From Thermoplasmata archaeon (GTDB lineage: Archaea; Thermoplasmatota; Thermoplasmata; Lutacidiplasmatales; UBA184): 64,000 nucleotides of DNA. The position numbers and the translations under genes were made by a program. Positions 1 through 64,000 of the stretch are shown here, piece after piece. The notes beneath the pieces were generated by a model, which searched no databases, was not told the origin of the DNA, and saw nothing but the letters and a program-made list of their open reading frames with translations. The stretch is taken from NCBI GenBank assembly GCA_021844945.1, contig JAKBSJ010000003.1, positions 162,770 through 226,769 of the forward strand, written 5' to 3'. The number at the start of each line of letters is the position of its first letter. Position 1 is the first letter of the stretch.

Positions 1-1
1 C

Positions 2-313
2 GAGGAGCTCGGAGAGGATGTCGCGAACATGGCGAGCGACCCGCGGCACGTTCGGATCCGGGAGGTCTCACGGGTCGAATGGGATCGGCACCCCGCCGCG
101 CGTTCGAGCCTGGTCGCTCTCGCACCGGGCGTGGATCCGGTGCGTCTCATCGAGATCGAGGGGATCGATCTGTGCCCCTGCGGGGGCACCCACGTACGTT
201 CGACCTCGGAGGTCGGAGCGCTCGAGATTCGACCGATCTCGGAGCGGGACGAGGGTGGCGCTCGGTTCAGCTACGTGCTGGTGAACGGAGGCGGGACCAC
301 TCCGCCCGAGTAG
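2..313 (+). CDS. alanyl-tRNA editing protein AlaX, C-terminal part (5' end outside window)
   Basis: The reading frame is open to the window edge, so the start lies upstream. The visible part carries the zinc-binding CPCGGTHV segment and the following strand pattern of the second half of AlaX or the AlaRS editing domain. It stops about 35 residues after that motif. That ending fits a free-standing AlaX, because full AlaRS would continue into a DHHA1 domain. AlaX proteins hydrolyse Ser-tRNA(Ala) or Gly-tRNA(Ala) in the cytosol. The last 47 bases overlap the 3' end of the convergent acetyltransferase gene. The upstream HxxxH half of the active site cannot be checked here. Confidence 0.82.
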   Translation, partial: EELGEDVANMASDPRHVRIREVSRVEWDRHPAARSSLVALAPGVDPVRLIEIEGIDLCPCGGTHVRSTSEVGALEIRPISERDEGGARFSYVLVNGGGTTPPE

Positions 314-824
314 TCCCGTACTCGTGCACGTCGTGCCACGCACCGTGGTGGAATAGCGCGGAACGCAGAGTTCCCTCGCGTCGCAGGCCGAGCTTTTCGA
401 GGATGCGCGCCGAGCCGACGTTGTCGACATCGCACGTCGCGCCGACGCGCTCGATGTGGGACTCGGCGTAGACCCGGTCGATGAGAAGCCCGACCGCTTC
501 GGTCCCGTAGCCGTGGCCGCGTTCTTCGCGAGCGCCCAGGACGTACCATACGTCGACGTACTCGAGGACCGGATGGGCGAAATAGTGGCCCACACAGCCC
601 AGGAGGGTCCCGTCGGATCGCTTGCGGATCGCGTATCGAGGAGCGAGGGAGCGAGGATCGTTCGCGGCGCTCTCGAGCGATTCAAGGAACGACGTGTACT
701 GCTCGGTCTCGTACCGGTCAAAGGGTGCGACCAGCTCCGGGTCCTGGTACCATCGAAAGATGCGCTCGCGCGATCCGGGATCGATCGGCGCAAGCTCGAC
801 CCGCGGGCTACGTTGGGGCCCCAT
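267..824 (-). CDS. GNAT family N-acetyltransferase, RimJ/RimL-like
   Basis: This 185-residue protein has the length and fold pattern of RimJ/RimL/ribosomal-protein-type acetyltransferases. The acetyl-CoA pyrophosphate loop is RGHGYGTEA near residue 105, followed by the typical VDNVGSARILEKLGLRREG segment of this subfamily. The family transfers acetyl from acetyl-CoA to protein N termini or small amines; the substrate here is unknown. Its end overlaps alaX by 47 bases. It diverges from the epimerase gene across a 65-base gap containing one palindromic TATA-like box that may serve both genes. Confidence 0.85.
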   Translation of the reverse strand: MGPQRSPRVELAPIDPGSRERIFRWYQDPELVAPFDRYETEQYTSFLESLESAANDPRSLAPRYAIRKRSDGTLLGCVGHYFAHPVLEYVDVWYVLGAREERGHGYGTEAVGLLIDRVYAESHIERVGATCDVDNVGSARILEKLGLRREGTLRSALFHHGAWHDVHEYGTTRAEWSRLRSPARS

Positions 825-856
825 CGCAAAGGTTCGCCGGGCGCAGCCTCCGTCCG

Positions 857-865
857 TTTAAATAT
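857..865. promoter_or_regulatory. TATA-like box, possibly shared by divergent genes
   Basis: The sequence TTTAAATAT lies 25-33 bases before the epimerase ATG at 890. It also lies 33-41 bases before the acetyltransferase ATG at 824 on the other strand. The TTTAAA core reads the same on both strands, so a single TBP site could fire both ways. The spacing to 890 implies a leaderless mRNA for the epimerase. Confidence 0.55.
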
Positions 866-889
866 GGAACCGTCCGTGCGACGGCCCTC

Positions 890-1864
890 ATGCCGCCGAT
901 CGCGCGCCCCGGGGGCCCGGTGGTCGTGACCGGGGGCGCCGGCGCGATCGGCACCCTTTTGGTCGAGGCCCTGGTGAAACGCGGGAACGAGGTGCGGATC
1001 ATCGACAACCTCTCTTCGGGACGGCGGGCGCACTTGGATCGGCTGGGCCGGCCGGATGGGTGGAAGCTCGTCATCAGCGACCTTCGGCAGGACGGGCCGT
1101 GGACCGATGAGTTCCGGGGCGCCCGTGAGGTCTGGCATCTTGCCGCGAACCCGGACATCCGGCGAGGAACCGAGGACCCGCGGCTCGATCTGGAGCACGG
1201 CACGATCGCAACGTTCCATGTGCTCGAAGCTATGCGGCGTCACGACGTCCCTCGAGTACATTTCTCCTCCTCGAGCACGGTCTACGGGATGCCGACGATC
1301 TTTCCGACCCCGGAAAGCTACGGACCCCTGCTCCCGGAGTCGCTCTACGGGGCCTCCAAGCTCGCGAGCGAGGGCTTGGTGAGCGCCTACGCCTCCTGCT
1401 ATGGAACGACGAGCTACATCTTCCGCTTCGCGAACGTCATCGGACCCCTGATGACGCATGGTGTGCTCTTTGATTTTTTCGAGAAGCTCGCGAGGGACCC
1501 CTCTCGGCTCGAGGTCCTCGGGGACGGGCGCCAGGCCAAGAGCTACCTTCGAACCGAAGACTGCGTCGATGCGATGCTCTTTGCGTCCGAGCGAACGCAC
1601 GACCGAGTGAACTTCTTCAACCTCGGCACGGGCGATCGTATCAGCGTACGGGAGATTGCGGAGAAGGTCGTACGGGCTCACGGGGGCGGGGCCCGGATCG
1701 AATACACAGGCGGAACGCGGGGCTGGCCGGGGGACATCCCCCAGCAGGATCTCGCGATCGACAAGATCTCGCGACTCGGCTGGAAGGCTCGATGGAACAG
1801 TGCCGGGGCCGTGGATCTATCGATCGAGGAGATGCGCCAATCCATTTCCGCCCGTACTCGTTAG
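890..1864 (+). CDS. NAD-dependent epimerase/dehydratase, GalE-like
   Basis: This is an extended short-chain dehydrogenase of 324 residues. The Rossmann glycine motif TGGAGAIG is at residues 14-21, and the catalytic pair is Y153-x3-K157 in YGASK. A serine-rich strand SSSSTVYG precedes it. Such enzymes epimerise or dehydrate nucleotide-activated sugars. Frames open further upstream, but ATG 890 was chosen because it puts the glycine motif at the N terminus and sits 25 bases after a TATA box. A glycosyltransferase follows 6 bases later, which suggests joint work on glycan synthesis. The exact sugar is not determinable. Confidence 0.9.
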   Translation: MPPIARPGGPVVVTGGAGAIGTLLVEALVKRGNEVRIIDNLSSGRRAHLDRLGRPDGWKLVISDLRQDGPWTDEFRGAREVWHLAANPDIRRGTEDPRLDLEHGTIATFHVLEAMRRHDVPRVHFSSSSTVYGMPTIFPTPESYGPLLPESLYGASKLASEGLVSAYASCYGTTSYIFRFANVIGPLMTHGVLFDFFEKLARDPSRLEVLGDGRQAKSYLRTEDCVDAMLFASERTHDRVNFFNLGTGDRISVREIAEKVVRAHGGGARIEYTGGTRGWPGDIPQQDLAIDKISRLGWKARWNSAGAVDLSIEEMRQSISARTR

Positions 1865-1870
1865 GTCACC

Positions 1871-2935
1871 GTGAGCGCCCCGGAGCGGACGCCCGGAACC
1901 GTCACGGTCGTCCTGACCGTGCTCAATGATCGCCGCGTCGAACGTACCCTAAAGAGCCTCCTCGAGCAGCGGCGCCGACCGGACCGGATCCTCGTCGACG
2001 ACGGGAGCGGCCCGGACGGGGCCGTCCGCCCGATCGTGGAACGGTGGCGGGCGCGCGACCCGCGCGTGGAATGGCTGGACGCCCCGGGCACGATCAGCGA
2101 GAGCCGGAACCGGGCCCTCCAGGTGGTCTCCACCGAGTTCGTTGCGTTCATCGATGCGGACGAGATCGCTCGGCCGGAGTGGCTGGGGGAGCTCCTCGGG
2201 CCGTTCGGCGACCCTAGGATCGGCTTCACCGGAGGGCCGACCCCCGCACTCCCGTCGACCTGCCACGGCGCCGGGGTGCGGTACTACGATGGGTACCTTC
2301 GACGTTTTTACGACGTGACCGCGCGAGCGCACCCTACGTCGTTGCCGATGGGCAACTCAGCGTGGCGTACCTCGGTCTTCGATCAGTTGGGCCTCCTCGA
2401 CACCACGCTCTATCCCTATGCCTCCAGCGAGGACCAGGAGATGGCGGTCCGGGCGAGCCGCGCCGGCTGGACGGGCCGCTACGTCCCTGGCGCGATCGTC
2501 GATCACGACTTCTCTGAGCTCACGTCGAGCTCGCTGCTGCGCAAGCAAAGCCGTTACGCGACGGGAGGCTACCTGGTCTGGCGGCGTCACGCCTCGACGT
2601 ACGAGGCAACCGGAGGACGGCTGGCGCCCTACGTCCTCTTGCCGGCGCTCGCGGTCCTAGGAGCCATCTTCCTCGCATTCCCTCAACTCTATTGGCCCGC
2701 GGTGGGCTTGCTCGCGACGGGCTTGGGAGGGCTCGCCGTCTTCGCTTTGGGATTGTCCATCCAGGGCCTCCGATGGGAACGGACCTACCCCGGGATGCGG
2801 TTCCGGGCCTTCGAGATCCTCCGTCGGTGGGCGACGATGTACGGGGCCTTCCGGGGTCTGATCTACTATGGTTGGAGGGGCCGCCGGGAGGTGGGCTCTG
2901 CCCCGACGAAGTCGCCTCGGTCCGGCAAACCTTAA
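1871..2935 (+). CDS. family 2 glycosyltransferase with C-terminal membrane segments
   Basis: The GTG start at 1871 follows the epimerase stop by 6 bases. The 354-residue protein begins with a GT-A fold (VTVVLTVLNDRR, then LVDDGSG). The metal-binding DADE of AFIDADEIARPEW comes near residue 95, and an EDQEM acid motif near residue 187 probably supplies the base. Two hydrophobic helices around residues 258-300 anchor it in the membrane, followed by an arginine-rich tail. It probably transfers a sugar from a nucleotide donor to a lipid or surface glycan, working with the upstream epimerase. Donor and acceptor are unknown. Confidence 0.88.
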   Translation: MSAPERTPGTVTVVLTVLNDRRVERTLKSLLEQRRRPDRILVDDGSGPDGAVRPIVERWRARDPRVEWLDAPGTISESRNRALQVVSTEFVAFIDADEIARPEWLGELLGPFGDPRIGFTGGPTPALPSTCHGAGVRYYDGYLRRFYDVTARAHPTSLPMGNSAWRTSVFDQLGLLDTTLYPYASSEDQEMAVRASRAGWTGRYVPGAIVDHDFSELTSSSLLRKQSRYATGGYLVWRRHASTYEATGGRLAPYVLLPALAVLGAIFLAFPQLYWPAVGLLATGLGGLAVFALGLSIQGLRWERTYPGMRFRAFEILRRWATMYGAFRGLIYYGWRGRREVGSAPTKSPRSGKP

Positions 2936-2937
2936 AC
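2929..2937 (+). promoter_or_regulatory. TATA-like box for the FKBP gene
   Basis: CCTTAAACC overlaps the stop codon of the glycosyltransferase gene and ends 22 bases before the ATG at 2960. This is normal archaeal TATA spacing for a short-leader or leaderless mRNA. Confidence 0.45.
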
Positions 2938-2959
2938 CGCAAGCGCGCTCCGCGCGGCG

Positions 2960-3850
2960 ATGACCTCTCACGCCGCAGCTTCGCCGCCCGGTATGGTCGC
3001 TTCGGGCGATCTTGTGCACCTCGACTTCGAGCTCTGGGCCGAGGGCGGGGCGAAGCCCGAGCTCATCGGGACCACCCGCGAGGAGGTCGCTCAAGATGCC
3101 CTGGGGCAACTTCCTCAAGGGCGTCGCTACGGACCTCGGCCCCACCTCATCGGTGGCCCCTACTTCCCCTCCGGGATCGAACAGGCCCTGGTCGGCGGCA
3201 TCGTCGGCAACGAGATCGTGAAGGAGTTCGCCGCGGTCGATGCCTTCGGAGAGCGGGACCCCAAGCTGATCGAACTGTTCTCGATGCACGAGATCGAGCG
3301 CCTGCCCGAAATGCGCCGACAGGACGCGCATCTGGACGTGGGCACGATCCTGACGATCCGGGGACGAGAAGGCCGCGTCGTGACGCTCACGCAGGCCCGG
3401 GTCCGAGTCGACTTCAACCCCCCGTTCGCGGGTCGCAAGGTCCGCGGGAAGTTCAAGATCGTGGACCGCATCTCTGATCCGGACGAGCAGGTCCGCGCGC
3501 TGATCGAGATTGAATACGGCCGGCCGGGTTCGGAATTCCACGTCGAGATCCGCGACCACGTCGTAACGATTAAAGTCCCCGACCGGGCCAAGTTCGATCC
3601 TTCCTGGTTCGGCGACAAGCCACGGATCGTCGACCGCATCCGCACCCAGATCTCCCCCAAGTCGATACGATTCGTGGAAGAGTACGTCACGCCGACCCCC
3701 GAGAAGACCGACTCTGCCGCCGCGCCGGCAGTGGCCCCTACGGCACCCTCTCTCCCGAGCTCAGCCCCCGGGACCTCCGCCCCGGCCGGTACGGCCCGTC
3801 CCGCTACGGGTACCGAGCGCTCCAAGACGAAACCCGAGGCCAGCCCCTAG
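2960..3850 (+). CDS. FKBP-type peptidyl-prolyl cis-trans isomerase, long archaeal (SlyD-like) form
   Basis: The 296-residue protein opens with the FKBP strand DLVHLDFELWAEG and contains the central GIEQALVGGIVGNE turn. It then has an inserted chaperone flap and the archaeal VGTILTIRGREGRV / DFNPPFAGRKVRGKFKI block seen in long archaeal FKBPs. A further alpha/beta region follows (residues about 175-245). The last 45 residues are Ala/Pro/Ser/Thr-rich and probably disordered. The family catalyses proline isomerisation and holds unfolded chains in the cytosol. The extra C-terminal region is common in euryarchaeal homologues; the low-complexity tail looks lineage-specific. Confidence 0.88.
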   Translation: MTSHAAASPPGMVASGDLVHLDFELWAEGGAKPELIGTTREEVAQDALGQLPQGRRYGPRPHLIGGPYFPSGIEQALVGGIVGNEIVKEFAAVDAFGERDPKLIELFSMHEIERLPEMRRQDAHLDVGTILTIRGREGRVVTLTQARVRVDFNPPFAGRKVRGKFKIVDRISDPDEQVRALIEIEYGRPGSEFHVEIRDHVVTIKVPDRAKFDPSWFGDKPRIVDRIRTQISPKSIRFVEEYVTPTPEKTDSAAAPAVAPTAPSLPSSAPGTSAPAGTARPATGTERSKTKPEASP

Positions 3851-3909
3851 GTTGCCCCCGGGAACGGAACGAACCAACGCTAGATGAACCGGCTCGCGCT
3901 CTTCGCCTT

Positions 3910-4044
3910 GTGCAGACGTCGCCTCAGCCGTCCCGGGAGATCCCGCGCGCGTTCTTGATCACCGTCTTCGCGGTAGGGATTGCGATCGCGGTGGCAGTCG
4001 CTGTCCTAGGTTTTTACGGGTACATCGGCGCGGGAATCCCCTGA
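3910..4044 (+). CDS. tiny single-span membrane protein
   Basis: A GTG-started frame of 44 residues has a polar N terminus, then one uninterrupted hydrophobic helix (about residues 14-38, rich in Ala/Val/Ile), ending GAGIP. It was not matched to a known family. A second very similar-sized single-span frame follows 60 bases later. Together they look like small membrane-complex subunits or membrane regulators, but this is inference. The competing ATG frame at 3884 runs only 24 codons and is not convincing. Confidence 0.45.
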   Translation: MQTSPQPSREIPRAFLITVFAVGIAIAVAVAVLGFYGYIGAGIP

Positions 4045-4104
4045 TCCCCGAGCATCTATAGTACGAGTCGAGCGCAGATAAACCGCCCCGGACGTACAGC
4101 GTGC

Positions 4105-4236
4105 GTGGCAGTCGAGCGGCGGGCGGCTTCGGAGAAGAAGTACCACCCCTACTTGGGTTGGGTGGTCGGGGGCATTCTCATCCTGGCGATCTTCGCGGTG
4201 ATGGGAGCCTTCTGGTTCATGTATCATCCCTTGTAG
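4105..4236 (+). CDS. tiny single-span membrane protein
   Basis: A GTG-started frame of 43 residues has a basic amphipathic N terminus (ERRAASEKKYHPYLG), one hydrophobic helix (about residues 18-39) and a short MYHPL end. Two histidines flank the helix, one on each side. An AT-rich GATAAACC at 4077-4084 gives a TATA box at normal distance. Its last 20 bases overlap the end of the convergent methyltransferase gene. The family is unknown. The gene is too small for most gene finders and worth testing together with the frame at 3910. Confidence 0.5.
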   Translation: MAVERRAASEKKYHPYLGWVVGGILILAIFAVMGAFWFMYHPL

Positions 4237-4774
4237 CGACGGACGCCCAGCATTCGGGCGCGCGGTAGGCGTAGACCGGCCCGGACGTGGCGTAGGGGAC
4301 CCATCCCGGTATCGGATGGTAGTGCGTCACGAACCGGGCTCCGGGCCGGAGTTCTCGTTCGAGCTTGGGCCGAAGGCGAGCCATCGTCGCTGGCCAGAGG
4401 AATGCGAAGACAACATTCGCCCGGGTCAGGTCCTCCTCGAAGAGATTCCCCCGGACGATCGTCACCCGATCCCGATCGTTCCCCCATCTCTGGCGGAGGG
4501 ACAGAATGACAGTTCGAAGGCGATCGATCTCGACGGCGCGCACCCGCGATCCCCGATCGCGAGCCACCCGCAGCGCGAGCTCGCCGGTCCCTGCGCCGAG
4601 ATCGATCACGAGGTCGCTCGCGGAGGGGTTCGCGAGGCGAATCATCCTATCCGCGACGCGGGCGGACGTCGGTTCGTAGCCCGCCCCGTAGGCGAACGAT
4701 CCGAAGAAGAAGTACACGAAGAACGCGAGCCCGGCGAAGACCGTGAGAAGTCCCGCGACCTCCATCGGGCCCAT
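4217..4774 (-). CDS. membrane-anchored class I SAM-dependent methyltransferase
   Basis: The 185-residue protein starts with a hydrophobic helix (residues about 5-28). A Rossmann methyltransferase domain follows, with motif I VIDLGAGTGEL and the acidic AVEID loop that binds SAM ribose. A later FAFLWPATMARL strand replaces the usual NPP/DPP motif IV. The short domain resembles archaeal membrane-associated methyltransferases of unknown substrate. Its ATG directly follows the meaB stop (TAGATG junction), so the two are probably co-transcribed, though a role in B12 or mutase maintenance is only a guess. Confidence 0.75.
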   Translation of the reverse strand: MGPMEVAGLLTVFAGLAFFVYFFFGSFAYGAGYEPTSARVADRMIRLANPSASDLVIDLGAGTGELALRVARDRGSRVRAVEIDRLRTVILSLRQRWGNDRDRVTIVRGNLFEEDLTRANVVFAFLWPATMARLRPKLERELRPGARFVTHYHPIPGWVPYATSGPVYAYRAPECWASVATRDDT

Positions 4775-5731
4775 CTACGCGCGCCCCTTCCTCCGCTCCT
4801 GCCACCAACGACGCGCGGCGGTCTCGGGGTCGATCCGGCGGGCGAGTACCGGCTCGACGCGCCGCGGAAGGCTCGGGTCCCGCGACAGGTCCGCGACGAA
4901 CCGAGATTCGGCGAGGGCCAGGATCTCTTGGGTCAACCGACGGCGCTCTCCTTCGAGGCGTTTGCCGCTCGAGTCGAGGTAGTGTTCGTGGGCCTCGATC
5001 GCCTGCCACAGCTCGGGGATCCCCGAGGGGATCGTCGTCGATGTAGCGACCACGGGCACCCTCCAGCCGGGGTCCACGCTACCCAAGGACGCGAGCTCGG
5101 TGAGGTCGCGTCGGGCCCGATCCGCACCGGGCAGATCTGACTTGTTCACGCAGAACACGTCGGCGATCTCGAAGAGCCCCGCCTTGAGCGTCTGGACCTC
5201 ATCGCCGAGATGAGGGACGAGGACGACGACGCTCGTGGTCGCGACCTGCCGGATCTCGACGTCGACTTGGCCGCTCCCGACGGTTTCGACGAGCACGATG
5301 CCGAACCCTGCGGCCTCCAACAGGCGCGCGACCTCCCGCGTCGCCCGGGCGAGTCCGCCGGCGTGGCCACGGGTCGCCATGGAGCGGATGAAGATCCCCG
5401 GGTCGTCGGGAGGTCGGTCGAGCCGAATCCGGTCACCGAGGACCGACCCTCCCGAGAACGGGCTCGACGGATCGACGGCTACGACTGCGACCTTCTTCCC
5501 GAGCGAGCGCAAGTGAGCGAGTAGCGCGTTGATGAGCGAGGACTTGCCTACTCCGAGCGGTCCGGCCAGCCCTACGAGCCACGCATGGCCGGTGCGGGGA
5601 TAAATCGCCCGCAAGACCTCGCGCGCCCCGGGGTCATCGTTTTCTGCGCCGGTGATGAGGCGCGCGAGCGCGCGACGGTCACCGTCGATCAGGGCTTGGG
5701 CCGCCGGGGGGAGGCGGCGCGCCGGGCTCAT
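4775..5731 (-). CDS. meaB: methylmalonyl-CoA mutase chaperone GTPase MeaB/ArgK
   Basis: This 318-residue G3E-family GTPase has Walker A GPLGVGKS (residues 57-64), a [15 protein letters not shown] switch typical of MeaB, the ETVGSGQVD switch II and NKSD base recognition. It loads and protects adenosylcobalamin in methylmalonyl-CoA mutase. The ATG overlaps the stop of the cobalamin-binding mutase subunit as ATGA, indicating translational coupling and fixing the start. Upstream open sequence in this frame runs antisense to nothing useful and overlaps mcmA2 in another frame, so it was excluded. Confidence 0.96.
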
Positions 5732-6144
5732 GAGGCCCGGCCGGCGAGGTGCTTCGCGGACTTCACGATCTCTTGGAGAGATGCGCCGGGTCCGAAGATC
5801 GCCTTGACCCCGAGCTTGCGCAGCTGTCGGGCGTCCTCGTCCGGTATGATCCCTCCCACGAACACGGGAATCCGCCCGGATCTCTCCTTGCGCATGAGTT
5901 CGAGGATCTTCGGGATCAACGCCATGTGCGCTCCCGAGAGGATCGAAAGCCCGACGATGTCGACATCCTCCTCCATCGCGGCCTGCACGATCGCCTCGGG
6001 CGTCTGACGAAGGCCGGCGTAGATGACCTCCATCCCCGCGTCCCGCAGAGCGCGCGCCACGACCTTGGCTCCCCGATCGTGCCCGTCCAGTCCCGGTTTC
6101 GCAATCAGAACGCGGATCGGAGGCTGTTTCTTTGCCGCAGGCAT
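5728..6144 (-). CDS. mcmA2: methylmalonyl-CoA mutase, cobalamin-binding small subunit
   Basis: The 138-residue stand-alone B12-binding domain has the cobalt ligand in D20-x-H22-x-x-G25. The second and third motifs (GLSILSGAH and FVGGIIP) line the nucleotide tail pocket. Archaea commonly encode this domain separately from the catalytic large subunit, here found at 28824-30506. The two assemble into the enzyme that interconverts (R)-methylmalonyl-CoA and succinyl-CoA. It lies immediately upstream of meaB with a 4-base overlap. Confidence 0.95.
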
Positions 6145-6565
6145 TCCCGCTCCGGCACCGGCGAATTACGAAGTGCCCAAAAGGTTGTGCGTGTCTGCCC
6201 GCCATTCCGGTTTGGACGGTCCGGTCCCGGAGCGAGCACCGTTCGCCGTTCCTAGGGAGGATTTGGGCCTCTTCTTGCCTTCCGCGGTTCTTCCGGACGG
6301 TAAGTCCGCCCATCCTCTAGAGACCGCGGGTCCTTCCCAGCTCACCGTGGCTCCCCCCGGGTAAAGACCGAAGCAGCGAGCCCCTCGCGCGCACGGGAAG
6401 GTCGCATGGCGCGGACCGGGGTTCACGGGACCAAACCACCGCGGAGGGTTCGGTCCAGGGGCCACGCTCAGGAACCCGAACACGGGAGATCGTCGAGGCA
6501 CCGAGAGACTTAGATCCCCGGGCCCGAGAAGCGAAGGCCCACGGTTGTGCTTCCCGCTCGGATGG
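6145..6565. other. largest gene-free stretch; possible structured RNA, unidentified
   Basis: No convincing protein frame is present: the open frame on the minus strand (6166-6624) is rich in Gly/Pro/Ser/Arg with no motif. The part around 6413-6477 can fold: GGACCG at 6413-6418 pairs with CGGTCC at 6451-6456, and GGGTTC at 6419-6424 with GAACCC at 6472-6477, but these two helices overlap in a pseudoknot-like order and may be alternatives. The conserved boxes of RNase P RNA and SRP RNA were looked for by eye and not found. It may hold a leader for mcmA2, a small RNA, or nothing. Confidence 0.35.
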
Positions 6566-7480
6566 TTACCGGAGGGCGAAGAGGTTGGCGACGAGGTTCC
6601 CGGCCACCCACGCGAGCAACGCACCGGCAGCGAGAAAGGCGACCAGAGGGATCTGCGGGGTCACGCGCACACGGTCTAAGCCGCGCGCAGCCAGTTCTCG
6701 CGCCGCACCGGAGCGGACCTGCCGGTCCTCCTCCTCCGTCATCGCCCCCTCGGCCCTCCCTATACCCCGCTCGCTGCGCTCTCGAACCCAAACGTAGCGA
6801 CGAGCCAGATCGCCCACGGGGATGGTGTAACTGACGAACCCGTCGCGGGCCGAGAACTCTTTGTGGCGTAGGTTGAGTGCGGCGATCGTTATGGGGACCG
6901 TGATCGCGACGAGCACGAGACCGTTGACCAGCGCATTCAGGGCGAAGGGAACGACGTCCGCGAACTGTTGGGCCGCCGCCGGAAGGACGAGGAGGGTGGC
7001 CGGCGACAGTGGCACCAGGACGGACATGGCCATGAGAGCACGAGCATCGGCTGCGCCCCCAAGCGCACCTACCTCGTAGAGGGCGCGAGCGATCACGACG
7101 ACCGCCAAGGCGGCCACCACGGCGTCGGGAACCCCCCGCGCCGAGAGGCCGTGCAGCCAGATCGCGACGACGACAGCGACGACGCACGCAACGAACGCCG
7201 AAAGCTCGATCCAGTGCGCGGCGTTTTGGGAGTGACGACGCAGCGGAGTTTCCCAATCGAAGAAGTGTTCCACCGCGAGCCCGGCGACGAGGAGCCAAAG
7301 TACGAGCCCGAGGCGGGAGGAGTTTGAGGAGAGAAGCACCGCGCCCAAAACGGCCCCGACGATTCCCATGACCTGCCAACACCCGTCCGGGACCTCCCGC
7401 CGGAGAATGTCCCAGACCGACGCGACCAGCATCCCGGCCAGCAGTGCGGCCAGAGCGAGCTCCGCAAGAACGCCGGACAC
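6566..7480 (-). CDS. archaeal A24 prepilin/preflagellin peptidase
   Basis: The 304-residue polytopic membrane protein carries both aspartates of the TFPP family. D24 is in the cytosolic DILRREVPD motif after helix 1, and D145 is in GGAADARAL, the GxxD-type motif. It has about eight hydrophobic segments including a final one at the C terminus. A roughly 70-residue soluble charged stretch (about 205-275) separates the catalytic core from that last helix. These aspartyl proteases cleave class III signal peptides of archaeal pilins and archaellins at the membrane. No pilin gene is obvious nearby. Confidence 0.85.
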   Translation of the reverse strand: MSGVLAELALAALLAGMLVASVWDILRREVPDGCWQVMGIVGAVLGAVLLSSNSSRLGLVLWLLVAGLAVEHFFDWETPLRRHSQNAAHWIELSAFVACVVAVVVAIWLHGLSARGVPDAVVAALAVVVIARALYEVGALGGAADARALMAMSVLVPLSPATLLVLPAAAQQFADVVPFALNALVNGLVLVAITVPITIAALNLRHKEFSARDGFVSYTIPVGDLARRYVWVRERSERGIGRAEGAMTEEEDRQVRSGAARELAARGLDRVRVTPQIPLVAFLAAGALLAWVAGNLVANLFALR

Positions 7481-7518
7481 GGTCGCCTGGCCTCAGACGG
7501 TCCGACGGGGCGCCCGCG

Positions 7519-7526
7519 TTATAAAC
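7519..7526 (-). promoter_or_regulatory. TATA-like box for the prepilin peptidase gene
   Basis: TTATAAAC (read on the plus strand) lies 39-46 bases upstream of the minus-strand ATG at 7480. This predicts a transcript with a short leader. It is 65 bases from the plus-strand GTG at 7591, so it fits that gene less well. Confidence 0.45.
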
Positions 7527-7590
7527 GGCAGGTTACCGAGGAATCTCGGTCGGACGAGAGCTCAATAGCACCGTGTAACTTCTCCGGCAC

Positions 7591-8550
7591 GTGAGCGCAG
7601 CGGCATCCTCGGCTCCTTCCGAGCCTCCGACCCCGACAAGTGTGGCCCCCACTCCTGCGTCTTCGTCGTTTGTTCCGGAAGTCGAGGGCGGAGGGCCGCC
7701 CCCGACTTCTCCCGCACGGCGGCCCCGATGGCTCGTGCCGACGGCGTCGACCGTGGTGGCGGTGATCGTGATCGTCGTGGTCCTAATCGCAGTCGGCGTG
7801 ATCCCGCTGCCCGCCGGTGCCGTGACGAAAGTCCCAACCTACGCTACGGCCCAAGGACCGGCGAGCTCGGCCGCATCAGGCGTGCGCGGCGGCCCGTGGG
7901 GTGACGTCCTCGCGGGGGGATTGGCCCTCACCGCCGGGACCAGCGTGGCCGTCGAGGAGCTGGAAGCGGCGTACGCGAGCATTGGCTGCAATGTCAGCTA
8001 TCCCGCCGGCGGCCCGTCCTCGATCTACATCCCCCCGACGGACGCGAACGCGACGGCGGGCGGAGCGGCCGCCTGGATCTTCGAGTACACGAATGCCTCG
8101 GGTTTGCTCCTGATCGCGGTGCTCAACGGCTCCGCCACGCCGCTGTTCGCCGCTCACGGAGGATACTGCTCTCTCGTGGCGCTGGAACCGCCTCTCGCTC
8201 ACTACGGCAGCCTGGTCGATTCGAGCGTAGCCGTGCGCGCGGTGGACGCGGTCGGCGGCGCTCAATTCTTGGAAAACCACACTCAGACCCAGCGCATCTG
8301 GTACCTTTCGGGGGATCCCGTTACCGATCAAGCGACATGGGCCGTCACCTACACTACGTGCGCGGTGACGAGCACCGGGTCGACGACCGGATACTTCTTC
8401 AACGCCACCGTGGACGCGTCGACCGGCGACGTGATCACTCACTCGTCGACGAACTCGTCGTGCTCTGTCTCGGGGATCGTTCCCGGTTCCGCTCCGCCCT
8501 CTCCTTCGATGGTTGCAAGTCGGCGCGGACTCGTGACCCGGAGCGCCTGA
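7591..8550 (+). CDS. single-span membrane protein with extracytoplasmic domain, unknown function
   Basis: The 319-residue protein starts at GTG 7591. Residues 1-45 are Pro/Ser/Thr-rich and probably cytosolic, followed by an RRPR stop and one hydrophobic helix (about 48-72). The rest is small, neutral and rich in Ala/Gly/Ser/Thr with several N-x-S/T sequons and a few cysteines, as expected of an outward-facing domain. No known family was recognised. It diverges from the prepilin peptidase, but its N terminus lacks the class III cleavage site, so a substrate relation is not supported. Confidence 0.7.
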   Translation: MSAAASSAPSEPPTPTSVAPTPASSSFVPEVEGGGPPPTSPARRPRWLVPTASTVVAVIVIVVVLIAVGVIPLPAGAVTKVPTYATAQGPASSAASGVRGGPWGDVLAGGLALTAGTSVAVEELEAAYASIGCNVSYPAGGPSSIYIPPTDANATAGGAAAWIFEYTNASGLLLIAVLNGSATPLFAAHGGYCSLVALEPPLAHYGSLVDSSVAVRAVDAVGGAQFLENHTQTQRIWYLSGDPVTDQATWAVTYTTCAVTSTGSTTGYFFNATVDASTGDVITHSSTNSSCSVSGIVPGSAPPSPSMVASRRGLVTRSA

Positions 8551-8636
8551 GCTTCGGTCGCAATCAAGGAAAAGGACGAACGAGCCCGTTTCGCGTCGGC
8601 GCTCCGGCGAGCCGCCGACCGATTCACGCGGTAAGC

Positions 8637-8645
8637 GTTTTAAAG
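8637..8645 (+). promoter_or_regulatory. TATA-like box for the eS6-aIF2gamma operon
   Basis: GTTTTAAAG lies 37-45 bases before the rps6e ATG. Transcription would begin about 10-15 bases before the start codon. Confidence 0.5.
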
Positions 8646-8681
8646 CAGGTCCAACTGGCGCGCGCGCTCATAGGTCCATCG

Positions 8682-9065
8682 ATGGTGGAATACAAGCTCG
8701 TGATCTCGGATGCGAGCAAATCCTACGCTCGCACGGTGGCCGACCCCCAATCGGCCGGCTTCCTCGGCAAGCGGATCGGGGAGACGGTCGGAGGGGAGCT
8801 GATCGGCGCCTCCGGTTACACGTTCCGGCTCACGGGAGGCACCGATCGAAGCGGGTTTCCCCTGCGACCCGATCTCCCGGGAGCTCGCCAGATGCGTCTC
8901 TACGTTGGGGACGGTTTCGGATTCGCCGCGCCGCGAGCGGGGATGCGTAAGCGCCGCACGTTCCGTGGGAACACGATCAGCGAGGACACCGTCCAGATCA
9001 ACCTGGTCGTCGATCAGAGAGGCTCAAAGCCGCTCGCGGAACTGTTGGGCGCGAGCGCGTCATGA
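8682..9065 (+). CDS. rps6e: 30S ribosomal protein eS6
   Basis: The 127-residue protein is the short archaeal form of eS6, with the beta-barrel signature FLGKRIGETVGGE and the RGNTISEDTVQINL strand near the C terminus. ATG 8682 gives the normal N terminus MVEYKLVISD. A long open frame continues upstream but has no similarity. The stop overlaps the aIF2 gamma start as ATGA, so the two are translationally coupled. This eS6 next to aIF2 gamma pairing is a common euryarchaeal arrangement. Confidence 0.95.
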   Translation: MVEYKLVISDASKSYARTVADPQSAGFLGKRIGETVGGELIGASGYTFRLTGGTDRSGFPLRPDLPGARQMRLYVGDGFGFAAPRAGMRKRRTFRGNTISEDTVQINLVVDQRGSKPLAELLGASAS

Positions 9066-10297
9066 AGGTTCCTCGTCAACCCGAAGTTAACATCGGTCTG
9101 GTCGGCCACGTCGACCACGGCAAGACCACCCTGACCCAAGCGCTCACCGGAGAGTGGACCGACCGCCATTCCGAGGAGCTCAAGCGCGGCATCTCGATCA
9201 AGTTGGGATACGCCGACGCGGCGTTCTACCGCTGTGCGGCGTGCCCGCCGCCCAGCTGTTACACGACGGATCCGACCTGCCCAAACTGCGGCGGCGAGGC
9301 GAAGTTCCTCCGCGCGGTCTCCTTCGTCGACGCTCCGGGCCACGAGACGCTGATGGCTACGATGCTCAGCGGTGCCGCGCTGATGGATGGGGCCCTGCTC
9401 CTCGTCGCGGCGAACGAACCCGCGCCCCAGCCCCAGACGCGCGAGCACCTCTACGCGCTGGACATCATCGGCGTCCACAAGGTGGTCGTCGTCCAGAACA
9501 AAATCGACCTGCTCACGAGCGAGCAAGCCACGGAGAACTATCGCCAGATCCGTGAGTTCCTTTCCGGCTCTCCGATCGCTTCCGCACCGATCGTGCCCAT
9601 CAGCGCGAACCACAAGGTCAACATCGACGCGCTCATCGAGGCGATCGAGGAGACGATCCCGACGCCCGCCCGAGATCCGACGAAACCCCCGTTGATGTAC
9701 GTCGCCCGATCCTTTGACATCAACCGTCCCGGGACGCGGCCGAAAGAGCTGCGCGGGGGCGTTCTCGGCGGCTCACTGCTGCAGGGGCGCTTGAAGGCCG
9801 GCGACGAGATCGAAATCCGCCCCGGGCTCGTGGCACCCACCGGGGGCACCGTGGAGTCGCTGCGAACGAAGATCACGACGGTCCTGGCGGGGGGGCAGGA
9901 AATCGATGAACTCCGACCCGGCGGGCTGGCCGCGATTGCGACGACCCTCGACCCCTCCTTGACGAAGGGAGATGGGCTCACCGGTCGCCTGGTGGGGACG
10001 CCCGGAACGCTACCCCCCGTGAGTCAGAAGATCCGGATCCGCACGACGCTCCTCGACCGCATCCTCGGCGCCGAGCGCGAGACGAAGGTAGAGAAGATAC
10101 GGACCAGCGAGACCCTCGCGATTACCGTCGGCACCACGATTGCGCCCGGAAAAGTGACGAGCGCGCGCGGCGACGAGGTCGAGCTCTCGCTCGGACGCGC
10201 GGTGACGGTCTTCCCGGAGAGTCGGGTCGCGATTTCGCGTAAGCTGAATGCCTGGCGGCTCATCGGATACGGTATCGTCCAGGGAACGGCCAAATGA
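9062..10297 (+). CDS. eif2g: translation initiation factor aIF2 subunit gamma
   Basis: The 411-residue translational GTPase has G1 GHVDHGKT (15-22), a KRGISIKLGYAD switch I and a zinc knuckle with C58/C61 and C73/C76. G3 DAPGH begins at residue 90 and the NKID G4 follows. Domains II and III follow with the aIF2 gamma pattern GLxRGSxxQGxL. With alpha and beta subunits, not in this window, it delivers Met-tRNAi to the small subunit. It sits between eS6 and the Trm112-like gene with 4-base overlaps on both sides. Confidence 0.97.
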   Translation: MKVPRQPEVNIGLVGHVDHGKTTLTQALTGEWTDRHSEELKRGISIKLGYADAAFYRCAACPPPSCYTTDPTCPNCGGEAKFLRAVSFVDAPGHETLMATMLSGAALMDGALLLVAANEPAPQPQTREHLYALDIIGVHKVVVVQNKIDLLTSEQATENYRQIREFLSGSPIASAPIVPISANHKVNIDALIEAIEETIPTPARDPTKPPLMYVARSFDINRPGTRPKELRGGVLGGSLLQGRLKAGDEIEIRPGLVAPTGGTVESLRTKITTVLAGGQEIDELRPGGLAAIATTLDPSLTKGDGLTGRLVGTPGTLPPVSQKIRIRTTLLDRILGAERETKVEKIRTSETLAITVGTTIAPGKVTSARGDEVELSLGRAVTVFPESRVAISRKLNAWRLIGYGIVQGTAK

Positions 10298-10476
10298 GAC
10301 CCGAGCTGATGGAGATCCTCCGCTGCCCGATGTGCCGCGCCGAGCTGTCCCTCGAAGCGACGCGCACGGAGGGCACCGAAGTCGTCACCGGGACCCTGAG
10401 GTGTACCAAGTGCCATACCGTCTTCCCGATCGAAGACGGGATCCCGGACCTACTTCCACCCGAAGATCGCGACTGA
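10294..10476 (+). CDS. Trm112-family zinc protein (methyltransferase activator)
   Basis: The 60-residue protein has C11-x2-C14 and C37-x2-C40 flanking a beta hairpin. It ends with FPIEDGIPDLLPPE, the strand by which Trm112/YcaR-like proteins dock on methyltransferases. Archaeal Trm112 activates several tRNA, rRNA and protein methyltransferases. Start and stop are fixed by the ATGA overlap with aIF2 gamma. Which methyltransferase it partners is open; the METTL5-like gene at 50624 is one candidate. Confidence 0.88.
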   Translation: MRPELMEILRCPMCRAELSLEATRTEGTEVVTGTLRCTKCHTVFPIEDGIPDLLPPEDRD

Positions 10477-10496
10477 TCGTCGCCTCGGTGGGCTCT

Positions 10497-10519
10497 CGGG
10501 GGATCGCAGGAATCCCCCG
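10497..10519. other. inverted repeat in the trm112-signal peptidase gap
   Basis: CGGGGGAT at 10497-10504 pairs perfectly with ATCCCCCG at 10512-10519 across a 7-base loop. It lies 20 bases after the Trm112-like stop. No U-run follows, so it may be a 3' end stabiliser rather than a classical terminator. Confidence 0.35.
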
Positions 10520-10596
10520 GGCGCTCTATACGCCCCCAGGAGGGCCCTTACAGGTCGAGACTAAGGGTTAAGGCCCGAAGGCCCGAGGCATCGAGC

Positions 10597-11922
10597 GTGA
10601 GCCGGCACGACGATCCCGATGACGACCTCGAGGAGGATGAGGAGGACTCGGGAGAGACGGAAGAGGCAACGCCCTCGCGCCGCCGCACGACCTCCTCGAG
10701 AGCCCCCCACCGACCGGCGTATCCGCCCGCACCCCGGCCGATCCGCCCGTGGCGTTCGAAAGCGGGCGTCCCCGAAGACGACATGGCCGCCAGCCGAAGA
10801 GAACTACTGGAGGCCAAGCTCAACGCCCGGCGATCGTCGCCCTCCTACTGGCGGTTCCGCGACTCGTTCTGGTTCGTCCCGCTCATAGCGGTCCTCGTTC
10901 TCCTCCTTGTGATCGGAGGGCTCGTCGCCTACACGAGCAGCTGGCCCCCGGTCTACGTGGTCCAGTCCCGGAGCATGCAGCACGGGCCGAACGATCAGCT
11001 CGGGCTCATCAACACCGGCGACTTGGTGATGAGCAAGAAAGTCTCGTTCGATGCGATCACGCCCTACGTCGTCGCGATGTCGTCCCGCTACACGACCTAC
11101 GGCGAGTACGGGGACGTCGTCTTGTACGAACCGAACGGCGGCACCGCGACTCCGATCATCCATCGCGCGATCGTTTACCTCCAGTACAACGCGAACGGAA
11201 CGTACTCCGCGCCCAGCCTGGCCGGGCTTCCGTGCGGGACCGCTGCGAATGCGGTCTACCGGGTGACCTCGAGCCCGAACGGATGCGGTACCATCGGAAT
11301 GTCCGGCGAGCTCGTGCTCTATCACATCGGCTGGCGGGACGCGACCGTGAACATCACATTGAGCGCGGAGGACTTGGGAGCGCACTCCGGCCTCGTGACG
11401 ATGGGCGATAACAACCTCTCGCCGCAGGGATGTTCCACCGGCTGCTACGGCATCGCCGACCAGGCCGACGGAGCGAGCACGCTCGTGAAGCCCGGATGGG
11501 TGGTCGGCGTCGCGCGCGGGATGATCCCCTGGGTCGGCGCGGCGCGCCTGCTGATCGCCGGGAACGCCGGAGAGGTCCCCTCCCAATCGTGGGAGTTCCT
11601 CGGCCTCTCGGTCGTCGCGATCGTCCTCATCGGATTCGCCCTCTCCTACGCCTGGAGTTCCTTCCGTCCGGTAGACCCTCGGCGGGCCGCGGTCCGAGAG
11701 CGGGAGGATGAGGCCCGTCGCGAGCAAGCGCAGAGAGCCGGAATGAGGGATGGAGAGAGCGTGCGACGTTGGTTCCACCGGCGGGCGCGGGACGAAGATG
11801 AAGAGCCCGAGAAGACGCGATCGCCCCGCGCGGTCCGAGGCCGGCCGAAGCCGAAGGTCCGCCGGAACGGGCCTTCGCGGCCGAGGCGGGCCGACGCGGA
11901 GGACGAAGACGAAGAGCTCTAG
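10597..11922 (+). CDS. archaeal signal peptidase I (Sec11-like) with long charged tails
   Basis: Catalytic Ser126 lies in SRSMQHG right after the first membrane helix (about 91-113), H189 in PIIHRAI acts as the ER-type general base, and the later GDNN supplies the aspartate. The family (S26B) removes signal peptides from exported preproteins. The core ends with a second membrane helix (about 330-352). Unusual are an acidic, then arginine-rich N-terminal extension of about 85 residues and a roughly 85-residue Arg/Glu-rich C-terminal tail, giving 441 residues against about 150-250 for many archaeal homologues. Start GTG 10597 is preceded by a GGTTAAGG TATA-like box. Confidence 0.9.
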   Translation: MSRHDDPDDDLEEDEEDSGETEEATPSRRRTTSSRAPHRPAYPPAPRPIRPWRSKAGVPEDDMAASRRELLEAKLNARRSSPSYWRFRDSFWFVPLIAVLVLLLVIGGLVAYTSSWPPVYVVQSRSMQHGPNDQLGLINTGDLVMSKKVSFDAITPYVVAMSSRYTTYGEYGDVVLYEPNGGTATPIIHRAIVYLQYNANGTYSAPSLAGLPCGTAANAVYRVTSSPNGCGTIGMSGELVLYHIGWRDATVNITLSAEDLGAHSGLVTMGDNNLSPQGCSTGCYGIADQADGASTLVKPGWVVGVARGMIPWVGAARLLIAGNAGEVPSQSWEFLGLSVVAIVLIGFALSYAWSSFRPVDPRRAAVREREDEARREQAQRAGMRDGESVRRWFHRRARDEDEEPEKTRSPRAVRGRPKPKVRRNGPSRPRRADAEDEDEEL

Positions 11923-11943
11923 TTCCCATCGTCCGAGCGCAAC

Positions 11944-11953
11944 TTCTTTAACG
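11944..11953 (+). promoter_or_regulatory. TATA-like box for prs
   Basis: TTCTTTAACG is 32-41 bases before the ATG at 11985 and about 20 bases after the signal peptidase stop. A short-leader transcript is predicted. Confidence 0.4.
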
Positions 11954-11984
11954 CGCCCGCGAGTCGCATCACGGGGAATCCCGA

Positions 11985-12863
11985 ATGCATGTCATCGGAG
12001 GCACGGCCTCCACCGACCTCGCCGAGCGTATTTCCCGGGAACTCGGCAACGCCCCGTTCAGCGTTCCGTTCATGAAGCGGTTCCCGGACGGCGAGCTCTA
12101 CCTGCGCGTCGGCGGGAACTTCCAGAACGAGGACGTGGTGATCGTACAGTCGACCCGCTCCGACCAGGACCTCCTCGAGCTCCTCCTCCTTCAGGACGCG
12201 GTGCGAGAAGGGGGGGCGCGCCGGACGATCGTCGTGGTCCCGTACTTTGGTTACGCACGACAGGATCGCCGCTTCTTCCCGGGCGAGCCGGTCAGCTCCC
12301 GGGCCCTCGCGCGTCACGTCGAGCTCGGTGCGGACGGCGTCGTCACGGTCGACCTGCACTCTTCTCTGACGCTCGCGCAGTTCACCAAGCCCGTGTTCGA
12401 GGCCAGTGCGATCCCGGCGTTCGCGCGCCAGCTTCGCCAGCGTCCGGTGGACGTGCTCGTCTCGCCGGACAAAGGCGGTGCCGATCGGGTCCGACGCCTC
12501 GCCGACATCCTCGGCCGACCGTGGTTCGCTCTCGAAAAGAAGCGCCTCGACAGCGAGCACGTCGAATTGAAGCTCCCCGACCCGATCCCGTTCGATTTCA
12601 AGGGGAAGCAGGTCACCATCTTCGATGACGTGGTATCGACCGGTGGAACGATCGTCGAGGCGGCGAAAGTCCTTCGCGCTGCGGGAGCGAGCGCCGTCAC
12701 CTCCGCCTGCACGCACGGTCTCTTCCTTCGGGACGCTTTTGAGCGGATCAAGGCGGTCGCGGACGACATCTACGCGACCGACACATTGCAAAACGGCGCC
12801 CTCAAGGTATCGGTCGCCCCGGATATCGCACGGCTCCTGGAGAAGGAGTTCGCTGCGCCGTAG
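11985..12863 (+). CDS. prs: ribose-phosphate pyrophosphokinase (PRPP synthase)
   Basis: The 292-residue enzyme has the KRFPDGELYLRV N-terminal motif and the RQDRRFFPGEPVSSR flexible loop. It also has VTVDLHSS and the PRPP-binding loop TIFDDVVSTGGT. It makes PRPP from ATP and ribose 5-phosphate for purine, pyrimidine, NAD and histidine synthesis. Other genes in the window consume or feed this pool (purP, rpe, nadB). The length matches class I/III archaeal enzymes. Confidence 0.96.
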   Translation: MHVIGGTASTDLAERISRELGNAPFSVPFMKRFPDGELYLRVGGNFQNEDVVIVQSTRSDQDLLELLLLQDAVREGGARRTIVVVPYFGYARQDRRFFPGEPVSSRALARHVELGADGVVTVDLHSSLTLAQFTKPVFEASAIPAFARQLRQRPVDVLVSPDKGGADRVRRLADILGRPWFALEKKRLDSEHVELKLPDPIPFDFKGKQVTIFDDVVSTGGTIVEAAKVLRAAGASAVTSACTHGLFLRDAFERIKAVADDIYATDTLQNGALKVSVAPDIARLLEKEFAAP

Positions 12864-12878
12864 TCGGACGGCCGGGCC

Positions 12879-13841
12879 ATGTCGACCCCGCGTCCCGCCC
12901 CCGAAGCTCGCCGGGATGTGCTCGAAGAGCTGACGCACTCCATCCGCGCCCGCTTGCTGGAGCGCGGCGAATCCCCGCCCTCCTCGTGGATCGAGGAATC
13001 GTCGGAAGACCTCGCGAGGGGGAGGATGAGGGGGTGGTACCTCGCGGCGCCCGGCGGAGAGGGCGAGGGTCTCGGGTTCTACTCGACGCGCCCGCGGGCC
13101 GCGTTCGGCCACGTCCATGTCGAGCCCGGGGAAGGCGCCGTAGCCCGGGCATCCGCTCTCGTCGAAGCGATCCGCCGCGATCTCTCGCCGAACATCGAGT
13201 CGCTGGACATCGGTTTTACGGGACTCGATCCGGCCGAGGAGCGCGCGCTGGCGGACCTACTCCACCACCCTCCCGAACGGACCATGCTGAAGCGGTGGGC
13301 GATGGAGCGGGCGATCGTTCCCGAGGACATCGCGCCGATCGCGGACGCTCCTTCGGGGATCCGTATGTATCCGATCCGCTCCCTGCCGAGGGAAGCGCTG
13401 GTGGAACTCGACGTGCGCGCCTTCCGGAACACGGTCGATGCCCAGCTCATCGGTACGGATCGCGCGGAGTACGGCCGGATGCTCGACGAGCTGATCGAGG
13501 GGCGGCTCGGCCGCTTCCTCGATGAGGCGTCCACCGCGCTCGTCGATGCCTCGACGAGCGAGCTCGAAGCGGCCCTGTGGACGTCCGAGCAGACCCCTCG
13601 GATGGCGATCTACCTCAATGTGATGGTCGAACCGAGCCATCGTCGCCGTGGGCTGGGCCGCTATCTCGTGCGATGGGGGTTCCGGGCCCTCGCGGCACTC
13701 GGGTACTCGACCGTCCGGCTCTGGGTCACTTCCGAGAACGAACCGGCCCGCGCGCTCTACCGGGCCACGGGGTTCCGCGAGGTCGCTTCCGCGATGATTT
13801 ACCGCGAAGTACGGCCCGCCGGACAACCGCACTCCGGCTGA
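12879..13841 (+). CDS. two-lobed GNAT acetyltransferase
   Basis: The 320-residue protein has a degenerate N-terminal GNAT-like half and a clear C-terminal GNAT domain. That domain has MVEPSHRRRGLGRYLV (acetyl-CoA loop) and ENEPARALYRATGF. The substrate is unknown. The gene starts 15 bases after prs and its last 43 bases overlap the convergent nuclease gene, so the two cannot be transcribed to completion without antisense contact. Confidence 0.82.
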   Translation: MSTPRPAPEARRDVLEELTHSIRARLLERGESPPSSWIEESSEDLARGRMRGWYLAAPGGEGEGLGFYSTRPRAAFGHVHVEPGEGAVARASALVEAIRRDLSPNIESLDIGFTGLDPAEERALADLLHHPPERTMLKRWAMERAIVPEDIAPIADAPSGIRMYPIRSLPREALVELDVRAFRNTVDAQLIGTDRAEYGRMLDELIEGRLGRFLDEASTALVDASTSELEAALWTSEQTPRMAIYLNVMVEPSHRRRGLGRYLVRWGFRALAALGYSTVRLWVTSENEPARALYRATGFREVASAMIYREVRPAGQPHSG

Positions 13842-15163
13842 TACGGACACGAGCGGGCCCGCCATGCCGGGCACGCGGCGAGGCGCTCGAACCGCCCGTC
13901 GCGTCGGGTCGCCTCGAGGGCGAGAACCCGCTCTCGCCACATCCGCGAGAACGTTCCCAACGGCTCGAATTGGTATCGCAGGACCCGAAAGGGGATCTGG
14001 CCGGCGGGCGCTCTCTCCCAGCCCAGGACGAGGCGCCCGTTCGGAATCCCCACCGCCGCGCACCGGAATCCGAGCTCGAGGGCATGCTGGGGAGCAGAGC
14101 GGGCGATCTCCTCCGGCGTGGGGCGGGCGAAGGCGTGGGTCGTTCGGACCAGCGTCGGTTCGCCCTGCCAGCTCTCGATCAGGTCCGGGGCTTGTTCGGT
14201 GCGGGGCAGGAGCCGGGCCACCGCTCCCACCGGACCAGCCTCCAGGACTTCCCGCAGACGGCGGCGGAGTTCGCTCGTAGGGCCCCGAGGGTATCCCTCC
14301 GTCCGACCGCGGGTCGCTTCCATGTAGGCGAGCCGAGGATACACAAGATCGCGAAACGAAGAAACCGGAGGAGCCGGTGCGGCAGGGGATCGATTCCAGG
14401 CCGTCTCCCACTCCGCACGGGTCGGTTCCACCGTGCGGCCCGGAGCGATGCCGAAGATGATCGGGGATCGTTCCTCCTCCTCCTTCCCGGAGCAGTCGCA
14501 CAACCCGTCGCGCTGGAACTCGCACCCGCGGTCGTACCATCGACACGCGGGGAGCGAGGCAGGGGAGCCCTCCCCCAGCGCGTCCCGAAGGCGATCGGCT
14601 TCGTGCGCGAGCGCTCGGAGGCGGTCGGCGAGGTTCCCCACCTCGAACTCGCCGACGGAGACCGCAAAAGGACCCGCGCGCGGTCCCGCCACCAGTGCGA
14701 GCCAGCCTCGCGCGCGTTCGCTGAGGGCGCAATACGCCACGAGTTGCACGACCGCCTCCGGTCGGCGTTCGAGCAGCTCTTCCGCGGGTACCGCTTGAGA
14801 GGTCGTCTTGAGCTCTATCGGGACATCGAGCAAGGCGTCGATCTGGCCGACGACGCCCGCCCGCGCAATCTGGACCTCGAACGCCGCCGATGGACCCAGG
14901 ATCTCTCCGAGAGTGCGATGCATACGGGTCCCCCGCTCGACGGCCGCGGGATGGGCCGGTGCGATGCGCGTGCCTACCTGCGTGCGCCAGTACCCGCGCC
15001 GCAGGTCCACGAGGTCCGTCACTCGGACTGCCGCAGGAGCACCCGCGACCGCCGGCCAGCGCTCCGCGAGGTCTGCCTCGACGCGAGGGAGCGGCGCGAT
15101 CAAGACGGAGCGGGCCCATGCTTCTCCGGACGGGAAGTTGTCGGTCGAGGACGGACCGCTCAC
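13799..15163 (-). CDS. tandem PD-(D/E)XK (RecB/Cas4-like) protein with two cysteine clusters
   Basis: Numbered from GTG 15163 (454 residues), the first half has a complete nuclease core: H82 in GTRMH, D109 in VGQID, E117-x-K119 in IELKT and Q140-x3-Y144. A C207-x6-C214-x7-C222-x-C224 cluster follows. The second half repeats the layout but lacks the catalytic ExK, and ends with C431-x7-C439-x5-C445-x-C447. The four cysteines per half suggest one Fe-S cluster each. The frame opens to ATG 15220, but that start would place the nadB TATA box inside the gene, so 15163 is preferred. Probable role is DNA repair or end processing; no cas genes are nearby. Confidence 0.72.
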   Translation of the reverse strand: MSGPSSTDNFPSGEAWARSVLIAPLPRVEADLAERWPAVAGAPAAVRVTDLVDLRRGYWRTQVGTRIAPAHPAAVERGTRMHRTLGEILGPSAAFEVQIARAGVVGQIDALLDVPIELKTTSQAVPAEELLERRPEAVVQLVAYCALSERARGWLALVAGPRAGPFAVSVGEFEVGNLADRLRALAHEADRLRDALGEGSPASLPACRWYDRGCEFQRDGLCDCSGKEEEERSPIIFGIAPGRTVEPTRAEWETAWNRSPAAPAPPVSSFRDLVYPRLAYMEATRGRTEGYPRGPTSELRRRLREVLEAGPVGAVARLLPRTEQAPDLIESWQGEPTLVRTTHAFARPTPEEIARSAPQHALELGFRCAAVGIPNGRLVLGWERAPAGQIPFRVLRYQFEPLGTFSRMWRERVLALEATRRDGRFERLAACPAWRARSCPYQPECGCPAGRTSR

Positions 15164-15194
15164 AGGACGCTCTGCGGCCCGCCGAGGGGCCGCC

Positions 15195-15203
15195 CGCTTA
15201 TAG
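15195..15203. promoter_or_regulatory. TATA-like box between nadB and the divergent nuclease gene
   Basis: GCTTATAGG lies 23-31 bases before the nadB ATG at 15226 and 32-40 bases before the minus-strand GTG at 15163. Its core TATA reads in both directions, and the flanks form a GCCCGC...GCGGGC inverted repeat. One box may drive both genes. Confidence 0.5.
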
Positions 15204-15225
15204 GCGGGCGGCAGGTCCATGGACG

Positions 15226-16791
15226 ATGCCTCCTCGCTCTAGCGGCCCCCTGATCATCGGGAGCGGTATCGCGGGACTTTACGTGGCACTCCGCCTCCGC
15301 GAGCTTGGGGAGAACCCGACGATCATCACCAAGGCGCGGTTGGAAGAGTCCAACACGCGCTACGCGCAGGGCGGGATCGCCGCAGCGATCGGTCCGAACG
15401 ACTCCCCCCGCCTTCACTTTCGCGACACGGTCGCCGCCGGAGCTGGTCTCGTGGACCTTCCGGCCGCACGGCTGCTGACGGAGGATGCTCCGCGGCGCGT
15501 CGCAGAACTGGTGCGCTTCGGGGTCCGATTCGACACGGTAGAAGGGGTCGTCGCGCTCGGCCGCGAGGCGGCCCATTCCCGCGCCCGGGTCGTCCACGCC
15601 GGAGGCGACGCCACCGGGCTCACCATCGAGGAGACACTCCGCGAACGAGTCGTCGAAGCGGGGATCGACGTCCGGGAACGAACCGTCCTGAGGCGCCTGA
15701 TCCGAGGGCGGACGAAGGGAGCCCCGACCGTCGTACTCTCCCGTCCCGAGGGCGACGGCGTCGAAGAAACGGACCCACGGCCGGTCGTCCTCGCGACCGG
15801 AGGTGCGGGGGGCCTCTATCGGAACAGTTCGAATCCCTCCATCACGACCGGCGAGGGGCTCGCGATCGCGTTCCGAGCGGGGGCGCTCCTCAGCGATATG
15901 GAGTTCATCCAGTTCCATCCCACGGTTCTCCGACTTCCCGGGGCCCATCCGTTCCTGATCACCGAGGCGCTGCGCGGCGAGGGCGCCGTGTTGCGGAACT
16001 CGAGGGGGGAGCGCTTCATGCCGCGCTACCACCCGCAGGCGGAGCTCGCCCCGAGGGACATCGTGAGCCGAGCGATCGTACGGGAGCTGGAGCGAACGAA
16101 GGCGACGACGGTCTTCCTCGACGCAACGGGTATCCCGCGGGAGCGGCTCTTCGGTCGGTTCCCCACCATCTGCCACTTCCTCGTGACGCACGGCCTCCAG
16201 CCGGATCGAGCCCTCATACCGGTCGTGCCCATGGCACACTACACCATCGGAGGGGTCCGGACCGACTTGGAAGGACGAACGTCGATCCGCGGCCTCTACG
16301 CGTGCGGGGAGGTTGCTTCGACGGGAGTCCATGGAGCGAACCGACTCGCGAGCAACTCCCTGCTCGAAGGTCTCGTGTTCGGAGAGCGGGTCGTTCTCCA
16401 GATCCACCACCCGCACGCCGGCGCCCCGGCTCCACCCCGACGGACCCTCGCGGTCGTCTGGCCGCCCCCGGGTCCGGGCCGCGCGGGACGAAGCGCGTTC
16501 GACGAGGTCCGCGACCTTCTGTGGACCCGGGTGGGAATCGTGAGAGACGCCGCTGGATTGAGCGGGGCCGTGCGCCGGTTCTCGGAGATCGGGGCGGCGT
16601 CCGAACCCGACGCGGCTTCGGAGCTGCCGTCGAGATTGGCCCATGCTTCGCTGACCGCGTACCTCGTGGGATACGCGGCCCTCGCCCGGACCGAGAGTCG
16701 GGGCGCGCACTATCGGAGCGACTACCCGGTGCCGCGCCCGTCGTGGCGCACCCACCTCGGTCTGGTCCGCTCCGCCTCGGGTGGCGGATAG
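15226..16791 (+). CDS. nadB: L-aspartate oxidase
   Basis: The 521-residue flavoprotein has the FAD dinucleotide motif IGSGIAG (11-17), NTRYAQGGIAAA, and the family block IQFHPT followed by LITEALRGEGA. It also has the ARE-type motif PRDIVSRAI and HGANRLASNSLLEGLVFG. It oxidises L-aspartate to iminoaspartate, the first step of NAD synthesis. The nadA and nadC partners are not in the window. The start at 15226 is set by the FAD motif and the TATA distance; open sequence further upstream is antisense to the nuclease gene. The C-terminal helical domain is somewhat short. Confidence 0.95.
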   Translation: MPPRSSGPLIIGSGIAGLYVALRLRELGENPTIITKARLEESNTRYAQGGIAAAIGPNDSPRLHFRDTVAAGAGLVDLPAARLLTEDAPRRVAELVRFGVRFDTVEGVVALGREAAHSRARVVHAGGDATGLTIEETLRERVVEAGIDVRERTVLRRLIRGRTKGAPTVVLSRPEGDGVEETDPRPVVLATGGAGGLYRNSSNPSITTGEGLAIAFRAGALLSDMEFIQFHPTVLRLPGAHPFLITEALRGEGAVLRNSRGERFMPRYHPQAELAPRDIVSRAIVRELERTKATTVFLDATGIPRERLFGRFPTICHFLVTHGLQPDRALIPVVPMAHYTIGGVRTDLEGRTSIRGLYACGEVASTGVHGANRLASNSLLEGLVFGERVVLQIHHPHAGAPAPPRRTLAVVWPPPGPGRAGRSAFDEVRDLLWTRVGIVRDAAGLSGAVRRFSEIGAASEPDAASELPSRLAHASLTAYLVGYAALARTESRGAHYRSDYPVPRPSWRTHLGLVRSASGGG

Positions 16792-16803
16792 GACCGCGCA
16801 CCC

Positions 16804-16810
16804 CTTATGA
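16804..16810 (+). promoter_or_regulatory. TATA-like box for the acyl-CoA dehydrogenase gene
   Basis: CTTATGA lies 22-28 bases before the ATG at 16832, just after the nadB stop, so the dehydrogenase may have its own leaderless transcript. Confidence 0.4.
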
Positions 16811-16831
16811 GTTCGGCCCGTTCGTCCGGTC

Positions 16832-17983
16832 ATGGACCTGCGGCTCTCCGACGAGGAGACCCAGATTCGGGACGCGGCGCGCAAGTTCGCCCAGCGGGAG
16901 ATCCAACCGCTCGCGGACCGAATGGACCGCGAGGACTACTTTCCCCGGGATGTCTTCGCGAAGCTGGGAGAGGAGGGGTTCCTCGCGGTCACGCTCCCCG
17001 AACGGTGGGGCGGGCTGGGGTTGTCGTACATCGCCCAAGCCCTCGTCCTGGAGGAGATCGCGCGCGTGAGCCCCGCTCTCGCGCTCAGCGTCGGCGCTCA
17101 CTCCAACCTGATGGCGGACAACCTGGCACGTAACGGAACGGATGCGCAAAGGGACCGTTACCTACCGTCCTTGGCCCGCGGGAAGACGATCGGCGCTCTT
17201 GCGCTGACCGAGCCGGACGCCGGCTCGGATGCTCTGAGCCTGAGAACCGCGGCCCGGAAGGACGGAAGCGGTTACCGGCTCAGCGGATCGAAGCAATTCA
17301 TCACGAACGGCCCGATCGCCGACGTCCTGCTGGTCTACGCCAAGACCGACCCCAAGGCCGGGGCCCGCGGGATCAGCGCGTTCCTCGTGACGAAGGGCTC
17401 GCCGGGGTTCACCGTCTCGCGCAGCCTCGACAAGATGGGGATGCGAGGAAGCCCGACCGGCGAGCTCTCCTTCCAGGATGTACCCGTGCCGGCCGATCAT
17501 CTCGTGGGGAGGGAGAACGAGGGGGTGGCGATCGTCATGAGCGGCCTGAACGTCGAGCGCGCGGTGCTCTCCGGGATCCCCCTGGGGATCATGGAGGAGT
17601 GCCTTGCTCGAGCCACGAGCTACGCCCGAGAGCGAGAGCAGTTCGGCCAGAAGATCGGGCGGTTCGAGCTCATCGCCGCGAAGCTCGCGGACATGTGGAC
17701 CGACCTGCAGGCAGCGCGCTACCTCGTATATTCGGCGCTCACCTCGGTTCAGGGCGACAAGCGCAGCGCCCGGGAGAGCTCGGCCGCGCTGACGTTCTCC
17801 AGCGAGGCATCGACCCGCCATGCGCTCGAGGCGATCCAGATCCTGGGCGGATATGGCTACATGCGAGACACGCCGCTCGAGCGCCTCGCTCGCGATGCCA
17901 AGCTGCTCGAGATCGGAGCCGGAACGAGTGAGATCCGACGCCTGGTCATCGCCCGGGAGCTTCTCGGCCCGGGATTCGACTGA
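16832..17983 (+). CDS. acyl-CoA dehydrogenase, isovaleryl-CoA dehydrogenase-like
   Basis: The 383-residue flavoenzyme has the ALTEPDAGSD FAD/substrate signature (124-133) and the EIGAGTSEIRRLVIARELLG end. At the position where medium-chain enzymes carry the catalytic Glu there is Gly/Ala. A Glu is instead present as E242 in SGLNVERAV, the place used by isovaleryl-CoA dehydrogenase. This points to a branched short-chain acyl-CoA substrate such as the leucine-derived one. It would pass electrons to an ETF not seen here. It fits the amino-acid-degrading theme of the window. Confidence 0.92.
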   Translation: MDLRLSDEETQIRDAARKFAQREIQPLADRMDREDYFPRDVFAKLGEEGFLAVTLPERWGGLGLSYIAQALVLEEIARVSPALALSVGAHSNLMADNLARNGTDAQRDRYLPSLARGKTIGALALTEPDAGSDALSLRTAARKDGSGYRLSGSKQFITNGPIADVLLVYAKTDPKAGARGISAFLVTKGSPGFTVSRSLDKMGMRGSPTGELSFQDVPVPADHLVGRENEGVAIVMSGLNVERAVLSGIPLGIMEECLARATSYAREREQFGQKIGRFELIAAKLADMWTDLQAARYLVYSALTSVQGDKRSARESSAALTFSSEASTRHALEAIQILGGYGYMRDTPLERLARDAKLLEIGAGTSEIRRLVIARELLGPGFD

Positions 17984-17993
17984 CGGGAGCCCT

Positions 17994-18779
17994 GTGGTCC
18001 GCATCTCCTCGCGACATCCGCGATACCGAAGCCTGCGCGTGCGCGCCGAGCTCGCCCGGGCCGTTCGAGAGGGCCTCGTGGTCCCGGAGGGGCTGATCGC
18101 GCACGGTCGCGGGGAAGCGTTCGACTACCTGCTCGGGGAACGGACCCTCCCCAGCGCCCGCCGAGCGGAACGCGCCGCAGCCCAATGGCTCTGGAACGCG
18201 CGTCGCCCGGTGGTCAGCGTGAACGGGAATGTGGCCGCCCTTGCGGCCGACGCGATCGCGGGACTCGCGCGTGCGCGCCCCGGGCTGGGAGTGGAGGTCA
18301 ATCTCTTCCACCGCACCCCCGCCCGCGCGCGCGCGATCGCGCGGGTGCTCTCCGCGGCGGGGGTGCGGACTGTGCTCGGGGTCCGACCGACGGCGAGGAT
18401 CCCGAACCTTCCGTCCGACCGCGCGTACGTCGATGCCGAAGGGATCTATCGCGCCGACGTCTGTCTGATCCCTCTCGAGGATGGGGACCGCGCGCAAGCC
18501 CTCCAACGACGAGGCCAGCGCGTGATCTCCATCGACCTCAACCCGCTCTCTCGGACATCGCGGGTCGCGGACCTTCCCATCATCGACGAGCTCACCCGGG
18601 CGCTCGCAGGGATACGATCGGCCCTCGACCCGCTCCGGGGGCGGTCGATGGGCAGTGGAAGGTTCCCGGCCTTCGGGGCCCAGCGGGCGCGGGACGAAGC
18701 GCTCAGGGCGATGGCCCGGTGGCCCCGTCGCCCTGGGGGGAGCTCGCGACGATCTCCGCGATCGGTCGCGCGAGCGTAG
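17994..18779 (+). CDS. 4-phosphopantoate--beta-alanine ligase (archaeal phosphopantothenate synthetase)
   Basis: The 261-residue protein has the hallmark blocks of this archaeal family: GLIAHGRGEAFDYLLGE, RPVVSVNGNVAAL and VEVNLFHRT, then SIDLNPLSRTSR. It joins 4-phosphopantoate to beta-alanine with ATP in CoA synthesis, replacing bacterial PanC. GTG 17994 was chosen because the family begins with the IPxxHPRYxSL segment just after it; it is 10 bases after the dehydrogenase stop. Its 3' end overlaps the convergent GAF gene by 77 bases, the largest convergent overlap in the window. Confidence 0.9.
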   Translation: MVRISSRHPRYRSLRVRAELARAVREGLVVPEGLIAHGRGEAFDYLLGERTLPSARRAERAAAQWLWNARRPVVSVNGNVAALAADAIAGLARARPGLGVEVNLFHRTPARARAIARVLSAAGVRTVLGVRPTARIPNLPSDRAYVDAEGIYRADVCLIPLEDGDRAQALQRRGQRVISIDLNPLSRTSRVADLPIIDELTRALAGIRSALDPLRGRSMGSGRFPAFGAQRARDEALRAMARWPRRPGGSSRRSPRSVARA

Positions 18780-19218
18780 CCGCGGCGCGTTCCAGAAAGC
18801 TCCGGTCGCTCGCGTCGTAGACTCCCACCTCGGTGCCGTCGATATCGATCTCACCGACGACCCGGGTCCCGTCCCGGATGGGCACCACGATCTCGGACCG
18901 GGTCTCCCGAAAGCAGGCGAGGTACTCTTTCGACTCGCGTACGTCGTCGACGATCACGGTCCGCCCTTCTCGTGCGGCTTGCCCGCATACCCCTCGATCG
19001 AGCGGGATCCGGGTGTGCTCCGTGGCCTGTTCGCCGTCCCAGCCATCGAGTACGAGGGTCGTCCCTTCGAGCCGGTACACGCCGACCCAGCGGTAGTGCG
19101 GAAATTCGTGGCGGAGGAATCGGCACGCCTCGCTGAGCGCGGCCGCCCCGTGAAGGCGCGACACGATGGCCGCGAGCTGGAGGAGCGACGGGGTCACCGC
19201 ACGCTCTCGGACCGGCAT
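18703..19218 (-). CDS. GAF protein, free methionine-(R)-sulfoxide reductase-like
   Basis: The 171-residue single GAF domain matches the fRMsr pattern: WVGVYRL, RGVCGQAA, SEIVVPI and GEIDIDG. C78 and C102 align with fRMsr Cys94 and the catalytic Cys118, spaced 24 residues as in that family. The position of Cys84 is H68. fRMsr reduces free Met-(R)-sulfoxide; losing one of three cysteines could still leave a working pair. A purely ligand-sensing GAF role is the alternative. The gene overlaps the convergent ligase by 77 bases. Confidence 0.78.
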   Translation of the reverse strand: MPVRERAVTPSLLQLAAIVSRLHGAAALSEACRFLRHEFPHYRWVGVYRLEGTTLVLDGWDGEQATEHTRIPLDRGVCGQAAREGRTVIVDDVRESKEYLACFRETRSEIVVPIRDGTRVVGEIDIDGTEVGVYDASDRSFLERAAATLARPIAEIVASSPQGDGATGPSP

Positions 19219-19420
19219 CGTTCGACCTCAGGAGGGGCCGAGAGGAGGCGCCGAGGGGGAGACTTCCCCCCGGGGCGGAACGACCGCTCCCGGCGTTTGA
19301 ACTCCCGAGGCGTTTCCGCCACGAGCTTTCCAGACTCGCGCCGTACCGGACTGAGCCACCTCGGCACGCTCCGCGGATTCGGACGGGGGCCGCCCGATAA
19401 GGTTGGCGCCCGGCCGGGGT

Positions 19421-19660
19421 TCACTCGGAGTCCGGGAACCAGCCGCAGGCCGGGCAGCCGATCGACCGACGCTCCCCCGGAATCATGTACCCGCAGTCCG
19501 GGCAGGGAGCGGGTTCCGGGCCGAGCAACGGGAGGCAATCGAAGCACGCGCCCCCGCGCCGGTCGTCCGGCAGGAGCACGAGCTCTTTCCCGCAGAACAC
19601 GCAACGTGCCGATCGTTCCTCCTCGGTAGAAAACGCCCGCTGATCGGCAAAGACCAACAT
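19421..19660 (-). CDS. small three-knuckle zinc-ribbon protein
   Basis: The 79-residue protein has CVFC near residue 20, CFDC near 39, then CPDC near 53 and CPAC near 69: four CxxC knuckles, enough for two zinc ribbons. The first pair reads RCVFCGKEL, the last GCPACGWFP. The family was not recognised; such proteins often bind nucleic acid or partner proteins. A CTTAAG TATA-like box at 19684-19691 sits 24 bases upstream. About 200 bases between this gene and the GAF gene hold no convincing frame. Confidence 0.6.
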   Translation of the reverse strand: MLVFADQRAFSTEEERSARCVFCGKELVLLPDDRRGGACFDCLPLLGPEPAPCPDCGYMIPGERRSIGCPACGWFPDSE

Positions 19661-19683
19661 GACGGGGGCTCGACCGTACGGCC

Positions 19684-19691
19684 CTACTTAA
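19684..19691 (-). promoter_or_regulatory. TATA-like box for the zinc-ribbon gene
   Basis: The minus strand reads CCTTAAGT here, 24-31 bases before the ATG at 19660, consistent with a leaderless mRNA. Confidence 0.45.
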
Positions 19692-19742
19692 GGCCTATCC
19701 GGAACGCTGGCCCGAAGGAGCGGACGAACGCCCCGGGAGGCC

Positions 19743-20489
19743 TCAGGGGTCGCGCCAGCGGGCCTTCGTCGCGGCGAGGAGGAACAGCGCGGCGGTGAAC
19801 CCGACGAGGACGCCCCAGTCGATGGCGGCGTGTTCCGCGGACAGGGCAACGAGGCCGCTCGCCGCCTGGACGAGCTGGCCCGCATAGGTCGTCGGGGAGA
19901 GGTAGGCGAGCGTTTGGGCCCAGCTCGGGAGCGCGGTGATGGGATAGTATACCGGCGGAATCACCGTGAGGCCCAGCGAGATCAACGGGCTGTACATCCA
20001 GGTCTCCCGGACATCCGTGAAATAGGTGGCGAGGGTGAAGCTGAGAGCGGTGGCGAACCCCCAGACGAGGAGCAGGGTTCCGACCAGGACGGCGGCGCCG
20101 TTCAGGGTCGCCCATCCTCCGATGCCCCACAGGACGACGAAGACGGCAAGGCCCGGCGCGGAGTAGACGAGCTCGCTCAGGGCCATGCCGAAGATGTAAC
20201 TGGGTGCCTCGACGGGCGAGGCGACGACGACGTCCTGGAACTTGAGGTCGTTGCGGTAATGGGTCAGGTCCGACTGAAGGCCGGTGCCGATGCTCAGCAT
20301 CGTCAGGACCATCCCGCCGGTGACGCCGAAGGCATAGTACGCCCCGTGCGAGGCGATGTCGATAAAGAACAGGAACGAAAGCGGGGAGGCGAGGATCGAG
20401 AGGAGGTAGAGGGGCTGCGTGCGGATCGGTACGAGACCGTTGATCTGGACCAGGGCGAAGATCGATCGCGCGCGGTGGCGCTCGCTCAT
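19743..20489 (-). CDS. ABC-2 type transporter permease
   Basis: The 248-residue protein has six hydrophobic helices and the ABC-2 pattern, with the YRNDLKFQDVVVASPV cytosolic loop and the VIPPVYYPITALPSW turn before helix 5 seen in drug and lipid exporters. It pairs with the ATPase gene just upstream, which it overlaps by 4 bases (ATGA). The cargo is unknown; exporters of this type carry drugs, lipids or surface polymers. Confidence 0.88.
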   Translation of the reverse strand: MSERHRARSIFALVQINGLVPIRTQPLYLLSILASPLSFLFFIDIASHGAYYAFGVTGGMVLTMLSIGTGLQSDLTHYRNDLKFQDVVVASPVEAPSYIFGMALSELVYSAPGLAVFVVLWGIGGWATLNGAAVLVGTLLLVWGFATALSFTLATYFTDVRETWMYSPLISLGLTVIPPVYYPITALPSWAQTLAYLSPTTYAGQLVQAASGLVALSAEHAAIDWGVLVGFTAALFLLAATKARWRDP

Positions 20490-21433
20490 GGCGCCACCGG
20501 TTCTTCTTCCCCTTCTTCGAGACCGACCAGCGGTCGACCGACGATCTCGAGGAAGATGTCCTCGAGCGAGACCGGTCCCAACGAGAGACGGTAGCCGTGC
20601 TCGAGCCCCCAGCGCGCGAGATCACGCGCGTTGCTCTCTCGCGCGAAGACGAGATAGCCCCCCTCGATCCGCGTGACGCGTCCATACGGGTGCAGGGCCT
20701 CCGCAGCGATCGGTCCCGCGATCGTCACGCGATAGGGATACGGCATCCGGGCGCGCAGTTCCTCGGCCGTGCCGCTGAGCATGACCCGACCCTTGTCGAT
20801 GAGCGCGAGGCGAGCGCTCAGGGCTTCGGCTTCGTCCAAGTAGTGGGTCGTGAGCACGATCGTGCGGTGCTCGCGGATCGCGTGGCGGATCGCGTCCCAC
20901 ACCTGGCGGCGCGCCAGCGGGTCGAGGCCCGTGGTCGGCTCGTCCAGGAAGAGGAGCTCGGCGTCGGAGGCAAAGACCATCGCGACCAGCGCTCGCCGGC
21001 GCAGCCCTCCCGAGAGATGGGACACGAGGGTCTTCCGGTAGGGCTCGAGCTCGAGCTCGGCGAGGACATCCCGGGTCCGCCGGCGTGCCTCGACGGCGTC
21101 CGTCCCGCGCATCTTGAGATTGAGATAGATGACCTCCTCGGTCGTCAGGAAGTAGAGGGGTCGAGATTCCTGGGGGATGCACGCGATGCGGGGACGAATC
21201 TCACGGGCCCGCGTCCGCACGTCCAGACCGAGGACCTCGAGGTCACCGGAGGTGTGTTCGAGCTGGGTCGCGGCGATCCGGACGAACGTCGTCTTGCCCG
21301 CGCCGTTCCGACCGATCAATCCGAAGGTGACCCCGTGAGGTACCTCGAGATCGACGTCCGACAGCGCGTATACGTTGGGAGGCGCCTTCGGATACCGCTT
21401 GCCGAGGCGGCGTGCGCGCAGGGCGAAGTCCAT
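20486..21433 (-). CDS. ABC transporter ATP-binding protein (exporter type)
   Basis: The 315-residue ATPase has Walker A GRNGAGKTT, a Q-loop IPQESRPLYF, the signature LSGGLRRRA and Walker B LLFLDEPTTGLDP. The switch is LTTHYLDEAE. A roughly 90-residue C-terminal regulatory domain of the DrrA/CcmA type follows. It energises the permease encoded next. Minus-strand GTTATGAGC at 21456-21464 forms a TATA-like box 23 bases upstream of the ATG. Confidence 0.92.
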   Translation of the reverse strand: MDFALRARRLGKRYPKAPPNVYALSDVDLEVPHGVTFGLIGRNGAGKTTFVRIAATQLEHTSGDLEVLGLDVRTRAREIRPRIACIPQESRPLYFLTTEEVIYLNLKMRGTDAVEARRRTRDVLAELELEPYRKTLVSHLSGGLRRRALVAMVFASDAELLFLDEPTTGLDPLARRQVWDAIRHAIREHRTIVLTTHYLDEAEALSARLALIDKGRVMLSGTAEELRARMPYPYRVTIAGPIAAEALHPYGRVTRIEGGYLVFARESNARDLARWGLEHGYRLSLGPVSLEDIFLEIVGRPLVGLEEGEEEPVAP

Positions 21434-21504
21434 CTTTGAGACGCCATCGAGCGAAGCTCATAACGGGGACTTCGACGCGGATCCCCGTCCGCAGTCCGCC
21501 CGGC

Positions 21505-22572
21505 TCAGCTCAGGATCTCGTCGAGTCGGCCCAGGGCGACCCCGCGTTGGATCTCCTGGGCGATCCGCCGCCCCATTGAAAGCCCGGGAGCGACGTAGTC
21601 GGAGTACGGGCTGCCCGACGTGAAGAGGTTCGTTCCCGCCACGATTCGGGTGGAGATCTCGAAAACCTTGAAGTCGAAGTCCTCCGTCATGATCCCTTCG
21701 AGGCAGAACGGGCCCACCATCCCACCGAACAGTTCGATCGAGCGTTCGACGATCCGCGCGGCGGCGTCGAAGACCTTCGGCAGCAACGACTCTCGCAGCA
21801 CAACGGGCACGTTGCCGGTGACGACAAACGTCGGACGGATACCGGCTTTGAGGAGCTCTTCCTGCGCCCCGAGTTTGTAGAGCTCGTCGATGTTCGCCTC
21901 GTCGCGCCGGTCCATGCCGAGCAGTTCCAAGGAGCCGTGCCCGACGCGATAGCCGCGATCCGACAGAGGAGAGTAGAAGAAGTGGACGTAGTAGCGGGTC
22001 CCGAGCACGTACTCCTGGATGACGTAGGGACCGGTCGGCCGGAAGTCCTTGAGCGACTCCCGATTCTTGGCCAGGAAGAATCCCTTGCCGCCCTTGGCCC
22101 CGTAGTACTTCACGATCGCGGGACCATCGACCTCGCTGGCATCCTCGAAACGACGGGGCATGGAGACGTGCGCCAGCTCGAGCCACTCGCGCTCCTTGCG
22201 GCGGTCGGACTCCCACGCGATCACGGCGCGGTTCCCGAAGACGGGGACGTCCATCTGGGCAAAGCGCTCGGGACCGAGGTATTCGACGAACGAACCGTGG
22301 GGGATCACGATCGCGCCCGAGCGCTTCAGCTCGGGAGCGACGGTCGGAAGCTGGTCAACCTTCGGCACCGAAAGGAATCGATCGGGCCGCGCGAGCGGGA
22401 ACGCGTCGTAGTATCGGTGGGGAGGGCCGATCGCGAGACCGATGGTAGGGAGCCCCTCCTGCCGGGCGCCGTAAAAGATCTGGAGGGACGAATGAGAGCA
22501 GAGCGTGGCCACGGACGGTGTTCGCCCCGCGAGCCCCGCGCGGCGGTCGGCGGAAGAGAGACTTATCCCCAT
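21505..22572 (-). CDS. purP: FAICAR synthetase (formate-AICAR ligase)
   Basis: The 355-residue ATP-grasp enzyme matches archaeal PurP: SHSSLQIFYGARQEG near residue 27, IPHGSFVEYLG, the ATP loop VKYYGAKGGKGFFLAK and the C-terminal FEISTRIVAGTNLF. PurP formylates AICAR with formate and ATP in archaeal purine synthesis, replacing PurH transformylase. The ATG at 22572 follows a minus-strand CGATAAGAAG box at 22592-22601, giving a leaderless mRNA. PRPP for the pathway comes from prs at 11985. Confidence 0.95.
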   Translation of the reverse strand: MGISLSSADRRAGLAGRTPSVATLCSHSSLQIFYGARQEGLPTIGLAIGPPHRYYDAFPLARPDRFLSVPKVDQLPTVAPELKRSGAIVIPHGSFVEYLGPERFAQMDVPVFGNRAVIAWESDRRKEREWLELAHVSMPRRFEDASEVDGPAIVKYYGAKGGKGFFLAKNRESLKDFRPTGPYVIQEYVLGTRYYVHFFYSPLSDRGYRVGHGSLELLGMDRRDEANIDELYKLGAQEELLKAGIRPTFVVTGNVPVVLRESLLPKVFDAAARIVERSIELFGGMVGPFCLEGIMTEDFDFKVFEISTRIVAGTNLFTSGSPYSDYVAPGLSMGRRIAQEIQRGVALGRLDEILS

Positions 22573-22591
22573 AGAGCCGCCTAGCGGGCGA

Positions 22592-22601
22592 CCTTCTTAT
22601 C
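22592..22601 (-). promoter_or_regulatory. TATA-like box for purP
   Basis: The minus strand reads CGATAAGAAG 20-29 bases upstream of the purP ATG, between purP and the end of the nuclease gene. Confidence 0.4.
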
Positions 22602-22623
22602 GGTTGCGAGCGGCCGCCCCGGG

Positions 22624-23826
22624 TCAGCCGGCGGTGTCCGGTTCCTCGAGTTCCCAGTACCAGCGCACCTGGCGCCGTCCCGAGTCCGCGACCCTTCGCC
22701 GTAGCTCGGGATCGATCGCGGGATTTCGGATGAAACGGCGCACCTCCTCGGGGCGATCGAGGGGAGGCAGGCCCCCGCCTTTCGACATCTGGGCGAGGCC
22801 CTCGACCTGCTCGAGCGGGTAGCGCCACTCCTCCTCGCGGCGCCGGATCGCGACCGCGTGGTTCCCGGGTACCCGATGCACACCGGCGCGTTCCGCCGCC
22901 CGGTGAAGTTCCGCCGCGGTACGCTCCAGCTCGCCGGCGAGCTTCGCCTCCTGCCGGCGCAAGTGCGCGAACCGATCGACGAGCCCGGCCAGGTACTCCC
23001 GGTCTCCGGCGGGCACGACGCGGAACTCCGGGCATCGCGACTGGAACTCGCAACGACGGCACTGCCGGCCGGGGGTCGGCTCGTACGCCTCGGATCGGAT
23101 CCCGTCGCACACGTCGCCCAGACGATTGTAGAGCGTGTTCAGAGAATCCCGGGCGCGCGGGGGCGAGCGGAGGGGGGTCAGAGAGCGGAGGTGATAGAGC
23201 GTGAGGCCCTCCACCGGGTCCGGGTAGTTCTTCTCGACGAGCACTTGGTATAGGGAGAGCTGGTCGGAGCTGAGCGCTTCGTCGCTCGAGATCTCCCGGG
23301 AGGTCTTGTAATCGAGCACCTCGAGCCCCCCGTTCGGCGTCCGATCGATTCGGTCGATGTAGCCGTGGATCGGGATCCCGTCCCAGGTCGCTTCGAGATG
23401 CTGTTCGACAGCCACGGGAGTGGGCGGGCGCTCGCGCAGGAGCCGGTAGTAGCCGAGGAGGATCTCCGCTCCTAGGGCGCGGTACCGCTCCTCTTCCTCG
23501 CGGCTGGTGTATCCCTCGCTCGACCAGGCCCGACGGTAGGCTTCCAGTACCTCCTCCTCCGAGCTCGACGGGACCCCCCCGACCGGGGCCCGGGTCGATG
23601 CGTAGTGGTCGAGGGTGCGCTGGCTCTCTCCGCTCTCGGTGCGGCGGGATGCGGGAACGATCAGTGGGCGAACGAGCTCCTCGAGGACGGAGTGGATCGT
23701 CCGTCCGAAGGTAAAGTAGCCGCGAGGGGCCTCGGTCAGATGGTCGACGTAGAGGAACTTCCATCGGAGCGGGCACTCCTGGTACGTCCGCGCGGACGAG
23801 TAGCTCAGCGTCGGAACGGCTGCCAC
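22624..23826 (-). CDS. RecB-family PD-(D/E)XK Fe-S nuclease
   Basis: The 400-residue protein has a full nuclease core: H45 in GRTIHS, D158 in GYIDRID, D172-x-K174 in VLDYKTS and Q189-x3-Y193. C18 together with C256, C259 and C265 forms the Cas4/AddB-type iron-sulfur staple. A helical charged segment (about 275-320) and an extra C-terminal domain of about 80 residues follow, unlike Cas4. No CRISPR locus is near. Likely role is DNA end processing in repair; its helicase partner is not visible. Confidence 0.85.
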   Translation of the reverse strand: MAAVPTLSYSSARTYQECPLRWKFLYVDHLTEAPRGYFTFGRTIHSVLEELVRPLIVPASRRTESGESQRTLDHYASTRAPVGGVPSSSEEEVLEAYRRAWSSEGYTSREEEERYRALGAEILLGYYRLLRERPPTPVAVEQHLEATWDGIPIHGYIDRIDRTPNGGLEVLDYKTSREISSDEALSSDQLSLYQVLVEKNYPDPVEGLTLYHLRSLTPLRSPPRARDSLNTLYNRLGDVCDGIRSEAYEPTPGRQCRRCEFQSRCPEFRVVPAGDREYLAGLVDRFAHLRRQEAKLAGELERTAAELHRAAERAGVHRVPGNHAVAIRRREEEWRYPLEQVEGLAQMSKGGGLPPLDRPEEVRRFIRNPAIDPELRRRVADSGRRQVRWYWELEEPDTAG

Positions 23827-23903
23827 AGGCTACCGTGAGCCCGGGCGGGGATGAAAGTGCTCCCTGGGGTCCAACCCCCCGGGCCGGCCCCCTCGCGGTT
23901 CCC

Positions 23904-25019
23904 CTAGTGCCCCAGCGCGGAGGCGTCCATATCGACCTTCTCGGGCACGGCGCCCGCGGGGCTGGCAAGGTTGAGCCGAGCCTGCGGGTTCGCAAGGTTC
24001 TTCGGCAACCCGAGAAGGTCGAGGAGCTCCTTGTAGTGGTTGCGAATCGTCACGGGCGTCACGTTCGCGACGGCCGCGATGCGATCCTGGCTGCGCGGTT
24101 CGCCCATCAGGTTCGAGGCGATGTAGATGATCGTAGCGAGGATCCCGTTGGGGAGGACGCCGCTCGTCGAGTAGACCTGCTCCACCTGCTCGAGCAACTG
24201 GAGGACCTTCGCGCGGACCTCCTTGGAGAGGTTGAGGTCCTGCGTGAACCGGACGAGGTAGTCGCGCGGCTCGACGGGTTTGAGCCCCAACTTGAGCTCC
24301 CGGGCGAGCAGTGTGTAGGCCCGGCCCACCTCGATCTTGGTCGCCTTGGAGTGCGTGATGATCTCCTTCATCGTGCGCGGCACATGGCACTGCCGGCACG
24401 CCGCATACACGCTCGCGGCGACCAGAGCAACGATCTTCTTTCCACGGGTCGCCTTGTGCTCGAGCGCCCTCCGGTAGATGTAGGTGGCCGACTCCTTGAC
24501 CTCGCGCGAGAGGCCCAGCACGCCCGCGAGGCGATTGAGCTCGCCCAGCGCCACGACGAGGTTGCGCTGGTGGGTGCGAGCAGCTCGCAGTCGGTGGTTG
24601 AGTTTGCGGAGATGGTAGAACTTGAGCGACGTGTTGCGGGAAAGGCTGTTGCCCTGGAAGTCCCGGGTCGGTACTCCGATCTCGCTGAAGAGGCCCTTGT
24701 CCGGCATCAGCGGCGAGATGACGGGTCCCCAGCCCCGCGCCTCGCGACCGGTGTCCTCTTTGCTGCCTCGTTGACCGCGGTCGCTCACGAGGGCGCTCTG
24801 GTCGACGACGAGGCCGCAGTCGGCGCAGACGATCTCTCCTCGGATCTCGTCGCGGATGAGGTGAGTGGAACCGCAGTTCGGACAGGACTCGGCGACCGGC
24901 GGGGAAGGAACGCTAGAAGTCGGCTCGAGGGCGCTCAGTCGGGCGACCGACCGGGCGGGAGCCTTCGGTGCGCCTGCTCTCGGGCGAGATGACTTGGGAG
25001 TGGGGGAATTAGGCTTCAT
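23904..25019 (-). CDS. tfb: transcription initiation factor TFB
   Basis: The protein has a Pro/Ser/Arg-rich N-terminal extension (about 45 residues). The zinc ribbon CPNCGSTHLIRDEIRG...CADCG follows, then the B-reader/linker (SKEDTGREARGWGP) and two cyclin repeats, ending with a short tail. TFB recruits RNA polymerase to TBP-bound TATA boxes. ATG 25019 was chosen over the longer frame because the TATA box at 25046-25053 lies between them. The divergence of the linker and the long N-terminal extension suggest it may be one of several TFBs, which the window cannot show. Confidence 0.95.
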   Translation of the reverse strand: MKPNSPTPKSSRPRAGAPKAPARSVARLSALEPTSSVPSPPVAESCPNCGSTHLIRDEIRGEIVCADCGLVVDQSALVSDRGQRGSKEDTGREARGWGPVISPLMPDKGLFSEIGVPTRDFQGNSLSRNTSLKFYHLRKLNHRLRAARTHQRNLVVALGELNRLAGVLGLSREVKESATYIYRRALEHKATRGKKIVALVAASVYAACRQCHVPRTMKEIITHSKATKIEVGRAYTLLARELKLGLKPVEPRDYLVRFTQDLNLSKEVRAKVLQLLEQVEQVYSTSGVLPNGILATIIYIASNLMGEPRSQDRIAAVANVTPVTIRNHYKELLDLLGLPKNLANPQARLNLASPAGAVPEKVDMDASALGH

Positions 25020-25045
25020 AGGAGTGAGAACGAGCGAAGTTCGCG

Positions 25046-25053
25046 TATATAAG
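25046..25053 (-). promoter_or_regulatory. strong TATA box for tfb
   Basis: TATATAAG on the plus strand (minus strand CTTATATA) lies 27-34 bases upstream of the tfb ATG at 25019. It is the closest match to the archaeal consensus in the window. About 140 bases between it and the next gene hold no convincing frame. Confidence 0.65.
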
Positions 25054-25194
25054 CCTTGGCCGGTCTGCTGTATCACGTGTAACTACAATCCCTACAGTCG
25101 CCCCCCATTCCCGCTCGATAGGCGTAAGGTTCCGTTCTCGGTTGTCGTCCCCCGGGGCCTGCCACCGGACGATGGGGTAGTCCGGCCGCCCTGC

Positions 25195-26475
25195 TTACGA
25201 TGCTTTGACAACGAAGGAGCATCCCTGGGTCGCGTGGCGCGTCGGATCGGGCTTGGAGACCTCCCAGCGGCCCCCCAGGCGGTTCTCGAAGACCGTCCTG
25301 AGAAGGCACGGGCACATCACGCGTCCGATCTCGGTGGAACCATCGGTGCAGGCGAAACAGTTCCGAATCCGGAGCGTCAGCGGACGCGCCCGGGTCACCT
25401 CGAGCTGGGAGCGGGTGTGAGCGGCGTAGTACTTCGTCAGGGCCGAGCCGATCTCCTCCGTCGTCCGAGCGGCGATCCCCTCCGCGATCTGACGGCCGAG
25501 TTGCTCGGCGATCTCTTCGATCATCCCGGGGATGCTGAGCTGGAGTTCTTGGATCCCGGTGGCGCGCATCCCGAGCGTAGCGATATCCCGGAGACGGCGG
25601 AACGGCTCTCGCTCGCGCCCGGATATGACCGGAAGGACCGTCATGCTCGGTGTTTGGATCTCCTCGATGCGACTCTCTCCACGGACCCCGGGCCCCCACT
25701 GCCGCTGGTGGTACTCCCGGCTTAGTTCTACGACCGCGGGCGCGGTCGACCAAAGGGCGATCTGCTCGTCCCGGCTCTCCCGCAGGGCCTCCCCCTCCGT
25801 CGAGATCAGGACCAGGGCACCGTCCCGGTCCACGACGATGGAGCGGTGCATCAATGGGCGCGTGGCGTGCCGGACCTCGGCAAAGTCGAGGTAAGGCCTC
25901 ACGTCGGCGAGGTTCGGGTGATAGATCTCCGTCACGATGCGGACCCGGATCCCGCGTCCACTCGCATCCCTTAGCACGCGATCGACCCCTCCGGCGGTGA
26001 GCGAGGCGAGGGTCGCGCCGCTAACGGTCATCAGGATCTGGCGCTCGGCCACTCCGAGCCGCTTGGCCAGGAAGCGGTTCCTCTCGTCGCGCCCTTCGAG
26101 GACCGTGAACTTCCGTCCGTCCGTCGCTCCGAGCAGTTCCCGGGTCTCCAGCCAGCTCGCGACGACCCGGTCCCGGTCCCTTCGAAGCCGGCGCAGGTTC
26201 TCGGCCGCCTCCCGGATCCAGCGGTCCACCAGATCCTCGGGAGGGAGTGCGGCGAATCGTCGCGGCCTCGTCGCGGTCTCGTGGAGGAGGCCCCGGTCGA
26301 TGAGCTGCTGGATGAATCGGTAGGCCTCCACGCGGTGCATAGCCGTGAGCCGTGCCAGTTCGCTGGCGGTCTGGGGGCCCCCGTGGGACGCCGCAAGGTA
26401 GAGCCGGGCGCCCTTGTCGGGGATGCCGTGGGCGGTCAGGAGGCTTCGGATGTCGCGTTCGGGCGGGACCATCAA
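25195..26475 (-). CDS. TrmB-like transcriptional regulator with Cys-rich C-terminal domain
   Basis: The 426-residue protein has an N-terminal winged helix of the TrmB type (about 15-75), with the recognition segment LTAMHRVEAYRFIQQLIDRG, a helical linker (85-110) and an alpha/beta sensor domain. It ends with a separate domain containing C373-x2-C376, C388-x-C390 and C419 in QGCSFVV, which resembles the metal-binding end of V4R-like domains. TrmB proteins usually sense sugars; this one may sense a metal, redox state or hydrophobic ligand. The first two codons are both Met. An AT-rich GATAAAAG at 26498-26505 is the likely TATA box. Confidence 0.78.
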   Translation of the reverse strand: MMVPPERDIRSLLTAHGIPDKGARLYLAASHGGPQTASELARLTAMHRVEAYRFIQQLIDRGLLHETATRPRRFAALPPEDLVDRWIREAAENLRRLRRDRDRVVASWLETRELLGATDGRKFTVLEGRDERNRFLAKRLGVAERQILMTVSGATLASLTAGGVDRVLRDASGRGIRVRIVTEIYHPNLADVRPYLDFAEVRHATRPLMHRSIVVDRDGALVLISTEGEALRESRDEQIALWSTAPAVVELSREYHQRQWGPGVRGESRIEEIQTPSMTVLPVISGREREPFRRLRDIATLGMRATGIQELQLSIPGMIEEIAEQLGRQIAEGIAARTTEEIGSALTKYYAAHTRSQLEVTRARPLTLRIRNCFACTDGSTEIGRVMCPCLLRTVFENRLGGRWEVSKPDPTRHATQGCSFVVKAS

Positions 26476-26497
26476 GGCGGTCGCACGGTCCGACGCG

Positions 26498-26505
26498 ATA
26501 AAAGA
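26498..26505 (-). promoter_or_regulatory. TATA-like box for the TrmB-like gene
   Basis: The minus strand reads CTTTTATC 23-30 bases upstream of the ATG at 26475. The mRNA would be leaderless. Confidence 0.5.
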
Positions 26506-26544
26506 GGGCCGAAGCGCGGGGGAAAGGGACGAGGATACGGCGGC

Positions 26545-27198
26545 TTATAGGGCCGCCTGGAAGTCATCGATGGTCAGCGTGTACGGCGTCTCGGGACCCG
26601 AGCGCTCCTTGAGCACTTCGCGAGCGAGCAGCCAGTAGACCGTGGCCAGCGCGACTCGCCCCTTGTTGTTCGCGGGGATGACGAGATCCACGTTGCGGGT
26701 CTCGTTGTTCACGTCGCATAGCCCCACCACCGGGATCCCGATCGAGACTGCCTCGCTCAGTGCCTGCTGATCGGTCGCGGGGTCTGTCACGAAGAGGACC
26801 TTGGGCTCGAAGTACTCCTCGAGGTTGGGGTTCGTCAGGCAGCCCGGAACGAACCGCTCGGAGAAGGATACCGCGCCGATCGTCTGCGCGAAGACGCGGA
26901 CCGGTTTCTGGCCGTACTGGCGCTGGGAGACGACGAGGATCCGGTCGGCGGGCATGCGCGCGAGGAACTTCGCGGCGATCCGAATGCGTCGGTCGGTTTC
27001 CCGGATATCCAGCACGTGGAGCCCGTCGAAGCGGATCTTGTGGACGAATCGGCGCATGCTCGCCGACTTTTGCTGCGTTCCGATGTGGACGCCCGAGGTG
27101 AGATACGTCTCCTCGGGGACCAGGAGCTCGCCGGGAGCGGTGTCCTGCCCGTCCGAGGCCACCACCCGCTCTTCGGCCATCGTCTCCTCGTCCGGCAT
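26545..27198 (-). CDS. rps2: 30S ribosomal protein uS2
   Basis: The 217-residue protein has YLTSGVHIGTQQKS, FVHKIRFDGLHVLDI, LFVTDPATDQQAL and the family signature VDLVIPANNKGR. ATG 27198 was preferred over ATG 27243 because it lies 7 bases after the enolase stop, follows a GAGG Shine-Dalgarno-like sequence and gives a normal archaeal length; the longer form would overlap eno by 38 bases. It is the last gene of the mcmA1-mce-eno-rps2 run. Enolase next to uS2 is a familiar archaeal linkage. Confidence 0.94.
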   Translation of the reverse strand: MPDEETMAEERVVASDGQDTAPGELLVPEETYLTSGVHIGTQQKSASMRRFVHKIRFDGLHVLDIRETDRRIRIAAKFLARMPADRILVVSQRQYGQKPVRVFAQTIGAVSFSERFVPGCLTNPNLEEYFEPKVLFVTDPATDQQALSEAVSIGIPVVGLCDVNNETRNVDLVIPANNKGRVALATVYWLLAREVLKERSGPETPYTLTIDDFQAAL

Positions 27199-27205
27199 CC
27201 GTTCC

Positions 27206-28420
27206 TCAGGCTCCGTGGGCGCGGGCGAGACGAAGCAGCTCATTTAACTTTGCCACCCGCTCGCCACCGAGGATCCCGGTCTTGATCCCGCGGGCCCCGA
27301 TCCCTAGGGCGACGTGCGCGAGCCAAGAATCGGGGGTCTCCCCGGAACGGTGCGAGGCGATCAGGTGGGCCCCCTTCGTGCGGGCGTAATCGACCGTGGC
27401 GAACGCGCCCGAGAGGGTGCCGACCTGGTTGACCTTGATCAGCACCGCATTGGATGCCTTTGCCTCGAGGCCCCGCCGCACGCGCGGCTCCTGCGTGACG
27501 TAGATATCGTCGCCCACGACGAGCGTGCTACGACCTACCGCGCTCGAGAGCTGCGCAAACTCTTCGAACGCCTCTTGATCGAAGGGGTCCTCTACGTAAC
27601 GGATGCCATAGCGCTCGACCAGGTCGGTCATGAACTGGACCTGGCCGGCCGGGTCGAGCGAGCGGTCCCGGTAGTGATACCGGCCCTTTTCGAAGAACTC
27701 GCTGGCCGCTAGGTCGAGTCCGGGGTAGACCTCGATCCCGAGCTCGTCGCGCGAGGCCGTGCAGGCCCCGACGAGAATCTCGAGCCCGTCGACGCTCGTT
27801 ACGGGGGCGACCCATCCGCCTTCGTCCCCCCGGCCGAGCGCGACGGTAGGGAAGCGGCGGCGAAGCTCTGTGCCGATACGTCGGTGGACGTCGATCGCCG
27901 CCCGGATCGACTCGTCGATCGTGCGACCCTCGGCGAACGCGAGGAACTCTTGGAACTCCGGTCCGCCGATGGCGTGGCGCCCCCCATTGAGGCAGTTCCC
28001 GACGACCGCGGGGAACCGGGTCCCTTCCACATCCGGTCGGCGTAAGACTTCGAAGAGCGGGCGACCGGTCTCGGACGCTACGGCGAGCGCGTTCGCTACC
28101 GACACGGCCGTAGCGGTGTTCCCACCGATCTCCGAGAACTGGGACGTCCCATCGACCTCGGCGAGGCACCGGTCGACCGCCGCCTGATCCCGCGCATCGA
28201 GTCCGATCAGTCGGGGAGCGACGAGGGACCGAAACCGGGAGACTGCTTCGGGAACTCCCCCTCGCGGGAACGCGCTCACCTCATGCGCCCCGGTGCTGGC
28301 ACCGCTCGGGGCTCCCGCGCGGCCCGAGGCGCCGCTGTCGAGCGAGAGGGTCGCTTCGACGGTCAGGTTGCCCCGAGAGTCCAGGATCCCCGCGAGATCC
28401 GCCGACCGGATGGCGCTCAC
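27206..28420 (-). CDS. eno: enolase
   Basis: The 404-residue protein has ILDSRGNLTVEA, the substrate loop GAPSGASTGAHEV, Mg-binding acids in VEDPFDQE and VGDDIYVT, catalytic Lys in LIKVNQVGTL and the end motif SHRSGETPD. It interconverts 2-phosphoglycerate and phosphoenolpyruvate. GTG 28420 overlaps the mce stop as GTGA, which fixes the start; the upstream open stretch in this frame belongs to an antisense reading of mce. Linkage to methylmalonyl-CoA genes is unusual. Confidence 0.95.
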   Translation of the reverse strand: MSAIRSADLAGILDSRGNLTVEATLSLDSGASGRAGAPSGASTGAHEVSAFPRGGVPEAVSRFRSLVAPRLIGLDARDQAAVDRCLAEVDGTSQFSEIGGNTATAVSVANALAVASETGRPLFEVLRRPDVEGTRFPAVVGNCLNGGRHAIGGPEFQEFLAFAEGRTIDESIRAAIDVHRRIGTELRRRFPTVALGRGDEGGWVAPVTSVDGLEILVGACTASRDELGIEVYPGLDLAASEFFEKGRYHYRDRSLDPAGQVQFMTDLVERYGIRYVEDPFDQEAFEEFAQLSSAVGRSTLVVGDDIYVTQEPRVRRGLEAKASNAVLIKVNQVGTLSGAFATVDYARTKGAHLIASHRSGETPDSWLAHVALGIGARGIKTGILGGERVAKLNELLRLARAHGA

Positions 28421-28812
28421 GGCCCCTCCACGAACTCGACGAGGACCCCTCCGAACGCGGAGGGGTGGGCGAAGCCGACGCGGCGACCCCGCGCCCCCGG
28501 GCGCGCGTGCTCGTCGATCACTCGCTGGCCCCCTCGCTTCAGGCGTTCGAGCTCGGAGTCGACGCTCTCCACGCGGAACGCGACGTGGTGGATCCCCTCT
28601 CCGCGGCCGTCGAGGAACTTGGCGATCGGAGAGGTCGGGGACGTCGGAGACAGCAGCTCGATGTCCGTCGGTCCGAACGGGACGAATCGGACCCGCACCT
28701 GCTGGGTGGGTACCTCCTCCGTATCGGCGCTCGCCGCGCCGGCGAGCGCGGCCCATGCCGAGGTACGTGCGTCAAGATCCCGCACCGCCACCCCGAGATG
28801 GTCGAACTGCAT
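28417..28812 (-). CDS. mce: methylmalonyl-CoA epimerase
   Basis: The 131-residue vicinal oxygen chelate protein has metal ligands H5 in FDHLGVAV, E in TDIELLSP, H in GIHHVAF and the final E in LVEFVE. It converts (S)- to (R)-methylmalonyl-CoA, supplying the mutase. It starts 11 bases after mcmA1 and overlaps enolase by 4 bases, so it belongs to the same transcript. Confidence 0.95.
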   Translation of the reverse strand: MQFDHLGVAVRDLDARTSAWAALAGAASADTEEVPTQQVRVRFVPFGPTDIELLSPTSPTSPIAKFLDGRGEGIHHVAFRVESVDSELERLKRGGQRVIDEHARPGARGRRVGFAHPSAFGGVLVEFVEGP

Positions 28813-28823
28813 GGGAACTCCCG

Positions 28824-30506
28824 TTAGAACGCCCGGGACGGAGGCTGCTCACCGAAAATCCCTCTCCAGACATCCGCGATCTCTCCGAGGGTAGCTCCCG
28901 CACGGACGGCCTCGATCACGAGCGGGAGCACGTTCTGCGACGTCCGGCTCGCTCGGGCGAGCGCCTCGAGCGTCGAGGCCGTCCTCGCCGCATCGCGGTT
29001 CTCCCGCCAGCGTCGAACCAGCGAAGCTTGGTGGCGTTCCTCTGCCGGAGAGATGCGCTGGCCGCGAACCCCTCGACGTTCGGACGGGAACAAGGAGAAC
29101 CCCGGGTTCCCTTCGAAGAGGTCGTTCACCCCGACGATGATCTCTTCGCGCGCCTCCCGGGCCCGGGCGCTTCGGTACGCCTCTCGAGCGATCTCGGCCT
29201 GGAAGTATCCCCGCTCGATCGCTACGAGGCTGCCCCCCATGTCATCGACCCGGGCGAGGTATTCGCGTGCCTCGGATTCGATCGACTCGGTTCGTTGCTC
29301 GATCTCGTAGGAGCCCGCGAGGGGATCAACGGTGTTGGGGATCCCCGACTCCTCCGCCAAGATCTGCTGCGTCCGGAGGGCCAGCCGGGCGGATGCTTCG
29401 GTCGGGAGCCCGATCGCCTCGTCGAGCGCGTTCGTGTGGAGCGACTGGGTGCCTCCGAGCACGGCGGAGAGCGCTTCCAGGGTCGTCCGCACGACGTTGA
29501 GCTCGGGCTGCTGCGCCGTCAGGCTCGAGCCGGCGGTCTGGGTGTGGAAGCGGAGCTGCATCGATCGGCTCCGCTTCGCCCCGAAGCGTTCCCGGACGGT
29601 TGCGGCCCACATGCGTCGGGCCGCCCGGAACTTCGCGATCTCACCGAGGAAGTCCCGGTCGCTCGAGAAGAAGAACGATAGGCGCGGCAGGAACTCGTCG
29701 AGATCGAGCCCTCGCGCGCGTACGGACTCGACGTAGGCGATCGCGTTCGCGATCGTGAAGGCGACCTCCTGCGGCGCGGTCGCTCCGGCTTCGCGCATGT
29801 GGTATCCCGAGACGCTGATGTAATTCCACTCGGGCATCTCGCGGGTCGCAAACTCGATCAGGTCGGTCGTCAGGCGCATCGACGCCTCGGGTGGATAGAT
29901 GTACGTGCCCCGCGCGATGTACTCCTTGAGAATGTCGTTCTGAACGGTCCCGCTGAGGCGCGCCCGCGGGACGCCGTTCTTCTCGGCGGTCGCGACGAGC
30001 AAGGCCAGAAGTATCGGGGCCGTGGCGTTGATGGTCATCGAGACCGTCGCTCGGTCGAGAGGGATCCCGGTGAACAGCGTGTCCATCGCCGCGCGGGAAG
30101 GGATGGGCACGCCGCACCGACCCACCTCGCCCCGCGCACGTTCGTGATCGGGATCGTAGCCGATCTGCGTGGGGAGGTCGAAGGCAACCGAGAGCCCGGT
30201 TTGACCTCCTTGGAGCAGGTAGCGGAACCTACGGTTCGTCTCTCGTGCGCTTCCAAACCCCGAGTACTGGCGCAAGGTCCACAGGCGACCCCGGTACATC
30301 GTGGGCTGGATCCCGCGGGTGAATGGGGTCTCGCCCGGGAAGCCGATCCGCTCGAGATAGGTGCCCTCCGGATCCACCGGCGCCGGCGCGAGAAGGGCAT
30401 CGAGCTCCGCGTCGGACGTATCGCCGAGGGTCGCCCGAGCTCGGGCCTTCCATGCGGACCGGGAGGCACGCTGCGCGGCGGAAGAGGTCGGGGCCGGGCG
30501 AGTCAT
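28824..30506 (-). CDS. mcmA1: methylmalonyl-CoA mutase, catalytic large subunit
   Basis: The 560-residue TIM barrel has the acyl-CoA mutase block IQPTMYRGRLWTLRQYSGFG, including the stacking tyrosine typical of methylmalonyl rather than isobutyryl enzymes. GLSVAFDLPTQIGYD and the end of the barrel follow. It lacks the B12 domain, which is encoded 22 kb away at 5728. The ATG at 30506 was chosen over the longer frame because a minus-strand TAATATCG box lies 22-30 bases before it, inside the end of pheT. Confidence 0.95.
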   Translation of the reverse strand: MTRPAPTSSAAQRASRSAWKARARATLGDTSDAELDALLAPAPVDPEGTYLERIGFPGETPFTRGIQPTMYRGRLWTLRQYSGFGSARETNRRFRYLLQGGQTGLSVAFDLPTQIGYDPDHERARGEVGRCGVPIPSRAAMDTLFTGIPLDRATVSMTINATAPILLALLVATAEKNGVPRARLSGTVQNDILKEYIARGTYIYPPEASMRLTTDLIEFATREMPEWNYISVSGYHMREAGATAPQEVAFTIANAIAYVESVRARGLDLDEFLPRLSFFFSSDRDFLGEIAKFRAARRMWAATVRERFGAKRSRSMQLRFHTQTAGSSLTAQQPELNVVRTTLEALSAVLGGTQSLHTNALDEAIGLPTEASARLALRTQQILAEESGIPNTVDPLAGSYEIEQRTESIESEAREYLARVDDMGGSLVAIERGYFQAEIAREAYRSARAREAREEIIVGVNDLFEGNPGFSLFPSERRGVRGQRISPAEERHQASLVRRWRENRDAARTASTLEALARASRTSQNVLPLVIEAVRAGATLGEIADVWRGIFGEQPPSRAF

Positions 30507-30527
30507 CCCGCGTCGACCGGGCGGCGA

Positions 30528-30536
30528 TATTAGACG
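30528..30536 (-). promoter_or_regulatory. TATA-like box for the mcmA1-mce-eno-rps2 run
   Basis: The minus strand reads CTAATATCG 22-30 bases upstream of the mcmA1 ATG. It overlaps the last codons of pheT, so the methylmalonyl run is probably transcribed separately from the phe genes. Confidence 0.5.
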
Positions 30537-32221
30537 GTTCCCGGCCGTCGAACGAGGGGCCACAACGCGCTGAGGTCGAGCTCTCCCCATGCGACGGGAA
30601 CCGGGATCCCCGCGGCCTCGAGAACACGGGGATGGAGTTCTCCGACCTCGGCGATTCCTTCGCCGGCCAGCCGGACGCGGGCGGCACGGCCGGGGATCGT
30701 CGCCGGGATCTCCGCCGGCTCGCGCACCCCGGTGACGTCCATCGTGCGCAGAAGGTAGTCGATCAGCGCGGCCGCGTCCGCGAAACCGAGACCCTCGCCC
30801 GCCAGCGCGAATCCGATGTGGTAGCGTGTTTCCGTTCCGCTCTCCCCCTTCGTGGATCGGACCACGACCGGACCGGTCTCGCTGATCCGCTGCGGGTAGG
30901 AGTGGCGGACGTTATGGCGGAGGGACTCGAGGAGAGAGATCGCGAGGCTCGAACGGAGCGCCGCGAACTCTTGGCTGGGCGGATTGGCGAGCCGAATCGT
31001 GTCGGGGCTCCGTTCGGCTCGTTCGACCGCGCCGTCGCTGACCACCACCGGGGTGTACAGGCTCATGAGGCCGGCGCCCAGAAGGATCGGAGAGAACCGA
31101 CGACGGAACACGGACTCCGGTCGGCGTCGACCGAGGGTCGAGCTAACGGGGAGGAGCGTTCCCGAGGTGCTCAGGCCCCGGGCGATCACGAGATCCTCGG
31201 CGACATCCACCGACCCGAGAAGGTCGATCCGCCACGGGGCGGCGGTGATGGCCCAGCCTCCCGCGGAGGCGTGGACGTCCATCCGGCACGAGCGTGCGAG
31301 ACGGCGGACTTCCGGACCGGCGATCCTCTCGCCTGCGATACCGAGAAGATCCGAGGTACGGAGCTCGATCTTCCGGGGGGAGAATACCGGGGTCTCGGTC
31401 TCGGACGTCGCCGAAGAAGGCTCGATCCGAACCGGCGCCACGGACCAACCGCGGGCCGCGAACACCAACAGGAGGAGCTGCAGCGACTCGCGCACCGCCC
31501 TCGCGCTCGTGCCGGTCGACTCGAGGAGGAGCCCCCGGTCTCCGGGGCGGACCTCGCCCGATTCGCGGCCGTTGAGAATCGGGGGAAGGCTCGCGACCGC
31601 GTCGTTCGCATCTCGGAGAACGAGACACGCGTTTCCGTCGCGGCCGAACGCGCCGTAGCGCGTCGCCATCGGGTGCTCCTCGAAGAACTCGCTCGCCGAG
31701 ATCGCGCGGTTCCGGTCGAGCGGAGTGAAGCGTACCGACTCCATCGGCTCAAGCGCATACCGCAGAGGGAAGCGGATCCGCTCGAGCGCGTAGAGACCAA
31801 GACTCGCCTTTCTTCGGTCTCGGCCCACGCTCGCGTGAATGACCTCCTGGAACCGAATCGCCTCGGCAAGGGTACCTTCATCGATCCCCGAGCGCTTCGG
31901 GGGGTGGACGAGCACGCCGGCAATCTCGGGACGCAGCGGGTGAACGGTCGCTGCGACCTCGATGGTCGGGCCCGGGCCTGTGGCGCGACGGATGTGGGGC
32001 AGCCCAGTTCGGGACCCCGTAATGCCCTCGAGGTAGAGGCCGAGTCCGCCTTCGGAGAGGAGATCCAACCGATCCGGGGTCGCCGAGATCTGGAGCTCGT
32101 CGCCGTCGATCCCGACCAGCTCGGCCTTCGATGCGAAGAGCAACTCCTCCCAGCGCGCCCGGGGGAGGGGCTCCGGGAACATCGCCTGGACCCGGGAGAG
32201 CGAGAGCGTGCTCTGGGGCAT
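30530..32221 (-). CDS. pheT: phenylalanyl-tRNA synthetase beta subunit, archaeal type
   Basis: The 563-residue protein begins LSLSRVQAMFPEPLPR, continues through B1-B5-like domains with SATPDRLDLLSEGGL (B5 precursor) and VFSPRKIELRTSDLLG. It ends in a catalytic-like core with FADAAALIDYLL and IAEVGELHPRVL. It lacks the EMAP domain of bacterial PheT, as in archaea. It completes the alpha2-beta2 enzyme charging tRNA-Phe. The ATG immediately follows the pheS TAG (TAGATG). Confidence 0.95.
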   Translation of the reverse strand: MPQSTLSLSRVQAMFPEPLPRARWEELLFASKAELVGIDGDELQISATPDRLDLLSEGGLGLYLEGITGSRTGLPHIRRATGPGPTIEVAATVHPLRPEIAGVLVHPPKRSGIDEGTLAEAIRFQEVIHASVGRDRRKASLGLYALERIRFPLRYALEPMESVRFTPLDRNRAISASEFFEEHPMATRYGAFGRDGNACLVLRDANDAVASLPPILNGRESGEVRPGDRGLLLESTGTSARAVRESLQLLLLVFAARGWSVAPVRIEPSSATSETETPVFSPRKIELRTSDLLGIAGERIAGPEVRRLARSCRMDVHASAGGWAITAAPWRIDLLGSVDVAEDLVIARGLSTSGTLLPVSSTLGRRRPESVFRRRFSPILLGAGLMSLYTPVVVSDGAVERAERSPDTIRLANPPSQEFAALRSSLAISLLESLRHNVRHSYPQRISETGPVVVRSTKGESGTETRYHIGFALAGEGLGFADAAALIDYLLRTMDVTGVREPAEIPATIPGRAARVRLAGEGIAEVGELHPRVLEAAGIPVPVAWGELDLSALWPLVRRPGTV

Positions 32222-33724
32222 CTACACCCTCCCATCGCGCAGTCGTCCGAGATCGTCCTGGAACAGCTCGCGGATGTCGTTGCACCCCAGGGCCACCATG
32301 GCGAGTCGCGTGACCCCAATCCCCCATGCGGCGACCGGAACCTCGATCCCCAGCGGCCGGAGGACCTCGGGCCGGAAAAGTCCGCCGGGGAAGACCTCTA
32401 TCCAACCGAGCCGGGGGTGCTTGACGTACCCTTCCACCGACGGTTCGGTGAACGGGAAGTAGCTCGGGCGAACGCGGACCTCGCCGATGCCGATCGCTTT
32501 GGCGAGGGACTGAAAGATGCCGATGAGATGGCGGATCGAAATTCCCTCCTGACCGACGACGCCCTCGCACTGGCCGAACTCGATGTGATGCGATGCATCC
32601 AATGCCTCGAACCGGAAGTTTCGGTCGATCGAGTACATTCGGAAGGGCGGCTCGGGCGCGCGTGCGAGGTAGCGACCGCTCACGGCCGTGGTCTGGGAGC
32701 GGAGCACGGAGCGCGCCGCGATCCTCGGGTCGTAGCTATGGGTCCACCCGAGGCTCAGCGGTTTCGTCGCGCCCGGGAGCGGGCGACCTTCGTGGACCGC
32801 GGCGACGCGGTCAGCCACCGGGCCCTCGGGCAGCCGCCCTTCGATCCCGGTCAGGTGCAGGACATCGTGGATCGATCGGGAGGGGTGGTCCTGCGGCATG
32901 AACAGCACGTCCGCGTTCCAGAACTCGGTCTCCACCAGCGGCCCTTCCGCTTGTTCAAAGCCGAGACCAATCAGGATCTCTTCGAACTCCTCGAGCCACG
33001 ATGGATAGGGATGGGGACGTGCGCCGAAGACGAACGGGACCTCGGCGCGCACGTCGTACGGTCGGAACGAGCCGGTCTTCCAGGCGCCGGACGCGAGCAT
33101 CTCGCCGCGGAGGGGACCGATTCGCTCGCCCGCCTCCTCGATCGGCCAGGTAGCGCCGACCTCCGAAGGGGCCCAGCGGCGGCGCGTGATGTGATCGGTG
33201 CGAACAAGACCGCGACGCTCGAGCGCGCGGACGCTGGCCACATCGTGCGCTGCGGTTCCCTGGGCGATACGGCGAAGGGTGGCCTCTTGAGGAAGCTCAC
33301 CCTCGCCCGGGGGAGCGTCCGGGCGCAGTCGCAGCGGCATCCCGGGCTCCAGGTAACCCAGCCGGCGCAGGTTCCCGATCGCCGCCGAGCGCTCCTCCTC
33401 GGGCAGGGCCTCTTCGGCCTCTGCGCGCTGCGAACGAAGGGCGTCCAGCAAACGTCGCTCCGGTAGACCCTGACTGAGGGCTGATTCCCCCCGGGGGGTC
33501 GGCCGAAGGGTCGCTTCATGGATCTCCTCGACCACGGCCAAGCGCTTGGAACGCAACCGCTGGAGGCTCCCACGAACTTCCTCGGGAGAGAGGCCGGAGG
33601 CCCGGGGCACCTCCTCTTCCGCGACCGGTCCCGTCCGGGATCGGAGCACCTTCAGGACGGCGGTCTCCAGGGGGGAGAGGTCTACGGTGTTCGGCGCCGG
33701 GAACTCGTCCGTCGGATCGGGCAC
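32222..33724 (-). CDS. pheS: phenylalanyl-tRNA synthetase alpha subunit, archaeal type
   Basis: The 500-residue class II synthetase has N-terminal winged-helix DNA-binding-like modules (LSPLETAVLKVLRS onward). Motif 2 is FRMYSIDRNFRFEALDASH and motif 3 GIGVTRLAMVALG. It activates phenylalanine and transfers it to tRNA-Phe. It is followed directly by pheT. A minus-strand AAAACTAAAG box at 33747-33756 lies about 23 bases upstream of the ATG. Confidence 0.96.
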   Translation of the reverse strand: MPDPTDEFPAPNTVDLSPLETAVLKVLRSRTGPVAEEEVPRASGLSPEEVRGSLQRLRSKRLAVVEEIHEATLRPTPRGESALSQGLPERRLLDALRSQRAEAEEALPEEERSAAIGNLRRLGYLEPGMPLRLRPDAPPGEGELPQEATLRRIAQGTAAHDVASVRALERRGLVRTDHITRRRWAPSEVGATWPIEEAGERIGPLRGEMLASGAWKTGSFRPYDVRAEVPFVFGARPHPYPSWLEEFEEILIGLGFEQAEGPLVETEFWNADVLFMPQDHPSRSIHDVLHLTGIEGRLPEGPVADRVAAVHEGRPLPGATKPLSLGWTHSYDPRIAARSVLRSQTTAVSGRYLARAPEPPFRMYSIDRNFRFEALDASHHIEFGQCEGVVGQEGISIRHLIGIFQSLAKAIGIGEVRVRPSYFPFTEPSVEGYVKHPRLGWIEVFPGGLFRPEVLRPLGIEVPVAAWGIGVTRLAMVALGCNDIRELFQDDLGRLRDGRV

Positions 33725-33746
33725 GCTCGAGGGAGCGGGGGCCGCG

Positions 33747-33757
33747 CTTTAGTTTTT
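33747..33757 (-). promoter_or_regulatory. TATA-like box for pheST
   Basis: The minus strand reads AAAAACTAAAG here, 23-33 bases before the pheS ATG and 22 bases after the GltD-like stop. Confidence 0.45.
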
Positions 33758-33778
33758 GGGAATCGCCGGCGGCTGCGC

Positions 33779-35272
33779 CTATATCCGGATCGGTTGGGTG
33801 TACCCCGCCGGGAGATGGAACGGGTGGTCTCCACCAAAGGGATCGGGACGCGGTCCCGCGCGCTCGCCTCGTTTCGCGCTGAGGTAGGCGTCGATCGCCT
33901 CGGCGGCCCGGCTCGCGGAGCCCATCGCGTACACCACGGACCGGCCCCCGGCGGCGAAGATCCCCGGGACGTCGGTGGCGAATCCGGGCTTCGTCCCTTC
34001 GGGCCATCCTTGCGGCGTTATCTTCAGGTGGAGACTCCCGTCGAATCCTTCGAGATCCGCTCGTTGCCCGACCGCGACGATCAGCGTATCGCACGGGATC
34101 GTCTCCTCCGAGTTCGGCACCGGGATCGGAGCCCGTCGGCCCCCCGAGTCCGGCGGGCCAAGCTCCATCCGTTGCACGACGAGACCTTCCACGTGTCCGT
34201 TTCCGACGATGCGGACGGGAGCCCGGAGGAACCGGAAGTGGATCCCTTCCTGTTCCGCACCATGAAGTTCTTCGGGGTCGGCTGGCATCTCCTCCCGCGT
34301 TCGGCGGTAGACGAGGGTAACGTCGCCCCCCTGGCTCAGGCGCACGCAGCTACGTATCGCGTCCATCGCGACGTCCCCTCCCCCGACGGCGACGATCTTC
34401 TTGCCGACGGAAACCGTCTCGCCGAGGTTGAGCCTCTTGAGGAGGTCGAGGGCCGGGATCACCCCGGGTAGGTCCTCGCCCGGCACCCCGAGAGCCCGGT
34501 GGAGACTCGTTCCTATGGATAGGAACACCGCGAGATACCCCTCCTGCAACAACTGCTCGATCGGGATGTCCCGCCCGATCTTCCGACCGTCGACCCAGGT
34601 GACGTCGAGGTCCTTGTATCGGGCCCGATCGATCTGGACCTCGCGATTCGACATCCGGTAGGCGGGAATCGTCTCCAGGAGGCCCCCGACGCGCTCCTCC
34701 TGCTCGAATACCGTGACCGAATAGCCGCGCACCCCGAGCTCCCAGGCCATCATCATACCGGCCGGCCCCCCGCCCACGACGGCGACGCGCTGGTGCTTGG
34801 GGCTCGAAGGCACATAGGCGAGATCGGAGTTCCCGAACTCGAGCGCGGCGCGTTTGAGGTGCCGGATGGCGATCGGTACTCCCTTCTTCTTCACCACACA
34901 GGCGTCCTCGCAATAGTGGTAGCACACCTTGCATAGGCACGTCGCAAGTGGGTCGTCCCGCAGCGTGACCCGGGCCGAGCCGTCGAAATCGCCGGCCGCG
35001 ATCAGCCGGATGTACTCTCGAGCGTCCTGGTTGATAGGGCACGCCTCGACGCACCAGGGTCGGCGGCATTGGATGCACCGCTGGGCTTCCAGCACCGCCT
35101 CTTCCCTGGTGTAGGCGTGAAGAACCTCGCGGAAATCCTGAGTCCGCTCCGCGATCGGATCCTCCCGGATGGGGACCCGCACCGGGTTCAGTTTCGGGGG
35201 AGGAGGCTTGGCGGACGCCGTCGTAGAAGAGGCAGCGAAGCCGCTAGGGGCCCCCACTGGATCCGACGGCAT
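33779..35272 (-). CDS. GltD-like NAD(P)H-dependent flavin/Fe-S oxidoreductase
   Basis: The 497-residue protein has an N-terminal bis-cluster domain (C66-x2-C69-x4-C74-x3-C78 and a second group C112, C114, C117, C121, C125). It then has the FAD motif VVGGGPAGMMMA, a second dinucleotide motif IVAVGGGDVAMDAI and the C-terminal GIFAAGG FAD block. This is the architecture of glutamate synthase small subunit, NfnB and sulfide dehydrogenase SudA. No large subunit is adjacent, so the electron partner is unknown. ATG 35272 was chosen because the longer N terminus crosses a CTTAACAAAT TATA-like box at 35297-35306. Confidence 0.88.
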   Translation of the reverse strand: MPSDPVGAPSGFAASSTTASAKPPPPKLNPVRVPIREDPIAERTQDFREVLHAYTREEAVLEAQRCIQCRRPWCVEACPINQDAREYIRLIAAGDFDGSARVTLRDDPLATCLCKVCYHYCEDACVVKKKGVPIAIRHLKRAALEFGNSDLAYVPSSPKHQRVAVVGGGPAGMMMAWELGVRGYSVTVFEQEERVGGLLETIPAYRMSNREVQIDRARYKDLDVTWVDGRKIGRDIPIEQLLQEGYLAVFLSIGTSLHRALGVPGEDLPGVIPALDLLKRLNLGETVSVGKKIVAVGGGDVAMDAIRSCVRLSQGGDVTLVYRRTREEMPADPEELHGAEQEGIHFRFLRAPVRIVGNGHVEGLVVQRMELGPPDSGGRRAPIPVPNSEETIPCDTLIVAVGQRADLEGFDGSLHLKITPQGWPEGTKPGFATDVPGIFAAGGRSVVYAMGSASRAAEAIDAYLSAKRGERAGPRPDPFGGDHPFHLPAGYTQPIRI

Positions 35273-35296
35273 AATCTCCGCCGCCCTCTGGACTCG

Positions 35297-35306
35297 ATTT
35301 GTTAAG
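35297..35306 (-). promoter_or_regulatory. TATA-like box for the GltD-like gene
   Basis: The minus strand reads CTTAACAAAT, 25-34 bases upstream of the ATG at 35272. The divergent srp54 gene has its own box (35358-35366). Confidence 0.45.
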
Positions 35307-35357
35307 AAGCTAGCTTTCCGTGAAGGCGTGCGCGACCCCACCGGGGCCAAGATTGGA

Positions 35358-35366
35358 CTATAAGGG
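35358..35366 (+). promoter_or_regulatory. TATA-like box for srp54
   Basis: ACTATAAGG lies 32-40 bases before the srp54 ATG at 35398, which predicts a leader of roughly 10 bases. Confidence 0.5.
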
Positions 35367-35397
35367 AGCACCTTCTCTCTCCCCACGGTCCGGGACC

Positions 35398-36759
35398 ATG
35401 GTGCTGGATTCGCTAGGGAAATCGCTGCGCGGGGTCCTCCAGAAGATCGCGCGGGGCTCCACGGTCGACGAAGAACTCCTAGGCGAGGTCGTACGGGACA
35501 TCCAACGCGCCCTTCTCCAGGCCGACGTGAACGTTCAGCTGACGCTCGACCTGACCCAACGCATGCGCCGCCGGGCCCGGGAGGAGAAACCCCCGGCGGG
35601 GTCGAGCTTGCGGGATTTCCTGATCCGGATCATCTACGAGGAGATCCGCTCCATCCTCGGGGAGGAGCGCGACTTCGAGGCCAAGCCCCGCAAGATCCTG
35701 CTCGTGGGACTCTACGGCCAGGGAAAGACCACCACCGCCGGCAAGCTCGCCCGCTTCCTTCAGAAGAAGGGGGTCCGGGTCGGGCTGATCGCCGCCGACG
35801 TTCATCGACCGGCGGCGATCGATCAGCTGGAACAGCTCTCCAAGAAGATCGGTTGCGAGTTCTACGCCGATCGCACGGAGACTCGGGCCGAGGTCATCGT
35901 CCGGGACGGGCTCGCGAAGTTCCCCTCTCACCTTGCCGTGATCGTGGATACGGCCGGGCGCAGCGCTCTGGATGCGGACCTCATCTCCGAGCTGCGGCGG
36001 GTACGCGAGGCGGCCCGGCCGGACGAGACGATACTCGTGTTGGACGCCGCCATGGGCCAGACGGCCGGGCGCAGTGCGGCCGCCTTCCAGGAGGCCGTGG
36101 GCCTCACCGGTACCATACTCACCAAGATGGACGGTTCCGCGAAAGGCGGTGGTGCCCTGAGCGCGGTCGCGGCGACTCACGCACCGGTGCTGTTCCTCGG
36201 GACCGGTGAGCACTTGGACGAGCTGGAGCGGTTCATTCCGACCCGCTTCGTCTCCCGCCTCTTGGGCATGGGCGACCTCCAGACCCTTCTCGAGCGCTTC
36301 GAGGAGCTCCGGGACAAGGAAGAGGCTCAGAAGGCGGCCGAGCACCTCATGGCGGGTCGCTTCACGCTGAAGGACCTGCGCACCCAGATCGACTCGCTCG
36401 GATCGCTAGGATCGATGGCAAAGCTCCTCAGCTTCCTTCCCGGATTGGGACAGGCGAAGGTGGACGAGCAGCAACTCGATCAGACCCAGAGGCAGGTCCG
36501 GCGATTCCGGGCGATCCTGGACTCGCTGACGCCCGCAGAACTCCTCGACGCCAGCCTCCTCAAGGGCCCCCGCATCCAACGGGCCGCGCGCGGGAGCGGC
36601 CACCGCGGCCACGAGGTTCGTGCGATGCTTCGTTACTACGAGACCACTCGAAAGACCGCCCACGGGCTCGCGTCCAACCGACGCTTCCGTCGACAGTTCG
36701 AACGACAAATGACCCAGGAAGGAAAGCCCGGCGCAGGCTCCCCACCGAACGCGACCTGA
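35398..36759 (+). CDS. srp54: signal recognition particle GTPase SRP54
   Basis: The 453-residue protein has an N-terminal four-helix bundle. The NG GTPase has GLYGQGKTT (104-112), the I-box DVHRPAAIDQL, DTAGRS, and TKMDGSAKGGG. A C-terminal M domain follows for signal peptide and 7S RNA binding. It targets nascent membrane and secreted proteins to the Sec translocon. ATG 35398 is supported by the family start MVLDSLGKSL. The 7S RNA gene was not found in the window. Confidence 0.97.
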   Translation: MVLDSLGKSLRGVLQKIARGSTVDEELLGEVVRDIQRALLQADVNVQLTLDLTQRMRRRAREEKPPAGSSLRDFLIRIIYEEIRSILGEERDFEAKPRKILLVGLYGQGKTTTAGKLARFLQKKGVRVGLIAADVHRPAAIDQLEQLSKKIGCEFYADRTETRAEVIVRDGLAKFPSHLAVIVDTAGRSALDADLISELRRVREAARPDETILVLDAAMGQTAGRSAAAFQEAVGLTGTILTKMDGSAKGGGALSAVAATHAPVLFLGTGEHLDELERFIPTRFVSRLLGMGDLQTLLERFEELRDKEEAQKAAEHLMAGRFTLKDLRTQIDSLGSLGSMAKLLSFLPGLGQAKVDEQQLDQTQRQVRRFRAILDSLTPAELLDASLLKGPRIQRAARGSGHRGHEVRAMLRYYETTRKTAHGLASNRRFRRQFERQMTQEGKPGAGSPPNAT

Positions 36760-36825
36760 GGTCCCCGGACCCAGCGTCGCCGCCGTCCCTCACCGCGGGA
36801 ACCTAAGCGTCAACGAAAGAACTCC

Positions 36826-36882
36826 CAAAAAGAAGTGGGCTATCCGCCGAGAGTCCCCCGCGGGAGTGCTCCCGCGAGGGAC
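36826..36882 (-). terminator. hairpin plus U-tract after the solute-binding protein gene
   Basis: GTCCC-x-CGCGGGAG at 36853-36866 pairs with CTCCCGCG-x-GGGAC at 36869-36882, a 13-bp stem with one mismatch and a 2-base loop. Read on the minus strand it lies 40 bases after the solute-binding protein stop and is followed about 20 bases later by a T5 run at 36828-36832. It probably ends that transcript and may also protect the convergent srp54 mRNA. Confidence 0.5.
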
Positions 36883-36922
36883 CGAATGGGTTGTCGGTCC
36901 TACCCAATCGACCCGTCCGCCC

Positions 36923-39900
36923 TTACGAGCTTCCTCCGGTTCCGCCGCTACCGCCCGCGCCTCCCGAGCCGCCCTTCGGGGCGTCCCAGGACTGCGGGGC
37001 AGCGGGGGACGACGGTTTCCTTCCACGGCTGGCGAAGTAGGCGGCCAGCGCGATGAAGATCACCGCGACCGCCGCGAGCACTCCGATCAGCGCGTAGGCC
37101 AGGGTGCTGAATCCGGTCGTCGTCGTGGTGGTGCTCGGCTTGGCGAACGATACGCTGTAGGTCTGCGGGGTCCCAACCACGGTGACCGTCCCGCCCGACG
37201 GCGTTGCGACATAGCCCGCCGCATACGCTGAGAACGAGTACGTTCCCGCCGGCAGCGCGAAGGTCGCCGACGCGTTCGCCATCGTCACGTTCGCTCCGTT
37301 GATCGACAGGTACCACATGGTGCCCGCCGGGAGGCCCGTAGCCGTGAACGTGGTCGACACCGTCGGAAGCGCGGTCGGGAAGGTGATGTTCGCGAACGTC
37401 GGACCGCTTCCCACGCTAATCGTTCCCGTCACCATGCCATACTCGAAGCTGGCCGGCCCGAGCGTCGCGCCGGCCATCGCCGAGAAGGTGACCGAGGAAT
37501 CCGCCGGCTCCCAGAAGGTCATGTTCGTGCCTGCCGTGCCGTTGGGGTACGCCTGGCTTCCGAAACCCTTCACTTGGGCGTTGAATCCTGCGCTCACCGC
37601 AGAGCTCCCCGAAAGTCCGATCGTCAGGGGCACGGGCGAGAACTTGACCCCCTTGAACAGCAGCGAGAGCGTTGGAGAGCTGGTGCTGCCCACGGTGAAG
37701 CTTCCCGTCAGCGGCGTGACCGAGGTGTAGGCGGCCGGCGGCACTACGGTGTAGTCGTACGTTCCCGTCGGCAGCATGAACGTGGTGCTACCGCCGCTCA
37801 CCGGGACGCCTCCCGCGCTGGAGATCAGCACCGAGGACGGAGTACCCCAGATGACGCCCGACTGCACGATGGTGACCGGGTAGGCCTTCGTGGTCGTTGC
37901 CGCGAACCCGATCGGGGTGTTGACCGACTTAGTCGACAACGTCACCTGGCCGCTGATCGCGGTCGTGACCTTGTAGCCCGGAACGAGCAGCACGGTGTAG
38001 TTGTACGTCCCAGGTACCATCGACAGCGACACCGATGACGAGGTCGTGGTGTACGTTTGACCCGCCGCTACGACCGACCAGCTGGTCCCCGAGGGCAGAC
38101 CCGACTGCGTGAAGCTCATCGTGTACGCCTTCGGCAGGAAGGTGATCGCGTACCAGTACTGGTCGCCACCGCCTCCGACCATCACGTTCGTGTTGACCGA
38201 GCTCAGGCTCACCCACGTGGACGCCGAGTAGAGCTGGAGAGACTGGTCGAAGTAGACGTTCAGGGCGAGTCCCGACAGGATGTGCTCCTCCATGTTGTAC
38301 TCGAGGATACGCAGCGTGGTGTTCCCCTCATGCAGGGTGGGGCCGGACATCCAGTAGCTCATCGTGTCGTAGGCCCAGCCTTGGCAGTCACCGGCGATCC
38401 CCGTCCCGTTGGGCGGATAGGCCTGGGCCGCCCAGTAAACAAGGGCACCCCAGGTGTTGTAGGCCTGTCCCGCCGCGGGACACGTGCTCGACATGTAGTA
38501 GGGCGTGTTGAACGTCTGCCACAGCGAGCTGCTGGTAGTGTAGGTCCCGTTCGCCGCTGCCATCGCTGCGATGTTGTTGGACGGGTCCGGGTAATCCGGG
38601 ATCCAGCCCAGCGTGTAGAAGTCCATCGGGTTCTGCCCCGGCGGCGACGCCGTGGAGTAACCTACCTCCGTCACGAACGGCAGATCCACATCGTAGGGTA
38701 GGAGCCTGTGGTTGGTAGCGGCCTCGATCTGGCTGATCCACAGAGCGATACCCTCGTCGAGGCCCGGGTCACCCTGCTGGCCGAAGATCGGGAAGACGCA
38801 CGCCGTCGTCTTGCAGGCCGCGAGCGTGGCGTTGTAGTAGGGCGACCCAACGGTCGTTCCCTCGGTCCACCACCATGCCGCCGAGCCCACAATGTTCGGG
38901 TTCGTGAAGTTCTGTGGCGAGTCCGCGGGGTTGTTGTACGGCCAGGTGATGTTCGTCGGGACATAGTTGCCCATTCCGTTAGGGATCACGCCGCCGTACT
39001 GGTTCCCGTACACGACCCCATCGACCGTGTTGATGGTGTTCTGGTATGCCTCGTAGGGCCACGAACCGACCAGGAGCTGGCGCGTCGCCATGTTCGCGAA
39101 GAACGTCTGGGGGATGTTGAACGTGTCCCCGCTCGGCAGGATCGTGCTCATCGAAGACGCGCTGAAGTTCAGCGTGAACGTCCAGAAGAAGATGCTGAGC
39201 GTGTCGAACGCCGTATAGTCGATCTTCCCCTGGGCCGTTAGGGCAAGCAACGTCGGGGTGTCGGTCGTCGAGATGCCCGCGAAGTCAGCTTGGCCCGCGG
39301 CAAACTCCTGGATCCCCTGCGTGTCGGTCGCTTCCCAATAGACGAGAACGTGGGACGCATAGGAATCCGGCACCGGCTGACAACCTACCTCGCCCGCACA
39401 GTTCGGCTGGACGTACGCGGGGTTCGTCATGAGCTGGTAGCCTACCGAGGGAAGCTCGTAGGAGAGGTAGTAGGGGCCGCTCCCGACGATGTTGAACCGA
39501 ACCTGTGGGTCTGGAGCGGGATAGTTCTTCATGAGCTCCGATACGCTGTCCCACGCCGTCGGACCCATCCGGTTGACCGCGCTCACGAACGAGGAAGACG
39601 TGGTGGAGGTGATGGTCGAACCTCCGAACTGGCACGGACCGTCTCCGTTGGGAGCGCTCACAGTAAAGCCGGGAAGACCGGCGCCCTGAGCCGTGTACCA
39701 GCCGCACGGCATGACCGCCGCGCTGGAGAAGATCTGCGTCATGGCCTCCATGAAGAACGGCCAGGACTGACCTCCGCCCCATACGTTGAAGGTGATGCAG
39801 CCGAAGCTGTTCCCCGTCATCGCCGAGGAGGGACAGTACGCCGTGTCGTTGACGTACATCGCGTTCAGCAGGATCTGCTGAGGAGTGTTGTTGAACGGGT

Positions 39901-40591
39901 AGTGAAGGCCGCTATCGAACGAGGGGTTTCCCGGGTTCAGCAACGTCTGGCCGATATCCCAACCGCCCGTCGAGCCCACGCCGAGATACTGGAAGAACGT
40001 CAGTGAGCGCGCGACGGAGAACAGGACATCCGACGGATACATCTGCCAGGAGGCTCCCGTCGCCGGGTTGTAGAAGTGGGAGGGGCCGATCACGAAGGTG
40101 TAGTACTGCGGGGCGCCGGTCGTCGTGTTGTCGACGATCAGGTCCGAGCCGTACAGGCTCGTGCACGCCGAAGTTCCCGGCACGCACGTCGCGGCCTCGG
40201 GAACATACGAGCTGACCGTGTTCCCTGCATACGTGATGAGCGTCTGGAAGACGTTCATCGCAGGCTCTTCGCTTACGGTATCGTAGAGAACGTTGGGGTC
40301 CTCCGTTTGAGCTCCGCCCGGAGCGACCTCGTAAACATACATAGTTCCGCAGTGGGGGCTGGCGTTAGGACACGACGTATCGGTCGCGCTCGCGGGCGAC
40401 GCGCTACTCGGCGAGGCTGCCGCCGTCGCGTCCGCCGTGGAAGCGATCGCCGTGCTCCCTACCGAGGTCGTTCCGCTCGAGGCCGAAGCTCCGCCGCCGA
40501 CAATCGGCAGCATGACGCTGAACAGCATCACGAGCGCGATGGCCACGGCCGCAATCACCGTCGCGTGTGTTACCCACTTTCTCTCCATCAT
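36923..40591 (-). CDS. very large membrane-anchored peptide-type ABC solute-binding protein
   Basis: The 1222-residue protein starts with a basic segment and hydrophobic helix (about 8-30). A low-complexity Ser/Thr/Ala spacer and a family 5 (oligopeptide/nickel) solute-binding domain follow, to about residue 830. Next come three beta-rich repeats with the shape GLPSGT-W / GTYNY-V / G-TV typical of Thermoplasmata surface proteins. It ends with a membrane helix (about 1163-1187) and a cytosolic Gly/Ser-rich tail. It probably captures peptides for the Dpp-like importer at 41845-47076. Two Met codons begin the frame; ATG 40588 is equally possible. Confidence 0.85.
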   Translation of the reverse strand: MMERKWVTHATVIAAVAIALVMLFSVMLPIVGGGASASSGTTSVGSTAIASTADATAAASPSSASPASATDTSCPNASPHCGTMYVYEVAPGGAQTEDPNVLYDTVSEEPAMNVFQTLITYAGNTVSSYVPEAATCVPGTSACTSLYGSDLIVDNTTTGAPQYYTFVIGPSHFYNPATGASWQMYPSDVLFSVARSLTFFQYLGVGSTGGWDIGQTLLNPGNPSFDSGLHYPFNNTPQQILLNAMYVNDTAYCPSSAMTGNSFGCITFNVWGGGQSWPFFMEAMTQIFSSAAVMPCGWYTAQGAGLPGFTVSAPNGDGPCQFGGSTITSTTSSSFVSAVNRMGPTAWDSVSELMKNYPAPDPQVRFNIVGSGPYYLSYELPSVGYQLMTNPAYVQPNCAGEVGCQPVPDSYASHVLVYWEATDTQGIQEFAAGQADFAGISTTDTPTLLALTAQGKIDYTAFDTLSIFFWTFTLNFSASSMSTILPSGDTFNIPQTFFANMATRQLLVGSWPYEAYQNTINTVDGVVYGNQYGGVIPNGMGNYVPTNITWPYNNPADSPQNFTNPNIVGSAAWWWTEGTTVGSPYYNATLAACKTTACVFPIFGQQGDPGLDEGIALWISQIEAATNHRLLPYDVDLPFVTEVGYSTASPPGQNPMDFYTLGWIPDYPDPSNNIAAMAAANGTYTTSSSLWQTFNTPYYMSSTCPAAGQAYNTWGALVYWAAQAYPPNGTGIAGDCQGWAYDTMSYWMSGPTLHEGNTTLRILEYNMEEHILSGLALNVYFDQSLQLYSASTWVSLSSVNTNVMVGGGGDQYWYAITFLPKAYTMSFTQSGLPSGTSWSVVAAGQTYTTTSSSVSLSMVPGTYNYTVLLVPGYKVTTAISGQVTLSTKSVNTPIGFAATTTKAYPVTIVQSGVIWGTPSSVLISSAGGVPVSGGSTTFMLPTGTYDYTVVPPAAYTSVTPLTGSFTVGSTSSPTLSLLFKGVKFSPVPLTIGLSGSSAVSAGFNAQVKGFGSQAYPNGTAGTNMTFWEPADSSVTFSAMAGATLGPASFEYGMVTGTISVGSGPTFANITFPTALPTVSTTFTATGLPAGTMWYLSINGANVTMANASATFALPAGTYSFSAYAAGYVATPSGGTVTVVGTPQTYSVSFAKPSTTTTTTGFSTLAYALIGVLAAVAVIFIALAAYFASRGRKPSSPAAPQSWDAPKGGSGGAGGSGGTGGSS

Positions 40592-40799
40592 ACGATGTTC
40601 CTACCGATTAGGGCAAGGCCCACGCAGTGGCGAACTGGGCACGGAATATATACTTTATCGAGATGACATTCGCCGCGCGCGACTACCTGGGTTTTCGGCG
40701 ATGCCTCTTCGGTCTGGAGGAACTGTTCGCGAGGACCAACAAGCCTTCTATGGAGTTCCACTAAGGGGAGTGGTGACAAGGAAAGGGTCGCGGGTGTAG
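40592..40799. other. divergent promoter region between the solute-binding protein and DUF1616-like genes
   Basis: About 210 bases without a convincing gene. A strong TATATA box at 40645-40653 serves the minus-strand gene. A 33-codon plus-strand frame (40663-40764) begins only 10 bases after that box, too close for it to be transcribed from it. Nothing else was recognised. Confidence 0.4.
40645..40653 (-). promoter_or_regulatory. TATA box for the solute-binding protein gene
   Basis: The minus strand reads AGTATATAT, 54-62 bases upstream of the ATG. This predicts a leader of about 25-30 bases, longer than most here. Confidence 0.55.
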
Positions 40800-41342
40800 A
40801 TGGACGGAGCGTCGGTGGGTGAGGCGGTTCTGGCGGGCGCGCTGATCTTCTTCGTTCCCGGATACGGCGTCACGCGAGCCACGTTCCCCGAGTGGAGGGT
40901 CCTCTTTCCCCTTCGTCGCCTCCGCTTGCTGGAAACGGTCGCTCTCTCGTTCGTGGTCAGCGTCGCGCTGACTGTTATAGCGGGCGAGATTCTCTTGTCC
41001 ACCTCTCCGTCCGGATTCCAGGCATACTGGACCGACCCGGTTCTCGAGATGTTCCTCGCGGCGATCTCGCTCGTTGCCTTTCTCGTGGCATGGGCGCGCG
41101 GCGCGTTTCGGGAGACACCTCCCGACGCTCACCACCTCGTGGAGACGACTCCCGAGGAGGACCCCTGGGAGTTGATGCAAGAGCTCGACCGGCTGGAACG
41201 GGTTCGCCGCCGGGCAATGCATCGGCTACGACGCTCAGAAGCGGGGAGCAGAGAGTCCGCGCAGATCCAAGCCGAGATCGACGAGATCGACAGCCGCCGA
41301 ACGGAGATCCTTCGGGAGCGGGAGCAGGAGTACGCAAGCTGA
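40800..41342 (+). CDS. DUF1616-like membrane protein with C-terminal coiled coil
   Basis: The 180-residue protein has three hydrophobic helices, with the turn IFFVPGYGVTRATFPEW and the ETVALSFVVSVALTV segment seen at the start of archaeal DUF1616 proteins. A soluble tail (about 105-180) very rich in Arg and Glu is predicted as coiled coil. DUF1616 proteins are often linked to surface glycan or polymer genes. The coiled-coil ending is unlike the longer members. Function unknown; pth2 follows 31 bases later. Confidence 0.6.
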   Translation: MDGASVGEAVLAGALIFFVPGYGVTRATFPEWRVLFPLRRLRLLETVALSFVVSVALTVIAGEILLSTSPSGFQAYWTDPVLEMFLAAISLVAFLVAWARGAFRETPPDAHHLVETTPEEDPWELMQELDRLERVRRRAMHRLRRSEAGSRESAQIQAEIDEIDSRRTEILREREQEYAS

Positions 41343-41373
41343 GGGTCGCCGGCGAGCCGCAAACGGGCCCAAG

Positions 41374-41715
41374 ATGGTCCTTGTCGTCCGGGGCGAGCTG
41401 CGCCTCACCACCGGCAAGGTCGCCGCCCAAGTCGCTCATGGGGCCGTGATGTTGGCCCGTCGCATCGAGCGTGAGAGCCCGGCCCGATTCGCCGACTGGT
41501 GGAAAAACGGCCAGCGCAAGATCGTGCTCGAAGCGAGTACCCTTAGCGAGATGGAAGAACTCGAACGTAGCGCACGTGCACGCCGTATCCCCACGGTGTG
41601 GGTGGAGGATGCCGGCCTGACGGAGGTCCCACCCGGTACCCGCACCTGCCTCGCATTGGGCCCGGCCCAAGATTTTGAGATCGACCCGGTCACCGGTGGA
41701 CTTCCGCTCCTGTGA
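41374..41715 (+). CDS. pth2: peptidyl-tRNA hydrolase, archaeal/eukaryal type
   Basis: The 113-residue protein has the Pth2 landmarks: VRGELRLTTGKVAAQVAHGAV at the start (with the conserved K and Q-x2-H), WVEDAGLTEVPPGTRT and LGPA near the end. It releases tRNA from peptidyl-tRNA that drops off ribosomes. The length is normal. A hairpin with U-tract follows. Confidence 0.95.
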   Translation: MVLVVRGELRLTTGKVAAQVAHGAVMLARRIERESPARFADWWKNGQRKIVLEASTLSEMEELERSARARRIPTVWVEDAGLTEVPPGTRTCLALGPAQDFEIDPVTGGLPLL

Positions 41716-41727
41716 CCCTTCTCGGAG

Positions 41728-41752
41728 GAGCCGGCTCGGCTCTAGGATTTTT
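41728..41752 (+). terminator. hairpin and T-tract after pth2
   Basis: GAGCCG (41728-41733) pairs with CGGCTC (41737-41742) across a 3-base loop, followed by TAGGA and T5 at 41748-41752. It begins 12 bases after the pth2 stop and separates pth2 from the importer operon. Confidence 0.55.
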
Positions 41753-41769
41753 CCGGCGGAAATCTTTCG

Positions 41770-41782
41770 AATAAATAAATAC
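41770..41782 (+). promoter_or_regulatory. TATA-like box for the Dpp importer operon
   Basis: AATAAATAAATAC lies 63-75 bases before the first permease ATG. The resulting leader of roughly 40 bases carries a GGAGG Shine-Dalgarno sequence at 41834-41838, 6 bases before the ATG. Such a leadered, SD-bearing start is uncommon in this window. Confidence 0.6.
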
Positions 41783-41844
41783 CGGAACGCCGTCCGTCTC
41801 CTCGCCGCCGAGAGGATTGGACGGACCGGACGCGGAGGCTCACC

Positions 41845-43035
41845 ATGCGGATGTGGATCTACATCGTACGGCGCGTCCTGCTGCTTCTCCCGATCATTAT
41901 CGGCGTCATGACGATCACCTTCGTGCTGGTCAACGCGTTGCCGATCGTCGACCAGATGCAAGCTCTCTATGGATGTACCCCCAAGGCGTGCGACTACTCT
42001 CCAGGCTCGCCCTTGTACGATCGTGCGTATGCCGCGTTAGGATTTGGTGAGCCGGTATACACGCGATGGGCCGTGTACATGTTTCACGCGCTGACATTCA
42101 ATTGGGGGACGGTATCCGCCGAGAGTTCTGTAGGGAAGTCCCTCCTCGTCGGAGTAGCCACGGCGGGGGTGCCCGTCGCCACGGTTTTCTCGTGGCTCCT
42201 TCCCTACACGCTCGAGCTCGCGCTCCTCTCGCTCGCGATCATCCTCGTGGTCGCGATCCCGCTCGGAAACCTCGCTGCGGTGAATCGGAATCGACCCGTT
42301 GATCAGGCCTCCCGCGTGTTATCGTTCTCGGGGTTCGCTCTTCCCAGTTTCTTACTGGGCAGCTTGATTCTCATCGGTGCCGTGATTGGGATAGGGAGCC
42401 TGATCAATTTCGGGCTCATTCACACCCCATGGTGCCCCAGCGGCGAGCTGGTCTACAACGAATTCTCGGGTTCTTGGCCGACCACCGCCTGCTTTGCGGG
42501 CGATACCTATCCTTCGTGGCTATTGCACTCCGGCCTACAGAGCACGCCGACCGGCTTTCCCACCATTGATGCTCTGATCCACGGGAACTACTGGCTCGCT
42601 CTCGATACCTTGATCCGGATCATCCTCCCCGCCCTCGTAATCGCCTTCGGGACCATCGCCATCTTGCTGCGGTACGTTCGCAACAGCATGCTCGAGGTCA
42701 TGAACCTCGACTTCGTGCGCACGGCGCGAGCGAAGGGCGTCGAGGAGTCGGTCGTCGTCAACCGGCACGCGGGCCGGAACTCGCTGAACGTCACGCTGAC
42801 GGTGCTGGGATTGACGTTCGCCGGATTCTTGGCAGGCTTTCCGGTCATCGAATCCGTGTTCACTCTGAACGGGATCGGCTATATCCTAGCGATCGCGGTG
42901 GACAATCAGATCGGCTCGTTCGACTTCGGCGTGATCTTCGGGTCCGTCATATTATTCACGTACATCATCGTCACGGCGAACATCATCGTCGACGTCCTTT
43001 ACGCGTACTTGGACCCGAGAGTCCGGTTGGGGTGA
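41845..43035 (+). CDS. peptide ABC transporter permease, DppB/OppB type
   Basis: The 396-residue protein has the N-terminal helix and VRRVLLLLPIIIGVMTITFVL start of DppB. An extracytoplasmic loop and a six-helix core follow. The coupling motif is VRTARAKGVEESVVVNRHA, which contacts the ATPases. Compared with bacterial DppB there is a large outward insertion (about residues 190-240) containing several cysteines. It is the first gene of a DppBCDF-like operon and should form a channel with the next permease. Confidence 0.93.
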   Translation: MRMWIYIVRRVLLLLPIIIGVMTITFVLVNALPIVDQMQALYGCTPKACDYSPGSPLYDRAYAALGFGEPVYTRWAVYMFHALTFNWGTVSAESSVGKSLLVGVATAGVPVATVFSWLLPYTLELALLSLAIILVVAIPLGNLAAVNRNRPVDQASRVLSFSGFALPSFLLGSLILIGAVIGIGSLINFGLIHTPWCPSGELVYNEFSGSWPTTACFAGDTYPSWLLHSGLQSTPTGFPTIDALIHGNYWLALDTLIRIILPALVIAFGTIAILLRYVRNSMLEVMNLDFVRTARAKGVEESVVVNRHAGRNSLNVTLTVLGLTFAGFLAGFPVIESVFTLNGIGYILAIAVDNQIGSFDFGVIFGSVILFTYIIVTANIIVDVLYAYLDPRVRLG

Positions 43036-43043
43036 TTTAACTC

Positions 43044-44198
43044 GTGCCAGCGACCGCTACGATTCCGACGGACTCCGCACCGGTTCCCGCGGTCCCCACG
43101 ACGGGGACAGCCCACCATGGGCACCCGATATGGAACGAGTACAAGCGCACATGGTACTTCTTCCGTCGAAACACGCTCGCGATGGTGGGCCTCGCGATCA
43201 TCCTCGCCTTCGTAATCGTGGCAGTCTATGCCATCCTGACCCCGGTCCCCTGGAACGCGCTCACGCTCTATTGCGGCACGAGCGGAGGCACCGTTTCCTG
43301 CGCGAACGAGGTGTGCACGTACACTCCGCCCGCCGCGCCCCCCGGACCGAACTGCTACGCAACCCCCACCGGCTTCCCCGCGTTCGTGGCCCCGACGATT
43401 TCGCTTTCGACGTTATCGTTAGGACCCCTGCCGTTCGGTTCGCTCAGCACGACCGACGGAGGGACCCCGTACTTCTACAACATCTTCGACGGCCTGTTGC
43501 GCGGCACGGATTGGTCGCTGTTCATCTCTCTCAGCGTCGTAGCGGGAGGGGCCCTGATCGGTTTACTCCTAGGCGCGGTCTCCGGATACATGGGCGGGCT
43601 GGTCGACGAGACGATCATGCGCCTTACGGACATCTTCCTCTCGATTCCGTTCATTTTGTGGGTGATCATCGTCGTCGCGGTCGTGTCGACGGACTTAGGT
43701 TCCGTCATCTCCGCCTCGTACCTGAGCATCTACATTTTGATCGTCGCGTTGATGGCCGTATGGTGGCCCACGTACACCCGCATAGTGCGCGGTCAGGTGC
43801 TCGTGGTCCGCGAACAAAAGTACGTCGAGGCGGCCCGTGCCTCCGGCGCGAAACGGGGTCGGATCATCTTACGTCACATCGTTCCGAACAGCGTGTACCC
43901 GGTGTTCGTTCAGATGTCCTTGGACGTCGGGACCATACCGTTGCTGATCGGGACGTTGATCTTCCTGGGGTTCAAGCTGTTCCCAACGGTCTACTTCCCC
44001 GAGTGGGGCGACATGGCCGCAAATGCCGTCAACTCGACCCTGATCACCGGCATATTCGACGACTGCGTGATCGGACTGTGCACGATCCCGTGGTGGCAGC
44101 TCTTCTTCCCGGGCATCGTGATCTTCCTGTTCGCGATCAGCGTCAACCTGTTCTCCGACGGGGTGCGTGACGCGTTGGATCCGAGGATGCGCCGGTAA
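43044..44198 (+). CDS. peptide ABC transporter permease, DppC/OppC type
   Basis: The 384-residue protein has a proline-rich N-terminal tail, then the WYFFRRNTLAMVGLAIIL helix characteristic of the OppC N-terminal domain. A periplasm-facing loop carries three to four cysteines, and the core has the EAA-type loop VEAARASGAKRGRIILRHI. It starts with GTG 8 bases after dppB and pairs with it as the transmembrane pathway. The extra segment before the last helix (CVIGLCTIPWW) is longer than usual. Confidence 0.93.
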   Translation: MPATATIPTDSAPVPAVPTTGTAHHGHPIWNEYKRTWYFFRRNTLAMVGLAIILAFVIVAVYAILTPVPWNALTLYCGTSGGTVSCANEVCTYTPPAAPPGPNCYATPTGFPAFVAPTISLSTLSLGPLPFGSLSTTDGGTPYFYNIFDGLLRGTDWSLFISLSVVAGGALIGLLLGAVSGYMGGLVDETIMRLTDIFLSIPFILWVIIVVAVVSTDLGSVISASYLSIYILIVALMAVWWPTYTRIVRGQVLVVREQKYVEAARASGAKRGRIILRHIVPNSVYPVFVQMSLDVGTIPLLIGTLIFLGFKLFPTVYFPEWGDMAANAVNSTLITGIFDDCVIGLCTIPWWQLFFPGIVIFLFAISVNLFSDGVRDALDPRMRR

Positions 44199-44208
44199 GG
44201 AAGCGACG

Positions 44209-45828
44209 ATGAGCGCGAGAGTGGAACCGACCGTCGTCGACCTGCCGAGCGAAGGGTTGCCGTCCACCGCGCCTCCGCTTACTGCTTCACCCCCCGCTGG
44301 TGGCTCGCGCGATCCTCAGGTCATCCTCGAGGTCCGCGATCTGCGGACTTACTTCTTCACCTACGACGGGATCGTCCGCGCCCTGGACGGGGTGAACCTG
44401 AAAGTCCGCCGAGGCGAGACCACCGGACTCGTGGGAGAAACGGGCTGCGGAAAGAGCGTCACGGCGTTTTCCATTACCCGCCTGATCGCCGATCCTCCGG
44501 GCCGGATCGTTTCGGGTAGCGTTCGGCTCGGCTCCGCGAACCTTCTGTGGGGGCTCGAGGAGGAGGCGAAGATCCGTCGCGATCCGAAGACGGATCGGGT
44601 GCGGATCCGCCGCTCGTTCCGCCGGATCAAGCAGGCGAACGATCGGATGGGCGCGGTGCGGGGACGGCGTATCGCGATGATCTTCCAGGAGCCGTCGCAA
44701 GCGATGAACCCCATCTTCTCGATCTCGAACCAGATCTCGGAGTCACTCACCCTCCATCGGGGAATCGAGATCGTCGACGGGATGCTGGGCGCGACCCTCG
44801 ACGATCCCGCCGTAGAGGCGGCCTGCGAGACTCTCGCCCAGGTCGTCGCGAACGAGGAGCCCTCTCGCCTTAGAGCGGCGTGCACCGCCGTGGGCGATGC
44901 GGCCCACCTCCCCACGCTCGGCTACGAACTGTATCACGAGCTGCGGCCGATGAACCTCGCTCCGGAGCAAGCCGTGAAAGAGATCCACGCCATCGTCGCG
45001 CGCCGCCGCCTGAGCCCGGGACAACGCCGCTACCTCGTCCATCGTCGCCGCCTGATGGAGACCGAAGAGCGGCAGCGGGCCATCTCGATGCACGAGATGG
45101 AGGTGGGTCAACGCGAGACGAGGGCTCGCATCGCGGCGAACAACTCGCGCCGTCGCGAGCGCCTGTCGCACTTCTACTACCGGATCTGGGGGATTCGCTC
45201 GCGGGTCGCTCGGCCTCTGGACCGCGAGACCTTCTGGAGGGCAGTGAACTTGCTGGAGGGGGTGTCGATCGCGAACCCGGTGCAGATCGCCCGGGGCTAC
45301 CCCCACGAACTATCGGGGGGGATGCTCCAGCGCGTGATGATCGCGATGGCCCTTTCGACGGATCCCGACGTGCTGATTGCGGACGAGCCGACGACCGCGC
45401 TCGACGTGACGATCCAAGCGCAGATCCTCGCCCTCATGAGAGACCTCAAGGAGCGCGTCGGGACCGCGATCGTCCTGATCACGCACGATCTTGCGGTCAT
45501 TGCGGAGGTCGCCGACCGGGTGAACGTGATGTATGCGGGCCGGATCGTCGAGTCGGCCCCGGTCCGCGAACTGTTCCGACGGCCGCTGCACCCGTACTCG
45601 CAGGGATTGTTGGCCTCGATCCCGCACCTCGAGCGGCCGGAGAAGGAGTTGGCGTCGATCCCGGGTTCGGTCCCGAACCTCCTTCGACCGCCGACCGGCT
45701 GCCGATTCCACCCTCGGTGCGCGTATGCGATGCCGATCTGTTCGCAGCAGGAACCCCCGATAACGAACGAGGGTCCGGGTCACACAGTGGCTTGTTATTT
45801 ATACAAGGGACCAGTGGCCACCGAGTAG
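44209..45828 (+). CDS. peptide ABC transporter ATPase, DppD/OppD type, with large insertion
   Basis: The 539-residue ATPase has Walker A GETGCGKS (76-83), Q-loop Q160 in IFQEP, signature LSGGMLQR (368-375), Walker B DVLIADEP (387-394) and the oligopeptide C-terminal extension with [15 protein letters not shown]. The Q-loop and signature are about 208 residues apart, far more than in ordinary DppD. The extra 150 or so residues (about 185-340) are charged and predicted helical. ATG 44209 is preceded by AAGGAAG, an SD-like sequence; an upstream in-frame ATG lies within dppC. Confidence 0.92.
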
Positions 45829-45837
45829 GTAGTTCGC

Positions 45838-47076
45838 GTGGGAGCGAACGGTACGGACACGAGCGCCGCGTCGGTGGTGCTTGCCGCAAGGAACCTCCGC
45901 AAGCTCTTCCCGATTCGCGGAGGGGTCTTCTCGTCGCATGTCGGGGACGTGCACGCGGTCGACGGCGTCAGCTTCGATGTTCGCGAGGGAGAGACCGTCG
46001 GCCTCGTCGGGGAGTCGGGTTGCGGTAAGACGACCGTCGGCCGGTTACTGCTGCGCCTCATCGATCCGACGTCCGGTCATGCGTTCTATCGACCTCCGCC
46101 GGAGGCGTTGGCGCGGATCGATGCACTCTACGGAACGCTCGAGGCGCTCGCGACGGACGAAGCGTCGAAGGGGCAAGGCCCCGAGCTTCGTTCGACCCTC
46201 AACGAGCTCGATACGTTTGCGCAGCAGTACTCCATCTATCGGCGCAGCCTGCGCTCGGTCCAAGAGTTACGCAGCAAGCTCCAGATCGTCTTTCAGGACC
46301 CCTTCAGCTCACTGAGCCCCCGCATGATGGTCAAGGACATCCTCGGCGAGCCGCTCGAGATCCATCACATGGGGAATCGCGCGCAGCGGCAAGAGCGCGC
46401 GGCCGAGCTCCTGCGCGAGGTCGGGCTGAACACCGAACACCTCTATCGGTTCCCGCACGAGTTCTCGGGCGGGCAGCGCCAGCGTATCTGCATCGCGCGG
46501 GCGCTCGCGCTCCGGCCCGAGTTCATCGTGCTCGACGAACCGACCAGCGCGCTCGATGTGAGCGTGCAAGCCCAGATCCTCAACATCCTACGAAACCTGC
46601 AGCGCGAGCAGCGCCTCAGCTACCTCTTCATTTCTCACCACCTCTCCGTCGTACGATCGATCAGCCACCGGGTCGTCGTGATGTACCTCGGCGAGGTGGT
46701 CGAGCGCGCGGACACGGAGCCGCTGTTCCGGCGCCCGCTTCACCCCTACACCCAAGCGCTCCTCTCCGCGATCCCGATCCCGGACCCAGAGCTCAAGCGA
46801 GAGAGAATCGTGCTCTCGGGCGACGTGCCGAGCCCGGCCGCGCCGCCCAGCGGGTGCCGGTTCCACACCCGGTGCCCCGCGGTAATGCCGATCTGCTCGA
46901 AGGTTGTGCCGAAGCTCTTGGAGGTGCGGGCGGGCCATTTCGTCGCCTGCCACCTTTACCCGACCCCCATCGGGGCCGGGACCTCGATGGGCACGCTGCC
47001 AGACCGACCCTTGAGCATGGAATCGGCGGAAGCACCGCTCACTTCCGAGTCCGGTCCAAGCGGAACGACCTCGTAG
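45838..47076 (+). CDS. peptide ABC transporter ATPase, DppF/OppF type
   Basis: The 412-residue ATPase has GESGCGKTT Walker A (58-66), Q153 in [13 protein letters not shown] signature, [12 protein letters not shown] Walker B and the [14 protein letters not shown] Fe-S-like cysteine end found in DppD/F. Walker A and Q-loop are about 89 residues apart; a 55-60 residue insertion (about 84-142) accounts for this. A roughly 35-residue Ser/Pro-rich tail follows. GTG 45838 follows the dppD stop by 9 bases. Confidence 0.92.
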
Positions 47077-47097
47077 GAGGACGCCGGTACCGGGACC

Positions 47098-47583
47098 ATG
47101 GCGTCCTCGCCGTCGCCCACCCTCATCTCGCCGCCTCCGGACCGCGAGCGCTCGAAGGACGCCGATCTGCAGGACAAGCACGCGCTCCAGGAACGTCTCG
47201 ATCGCGTTGCGGAGGAAAAGCGGCTCGCGCTCCTCGCGGCCGGCCCAAGCTGGCGCGAATGGGTCTACTACGAGGCGATCAAGTGGTGGCTCGCCATCGG
47301 CCTCCTGATCGCGGACAGCCTCCTCGTGGTCCAGTGGCTCGTCTGGGGGAACTACCTCGGGTTGGGACTCTCTCTGGCCGCCGTCGTCTACGTGGAGTTC
47401 CTGTTGTATCGCTACCTCTGGACCCGGCCCCCGCCGCCCTCGACCCGACGGCGTGTCCCGTTCCGGCGCACGTGGTACCGCCCGGTCGAGATCGGACGAT
47501 GGACGCCCGAGGCCGACTACATCCGCGTCCACGGACGGCGGCCGGACTCGGAGGGCGGCCCGACTCCGGACGAATTCCTGTAA
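47098..47583 (+). CDS. small two-helix membrane protein linked to the Dpp operon
   Basis: The 161-residue protein has a charged helical N terminus (about 15-48), then two hydrophobic helices (about 62-82 and 88-106) joined by a short WGNYLG turn. A basic Pro/Arg-rich cytosolic tail (TRPPPPSTRRR onward) follows. It was not matched to a known family. It follows dppF by 21 bases and is probably co-transcribed, so it may be a transporter accessory. Low confidence in function. Confidence 0.6.
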   Translation: MASSPSPTLISPPPDRERSKDADLQDKHALQERLDRVAEEKRLALLAAGPSWREWVYYEAIKWWLAIGLLIADSLLVVQWLVWGNYLGLGLSLAAVVYVEFLLYRYLWTRPPPPSTRRRVPFRRTWYRPVEIGRWTPEADYIRVHGRRPDSEGGPTPDEFL

Positions 47584-47598
47584 CTCTGAGCGAGCCTC

Positions 47599-47606
47599 CA
47601 AATATG
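47599..47606 (+). promoter_or_regulatory. TATA-like box for rpe-lig
   Basis: CAAATATG lies 20-27 bases before the rpe GTG at 47626, suggesting a leaderless start separate from the importer operon. Confidence 0.45.
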
Positions 47607-47625
47607 CCAGCGCGTTCGGCCGCGC

Positions 47626-48321
47626 GTGGGCACTACGCGACGACCGCTCCGGCTCGCTCCCTCGCTCCTAAGCGCCGATTTCGCCGACCTTGTTACGGCG
47701 ATCCGAGCGGCGGAGACGGGCGGGGCGGATGCCTTTCACCTCGATGTAATGGATGGGCACTTCGTGCCGAATATCTCCTTCGGACCGGCGCTCGTGAAGG
47801 CCGTGCGCGCGCGCACCCGGCTGCCGCTCGACGTCCATCTGATGATCTCCGAACCGCTCCGCTACCTGTCCGCATTCCGCTCGGCCGGGGGGGATACGCT
47901 GGTATTCCATGTGGAGGCGTCCGGGAGCCCGGTGGAAATCATCCGCGCGACGCACGACCTTGGGGCCGAAGTGGGCATCGCCTTGCGACCGGACACACCG
48001 CTCGATCGCGCGGATCCCGTGCTCGACCGGGTCGACCAAGTGCTGGTGATGACTGTTCAGCCGGGCTTTTCCGGCCAAGCGTTCATTCCCACGGTGCTTC
48101 CGAAGCTCGAGGCAGCACGTCGCGAGCTCGATCGGCGGAACCCGGGAGCGGACCTATCGGTCGATGGAGGGATTACCCCCGATACCGCCGTCCTGGCGGC
48201 CCGAGCTGGGGCGACGTTCTTCGTGTGCGGAAACAGCGTCTACGGCCAGGGGACGGTCGCCGACAACCTCCGCTCGCTGCGCTCGGCGCTCGTCCGGGGG
48301 AGCCAACGTGCAGTACCGTGA
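47626..48321 (+). CDS. rpe: ribulose-phosphate 3-epimerase
   Basis: The 231-residue TIM barrel has APSLLSADF, FHLDVMDGHFVPNISFGP, the DVHLMISEP strand and MTVQPGFSGQ, then DGGI near the end. The metal-binding H and D residues are present. It interconverts ribulose 5-phosphate and xylulose 5-phosphate. This is notable in an archaeon, since many make pentoses through the reverse ribulose monophosphate route; here it suggests a non-oxidative pentose pathway. The 3' end overlaps the ligase start by 14 bases. Confidence 0.95.
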   Translation: MGTTRRPLRLAPSLLSADFADLVTAIRAAETGGADAFHLDVMDGHFVPNISFGPALVKAVRARTRLPLDVHLMISEPLRYLSAFRSAGGDTLVFHVEASGSPVEIIRATHDLGAEVGIALRPDTPLDRADPVLDRVDQVLVMTVQPGFSGQAFIPTVLPKLEAARRELDRRNPGADLSVDGGITPDTAVLAARAGATFFVCGNSVYGQGTVADNLRSLRSALVRGSQRAVP

Positions 48322-50110
48322 GCTCGCGCACGTCTACGAGAAGATCGAAGCCACGACGAAGCGCCTGGAGATGCGTTCGATCTTGGTCGATCTCCTACGA
48401 CCCCTACGGGGCCGCGAGCTCACGTGCGCGCTGTACCTCTCCCAGGGATCGCTCCGCCCCGAATACGAGGGGGTCGAGCTCGGCGTCGCCGAGTCGCTCG
48501 CGCGCAAGGCGATCGCCGAGGCAACCGGCACATCGGCCGGTGCCGTCGGCGAGCGGACGCGAACGAGCGGGGATCTCGGCACGACGGCCGGCGAACTCCT
48601 GCGCACGACCCGACGCCTTGAGGACACGGCCCCGCTCGAACTTCTCGAGGTCTACGATGCGCTGACCGGGATGGCGCACGCCACGGGCGCCGGGTCCCAA
48701 GAGACGAAGGTCCAGATCCTCGTCGACCTCCTTCGTCGCGCGACGCCGGTCGAGGGAAAGTACCTCGTTCGATTTGTCATGGGAACCCTGAGAGTCGGTG
48801 TTCGCGAGATGACGATTCTGGACGCGCTCGCAGCCGCGTTCGCCTCGCCGGACAAGGACGCCCGGGAGCGGATCGAGGCCGCGTTCAACCTGACCAGCGA
48901 CCTCGGCCTGATCGCGGAGAAGTTGGCGAGCGGAGGGGTCGCGAGCCTCGCATCCATCCGCCTCGAGGTGGGCCGGCCGATACGCCCGATGCTCGCGGAA
49001 CGCGCGAAGAGCCTCGAAGAGCTCCTCGAGCGGATGGACGGCAAAGCGGCCTTCGAGTACAAGTACGACGGCCTGAGGGTCCAGGCGCACCTCGCGAAAG
49101 ACGGGAGCGTCCGGCTCTTCTCCCGAAGGCTCGAGGAGATCGGTCCCCAGTTCCCGGACCTTGCCAAGGCCCTTCCCTCGGCGATCCGCGAGCGTCCCGT
49201 GATCCTCGAGGGAGAGTGCGTTCCGTTCGATCGCACGACCGGTGCGATCCGCCCGTTCCAGGACGTGGCCACGCGCCGCGGACGCAAACACGACTTGGAA
49301 CGGGCGCTCGAAGAGGTCCCGGTGGTCCTGTTCGTATTCGACGTGCTGCTCGCCGGTAGCGAGAGCGTCTACGAACGTCCATTTCCCGAGCGACGCGCGA
49401 TCCTCGAGAAGCTCGTTACGCCGAGCGAGCGCATCCGGATCGCCGAGGAGCAAATCGTCACGAGCGTCGAGGAAGCCAACGATTACTTCGAGGAGGTCGT
49501 CGGCCAAGGCGCCGAGGGGGTCATGGCGAAGTCCCTCGCCGACGGAAGCCGCTATCACCCCGGAGCTCGCGGCTTCTGGTGGATCAAGTACAAGCGGGAC
49601 TACGTAACTCACCTCGCCGACTCGATCGACGGGGTCGTGGTCGGCGCCTTTTACGGACGGGGGCGCCGGGCGGGGGCCTACGGAGCGCTGCTCCTTGCCG
49701 TGTACCGGCCGGACAAGGATCGGTTCGAGACCTTCTGCAAGGTCGGGAGCGGTTTCGATGACTCGGCCCTCGCGGAGCTCCCGAAGCGGCTCGCACCGTT
49801 CCGGATCGATCATGCTCCTCCCGAGGTCGATACGGGGCTTTCTCCGGACCAGTGGTTCCGCCCGTCCGTGGTCCTGGAAGTGAAGGGAGCCGAGCTGACC
49901 GTGAGCCCGGTCCACCGCGCGGGGATCGGAGCCATCCGTCCCGATGCCGGGCTGGCGTTGCGGTTCCCGAGATTCACCGGGCGCTACCGCACGGACAAGT
50001 CGGCGACTCAAGCGACGACGAGCGCGGAGTTGGTCGAGATGTACCGGATGCAGGACCGCAGCGGCGCTCGCACCGCTGCCGGCGAGCACCGCGTGCGCCA
50101 CAAGGCATAA
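48308..50110 (+). CDS. lig: ATP-dependent DNA ligase
   Basis: The 600-residue enzyme has an N-terminal DNA-binding domain (to about 210), then the adenylation domain with catalytic K252 in YKYDGLR (motif I). Motifs III (LEGECVPFD), IV (GAEGVMAKSL) and V (WIKYKRDY) follow, then an OB fold. It seals nicks in replication and repair. GTG 48308 gives the family N terminus YRELAHVYEKIE; upstream sequence in frame lies within rpe. Confidence 0.96.
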   Translation: MQYRELAHVYEKIEATTKRLEMRSILVDLLRPLRGRELTCALYLSQGSLRPEYEGVELGVAESLARKAIAEATGTSAGAVGERTRTSGDLGTTAGELLRTTRRLEDTAPLELLEVYDALTGMAHATGAGSQETKVQILVDLLRRATPVEGKYLVRFVMGTLRVGVREMTILDALAAAFASPDKDARERIEAAFNLTSDLGLIAEKLASGGVASLASIRLEVGRPIRPMLAERAKSLEELLERMDGKAAFEYKYDGLRVQAHLAKDGSVRLFSRRLEEIGPQFPDLAKALPSAIRERPVILEGECVPFDRTTGAIRPFQDVATRRGRKHDLERALEEVPVVLFVFDVLLAGSESVYERPFPERRAILEKLVTPSERIRIAEEQIVTSVEEANDYFEEVVGQGAEGVMAKSLADGSRYHPGARGFWWIKYKRDYVTHLADSIDGVVVGAFYGRGRRAGAYGALLLAVYRPDKDRFETFCKVGSGFDDSALAELPKRLAPFRIDHAPPEVDTGLSPDQWFRPSVVLEVKGAELTVSPVHRAGIGAIRPDAGLALRFPRFTGRYRTDKSATQATTSAELVEMYRMQDRSGARTAAGEHRVRHKA

Positions 50111-50147
50111 GAAGCCGACCCGGTTCATCGGGCCGTCGGGTAATTCC

Positions 50148-50450
50148 ATGTTGGTGGAGGCGACCGAGCTTCTGGGGCGACAGATCTACACCGCGGACGG
50201 ACGACTCTTGGGCGATGTGGACAACGTCGTCGTCGACGTCGAAGGCGCGAAGGTGGACGGTCTGTTCCTGAGCGAGGCCAGCCCGATTTTAGTCGAGGAC
50301 CCTCGGCCGGTCAATGTGCCGTACCGCTGGGTCTCCGCAGTGAACGATGTAGTCCTGCTGAAGTACTTCCCCCGTCGGGTCTCGCTGAAGAAGGCCGCGG
50401 CCCGGCCGGCCAAGGCAGCCGCCGAGGCCGAGGCGCCGTCCGCCCAGTAG
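50148..50450 (+). CDS. PRC-barrel domain protein
   Basis: The 100-residue protein is a single PRC barrel: LLGRQIYTADGRLLGDVDNVVVD, the VDGLFLSE strand and VPYRWVSAVNDVVLLK. A short Ala/Lys-rich tail follows. Archaeal PRC-barrel proteins are small and of unclear role, with links to RNA processing and cell division factors. ATG 50148 begins the domain cleanly; TTGGTG follows at once. It lies directly upstream of a tRNA gene. Confidence 0.82.
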   Translation: MLVEATELLGRQIYTADGRLLGDVDNVVVDVEGAKVDGLFLSEASPILVEDPRPVNVPYRWVSAVNDVVLLKYFPRRVSLKKAAARPAKAAAEAEAPSAQ

Positions 50451-50470
50451 GCGGCGGTCGCTCCGCGGAC

Positions 50471-50591
50471 GCGGGGATAGCCAAGCCCGGCAACGGCGCA
50501 GGACTTAAAGCGTCGGTGGGCGCGCCGAGCGTCCCTGGCACAGGAGATCCTGTCGCGAAGGCGTGCGCCGGTTCGAATCCGGCTCCCCGCA
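50471..50591 (+). tRNA. tRNA-Leu (anticodon UAA) with intron at 37/38
   Basis: The acceptor GCGGGGA pairs with TCCCCGC at 50584-50590, discriminator A at 50591. The anticodon stem CAGGA (50499-50503) pairs with TCCTG (50548-50552), and the anticodon TAA is at 50506-50508. The T arm is GCCGG-TTCGAAT-CCGGC and a variable arm CGC/GCG supports the class II leucine assignment. A 37-base insert at 50510-50546 sits at the canonical archaeal position between nucleotides 37 and 38. CCA is not encoded. It would be cut by the splicing endonuclease and joined by RtcB (56802). Confidence 0.92.
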
Positions 50592-50623
50592 TCCGCCTCC
50601 GACGCTCCGGCGGAGCGTAGCGC

Positions 50624-51235
50624 ATGCGCCACGCCGACCTCGTCCGTGCGCTCGAACGGGTCCCGCCCTTCGATCGGGCGCGCCCCGAGCTCGAGCAGGT
50701 CGCGACACCCGCGGAGGCGGCGGCCCTGCTCCTCGAGATGGCCCACTCGCGCGGCGACCTCGCGGGGCGATCGGTCCTCGATCTCGGCTGTGGGACCGGG
50801 CGGCTCGCGATCGGAGCGGCGATACTCGGGGCCCGGCCGGTTGTCGGCATCGACGTCGATGCCGCTCCGCTGGCGATCGCCCGAGCCGCGGCCCGCGAAG
50901 CAGGTGTCGAGATCGATCTTCGCAACGAGGACGTGCGGGCCACCGACGTGCGGGCCGACACCGTCGTGATGAATCCGCCGTTCGGGGCCCAGCGCCGGGG
51001 CGCCGACCGACCGTTCTGGGACCGCGCGTTCTCCCTCGCCGGTTCCGCGGTCTATGCGTTCGCCTCGGCCGAGTCCCGAACCTTTATAGCACGCCTTGCG
51101 GTCGAGCACGCTGCTCACGTCGACGCGAGCCGACCGGTGCCCTGGGAGCTTCCCCGGGTATTCGGGCACCATCGCCGAGCGAAGGTGCGCTTGGACGTCG
51201 ACCTCTGGGTGCTCCGCACCAAGGTACCATCATGA
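50624..51235 (+). CDS. METTL5-like N6-adenine rRNA methyltransferase
   Basis: The 203-residue protein has LEQVATPAEAAA near residue 23, SAM motif I VLDLGCGTGRL (51-61), GIDVDA and the catalytic NPPFG (117-121). This combination marks the archaeal/eukaryal METTL5 family, which modifies small-subunit rRNA with help from a Trm112 protein; a Trm112-like gene is at 10294. The stop overlaps csl4 by 4 bases (ATGA). The rRNA target is inferred only from family. Confidence 0.85.
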   Translation: MRHADLVRALERVPPFDRARPELEQVATPAEAAALLLEMAHSRGDLAGRSVLDLGCGTGRLAIGAAILGARPVVGIDVDAAPLAIARAAAREAGVEIDLRNEDVRATDVRADTVVMNPPFGAQRRGADRPFWDRAFSLAGSAVYAFASAESRTFIARLAVEHAAHVDASRPVPWELPRVFGHHRRAKVRLDVDLWVLRTKVPS

Positions 51236-51813
51236 CAGCGACCGACCTCCCGAAGTTCGTCGTCCCCGGCGAGTACCTCGGCGCCGCCGAGGAATTCGTC
51301 CCCGGCCGGGGTACCTACGAGAACTCCGGGCGGATATTCGCGAGCCTGGCAGGGCGGCCGACGATCGACGCGCGAGACCGGACGATTCGGGTGGATGCGG
51401 CCAACGCGGTACCGACGCTCCAAGAAGGGGACGTCGTCTACGCTCGCGTGGACGAACTCAAGAGCGCGATGGCGATCTGCACGATCGTCTCGTCCGCCCC
51501 CGGCGGCCGCGGGATCCCCGGAACGCCGGAAGGGACCGTTCATATCTCGAAAGCGAAGGAAGGCTTCACCGACTCTCTCGCCGACGAGTTCGCGGTGGGC
51601 GACGTCCTCCTCGCGAAGGTCCTCCAAACGCGTCCTTCGGTCAAGCTCACGACTGCTCCCTCCGGCCTTGGAGTGATCAGTGCACGCTGCCAGGTCTGCC
51701 ATGGCCTTCTCATCCCCGCGGGACGTGAGCTCGTCTGCCCGAGGTGCGGTCACCGCGAACACCGCAAGCGGGCCGAAGGCGACGTGACACCCGCCGCTCC
51801 CACCTCCTCGTGA
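51232..51813 (+). CDS. csl4: exosome complex RNA-binding protein Csl4
   Basis: The 193-residue protein has the N-terminal VVPGEYLG...PGRGTY fold and a central S1 domain (GDVVYARVDELKSAMA through VGDVLLAKVLQ). A C-terminal zinc ribbon has CQVC and CPRCGHREHRKR. It caps the archaeal exosome and links it to DnaG or substrates. It is coupled by ATGA to the upstream methyltransferase and by GTGA to glyA, so its start is firm. Confidence 0.92.
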   Translation: MTATDLPKFVVPGEYLGAAEEFVPGRGTYENSGRIFASLAGRPTIDARDRTIRVDAANAVPTLQEGDVVYARVDELKSAMAICTIVSSAPGGRGIPGTPEGTVHISKAKEGFTDSLADEFAVGDVLLAKVLQTRPSVKLTTAPSGLGVISARCQVCHGLLIPAGRELVCPRCGHREHRKRAEGDVTPAAPTSS

Positions 51814-53051
51814 CCGACGTTCCCGCCGGCCCGGGGACCGATGAGGTCGAGCTGGCTCGCCTCGTTCGCGCGCACGAACGCTGGCGGGGGCGCGCCGTCT
51901 TCAACCTGCTTCCGAGCGAAAACGCGGTCAGCCCCGCCGCGCGCAAATACCTCGGGAGCGATCTCGCCGGACGCTACACGCTCCCGATCGACTCCGACTG
52001 GCACGGCGAGCGGATCGACAACTCCTACACCGGGACGCGCTACACCGATGCGATCGAGAAGCTCGGAAACGCGGCGGCCGCACGCCTCTTCCACGGACGC
52101 TACGCGACCGTTCGCCCTCTCTCGGGCCACATCGCGGCCCTGAGCGCGCTCGCACCGTTGCTGCCGGCGAAGAGCAAGGTCCTCGCGATCGAGCCGAAGG
52201 ACGGCGGATACGACGGATACGCTCCCGGCTTCATCCCGGCGCTGCTCGGCTACACCGTGCGACCGTTGCCGGCCGACGGGGCCGGCCACTCCGTCGATGC
52301 TGGGGCCGCCGTAGCCGCCATCCGGTCCGAACGACCTCAGGCGGTCATCCTGGGCCAGAGCTTCTTTCTCTTCCCCTATCCCCTCGCCGAGATCGTCGAA
52401 GCCGCACGCTCCGTAGAGGCGCTCGTCCTCTACGACGCTTCGCACGTCCTGGGGTTGATCGCCGGCGGAGAATTCCAGGACCCTCTGCGCGCCGGCGTGG
52501 ACGTCCTCTTCGGCAGCACGCACAAGTCCTTTCCGGGCCCCCAAGGGGGGTTGCTCGTGACCGACCGAGAGGATCTCTTCCGGCAGATCGACCCGGCGCT
52601 GGTCTGGAGGATCTTCGACAACGCGCACTGGAACCGGATCGCCGGAGTGACCCAGACGCTCCTCGAACTCGAGCGGTTCGGACCCGACTATGCGCGCACG
52701 ACCGTGGCGAACGCCCAGGCGCTCGGCGCCGCGCTGACCGAGAAAGGATGGCCGATCGTGGCCGCGGACCACGGGTACACCCGATCCCACCAGATCCACA
52801 TCGATCCATCCGAGCTGCACGCGAAGCGCGGGTATGGGAGCGGGACTCTCGCTCGCCGCCTCGAGCGCCAGGGACTTCTCATCGACCTGGTCGGCCGGAT
52901 CGGGACCGCGGAGGCGGCGCGCCTCGGCCTCGCGCCCGGGGACATGCCCCGCCTCGCCGACCTGCTCGAGCGGGGCAGCCGGGGCCGGCCCACGGTGACC
53001 CGGGAGGTCCGCGCGTGGCGAAGAACCTTCGTCGGCCTCCAGTTCGTGTAA
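51810..53051 (+). CDS. glyA: serine hydroxymethyltransferase-like PLP enzyme
   Basis: The 413-residue fold-type I enzyme has the PLP lysine K239 in GSTHKSFPGPQGG. It also has LLPSENAVSP, GRYTLPIDSDWHGE, PLSGHIAA and YDASHVLGLIAGG, all as in archaeal GlyA. It would move the serine beta carbon to a pterin carrier. Archaeal forms diverge from bacterial ones and may use a modified folate, so the C1 carrier is not certain. GTG 51810 overlaps csl4 by 4 bases. Confidence 0.85.
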   Translation: MTDVPAGPGTDEVELARLVRAHERWRGRAVFNLLPSENAVSPAARKYLGSDLAGRYTLPIDSDWHGERIDNSYTGTRYTDAIEKLGNAAAARLFHGRYATVRPLSGHIAALSALAPLLPAKSKVLAIEPKDGGYDGYAPGFIPALLGYTVRPLPADGAGHSVDAGAAVAAIRSERPQAVILGQSFFLFPYPLAEIVEAARSVEALVLYDASHVLGLIAGGEFQDPLRAGVDVLFGSTHKSFPGPQGGLLVTDREDLFRQIDPALVWRIFDNAHWNRIAGVTQTLLELERFGPDYARTTVANAQALGAALTEKGWPIVAADHGYTRSHQIHIDPSELHAKRGYGSGTLARRLERQGLLIDLVGRIGTAEAARLGLAPGDMPRLADLLERGSRGRPTVTREVRAWRRTFVGLQFV

Positions 53052-53602
53052 CGCGGGCCCTCCCCCGCCGCATCGCCCTCACGGGCACCCCGGGCACCGG
53101 CAAGAGCTCGGTCGTGACCCTCGGGGGGACGGACGTGCAGTGGAGGGAGGTGTACGCGATCGCCCGCTCGTACGGCGCCGCCCGGAAGCGGCGCACGGGT
53201 TGGGAGATCGACCTCCGTCGGCTCTCGCGCGCGATGCGGCGGAACCGACCAGTGCGCACGGAAGTGATCGTGGGACACCTCGCCCACCTCCTTCCCGTGC
53301 AGGGGGCCATCGTGCTCCGGTGTCGACCGGAAGTGCTGTACCGGCGGTTGACCCGGGCCCGCCGAGGCTCGCCGAAGGACCGCCGGGAGAATGCGCTCGC
53401 CGAGGCGCTGGGCATCGTGGCTTCCGAGGTCCGCGATTCCGGGATCCCCTGGGTGGAGATCGACACCACGGATCGCTCGGCGGCATCGGTCGCGCGCTGT
53501 GTCCTCGCCCGGCTACGTCGCATGCCGCCCCGACCCCTCCGCCCGATCGACTGGCTCGGGGACGCCGACGTGGCCGAGCATCTTTTGGACTGGTCGCGGT
53601 AA
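53015..53602 (+). CDS. AK6/Fap7-type adenylate kinase
   Basis: The 195-residue P-loop kinase has GTPGTGKSS (24-32), EVIVGHLAHLLP and a LID segment RRLTRARRGSPKDRRENALAE, the pattern of AK6/Fap7. In eukaryotes and archaea this factor assists small-subunit maturation as an ATPase. GTG 53015 overlaps glyA by 37 bases; no other start lies between it and the P loop. A TTG or later GTG in frame was not found. Confidence 0.85.
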   Translation: MAKNLRRPPVRVTRALPRRIALTGTPGTGKSSVVTLGGTDVQWREVYAIARSYGAARKRRTGWEIDLRRLSRAMRRNRPVRTEVIVGHLAHLLPVQGAIVLRCRPEVLYRRLTRARRGSPKDRRENALAEALGIVASEVRDSGIPWVEIDTTDRSAASVARCVLARLRRMPPRPLRPIDWLGDADVAEHLLDWSR

Positions 53603-53610
53603 CCCGCGCC

Positions 53611-54276
53611 ATGGTCCTCGAGGGCTACCGGCGACGGCTGGCGCCGTACCTCGAGCGGATCAGCCGGCCGTACCTCGCGTATTCACCCAACACCCTGAGC
53701 TGGCTCGCCTTTGGTCTCTTGGTCGCGGCGGCGGTCCTCGCCGCGCTCGTGCGCTGGACGACGCCGGTCCTCTTCCTGCCGGTCGCAGGACTCATACTGG
53801 TCGGAGGCGCCTTCGACGTGATCGACGGCGAGGTGGCGCGCCGCACGAACCGGGCGAGCCTGCGCGGCAACTTCCTGGACCACGTGCTGGATCGCTACGC
53901 CGACATGATCCTGGTCATCGGGATCGCGGTGTCGGGATTCGCGAACCCGATCCTCGCGCTCCTCGCGCTCGCGAGCCTCCTGCTGACGAGTTACATGGGA
54001 ACCCAGGCGGAGGCGGTCGGCCAGGGTCGGCTCTACGGGGGCCTGCTCACCCGCGCGGACCGACTCGTCCTGCTCTGCCTCGCCGCGCTTCTCGAGTTCC
54101 TCTGGACCCTCCCGTGGCCGTGGGCCCCGAGTACACCGTGGGCCCATTTCTCACTCTACGGATTCTCGTTCACCGTGATCGACGTGGTGTTCGTCTACTT
54201 CATTATCGGCGGCCAGTGGACCGCGCTCTCCCGAGCGCGACGGGTGTACGCGCGCCTTCCTCCCCCACCGACGTGA
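53611..54276 (+). CDS. CDP-alcohol phosphatidyltransferase, archaetidylinositol-phosphate synthase-like
   Basis: The 221-residue integral membrane enzyme has the complete motif D69-x2-D72-G73-x2-A76-R77-x8-G86-x3-D90-x3-D94 and about six membrane helices. It transfers a phosphatidyl- or archaetidyl group from the CDP-activated lipid to an alcohol; a link to archaetidylinositol phosphate is suggested by archaeal family membership. It follows AK6 by 8 bases and ends 13 bases from the convergent priL stop. Confidence 0.9.
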   Translation: MVLEGYRRRLAPYLERISRPYLAYSPNTLSWLAFGLLVAAAVLAALVRWTTPVLFLPVAGLILVGGAFDVIDGEVARRTNRASLRGNFLDHVLDRYADMILVIGIAVSGFANPILALLALASLLLTSYMGTQAEAVGQGRLYGGLLTRADRLVLLCLAALLEFLWTLPWPWAPSTPWAHFSLYGFSFTVIDVVFVYFIIGGQWTALSRARRVYARLPPPPT

Positions 54277-54289
54277 ACGATCCTGAGGG

Positions 54290-55399
54290 TCACCCGCGCT
54301 CCGGAGCTTCCACGACCGGACCGCCGCGGATCCGATAGTACTGCAACGGGTGGCGGAGCGTCGGTTCGAAGCAGATCGGGTCTCGCACGCGGTCGGCCGG
54401 CGCGGCGGCGGCCGGGTCGCCTTCCCGCACGCACAGTCCGTGGGAGCGCAAGGTCGCGCACTCCGGGGGCTCGTAGCCCCGGCCACCTTCGTGGTGCGTG
54501 ATGTGCTCCACCTGATAGCGGGTGATCGCTTCCTCGAAGTCCGGCGCGCCGCGATAGGCGTCGACGATCGTCTCCTCATCGGCCCCGACCCGGTGCAGGA
54601 ACGCGGCGAGCGCGAACCGGCCTGAGTGCGAGAGATTCTCGCCGGCTTCCAGCATACGCCGCATCTTCCGAATGCACGGGGGGAAGAGCTCCGGGCGCAG
54701 GGCGGCCGGTCCCGCGGTCGGGCGCGCCCGGGGAACGGGGACCCGTCGCGCGAGCTCCTCGATCGCGGCCGACTCTCGAGAGCGCACGAGCGCCTCGACC
54801 TCGGCCGCCATCGGGCGCGGCCGGGCGAGCTCGATGCGCACGGCCTCTTCGAGCAGGCGGGCGGCGCGCGCGCGAGCGAGCGCGATCCGCCCGTGCGCGA
54901 GCGGCTGAGCCGCGAGGCGGAAATCCGCTTCGCGGATGGGTACGGCGAGCTGCACGTAGTCGACGAGATCGATCGTCAGCCGACCGCCCATCCCGACCTC
55001 CAAGGGGCGCCCGAGGCGGCGCGCCACCTCGGCGAGTTCCTCCGCGCTCGCGCTCGAGAGCCGATCGTAGGCCCGCTTCGCCTCGGCGACCGCCCATCGG
55101 CGCAAGGCTCCCGGCGTGGGTGTGGATGCGAGCAACAGCCGCGCGAAGAGGAAGGAAAGGTAGCGCTCCAAGGGCCGCGCGTTCGCGAGTTCCGCGAGCG
55201 CGGCCGTCCCTCGGGGATCGTCGGCGCCCGCAAGGGCCCGGGCGCGGCCGATCGAACGGACCTGATCGTACCGAGGCTCGGTCACAAGGTCGCGGACCGA
55301 GACCGAGAGGTCCTCGGTGAGACGGTCGGCCCCGGGGAGGAAGGGATATTCCCCCCAGAGCGCGAGCTCGTCTATAGGTGGGGACCCACGAAGAGCCAT
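54290..55399 (-). CDS. priL: DNA primase large subunit
   Basis: The 369-residue protein has an alpha-helical N-terminal half and a C-terminal Fe-S domain with four ligands C242, C314, C323 and C343 around NLSHSGRFALAAFLHRVG and YQVEHITHHEGG. It positions the catalytic PriS, not in the window, on template DNA. ATG 55399 overlaps the protease gene by 28 bases; longer upstream frame belongs to the protease antisense or other frames. The length fits archaeal PriL. Confidence 0.93.
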   Translation of the reverse strand: MALRGSPPIDELALWGEYPFLPGADRLTEDLSVSVRDLVTEPRYDQVRSIGRARALAGADDPRGTAALAELANARPLERYLSFLFARLLLASTPTPGALRRWAVAEAKRAYDRLSSASAEELAEVARRLGRPLEVGMGGRLTIDLVDYVQLAVPIREADFRLAAQPLAHGRIALARARAARLLEEAVRIELARPRPMAAEVEALVRSRESAAIEELARRVPVPRARPTAGPAALRPELFPPCIRKMRRMLEAGENLSHSGRFALAAFLHRVGADEETIVDAYRGAPDFEEAITRYQVEHITHHEGGRGYEPPECATLRSHGLCVREGDPAAAAPADRVRDPICFEPTLRHPLQYYRIRGGPVVEAPERG

Positions 55400-56682
55400 A
55401 GGATCAGTAAGACGATGGCCAGCGAGGAGACCACGGCCACCGAAGCGCCGAACTGGTCGAGGCGGGGGTTGTTCCAGCCGCGCTTGAACCGCGCGGCGAC
55501 GCTGGCGGCATAGTCCCGGACGAGCAGGCCCCCGTCCAGCGGGATCAAGGGGAGCGCGTTGGACGCCCCGAGGAGGAAGTTCATCCACGCGAACCAGTAG
55601 AGCAGGTTCAGGCCGATCCAGGTCGCGTCGGCGTTCGTGCCGGCCAGGGGTCCGGTGAGGTGGAAGAAGGACTGGGACCCACCGGAGATGGGTTGGAGGC
55701 CGGCGATCGGGAGGACGAGCCAATCGATACCGCCGGTCAGAGGGCTCGAGGAACTCGTGAGCGGGTTCACGAACGTAGCGGCCAACTGGGTCGGGGTTAG
55801 GAACGAGAGCGAGACCCCCAGGAAGCCCTTGTGGGTATCCGCGGCCTCGTGCGTGTAGGTCGATTCGGCGACGAGCGTGACGTTCCGAGTCACGAGACCC
55901 CCTAAGCTGGGCGAATAGTACTCGATCGGTATCGTCGTGTTCGGGGCCGTGGCTTCGAGGGCCGATTGGAGTTCGGCGTTCGTGGTCGTGGCCGTGTGAT
56001 TCACCATCACGATGATGTCGCCGGCTCCCATCCCGGCCGTTTGCGCCGGCGTTCCGCCAAGGACACCCACCACCCCGGCCCCATTCGCGTTCGGCGCCAC
56101 CGACGACGCGACCAGACCGCTCATGACCAGGAAGCAGACCATTCCAATGACGAAGTTCGCGAGGATCCCGGCGGCGGCGACGCGGTCGCGCCGGCGGCGG
56201 TTTGCCGCCTCCATGTCCGCATCGTCCTGTTCGACGAACGCGCCGATGGGGATGACGCACCAGAGGATGCCGAGGCTCTTCACTCCGATCTTCTGCGAGC
56301 GAGCTACGAAACCGTGGAAGAGCTCGTGCAGCGCGACGCCCACGACCAGCGCGACGATACCATACCCGATCGGAATGAACGGGTTGAGGCCGGGAATGCC
56401 GAGCGCCTCCTGAACGGTCGGCGCGCTCGCGGCGCTCGTGTGCACGCTGACGATGGCGTCGATAATGAGGAGGATGACCATCGCCCCCATCGCGACCACG
56501 CTGAGCAGGATCGCCACGTCCCCGGCGATCGACCAGGCCCGCACGCGCCGGCCGACTCGGTCGATGAAATCACGACCGCGCCGGGTCTTGATCATCACGG
56601 CGGGGCCGAAGAGCGAGAGCGTGCGCTCCTTACCGATCCAGCCGGCCTTCCACAGTGCGTAGACGACGATCGCGTAGGCCAA
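55372..56682 (-). CDS. site-2 protease-like intramembrane metalloprotease with PDZ domain
   Basis: The 436-residue M50 protein has the zinc motif H119-E120-x2-H123 in a membrane helix. A PDZ-like domain follows (GVLGGTPAQTAGMGAGDIIVMVN), then the second ligand motif NALPLIPLDGG. It cleaves membrane-bound regulators or signal peptides within the bilayer. The only standard start is TTG 56682, yet the frame stays open to TGA at 56754 and reads as a membrane helix start, so the true start may be a non-standard codon upstream. A GTATTTACCC box on the minus strand is at 56760-56769. Confidence 0.85.
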   Translation of the reverse strand: MAYAIVVYALWKAGWIGKERTLSLFGPAVMIKTRRGRDFIDRVGRRVRAWSIAGDVAILLSVVAMGAMVILLIIDAIVSVHTSAASAPTVQEALGIPGLNPFIPIGYGIVALVVGVALHELFHGFVARSQKIGVKSLGILWCVIPIGAFVEQDDADMEAANRRRRDRVAAAGILANFVIGMVCFLVMSGLVASSVAPNANGAGVVGVLGGTPAQTAGMGAGDIIVMVNHTATTTNAELQSALEATAPNTTIPIEYYSPSLGGLVTRNVTLVAESTYTHEAADTHKGFLGVSLSFLTPTQLAATFVNPLTSSSSPLTGGIDWLVLPIAGLQPISGGSQSFFHLTGPLAGTNADATWIGLNLLYWFAWMNFLLGASNALPLIPLDGGLLVRDYAASVAARFKRGWNNPRLDQFGASVAVVSSLAIVLLILWLFVGPHL

Positions 56683-56801
56683 GACGACCAGCCCCGCGAT
56701 CTCGTATCCGTTGAGTGCGAACGACGTCGTGCTGCCCCCGCGGTTCTCGAGTCAGCTCGGGGTAAATACGCTATGGCCGGCGTCGGTGGCCGCCCCGGTC
56801 G

Positions 56802-58253
56802 CTAGCCCTTGACGACGCCCATCGGAGTCAGGCGAGCGACGCGCCGGGTCAGTCCCGCGCCCTCGGCCACGCGCACGACCTCCTCGATGTCCTTGTAGGC
56901 ACCGGGCGCTTCTTCCGTGACCCCTTCCCGGGAGGAGGAGCGGACCACGATGCCGCGGCCCCGTAGGGAACGGGTCACATCGTCGAACCGGAACGTACGG
57001 GCCGCCGCGCTCCGGCTCAGCCGCCGGCCGGCGCCGTGGCAGGACGAGCCGAACGAACGGATCATCGAGGTCGGAAGGCCGACGAGGACGTAGCTCGCCG
57101 TTCCCATGTCCCCCGGGATGAGCACGGGTTGCCCGCTCGAGCGATACACCTCGGAAACCTCATCCCGTCCCGCCGGAAAGGCACGGGTAGCGCCCTTGCG
57201 GTGCACGAGCAGTCGCCGAGGTCCGCTCTCGGTAACGTGCGATTCGAACTTGGCCATGTTGTGCGCGATGTCGTAGACGACCTCGATCCCAAGGTCGTCG
57301 GCCGACCGCCCGAACGTTCCTTCGAAGGCGCGCCGGACCCCCGCGGTGATCGCCTGGCGGTTGGCCCATGCGAAATTGGCTGCCGCCGCCATCGCCGCCA
57401 GGTACTCCTGCGCCCCGTCCGAGCTGATCGGAGCGCAGCACAGTTGACGGTCGACGAGCTTTACTCCCCGTTGGAGCAGATCCAGGTCCATCTTCCGGAT
57501 GTAGTCGGTCGCGACCTGGTGACCCAGCCCACGCGAGCCCGTATGCAGCATGACGACGACCTGGCGCTCTTCGAGCCCGAACGCCTCCGCGCTCGCGGGG
57601 TCGAAGAGCTGGTCCACCTTCTGGACCTCGAGAAAGTGGTTTCCGCTCCCCAAGGTGCCCAGCTGACGGCTCCCGCGCTTGCGCGCCTCGGGGCTCACCC
57701 GCTGCGGATCGGCACCGGCCAGGCATCCGTTCTCTTCCTGGACGGTTAGGTCCGTCGGCGTTCCGCCCCCCTTCTCGACGAGCCACCGAGCCCCCCCGAC
57801 GAGCACTTCGTCCATCTCCGACTCTCGTAGCAGCGAGCCGGCCTTCGAGCCGACGCCCGCGGGGACCGCCCGGTAAAGCTGTTCGGTGAGCTCGGCGAGC
57901 TTCGGGCGCACTTCCGTCTCGGTGAGACGGGTGCGCAGCAGTCGGACCCCGCAGTTGATATCGTACCCGATCCCGCCGGGACTGACGATCCCATCGTTGA
58001 GGTCGAAGGCGGCGACGCCTCCCACGGGGAAGCCGTATCCGAAGTGGATGTCGGGCATTGCGAGAGCGCGCTCGACGATGCCCGGAAGGGTCGCGACGTT
58101 GGCCAGTTGGTCGATCGCCGGATCGTGGGCTACATCGCCCAGCAGCGCCGGACTCGAGAACAAGCGACCCGGCACGCGCATGCCACGTGCGGCGTCGACC
58201 TCGATGTCGTACGTGAACTCGTCGCGAGGGACGAGCCGGAGCGGGGCCGCCAT
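56802..58253 (-). CDS. rtcB: RNA-splicing ligase RtcB
   Basis: The 483-residue enzyme has GGIGYDINCGVRL (manganese Cys), GTLGSGNHFLEV, HTGSRGLGHQV, HNMAKFE and RKGATRAFPAG. The guanylated histidine lies in the SSCHGAGRR loop. It joins 2',3'-cyclic phosphate and 5'-OH ends, sealing tRNA exons and possibly broken RNA. The window also has an intron-containing tRNA-Leu. ATG 58253 was chosen because a minus-strand CTTAATAGA box at 58276-58284 lies 23-31 bases upstream. Confidence 0.96.
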   Translation of the reverse strand: MAAPLRLVPRDEFTYDIEVDAARGMRVPGRLFSSPALLGDVAHDPAIDQLANVATLPGIVERALAMPDIHFGYGFPVGGVAAFDLNDGIVSPGGIGYDINCGVRLLRTRLTETEVRPKLAELTEQLYRAVPAGVGSKAGSLLRESEMDEVLVGGARWLVEKGGGTPTDLTVQEENGCLAGADPQRVSPEARKRGSRQLGTLGSGNHFLEVQKVDQLFDPASAEAFGLEERQVVVMLHTGSRGLGHQVATDYIRKMDLDLLQRGVKLVDRQLCCAPISSDGAQEYLAAMAAAANFAWANRQAITAGVRRAFEGTFGRSADDLGIEVVYDIAHNMAKFESHVTESGPRRLLVHRKGATRAFPAGRDEVSEVYRSSGQPVLIPGDMGTASYVLVGLPTSMIRSFGSSCHGAGRRLSRSAAARTFRFDDVTRSLRGRGIVVRSSSREGVTEEAPGAYKDIEEVVRVAEGAGLTRRVARLTPMGVVKG

Positions 58254-58275
58254 GGTGCGCGTGCACGGAACGGGT

Positions 58276-58284
58276 CTATTAAGG
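58276..58284 (-). promoter_or_regulatory. TATA-like box for rtcB
   Basis: The minus strand reads CTTAATAGA 23-31 bases before the rtcB ATG at 58253, favouring it over the in-frame ATG at 58304. Confidence 0.5.
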
Positions 58285-58354
58285 TCGAGGGCCGCGGCCC
58301 TCATCTTGAGCCAAGCGTGAAGTAGCTTCGCCGCCCTCGTAGTCGTGGCAGAGG

Positions 58355-58768
58355 GTGCCGATGTACCTGGGGCGCTTGCTCACGATGATCAACTTCGCCC
58401 TGCTCGCCGTGGCGATCGCGATCTACTTTGTCGCCCCGGCCATCGCGACGACATTCCTCTACATCCTGATCGCCTGGATGTTCGGGAGCCTCATCCTGTT
58501 CTACCTACCGATATCGCGACGGCGGATTGGCCGCTCGTCCACGGCTCCCGCGAGCCCGAACGCCCCGTCCGCGACCGGAGCTCCGGCCGCGGCCGGCGGA
58601 CTCCCTCTCCCGTCCGCGGCGGCCAGCGCGGCTTCGGCTCCGGCAGCTTCCAGCGCGCCGTCGCCCACGACCGCCGGGCCGATCGGCTTTTGCATCTATT
58701 GCGGCTCGCACCTTCCCCCGAACGCCGGGTTCTGCCCGGCGTGCGGCCACCCGGTCCGCACGATCTAG
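58355..58768 (+). CDS. small membrane protein with zinc-ribbon tail
   Basis: The 137-residue protein has two hydrophobic helices (about 10-30 and 33-52), then an Ala/Pro/Ser-rich linker (about 60-108). It ends in a zinc ribbon with C113-x2-C116 and CPACGHP. GTG 58355 or ATG 58361 could start it. Such helix-linker-ribbon proteins are common in archaea but their function is unknown. It converges on the biotin carrier gene with 14 bases between. Confidence 0.6.
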   Translation: MPMYLGRLLTMINFALLAVAIAIYFVAPAIATTFLYILIAWMFGSLILFYLPISRRRIGRSSTAPASPNAPSATGAPAAAGGLPLPSAAASAASAPAASSAPSPTTAGPIGFCIYCGSHLPPNAGFCPACGHPVRTI

Positions 58769-58782
58769 TACTGACGGTGACC

Positions 58783-59340
58783 TCACCCCGGGACGACCCG
58801 AAGCATCGCTTCCTTCGCTCGCACGTTCGACCCGGCGCGGACCGAGAGCTGCGCGACCGTGCCGTCGATCGGGCTCGTCACTTCGTTGCGCATCTTCATC
58901 GCCTCGACGACGACGAGGACCTGGCCGGTTCGGACCGGATCGCCCTCCTGGACCCGCACTTCGATCACCTTGCCGGGCATCGGCGGCACGACGGGCACGC
59001 CGGGACCGTCGCTGAGTCCGGGGGTTCCCGAGGAAGCAGGAACGCCGTGGGGGCGAGGGCGGGGAGCGGTCCGCGGGCCCGGCGGAGTTCCCCCGTCTCG
59101 ACGCACCTCCCCGATCGTCCACCTCTCTCCGTTCACATCGATCGGTCCGGGGGGGGACGCGAATCCCTGCGGCCAGCCGTCGACCACGACTCGTTCCCCC
59201 GCGATCTCGAGCTCGACCTTTAGGGGCCCGGCTTCCACGACCTCGAAGGGGAAAGTCCGTTCGCCGAGCCGTACGGTCTTCGCGTCGGGATCGACGTCGA
59301 CCGTCTCGGATCTACCCGCGCGAACGATGCTGAGCCGCAT
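58783..59340 (-). CDS. biotin carboxyl carrier protein (transcarboxylase 1.3S-like)
   Basis: The 185-residue protein has a beta-rich N-terminal half (to about 82), a Pro/Gly/Arg linker (83-115) and a biotinyl domain with K149 in EAMKM. The domain shape PMPGKVIEVRVQEGD is standard. ATG 59340 starts within the end of the 5S-like gene by 29 bases, implying coupling. It carries CO2 between the two carboxyltransferase subunits encoded upstream. The N-terminal half is longer than in the bacterial 1.3S subunit. Confidence 0.92.
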   Translation of the reverse strand: MRLSIVRAGRSETVDVDPDAKTVRLGERTFPFEVVEAGPLKVELEIAGERVVVDGWPQGFASPPGPIDVNGERWTIGEVRRDGGTPPGPRTAPRPRPHGVPASSGTPGLSDGPGVPVVPPMPGKVIEVRVQEGDPVRTGQVLVVVEAMKMRNEVTSPIDGTVAQLSVRAGSNVRAKEAMLRVVPG

Positions 59341-60841
59341 CGATCCACCTCCGTTGGCCGAGCGTCCGCACGCGTCCCTCGTGGGACCAGGGGCTCGTTC
59401 CTCCTCCCTCGCCCGCGCGCGCCGGGGGCGAAGGGGGCGCCGCGACCGGGGCGCGCAGCGCGCCAACGATGCCGAGCGCGGCGGTCGTGAGCACGTCGGC
59501 CGTGAGGCCGCGGTCGATCGTCGCCCGGTAGGACTTGTAGACTGACGGAAAGATGGCGTAGGAGAGCACGTCGCGCTCGGACGCGTTCGGAAGGAACGCC
59601 CGGACCTCGGTGGTCATCTTCTCGAACTCCGGAGGGATACGGTCGGCGGGCCGGCCCTGGATCGCCGGCTTCTCGGCCGTGACCCGCGCGACGAGCGCCG
59701 GATCCATCGGACCGGGGGGCGTGCCATAGAGACCCCGCAGGTAATCGTGCACCTCTTGCGTGACGGTACGGTAGCGCTCGCCCGCGAGCACATTGAGCAC
59801 CGCTTGGATCCCGACGATCTGACTCGTCGGCGTGACGAGCGGCGGATAGCCCAAGTCCTTGCGAACCCGCGGGATCTCGGCGAGCACCTCGGGGAGGCGC
59901 GCGAGGGCCCCTTGCTCTTCGAGCTGGGCGAGCAGGTTCGAGAGCATCCCTCCCGGAACCTGATGAAGGATGATCTCCGGATCGGTCTGGAGGGCCCGCA
60001 GTTGGAGCAGAGGGCGATAGTGCTCGAGCACCGTGCGGAAGTAGTCCGCCAGCCGGGCAAGCGCGTGCAGGTCGAGGTGCGTGTCGTACGGCGTACCTTC
60101 CATCGCGGCGACGAGCGTCTCGGTCGGAGGTTGCGAAGCGCCCCCGGCGAAGGGACTCAGCGCACCGTCTACGGACGTGGCGCCGGCCTCGGCGGCGGCG
60201 AGGCACGAGAGCGTCGACATCCCGCTGGACGAGTGCGTGTGCACCGCGACGGGCAATCCGACCTCCTTGACGAGCGCGCGCGTCAGCGCGCCGCTATCGG
60301 ACGGCGGCATGAACCCGGCCATGTCCTTGATGCAGAGCTCTTCCGCCCCCATCTCGGCGAGGCGGCGGCCGAGGTTCACGAACGACTCGAGGGTGTGCAC
60401 CGGCGATTGCGTGTAGCAGATCGTACCCTGCGCCCGGCCTCCCGCATGGCGTACCGCCTCCAGCGCGACCCGCATGTTCTCCGGGTCGTTGAGCGCGTCG
60501 AAGACACGGAAGATCGTGATGCCGGTGCGCGCGGAATGCTCGACGAACTTGCGCACGAGGTCGTCCGAATAGTGCCGGTAGCCGACGAGGTTCTGGCCGC
60601 GCAGGAGCATCTGGAGCGGGGTGTTCGGGATCGCGCGCTTGAGTTGGGCGAGTCGCTCCCAGGGATCCTCGCGCAAGAAGCGCAGGCAGACGTCGAACGT
60701 CGCGCCCCCCCAGACCTCGAGCGAACGGTACCCGATCGCGTCAAGCGGCTCCGCCGCCGGGAGCATGTCGCGCGTTCGCATCCGCGTGGCGATCAGCGAC
60801 TGGTGACCGTCCCGCAACACCGTGTCCGTGATTTGGACCAT
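59312..60841 (-). CDS. pyruvate/oxaloacetate carboxyltransferase subunit (transcarboxylase 5S / PycB-like), no biotin domain
   Basis: The 509-residue TIM-barrel enzyme has TDTVLRDGHQSL (metal D11), the Q-loop QMLLRGQN, CIKDMAGF with the conserved lysine, and metal histidines in VHTHSSSGMS. The C-terminal domain follows. It transfers carboxyl between carboxybiotin and pyruvate. Many archaeal PycB and bacterial OadA proteins end in their own biotin domain; this one stops before it, with the carrier made by the next gene. Its size and layout match the 5S subunit of transcarboxylase. Confidence 0.9.
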   Translation of the reverse strand: MVQITDTVLRDGHQSLIATRMRTRDMLPAAEPLDAIGYRSLEVWGGATFDVCLRFLREDPWERLAQLKRAIPNTPLQMLLRGQNLVGYRHYSDDLVRKFVEHSARTGITIFRVFDALNDPENMRVALEAVRHAGGRAQGTICYTQSPVHTLESFVNLGRRLAEMGAEELCIKDMAGFMPPSDSGALTRALVKEVGLPVAVHTHSSSGMSTLSCLAAAEAGATSVDGALSPFAGGASQPPTETLVAAMEGTPYDTHLDLHALARLADYFRTVLEHYRPLLQLRALQTDPEIILHQVPGGMLSNLLAQLEEQGALARLPEVLAEIPRVRKDLGYPPLVTPTSQIVGIQAVLNVLAGERYRTVTQEVHDYLRGLYGTPPGPMDPALVARVTAEKPAIQGRPADRIPPEFEKMTTEVRAFLPNASERDVLSYAIFPSVYKSYRATIDRGLTADVLTTAALGIVGALRAPVAAPPSPPARAGEGGGTSPWSHEGRVRTLGQRRWIDAAQHRSRG

Positions 60842-60859
60842 CGTGCACCCCGAGGGCCG

Positions 60860-62407
60860 CTAGAGCGGCCCATTCCCGTGCTTCTTCGGGGGGCGATCGT
60901 CCCGCTTGGACGACAGCATCCTGAGCCCGGCGACGAGGCGCGCGCGCGTCGTCGTGGGATCGATGACGTCGTCGATGTAGCCTCGCTCGGCGGCGAGGAA
61001 CGGATTCATGAACTCGGTCCGGTAGTCCCCGATGCGGCGGGCGCGCTCCTCCTCGGACATGCCTCCGTTGCCCTCTCCGCTTCGACGGAAGAGGATCTTC
61101 GCGGCTCCTTCCGCTCCCATCACCGCGATCTCCGCGCCGGGCCAGGCAAAGTTGAGGTCGCCGCCGAGGTGCTTCGAGCACATGACGTCGTAGGCGCCTC
61201 CGTAGGCCTTGCGGAGAATCACGGTCATCATCGGCACCGTCGCCTCGGCGTAGGCGTATAGGAGCTTCGCGCCGTGGCGGATGATCCCGCCGTGCTCTTG
61301 CGCCGTCCCCGGCAGGAAGCCCGGCACGTCGACGAACGTGAGCAGCGGGACGTTGAACGCGTCGCACGTGCGGACGAAGCGCGCGGCCTTCACCGATGCG
61401 TTGATATCGAGGGTGCCCGCCAGCTGCGACGGGTTATTGGCAATCACCCCGATCGAGCGGCCCGAAAGCCGGGCGAGGCCGACCACGATGTTCATCGCCC
61501 ACTCGGGCTGGATCTCGAGGAACGAGCCCGGGTCGAGGACACGATCGATCACCTCGCGCACATCGTACGGTGCGTTCGCGTCGTCGGGAACGATGCGCGC
61601 CAGCTCGGCGGCCGCGCTCGCGGCCGGCTCGACGCTCTCGGCTCGGGGAGGCTCCTCGAGGTTGTTCAACGGGAGGTATCCGAGCAAGCGGCGGACCAGT
61701 TCGAGCGCGTCCTTGTCGTTCGCCGCGGTGAGGTGGGAGACACCGCTCAGGCGGGCGTGGGCATCCGCCCCTCCGAGGTCCTCGGTCGAGACCTCTTCGC
61801 CGGTGACCTCCTTCACCACGTCCGGGCCGGTGATGAACATCTGCGAAGTGCCGTGGGCCATCACCACGAAATCGGTGAGTGCCGGCGAGTAGACCGCCCC
61901 TCCCGCGCACGGGCCTAGGATCGCCGAAACCTGGGGAACCACGCCCGAAAGACTGACGTTGCGCACGAAGACGTCCCCGTAGCCGCCGAGGCTGACGACT
62001 CCCTCCTGGATTCGGGCGCCTCCCGAGTCGTTCAGGCCCACGATCGGTACTCCCGCCTTACGGGCGAGCTCCATCACAGCGACGATCTTGGCCGCATGGG
62101 CCTCGCCGAGCGCTCCGCCGAAGACGGTCGCGTCCTGCGCGAAGGCGCAGACCGGCCTACCGTCGACCTCGCCCCAGCCGGTAACCACCCCGTCGCCCGG
62201 GATCCTCCGCTCGGCCATTCCGAACGAGGTCGCGCGGGTCGTGACGTAGGCTCCGATCTCCTCGAACGTGCCGGAGTCGAAGAACGCCTCGAGCCGCTCG
62301 CGGGCGGTGAGCTTACCGGCCGCGTGATGCCTCGCCACCCGTTCGGCGCCGCCGCCCTCGCGGGTGGCGCGCTTGAGCACCTCCCAACGATCGAACGCGT
62401 CGCTCAT
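60860..62407 (-). CDS. acyl-CoA carboxyltransferase (transcarboxylase 12S / PccB / MmdA-like)
   Basis: The 515-residue crotonase-fold enzyme has GGARIQEGV, GGAVYSPALTDFV and the second-half GGAYDVMCSKHLGGD, all family hallmarks of propionyl/methylmalonyl-CoA carboxyltransferases. It moves carboxyl between carboxybiotin and an acyl-CoA, probably propionyl-CoA. It starts inside birA by a 4-base ATGA overlap and is followed 18 bases later by the 5S-like gene. The residue selecting acetyl against propionyl was not assigned by eye. Confidence 0.93.
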   Translation of the reverse strand: MSDAFDRWEVLKRATREGGGAERVARHHAAGKLTARERLEAFFDSGTFEEIGAYVTTRATSFGMAERRIPGDGVVTGWGEVDGRPVCAFAQDATVFGGALGEAHAAKIVAVMELARKAGVPIVGLNDSGGARIQEGVVSLGGYGDVFVRNVSLSGVVPQVSAILGPCAGGAVYSPALTDFVVMAHGTSQMFITGPDVVKEVTGEEVSTEDLGGADAHARLSGVSHLTAANDKDALELVRRLLGYLPLNNLEEPPRAESVEPAASAAAELARIVPDDANAPYDVREVIDRVLDPGSFLEIQPEWAMNIVVGLARLSGRSIGVIANNPSQLAGTLDINASVKAARFVRTCDAFNVPLLTFVDVPGFLPGTAQEHGGIIRHGAKLLYAYAEATVPMMTVILRKAYGGAYDVMCSKHLGGDLNFAWPGAEIAVMGAEGAAKILFRRSGEGNGGMSEEERARRIGDYRTEFMNPFLAAERGYIDDVIDPTTTRARLVAGLRMLSSKRDDRPPKKHGNGPL

Positions 62408-63141
62408 GGACCTTCCACAACGTCGACATCGCCCGCCCTTATCGCTATCCGGTCGCGCCCCCGGACGATCCAGAGTTCGCCTTCGTCTCCGAGGGTATCG
62501 ATATGGCCCATCGCCACCCCGTCGACCGTCACCGCCCGCCCGCGACCGTACAGGCGATCCCGGCACCGATTGAGGAGGAGGGAAGCGCGCATGGGGTCCT
62601 TCAGCTCCTCGACCGCGCGCATCGCCGCCGCCGAAGTCCACTCTTCTACCTCCTCGAGCGAGGGGGGAGGCCGTACGTGGTCTTCGATCGCGGTCACGCG
62701 CGCGCGCAATTCCCCGGGCGCGTCGTGCGCGATCGACCGGACGTTGACGCCGATGCCGGCGATCTCGTACAGGCGATCGGGCCCCCGGACCTCATCGAGG
62801 AGAATCCCGGAGATCTTCCGGACCTCGTTGCCGCGCACGACGAGGAGATCGTTCGGCCACTTCAATGCGGTGCCTATTCCGAGACGACGCTCGAGCTCGT
62901 CGCCGAGCTCCTCGCCGATCGCGAGGGCGAGGCGTGTGCGGGGCGGAGGGGGGGCCTCCAGCACGATGCTGAGGTAGAGGCCCCGTCCCTCGGGCGACCA
63001 CCAGGCGTGGTCGAGACGGCCCCGCCCCTTCGTCTGATGGCGCGCGACGACCCGGGTGCCCGGTAGTGTGCCGGCGCGCGCGAGCTCGACCGCCCGGTCC
63101 TGGGTGGAACCGATCGTCTCATAGAACTCCCGCGGGATCAC
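62404..63141 (-). CDS. birA: biotin--protein ligase, catalytic domain form
   Basis: The 245-residue ligase has TIGSTQDRA, the biotin loop KGRGRLDHAWWSPEGRGLY, the KWPNDLLV motif and KISGILLDE. A small C-terminal SH3-like domain has EGELWIVRGRDR. It lacks the N-terminal winged helix of regulatory BirA. The frame opens to GTG 63222 and beyond, but GTG 63141 gives the domain start and puts an AAATCGTTAAC box (63173-63183) about 33 bases upstream. It heads the biotin operon and would load K149 of the carrier. Confidence 0.93.
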   Translation of the reverse strand: MIPREFYETIGSTQDRAVELARAGTLPGTRVVARHQTKGRGRLDHAWWSPEGRGLYLSIVLEAPPPPRTRLALAIGEELGDELERRLGIGTALKWPNDLLVVRGNEVRKISGILLDEVRGPDRLYEIAGIGVNVRSIAHDAPGELRARVTAIEDHVRPPPSLEEVEEWTSAAAMRAVEELKDPMRASLLLNRCRDRLYGRGRAVTVDGVAMGHIDTLGDEGELWIVRGRDRIAIRAGDVDVVEGP

Positions 63142-63246
63142 GCTGGCGCCCTGCCCGACGGCATCTCCGAGCCCGTTAACGATTTGCGCCGGGGGAAGAG
63201 CGCGAGGTTCATCTACCCGCACCGATAGCGCGGTCGGGCGGGAGCG

Positions 63247-63603
63247 ATGGGCGAGCTTACGGAAACGCTGCGACAAATCGCTCCGAACCTTTCGACCGAG
63301 ATCGGTGGTCGTCTCCGGGGATCCATGGGAGCCATCCTGCGGGGCTACCTCCCCCAATCCTGGTCGATAGAGAGCCCGTCGGACGCTACGACGCTCTCCG
63401 TGAGCGCCGACGGGACCGTGACCGTTCGCGACGGGGTGGATCCCGCCGCCGATGTGGTCATCCGGGGGGCCCAAGCGAGTCTCCTCGCCGCGCTGCGGCG
63501 GGGACGTGACGCCGGGGTGCGCCGCACGGACTTCGAGGTCGAACTGCGGACCCGCAAGGGCCGAACCGCCTTCGAGTTCCTGCGCGGACGCTTCGGGCTT
63601 TAG
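63247..63603 (+). CDS. SCP2-like small protein
   Basis: The 118-residue protein has the strand order of the SCP2 sterol-carrier fold: WSIESPSDATTLSVSADG, VTVRDGVDPAADVVIRG and SLLAALRRGRDAGVRRTDFEVEL. No catalytic motif is expected in this fold. In archaea such proteins may bind lipids or acyl-CoA. It diverges from birA. The assignment rests on a pattern read by eye and could be wrong. Confidence 0.5.
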   Translation: MGELTETLRQIAPNLSTEIGGRLRGSMGAILRGYLPQSWSIESPSDATTLSVSADGTVTVRDGVDPAADVVIRGAQASLLAALRRGRDAGVRRTDFEVELRTRKGRTAFEFLRGRFGL

Positions 63604-64000
63604 CCGAGCTCGCGAAGACGCGCGATCATCTTCACGACCGCGCGCACCGCGTTCGCCGCGTTCTCGATCCGGTCCTGGGCTTGCAGGCGGGTCTCGCCGG
63701 GGCCGGTGATGCCGAGGCCGACGGGCTTCGAGAAATCGACGGCAAGGTCCGCCAGCTTCCGTGCGGCCTGATGCATCACGATCTCGTCGTGCTGCGTCTC
63801 GCCTTCGATGACCGCGCCGAGCGCGACGACCGCATCGACGTCCGAACGGCCCAGGAGGACCTTGGCCGCGAGGGGGAGGTCGTAGACTCCGGGCGTCTTG
63901 ACCACCGGGCCCAGGGTCGCTCCCAAGAACGCCACCTCCTCCTTCGCTCGTTCGAGCATCGCGTAGGTGATGTCGAAGTTGTACTCGCTCGCCGCGATCG
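63600..64000 (-). CDS. ribH: 6,7-dimethyl-8-ribityllumazine synthase (5' end outside window)
   Basis: The visible 133 or so codons hold the family blocks TPGVYDLPLAAKVLL, VVALGAVIEGETQHDE and PVGLGITGPGETRLQAQDR, and end with an archaeal-type short C terminus. The frame is open to the window edge, reading SEYNFDITYAML before the first in-window Met, so the gene continues upstream. RibH condenses the uracil ribitylamine with a butanone phosphate in riboflavin synthesis. Its stop overlaps the SCP2-like stop by 4 bases. Confidence 0.93.
   Translation of the reverse strand, partial: IAASEYNFDITYAMLERAKEEVAFLGATLGPVVKTPGVYDLPLAAKVLLGRSDVDAVVALGAVIEGETQHDEIVMHQAARKLADLAVDFSKPVGLGITGPGETRLQAQDRIENAANAVRAVVKMIARLRELG

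Follow-up and report, generated by a model that had tools for sequence, protein, structure and literature searches.

The window, a stretch of 64,000 nucleotides from contig JAKBSJ010000003.1 of a Thermoplasmata archaeon (Lutacidiplasmatales; GCA_021844945.1), carries an operon for a biotin-protein ligase (BirA), a 12S-like and a 5S-like carboxyltransferase and a separate biotin carrier (Table 1). The original prediction of four coupled reading frames was borne out, in that all four lie on the minus strand, have the predicted lengths and carry the corresponding Pfam domains. The start codon of the 12S gene overlaps the BirA stop codon by 4 nt, the 5S and carrier genes overlap by 29 nt, and no biotin domain was found in the 5S-like protein by the Pfam scan. 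Of the methylmalonyl-CoA pathway genes also predicted in the window, those for the mutase and its chaperone MeaB were supported by Pfam, and that for the epimerase is probable. The same genome has a second mutase match (G000:C2:98046-99578), and a mutase was matched in 97 of the 101 genomes of the family.

Table 1. Genes of the operon, its flanks and the methylmalonyl-CoA pathway in the window
Feature	Position	Strand	Details
MeaB GTPase (mutase chaperone)	4775-6313	-	PF03308, E 4.3e-83
Methylmalonyl-CoA epimerase-like ORF, adjoining the mutase gene	28417-28812	-	motif FDHLGVAV only
Methylmalonyl-CoA mutase, large subunit	28824-30590	-	PF01642, E 6.3e-201
Flanking ORF, presumably RtcB-like	56802-58304	-	tblastn: 70/83 relatives' loci; also next to PCC in L117 and L119
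Small flanking ORF	58355-58768	+	zinc-ribbon-like C-terminus by eye; tblastn: 56/83 loci and L117
Biotin carrier (N-terminal beta domain, linker, biotinyl domain with EAMKM)	58783-59340	-	185 aa; Biotin_lipoyl PF00364, E 1.7e-17
5S-like pyruvate/oxaloacetate carboxyltransferase with C-terminal W-x3-G-R tail	59312-60841	-	509 aa; PYC_OADA PF02436, E 1.7e-53; HMGL-like, E 1e-20
12S-like acyl-CoA carboxyltransferase, PccB family	60860-62407	-	515 aa, ATG start; Carboxyl_trans PF01039, E 3.1e-195
BirA biotin-protein ligase, first operon gene	62404-63141	-	245 aa, GTG start; BPL_LplA_LipB, E 3.7e-13; TIGR00121, 96.7 bits (cut-off 83.1)
Small flanking ORF, presumably SCP2-like	63247-63603	+	tblastn: 38/83 loci and L117; no Pfam match at 1e-6
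Flanking gene near window end, presumably lumazine-synthase-like	63600-63959	-	tblastn: 30/83 loci and L117

Biotin carboxylase and membrane subunits across the family

Neither biotin carboxylase (BC; PF02785) nor OadB/MmdB (PF03977) was matched in the whole genome of the window, which is 86.67% complete. The predicted lack of both, initially noted for the window, thus held genome-wide, and a search of the 84 family genomes that bear the 5S gene (PF02436) likewise yielded no BC. Of 14 control genomes, 13 gave a PF02785 match, four archaea being among these, and 2 a PF03977 match; a BC of another kind would escape the PF02785 profile. The genomes of the family have a GC content of 64-69%, in keeping with the figure of around 69% for Lutacidiplasmatales.

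Across the family, PF02436 was found in 84 and PF02785 in 3 of 101 genomes, never both in one genome, and PF03977 was found in none. The 3 genomes with a BC all belong to the 17 that lack the 5S gene, a distribution with a chance of 0.004 if genomes are independent. When the count was limited to genomes of 90% completeness or more and 5% contamination or less, PF02436 was present in 33 of 36 and PF02785 in 2 of 36; none of the 33 high-quality genomes with a 5S gene had a BC, on which grounds a BC hidden by genome incompleteness was rejected. Fourteen of the 101 genomes had neither 5S nor BC (13 of them less than 90% complete, the other, G021, 91%), so either some members do without the function or it escaped detection in these genomes. 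In a sample of the phylum (n=244), neither BC nor OadB was found in the 11 PF02436-bearing genomes of the family, against 53 of 57 other PF02436 genomes with one or both. The remaining four (G114, G229, G299 and G301) also lacked BC and OadB, so the pattern is not unique to the family.

The gene content is therefore that of a transcarboxylase, with 12S, 5S and a separate carrier and with neither BC nor membrane subunit. A propionyl-CoA carboxylase (PCC) would have a BC subunit or domain, a PycAB pyruvate carboxylase would have PycA (the BC) and a biotin domain on PycB, and a Na+-pumping oxaloacetate or methylmalonyl-CoA decarboxylase would have PF03977; none of these was found.

Conservation of the locus and its exchange with a PCC block

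To the window's own locus we added those of all 83 other 5S-bearing family genomes. All four genes were present in 59 of the 83, some being cut; 12 were without BirA, 6 without the carrier, and 6 had only 5S and carrier. In all 24 partial loci the available DNA stops where the absent gene is expected, at a contig end in 22 and at the end of the examined stretch in two (L051 and L053). The 4-nt overlap of BirA and 12S was counted 56 times among the relatives' loci, as was the 29-nt overlap of 5S and carrier. Departures from this layout were a gap of 1.3-4.0 kb between 12S and 5S in L038, L051 and L053, a BirA gene 1.5 kb from 12S in L049, and, in G044, a 5S gene that the available sequence shows interrupted at codon 193 by an in-frame stop.

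Two of the BC genomes, G038 and G009, both without 5S, carry an ordinary PCC block of a 12S gene (12S'), BC and carrier between RtcB and BirA (L117 and L119), the same chromosomal place as that of the 12S-5S-carrier block in the window. PCC and 12S-5S-carrier blocks are thus naturally exchanged at one locus, with no order in time implied. In the BirA tree, for which 19 transcarboxylase-locus and 2 PCC-locus rows, window included, were picked for spread over genera, the 21 family rows formed one clade (100/99) that included the BirA of the PCC loci; the G038 BirA was weakly placed (81/77) in a clade where genera g1, g5 and g6 are mixed. Since the PCC block sits at the same place and BirA stays within the family, a transcarboxylase that fulfils the function of PCC is the best reading.

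Relationships of the subunits

The 5S-like protein matched PycB (5ks8, 514 bits) best in the PDB, followed by OadA (2nx9, 473 bits) and the transcarboxylase 5S subunit (1rqb, 444 bits). Residues D11, K172, H201 and H203, which we take to be the positions of the 5S metal site, were invariant in 22 family proteins, and among 73 family proteins LRDGHQS was conserved in 72, CxKDM in 73 and H[TC]HS in 70. With the NCBIfam equivalog or subfamily models for transcarboxylase and decarboxylase, neither 5S nor 12S attained the curated cut-offs, the 5S reaching 520.6 bits against a cut-off of 827 for the transcarboxylase model NF008984. Branching of the 5S-like protein within PycB had been named in advance as evidence against a transcarboxylase. 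The closest relatives outside the family (57% identity) are indeed PycB-type among the matches listed, yet the tree (18 family rows, window included, picked for spread over genera) placed the family in a clade of its own, inside no PycB clade. Of the 78 outside loci among the matches listed, 67 had a biotin motif at the protein end and 59 a BC match in the examined stretch. The test did not reject kinship of the family 5S with that of the f6 genomes (AU p 0.094), and the 12S-5S-carrier arrangement may therefore go back to a common archaeal origin.

The W-x3-G-R tail was present in 72 of 73 family 5S proteins called complete; outside the family it was seen almost exclusively in 12S-5S operons of other archaea. 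Pfam ACC_epsilon, the only family matched by more than one tail, was hit by 2 of 13 tails without significance (best E 0.083) and by one of 4 in another scan (E 5.5), and a PDB profile search with the tail returned nothing relevant. As a lead, the tail may be a relative of the acyl-CoA carboxylase epsilon subunit.

The 12S-like protein matched PccB (1xnv, 672 bits) better than the Propionibacterium 12S subunit (1on3, 581 bits). At the position equivalent to PccB 422, 60 of 67 family proteins had Asp, the PccB-type residue, and 7 had Val. The family formed its own clade in a tree of C-terminal halves (17 family rows, window included, picked for spread over genera), and the test did not reject kinship with the 12S protein of the relatives that carry PCC (AU p 0.127).

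In the carrier, EAMKM was found in 74 of 77 proteins of these loci; two exceptions are cut before the motif and the third is L052. The AlphaFold model of the carrier had a mean pLDDT of 75.2 and a pTM of 0.40, and 16 of its top 17 Foldseek matches in the PDB were PCC or engineered PCC (E 3.6e-9 to 4.3e-7); as modelled, the carrier fold matches the carrier end of the PCC alpha subunit.

A probable transcarboxylase in the role of PCC

Judged from the genes, the operon very probably encodes a BC-free transcarboxylase in the role of PCC, whose assembly was probably independent of that of the propionibacterial enzyme. BirA would biotinylate the Lys of the carrier EAMKM motif, the 5S-like subunit would transfer a carboxyl group from oxaloacetate to biotin with release of pyruvate, and the carrier would swing it to the 12S-like subunit, where propionyl-CoA would become methylmalonyl-CoA. 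Epimerase and the B12-dependent mutase, with MeaB, would lead on to succinyl-CoA and back to oxaloacetate, for a net conversion of propionyl-CoA to pyruvate without ATP. We infer that 12S, 5S and carrier form one active complex, in which the tail may serve as a docking element.

If the enzyme is a transcarboxylase, the direction from propionyl-CoA and oxaloacetate to methylmalonyl-CoA and pyruvate is the more probable one. The original prediction had carboxyl groups moving from methylmalonyl-CoA to pyruvate without ATP; the gene set agrees with the transcarboxylase part of that proposal, and its Wood-Werkman direction is less likely in view of the PCC blocks that occupy this site in two relatives. 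Running in that reverse sense, the enzyme would make oxaloacetate and propionyl-CoA from pyruvate and methylmalonyl-CoA in a Wood-Werkman-type fermentation or redox-balancing cycle, which we consider unlikely. The transcarboxylase reaction is near equilibrium, and an SdhA/FrdA-like gene lies within the window. Moreover, PEPCK and PEPC of the PF00311 type were found in none of 41 family genomes, where oxaloacetate made from pyruvate could be useful; this result counts against our preferred reading, as it bears on the oxaloacetate supply. Against the reverse direction, the PCC of the two genomes is taken to work towards methylmalonyl-CoA, the cycle adds no net C4, and, according to a passage of PMC9287336, 19 of the 22 more complete Lutacidiplasmatales genomes were found to have an aerobic terminal oxidase.

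It is rather improbable that the operon descends from a bacterial transcarboxylase of the Propionibacterium or Pelotomaculum type, transferred and then diverged. The prediction that the subunit set is exactly the propionibacterial one holds for the three-part gene set, and with it for one argument in favour of such descent, but not for kinship. A sister relationship to the Propionibacterium enzyme was moderately rejected for 5S (1rqb, AU p 0.031) and for the C-terminal half of 12S (1on3, AU p 0.0136), with one reference per subunit; these values are not extreme, and the trees were built without Pelotomaculum proteins. Instead, 1rqb grouped with Vibrio OadA and an Endozoicomonas row (99/92), apart from the family 5S, and the C-terminal half of 1on3 with L184 and Thermotoga PccB (99/96). 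The carrier, besides being PCC-like, is longer than the Propionibacterium 1.3S subunit, which has 123 aa.

Two carboxylases, for propionyl-CoA and pyruvate, sharing one carrier charged by an unrecognised BC are very unlikely. Such an arrangement may exist in two f6 genomes (G250 and G324), which carry the operon with a BC elsewhere, and at a Bathyarchaeota locus (L135), where a single contig holds BC together with 12S, 5S and carrier, but the search that found PF02785 in 3 relatives found it in 0 of the 84 5S-bearing family genomes. Soluble oxaloacetate and methylmalonyl-CoA decarboxylases without a membrane pump, to which the scores of 12S with MmdA (772.6 bits, cut-off 998.8) and 5S with OadA (646.5 bits, cut-off 756.5) might point, are most improbable, as PF03977 occurs in 0 of 101 family genomes against 11 of the 15 genomes outside the family that have PF02436 and no BC.

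The BC-free transcarboxylase would have originated when a PCC-like 12S and carrier were joined with a PycB/OadA-like 5S. More tentatively, it may be a second, separately built transcarboxylase in which a PycB/OadA-type carboxyltransferase, with an epsilon-like C-terminal tail as its anchor, replaced the ATP-driven BC of PCC. It would be the standard propionyl-CoA route of a family whose examined genomes yielded no PEPCK, with propionyl-CoA assimilated as pyruvate rather than C4, and the enzyme would also provide a C4-to-C3 step. Its 12S-5S-carrier and tail architecture is found in other archaeal lineages too.

If so, an ATP-free transcarboxylase would be the usual propionyl-CoA route of a whole archaeal family, separate from the classical enzyme and, in two genera, a substitute for PCC at the corresponding chromosomal site. 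Carbon and energy accounting would change, with no ATP spent per propionyl-CoA and pyruvate, not net C4, as the product. For the modular evolution of biotin enzymes, a charging module swapped while the acceptor module was kept would offer a ready test case. A passage of PMC9287336 lists pccB of Lutacidiplasmatales as propionyl-CoA carboxylase, a label that may then need checking for a missing pccA. Within a partial coverage of the literature, no report of a transcarboxylase in Thermoplasmatota was found by title or beginning of abstract.

Among known systems, the transcarboxylase of Propionibacterium freudenreichii (12S/5S/1.3S; 1on3, 1rqb) shares the three-part set, the separate carrier, the lack of BC and the 5S metal-site residues, but the archaeal 5S and 12S are not its sisters, the carrier is PCC-like and bears an additional beta domain at its N-terminus, and the W-x3-G-R tail, the BirA gene in the operon and the archaeal host set the present system apart. 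The propionyl-CoA:oxaloacetate transcarboxylase (Pot) proposed for the methylmalonyl-CoA propionate pathway of Pelotomaculum thermopropionicum, in a passage of PMC6046458, would likewise carboxylate propionyl-CoA with oxaloacetate; its host is a bacterial syntroph, however, and the likeness is one of proposed role. PCC (PccA/PccB) resembles the operon in its PccB-like 12S, its carrier end and its place in G038 and G009, but has BC where the window operon has a PycB/OadA-like carboxyltransferase. Two-subunit PycB, finally, provides the best PDB match of 5S and its closest outside relatives among the matches listed, whereas PycB-type outside loci mostly have the terminal biotin motif and BC, and the window 5S has neither.

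Operon structure and the search for biotin carboxylase

The ORF coordinates bear out the original prediction of four coupled genes; they are consecutive, lie on the minus strand and encode a biotin ligase (BirA), 12S-like and 5S-like carboxyltransferase subunits and a biotin carrier (Table). All four were present in 59 of the 83 loci fetched from relatives, and the remaining 24 end at the limit of the available DNA. Two overlaps were each counted 56 times among these loci, one of 4 nt between the BirA stop and the 12S start and one of 29 nt between 5S and carrier (59312-59340 in the window), so that the end of the 5S gene is read in two frames. A 12S-to-5S gap of 1.3-4.0 kb was found in L038, L051 and L053. 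Pfam and NCBIfam agree with the predicted gene names, but 5S and 12S score below curated cut-offs (520.6 bits against 827 bits for the NCBIfam transcarboxylase 5S model, and 772.6 bits against 998.8 for the MmdA model).

Genes of the operon in the window and of the corresponding place in L117, a locus of the relative G038
Feature	Sequence	Position	Strand	Remark
BirA	window	62404-63141	-	window ORF
12S-like	window	60860-62407	-	window ORF
5S-like	window	59312-60841	-	window ORF
Carrier	window	58783-59340	-	window ORF
RtcB-like	L117	4052-5527	-	presumed name
Small ORF	L117	5605-5955	+	
12S'	L117	6127-7662	+	
Biotin carboxylase (BC)	L117	7722-9248	+	
Carrier	L117	9373-9720	+	
BirA	L117	9920-10636	-	
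SCP2-like	L117	10795-11148	+	presumed name
Lumazine-synthase-like	L117	11888-12244	-	presumed name

The lack of BC and of the membrane decarboxylase subunit OadB/MmdB originally noted in the window held beyond it, as neither PF02785 (BC) nor PF03977 (OadB/MmdB) matched anywhere in its genome (1.26 Mb in five contigs, 86.67% complete). Among the 101 genomes of the family, PF02436 (5S/PycB/OadA) was found in 84, PF03977 in none and PF02785 in three (G009, G038 and G098), all of which fall among the 17 genomes without PF02436; the chance of this is 0.004 if genomes are taken as independent, which they are not. Fourteen genomes have neither PF02436 nor PF02785, 13 of them being less than 90% complete and one (G021) 91% complete. 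In the 36 genomes with a completeness of 90% or more and a contamination of 5% or less, PF02436 occurs in 33 and PF02785 in two. As a control we searched 244 genomes of the phylum Thermoplasmatota (requested completeness at least 80%), 68 of which have PF02436. None of the 11 family members among these has BC or OadB, whereas of the 57 others 42 have BC and 11 of the other 15 have OadB, neither being found in G114, G229, G299 and G301. Thus, outside the family 5S-like proteins are nearly always accompanied by a partner for charging or decarboxylation, which none of the family members sampled has.

Origin of the subunits

In the 5S protein, D11, K172, H201 and H203 are invariant across 22 proteins and align with the metal-site residues of propionibacterial 5S. 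The C-terminal tail consists of a helix suggested by the sequence, a Pro/Ala-rich linker and the motif W-x3-[GA]-R, which is present in 72 of the 73 family 5S proteins called complete. In the sole miss (L087:706-2226, from G044), codon 193 of the sequence read is an in-frame stop, reflecting either decay or an assembly error, and the tail was therefore left uncounted. Outside the family the motif occurs in 10 of 124 rows, representing 7 distinct genes, from G169, G250, G299 and G324 (family f6), G129 (family f29), a Bathyarchaeota locus (L135) and G104, in whose biotin-bearing protein it may be due to chance. A 12S gene adjoins or lies near 5S in G250, G324, G299, G129 and L135; the neighbourhoods inspected excluded G169 and the motif-less rows known only as short loci from the phylum sample. 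No tail motif is present in the Clostridiales locus L184, which has both 12S and 5S.

In f6, another family of the same class, 12S adjoins a biotin-free 5S that ends in the tail motif, and a carrier is present, in L248, L250 and L237 (G250, G324 and G299, respectively). BirA is also close by in G250 and G324, whose genomes carry BC elsewhere; no BC was found in the genome of G299 (98% complete). In L244 (G129), a biotin-free 5S whose tail reads WSMAGR comes directly after 12S, and one BC lies elsewhere in the genome. On a single contig, L135 (Candidatus Bathyarchaeota L.E.AR.18) holds a carrier together with BC, 12S and a biotin-free 5S that ends in the tail motif, possibly a dual carboxylase sharing one carrier.

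The trees moderately reject kinship with the propionibacterial transcarboxylase, whose subunit set was originally seen as matching. In the 5S tree (71 rows), a single clade (100/100) on a long stem unites the 18 family rows, and the propionibacterial 5S (1rqb) groups with Vibrio OadA and an Endozoicomonas row (99/92); a grouping of family 5S with 1rqb was rejected (AU p 0.031), and one with f6 5S was not (p 0.094). In the 12S tree (28 rows, C-terminal halves only), the family again forms one clade (100/100), and the propionibacterial 12S (1on3) groups with L184 and Thermotoga PccB (99/96); a grouping with 1on3 was rejected (AU p 0.0136), and one with the 12S' proteins of propionyl-CoA carboxylase (PCC) type was not (p 0.127). 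In a contig search listing 80 loci, only 2 of them from the family, the nearest non-family 5S among the matches listed shares 57% identity; of the 78 non-family loci among those matches, a biotin motif sits at the protein end in 67 and a BC match lies in the stretch available in 59. The enzyme was probably assembled separately from the bacterial one, a claim with few references behind it.

In the AlphaFold model of the carrier (mean pLDDT 75.2, pTM 0.40), a disordered linker joins a beta domain to a biotinyl domain. Its top 17 Foldseek matches (E 3.6e-9 to 4.3e-7; 191-197 alignment columns including gaps, for 185 residues) comprise 16 entries of PCC or engineered PCC (glycolyl-CoA carboxylase) and one of methylcrotonyl-CoA carboxylase. 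The superpositions have low TM-scores (0.35-0.38) and a high rmsd (11-19 A), as a different placement of the two domains would produce. We read the matched chains as alpha subunits, the matched part as BT-BCCP and the carrier as corresponding to PccA without its BC.

Direction of the reaction

The transcarboxylase would convert propionyl-CoA and oxaloacetate to methylmalonyl-CoA and pyruvate, and methylmalonyl-CoA would be returned to oxaloacetate. Because oxaloacetate is thereby regenerated, propionyl-CoA would exit as pyruvate with no net C4, which is established pathway logic. Searches of 41 family genomes found no GTP-PEPCK, ATP-PEPCK or PEPC of PF00311 (positive in 2, 5 and 7 of 14 controls, respectively; archaeal PEPC, PF14010, and malic enzyme lay outside these searches), which would make a C4-to-pyruvate route valuable. 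A precedent for this direction is reported from Pelotomaculum (PMC6046458).

A mutase match was found in 97 of the 101 family genomes, usually twice. The two large-subunit matches in the window's genome lie at 28824-30590 of the window and at G000:C2:98046-99578; the second mutase may act on another acyl-CoA. The MeaB match at 4775-6313 spans only residues 216-476 of a 512-aa ORF, whose first 215 residues may be an over-extended start or another domain. At 14890-17983, an SdhA/FrdA-like flavoprotein gene is directly followed by an acyl-CoA dehydrogenase gene.

Exchange with a propionyl-CoA carboxylase block

The flanks and BirA are identical in kind and orientation in L117 and the window, where carrier, 5S and 12S lie in between on the minus strand. 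The order in L119 (G009) is RtcB, 12S', BC, carrier, BirA; no flank match was found on the 5.1-kb contig of G098. The 12S' proteins share 56-57% identity with the window 12S and form a separate clade (99/98). All 21 family BirA rows fall in one clade (100/99), within which the BirA of G009 groups with the two rows from g4, its own genus (94/89), and that of G038 (genus g1) sits among g1, g5 and g6 rows in a clade of weak support (81/77). Together, the shared flanks and BirA placement indicate that BirA and its surroundings were kept around a carboxyltransferase block that differs. This exchange is the strongest evidence that the operon's block would do the work of PCC. Very probably, the operon encodes a BC-free transcarboxylase in place of PCC.

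The GC content of the family fits Lutacidiplasmatales. The paper on that order lists pccB as the PCC beta chain, and the word "biotin" has no occurrence in its main text (PMC9287336). Within partial literature coverage, no report of a transcarboxylase in Thermoplasmatota was found by title or abstract opening. Compared with the PCC block, 12S'-BC-carrier, the window's 12S-5S-carrier has the same gene order, with 5S in the slot of BC.
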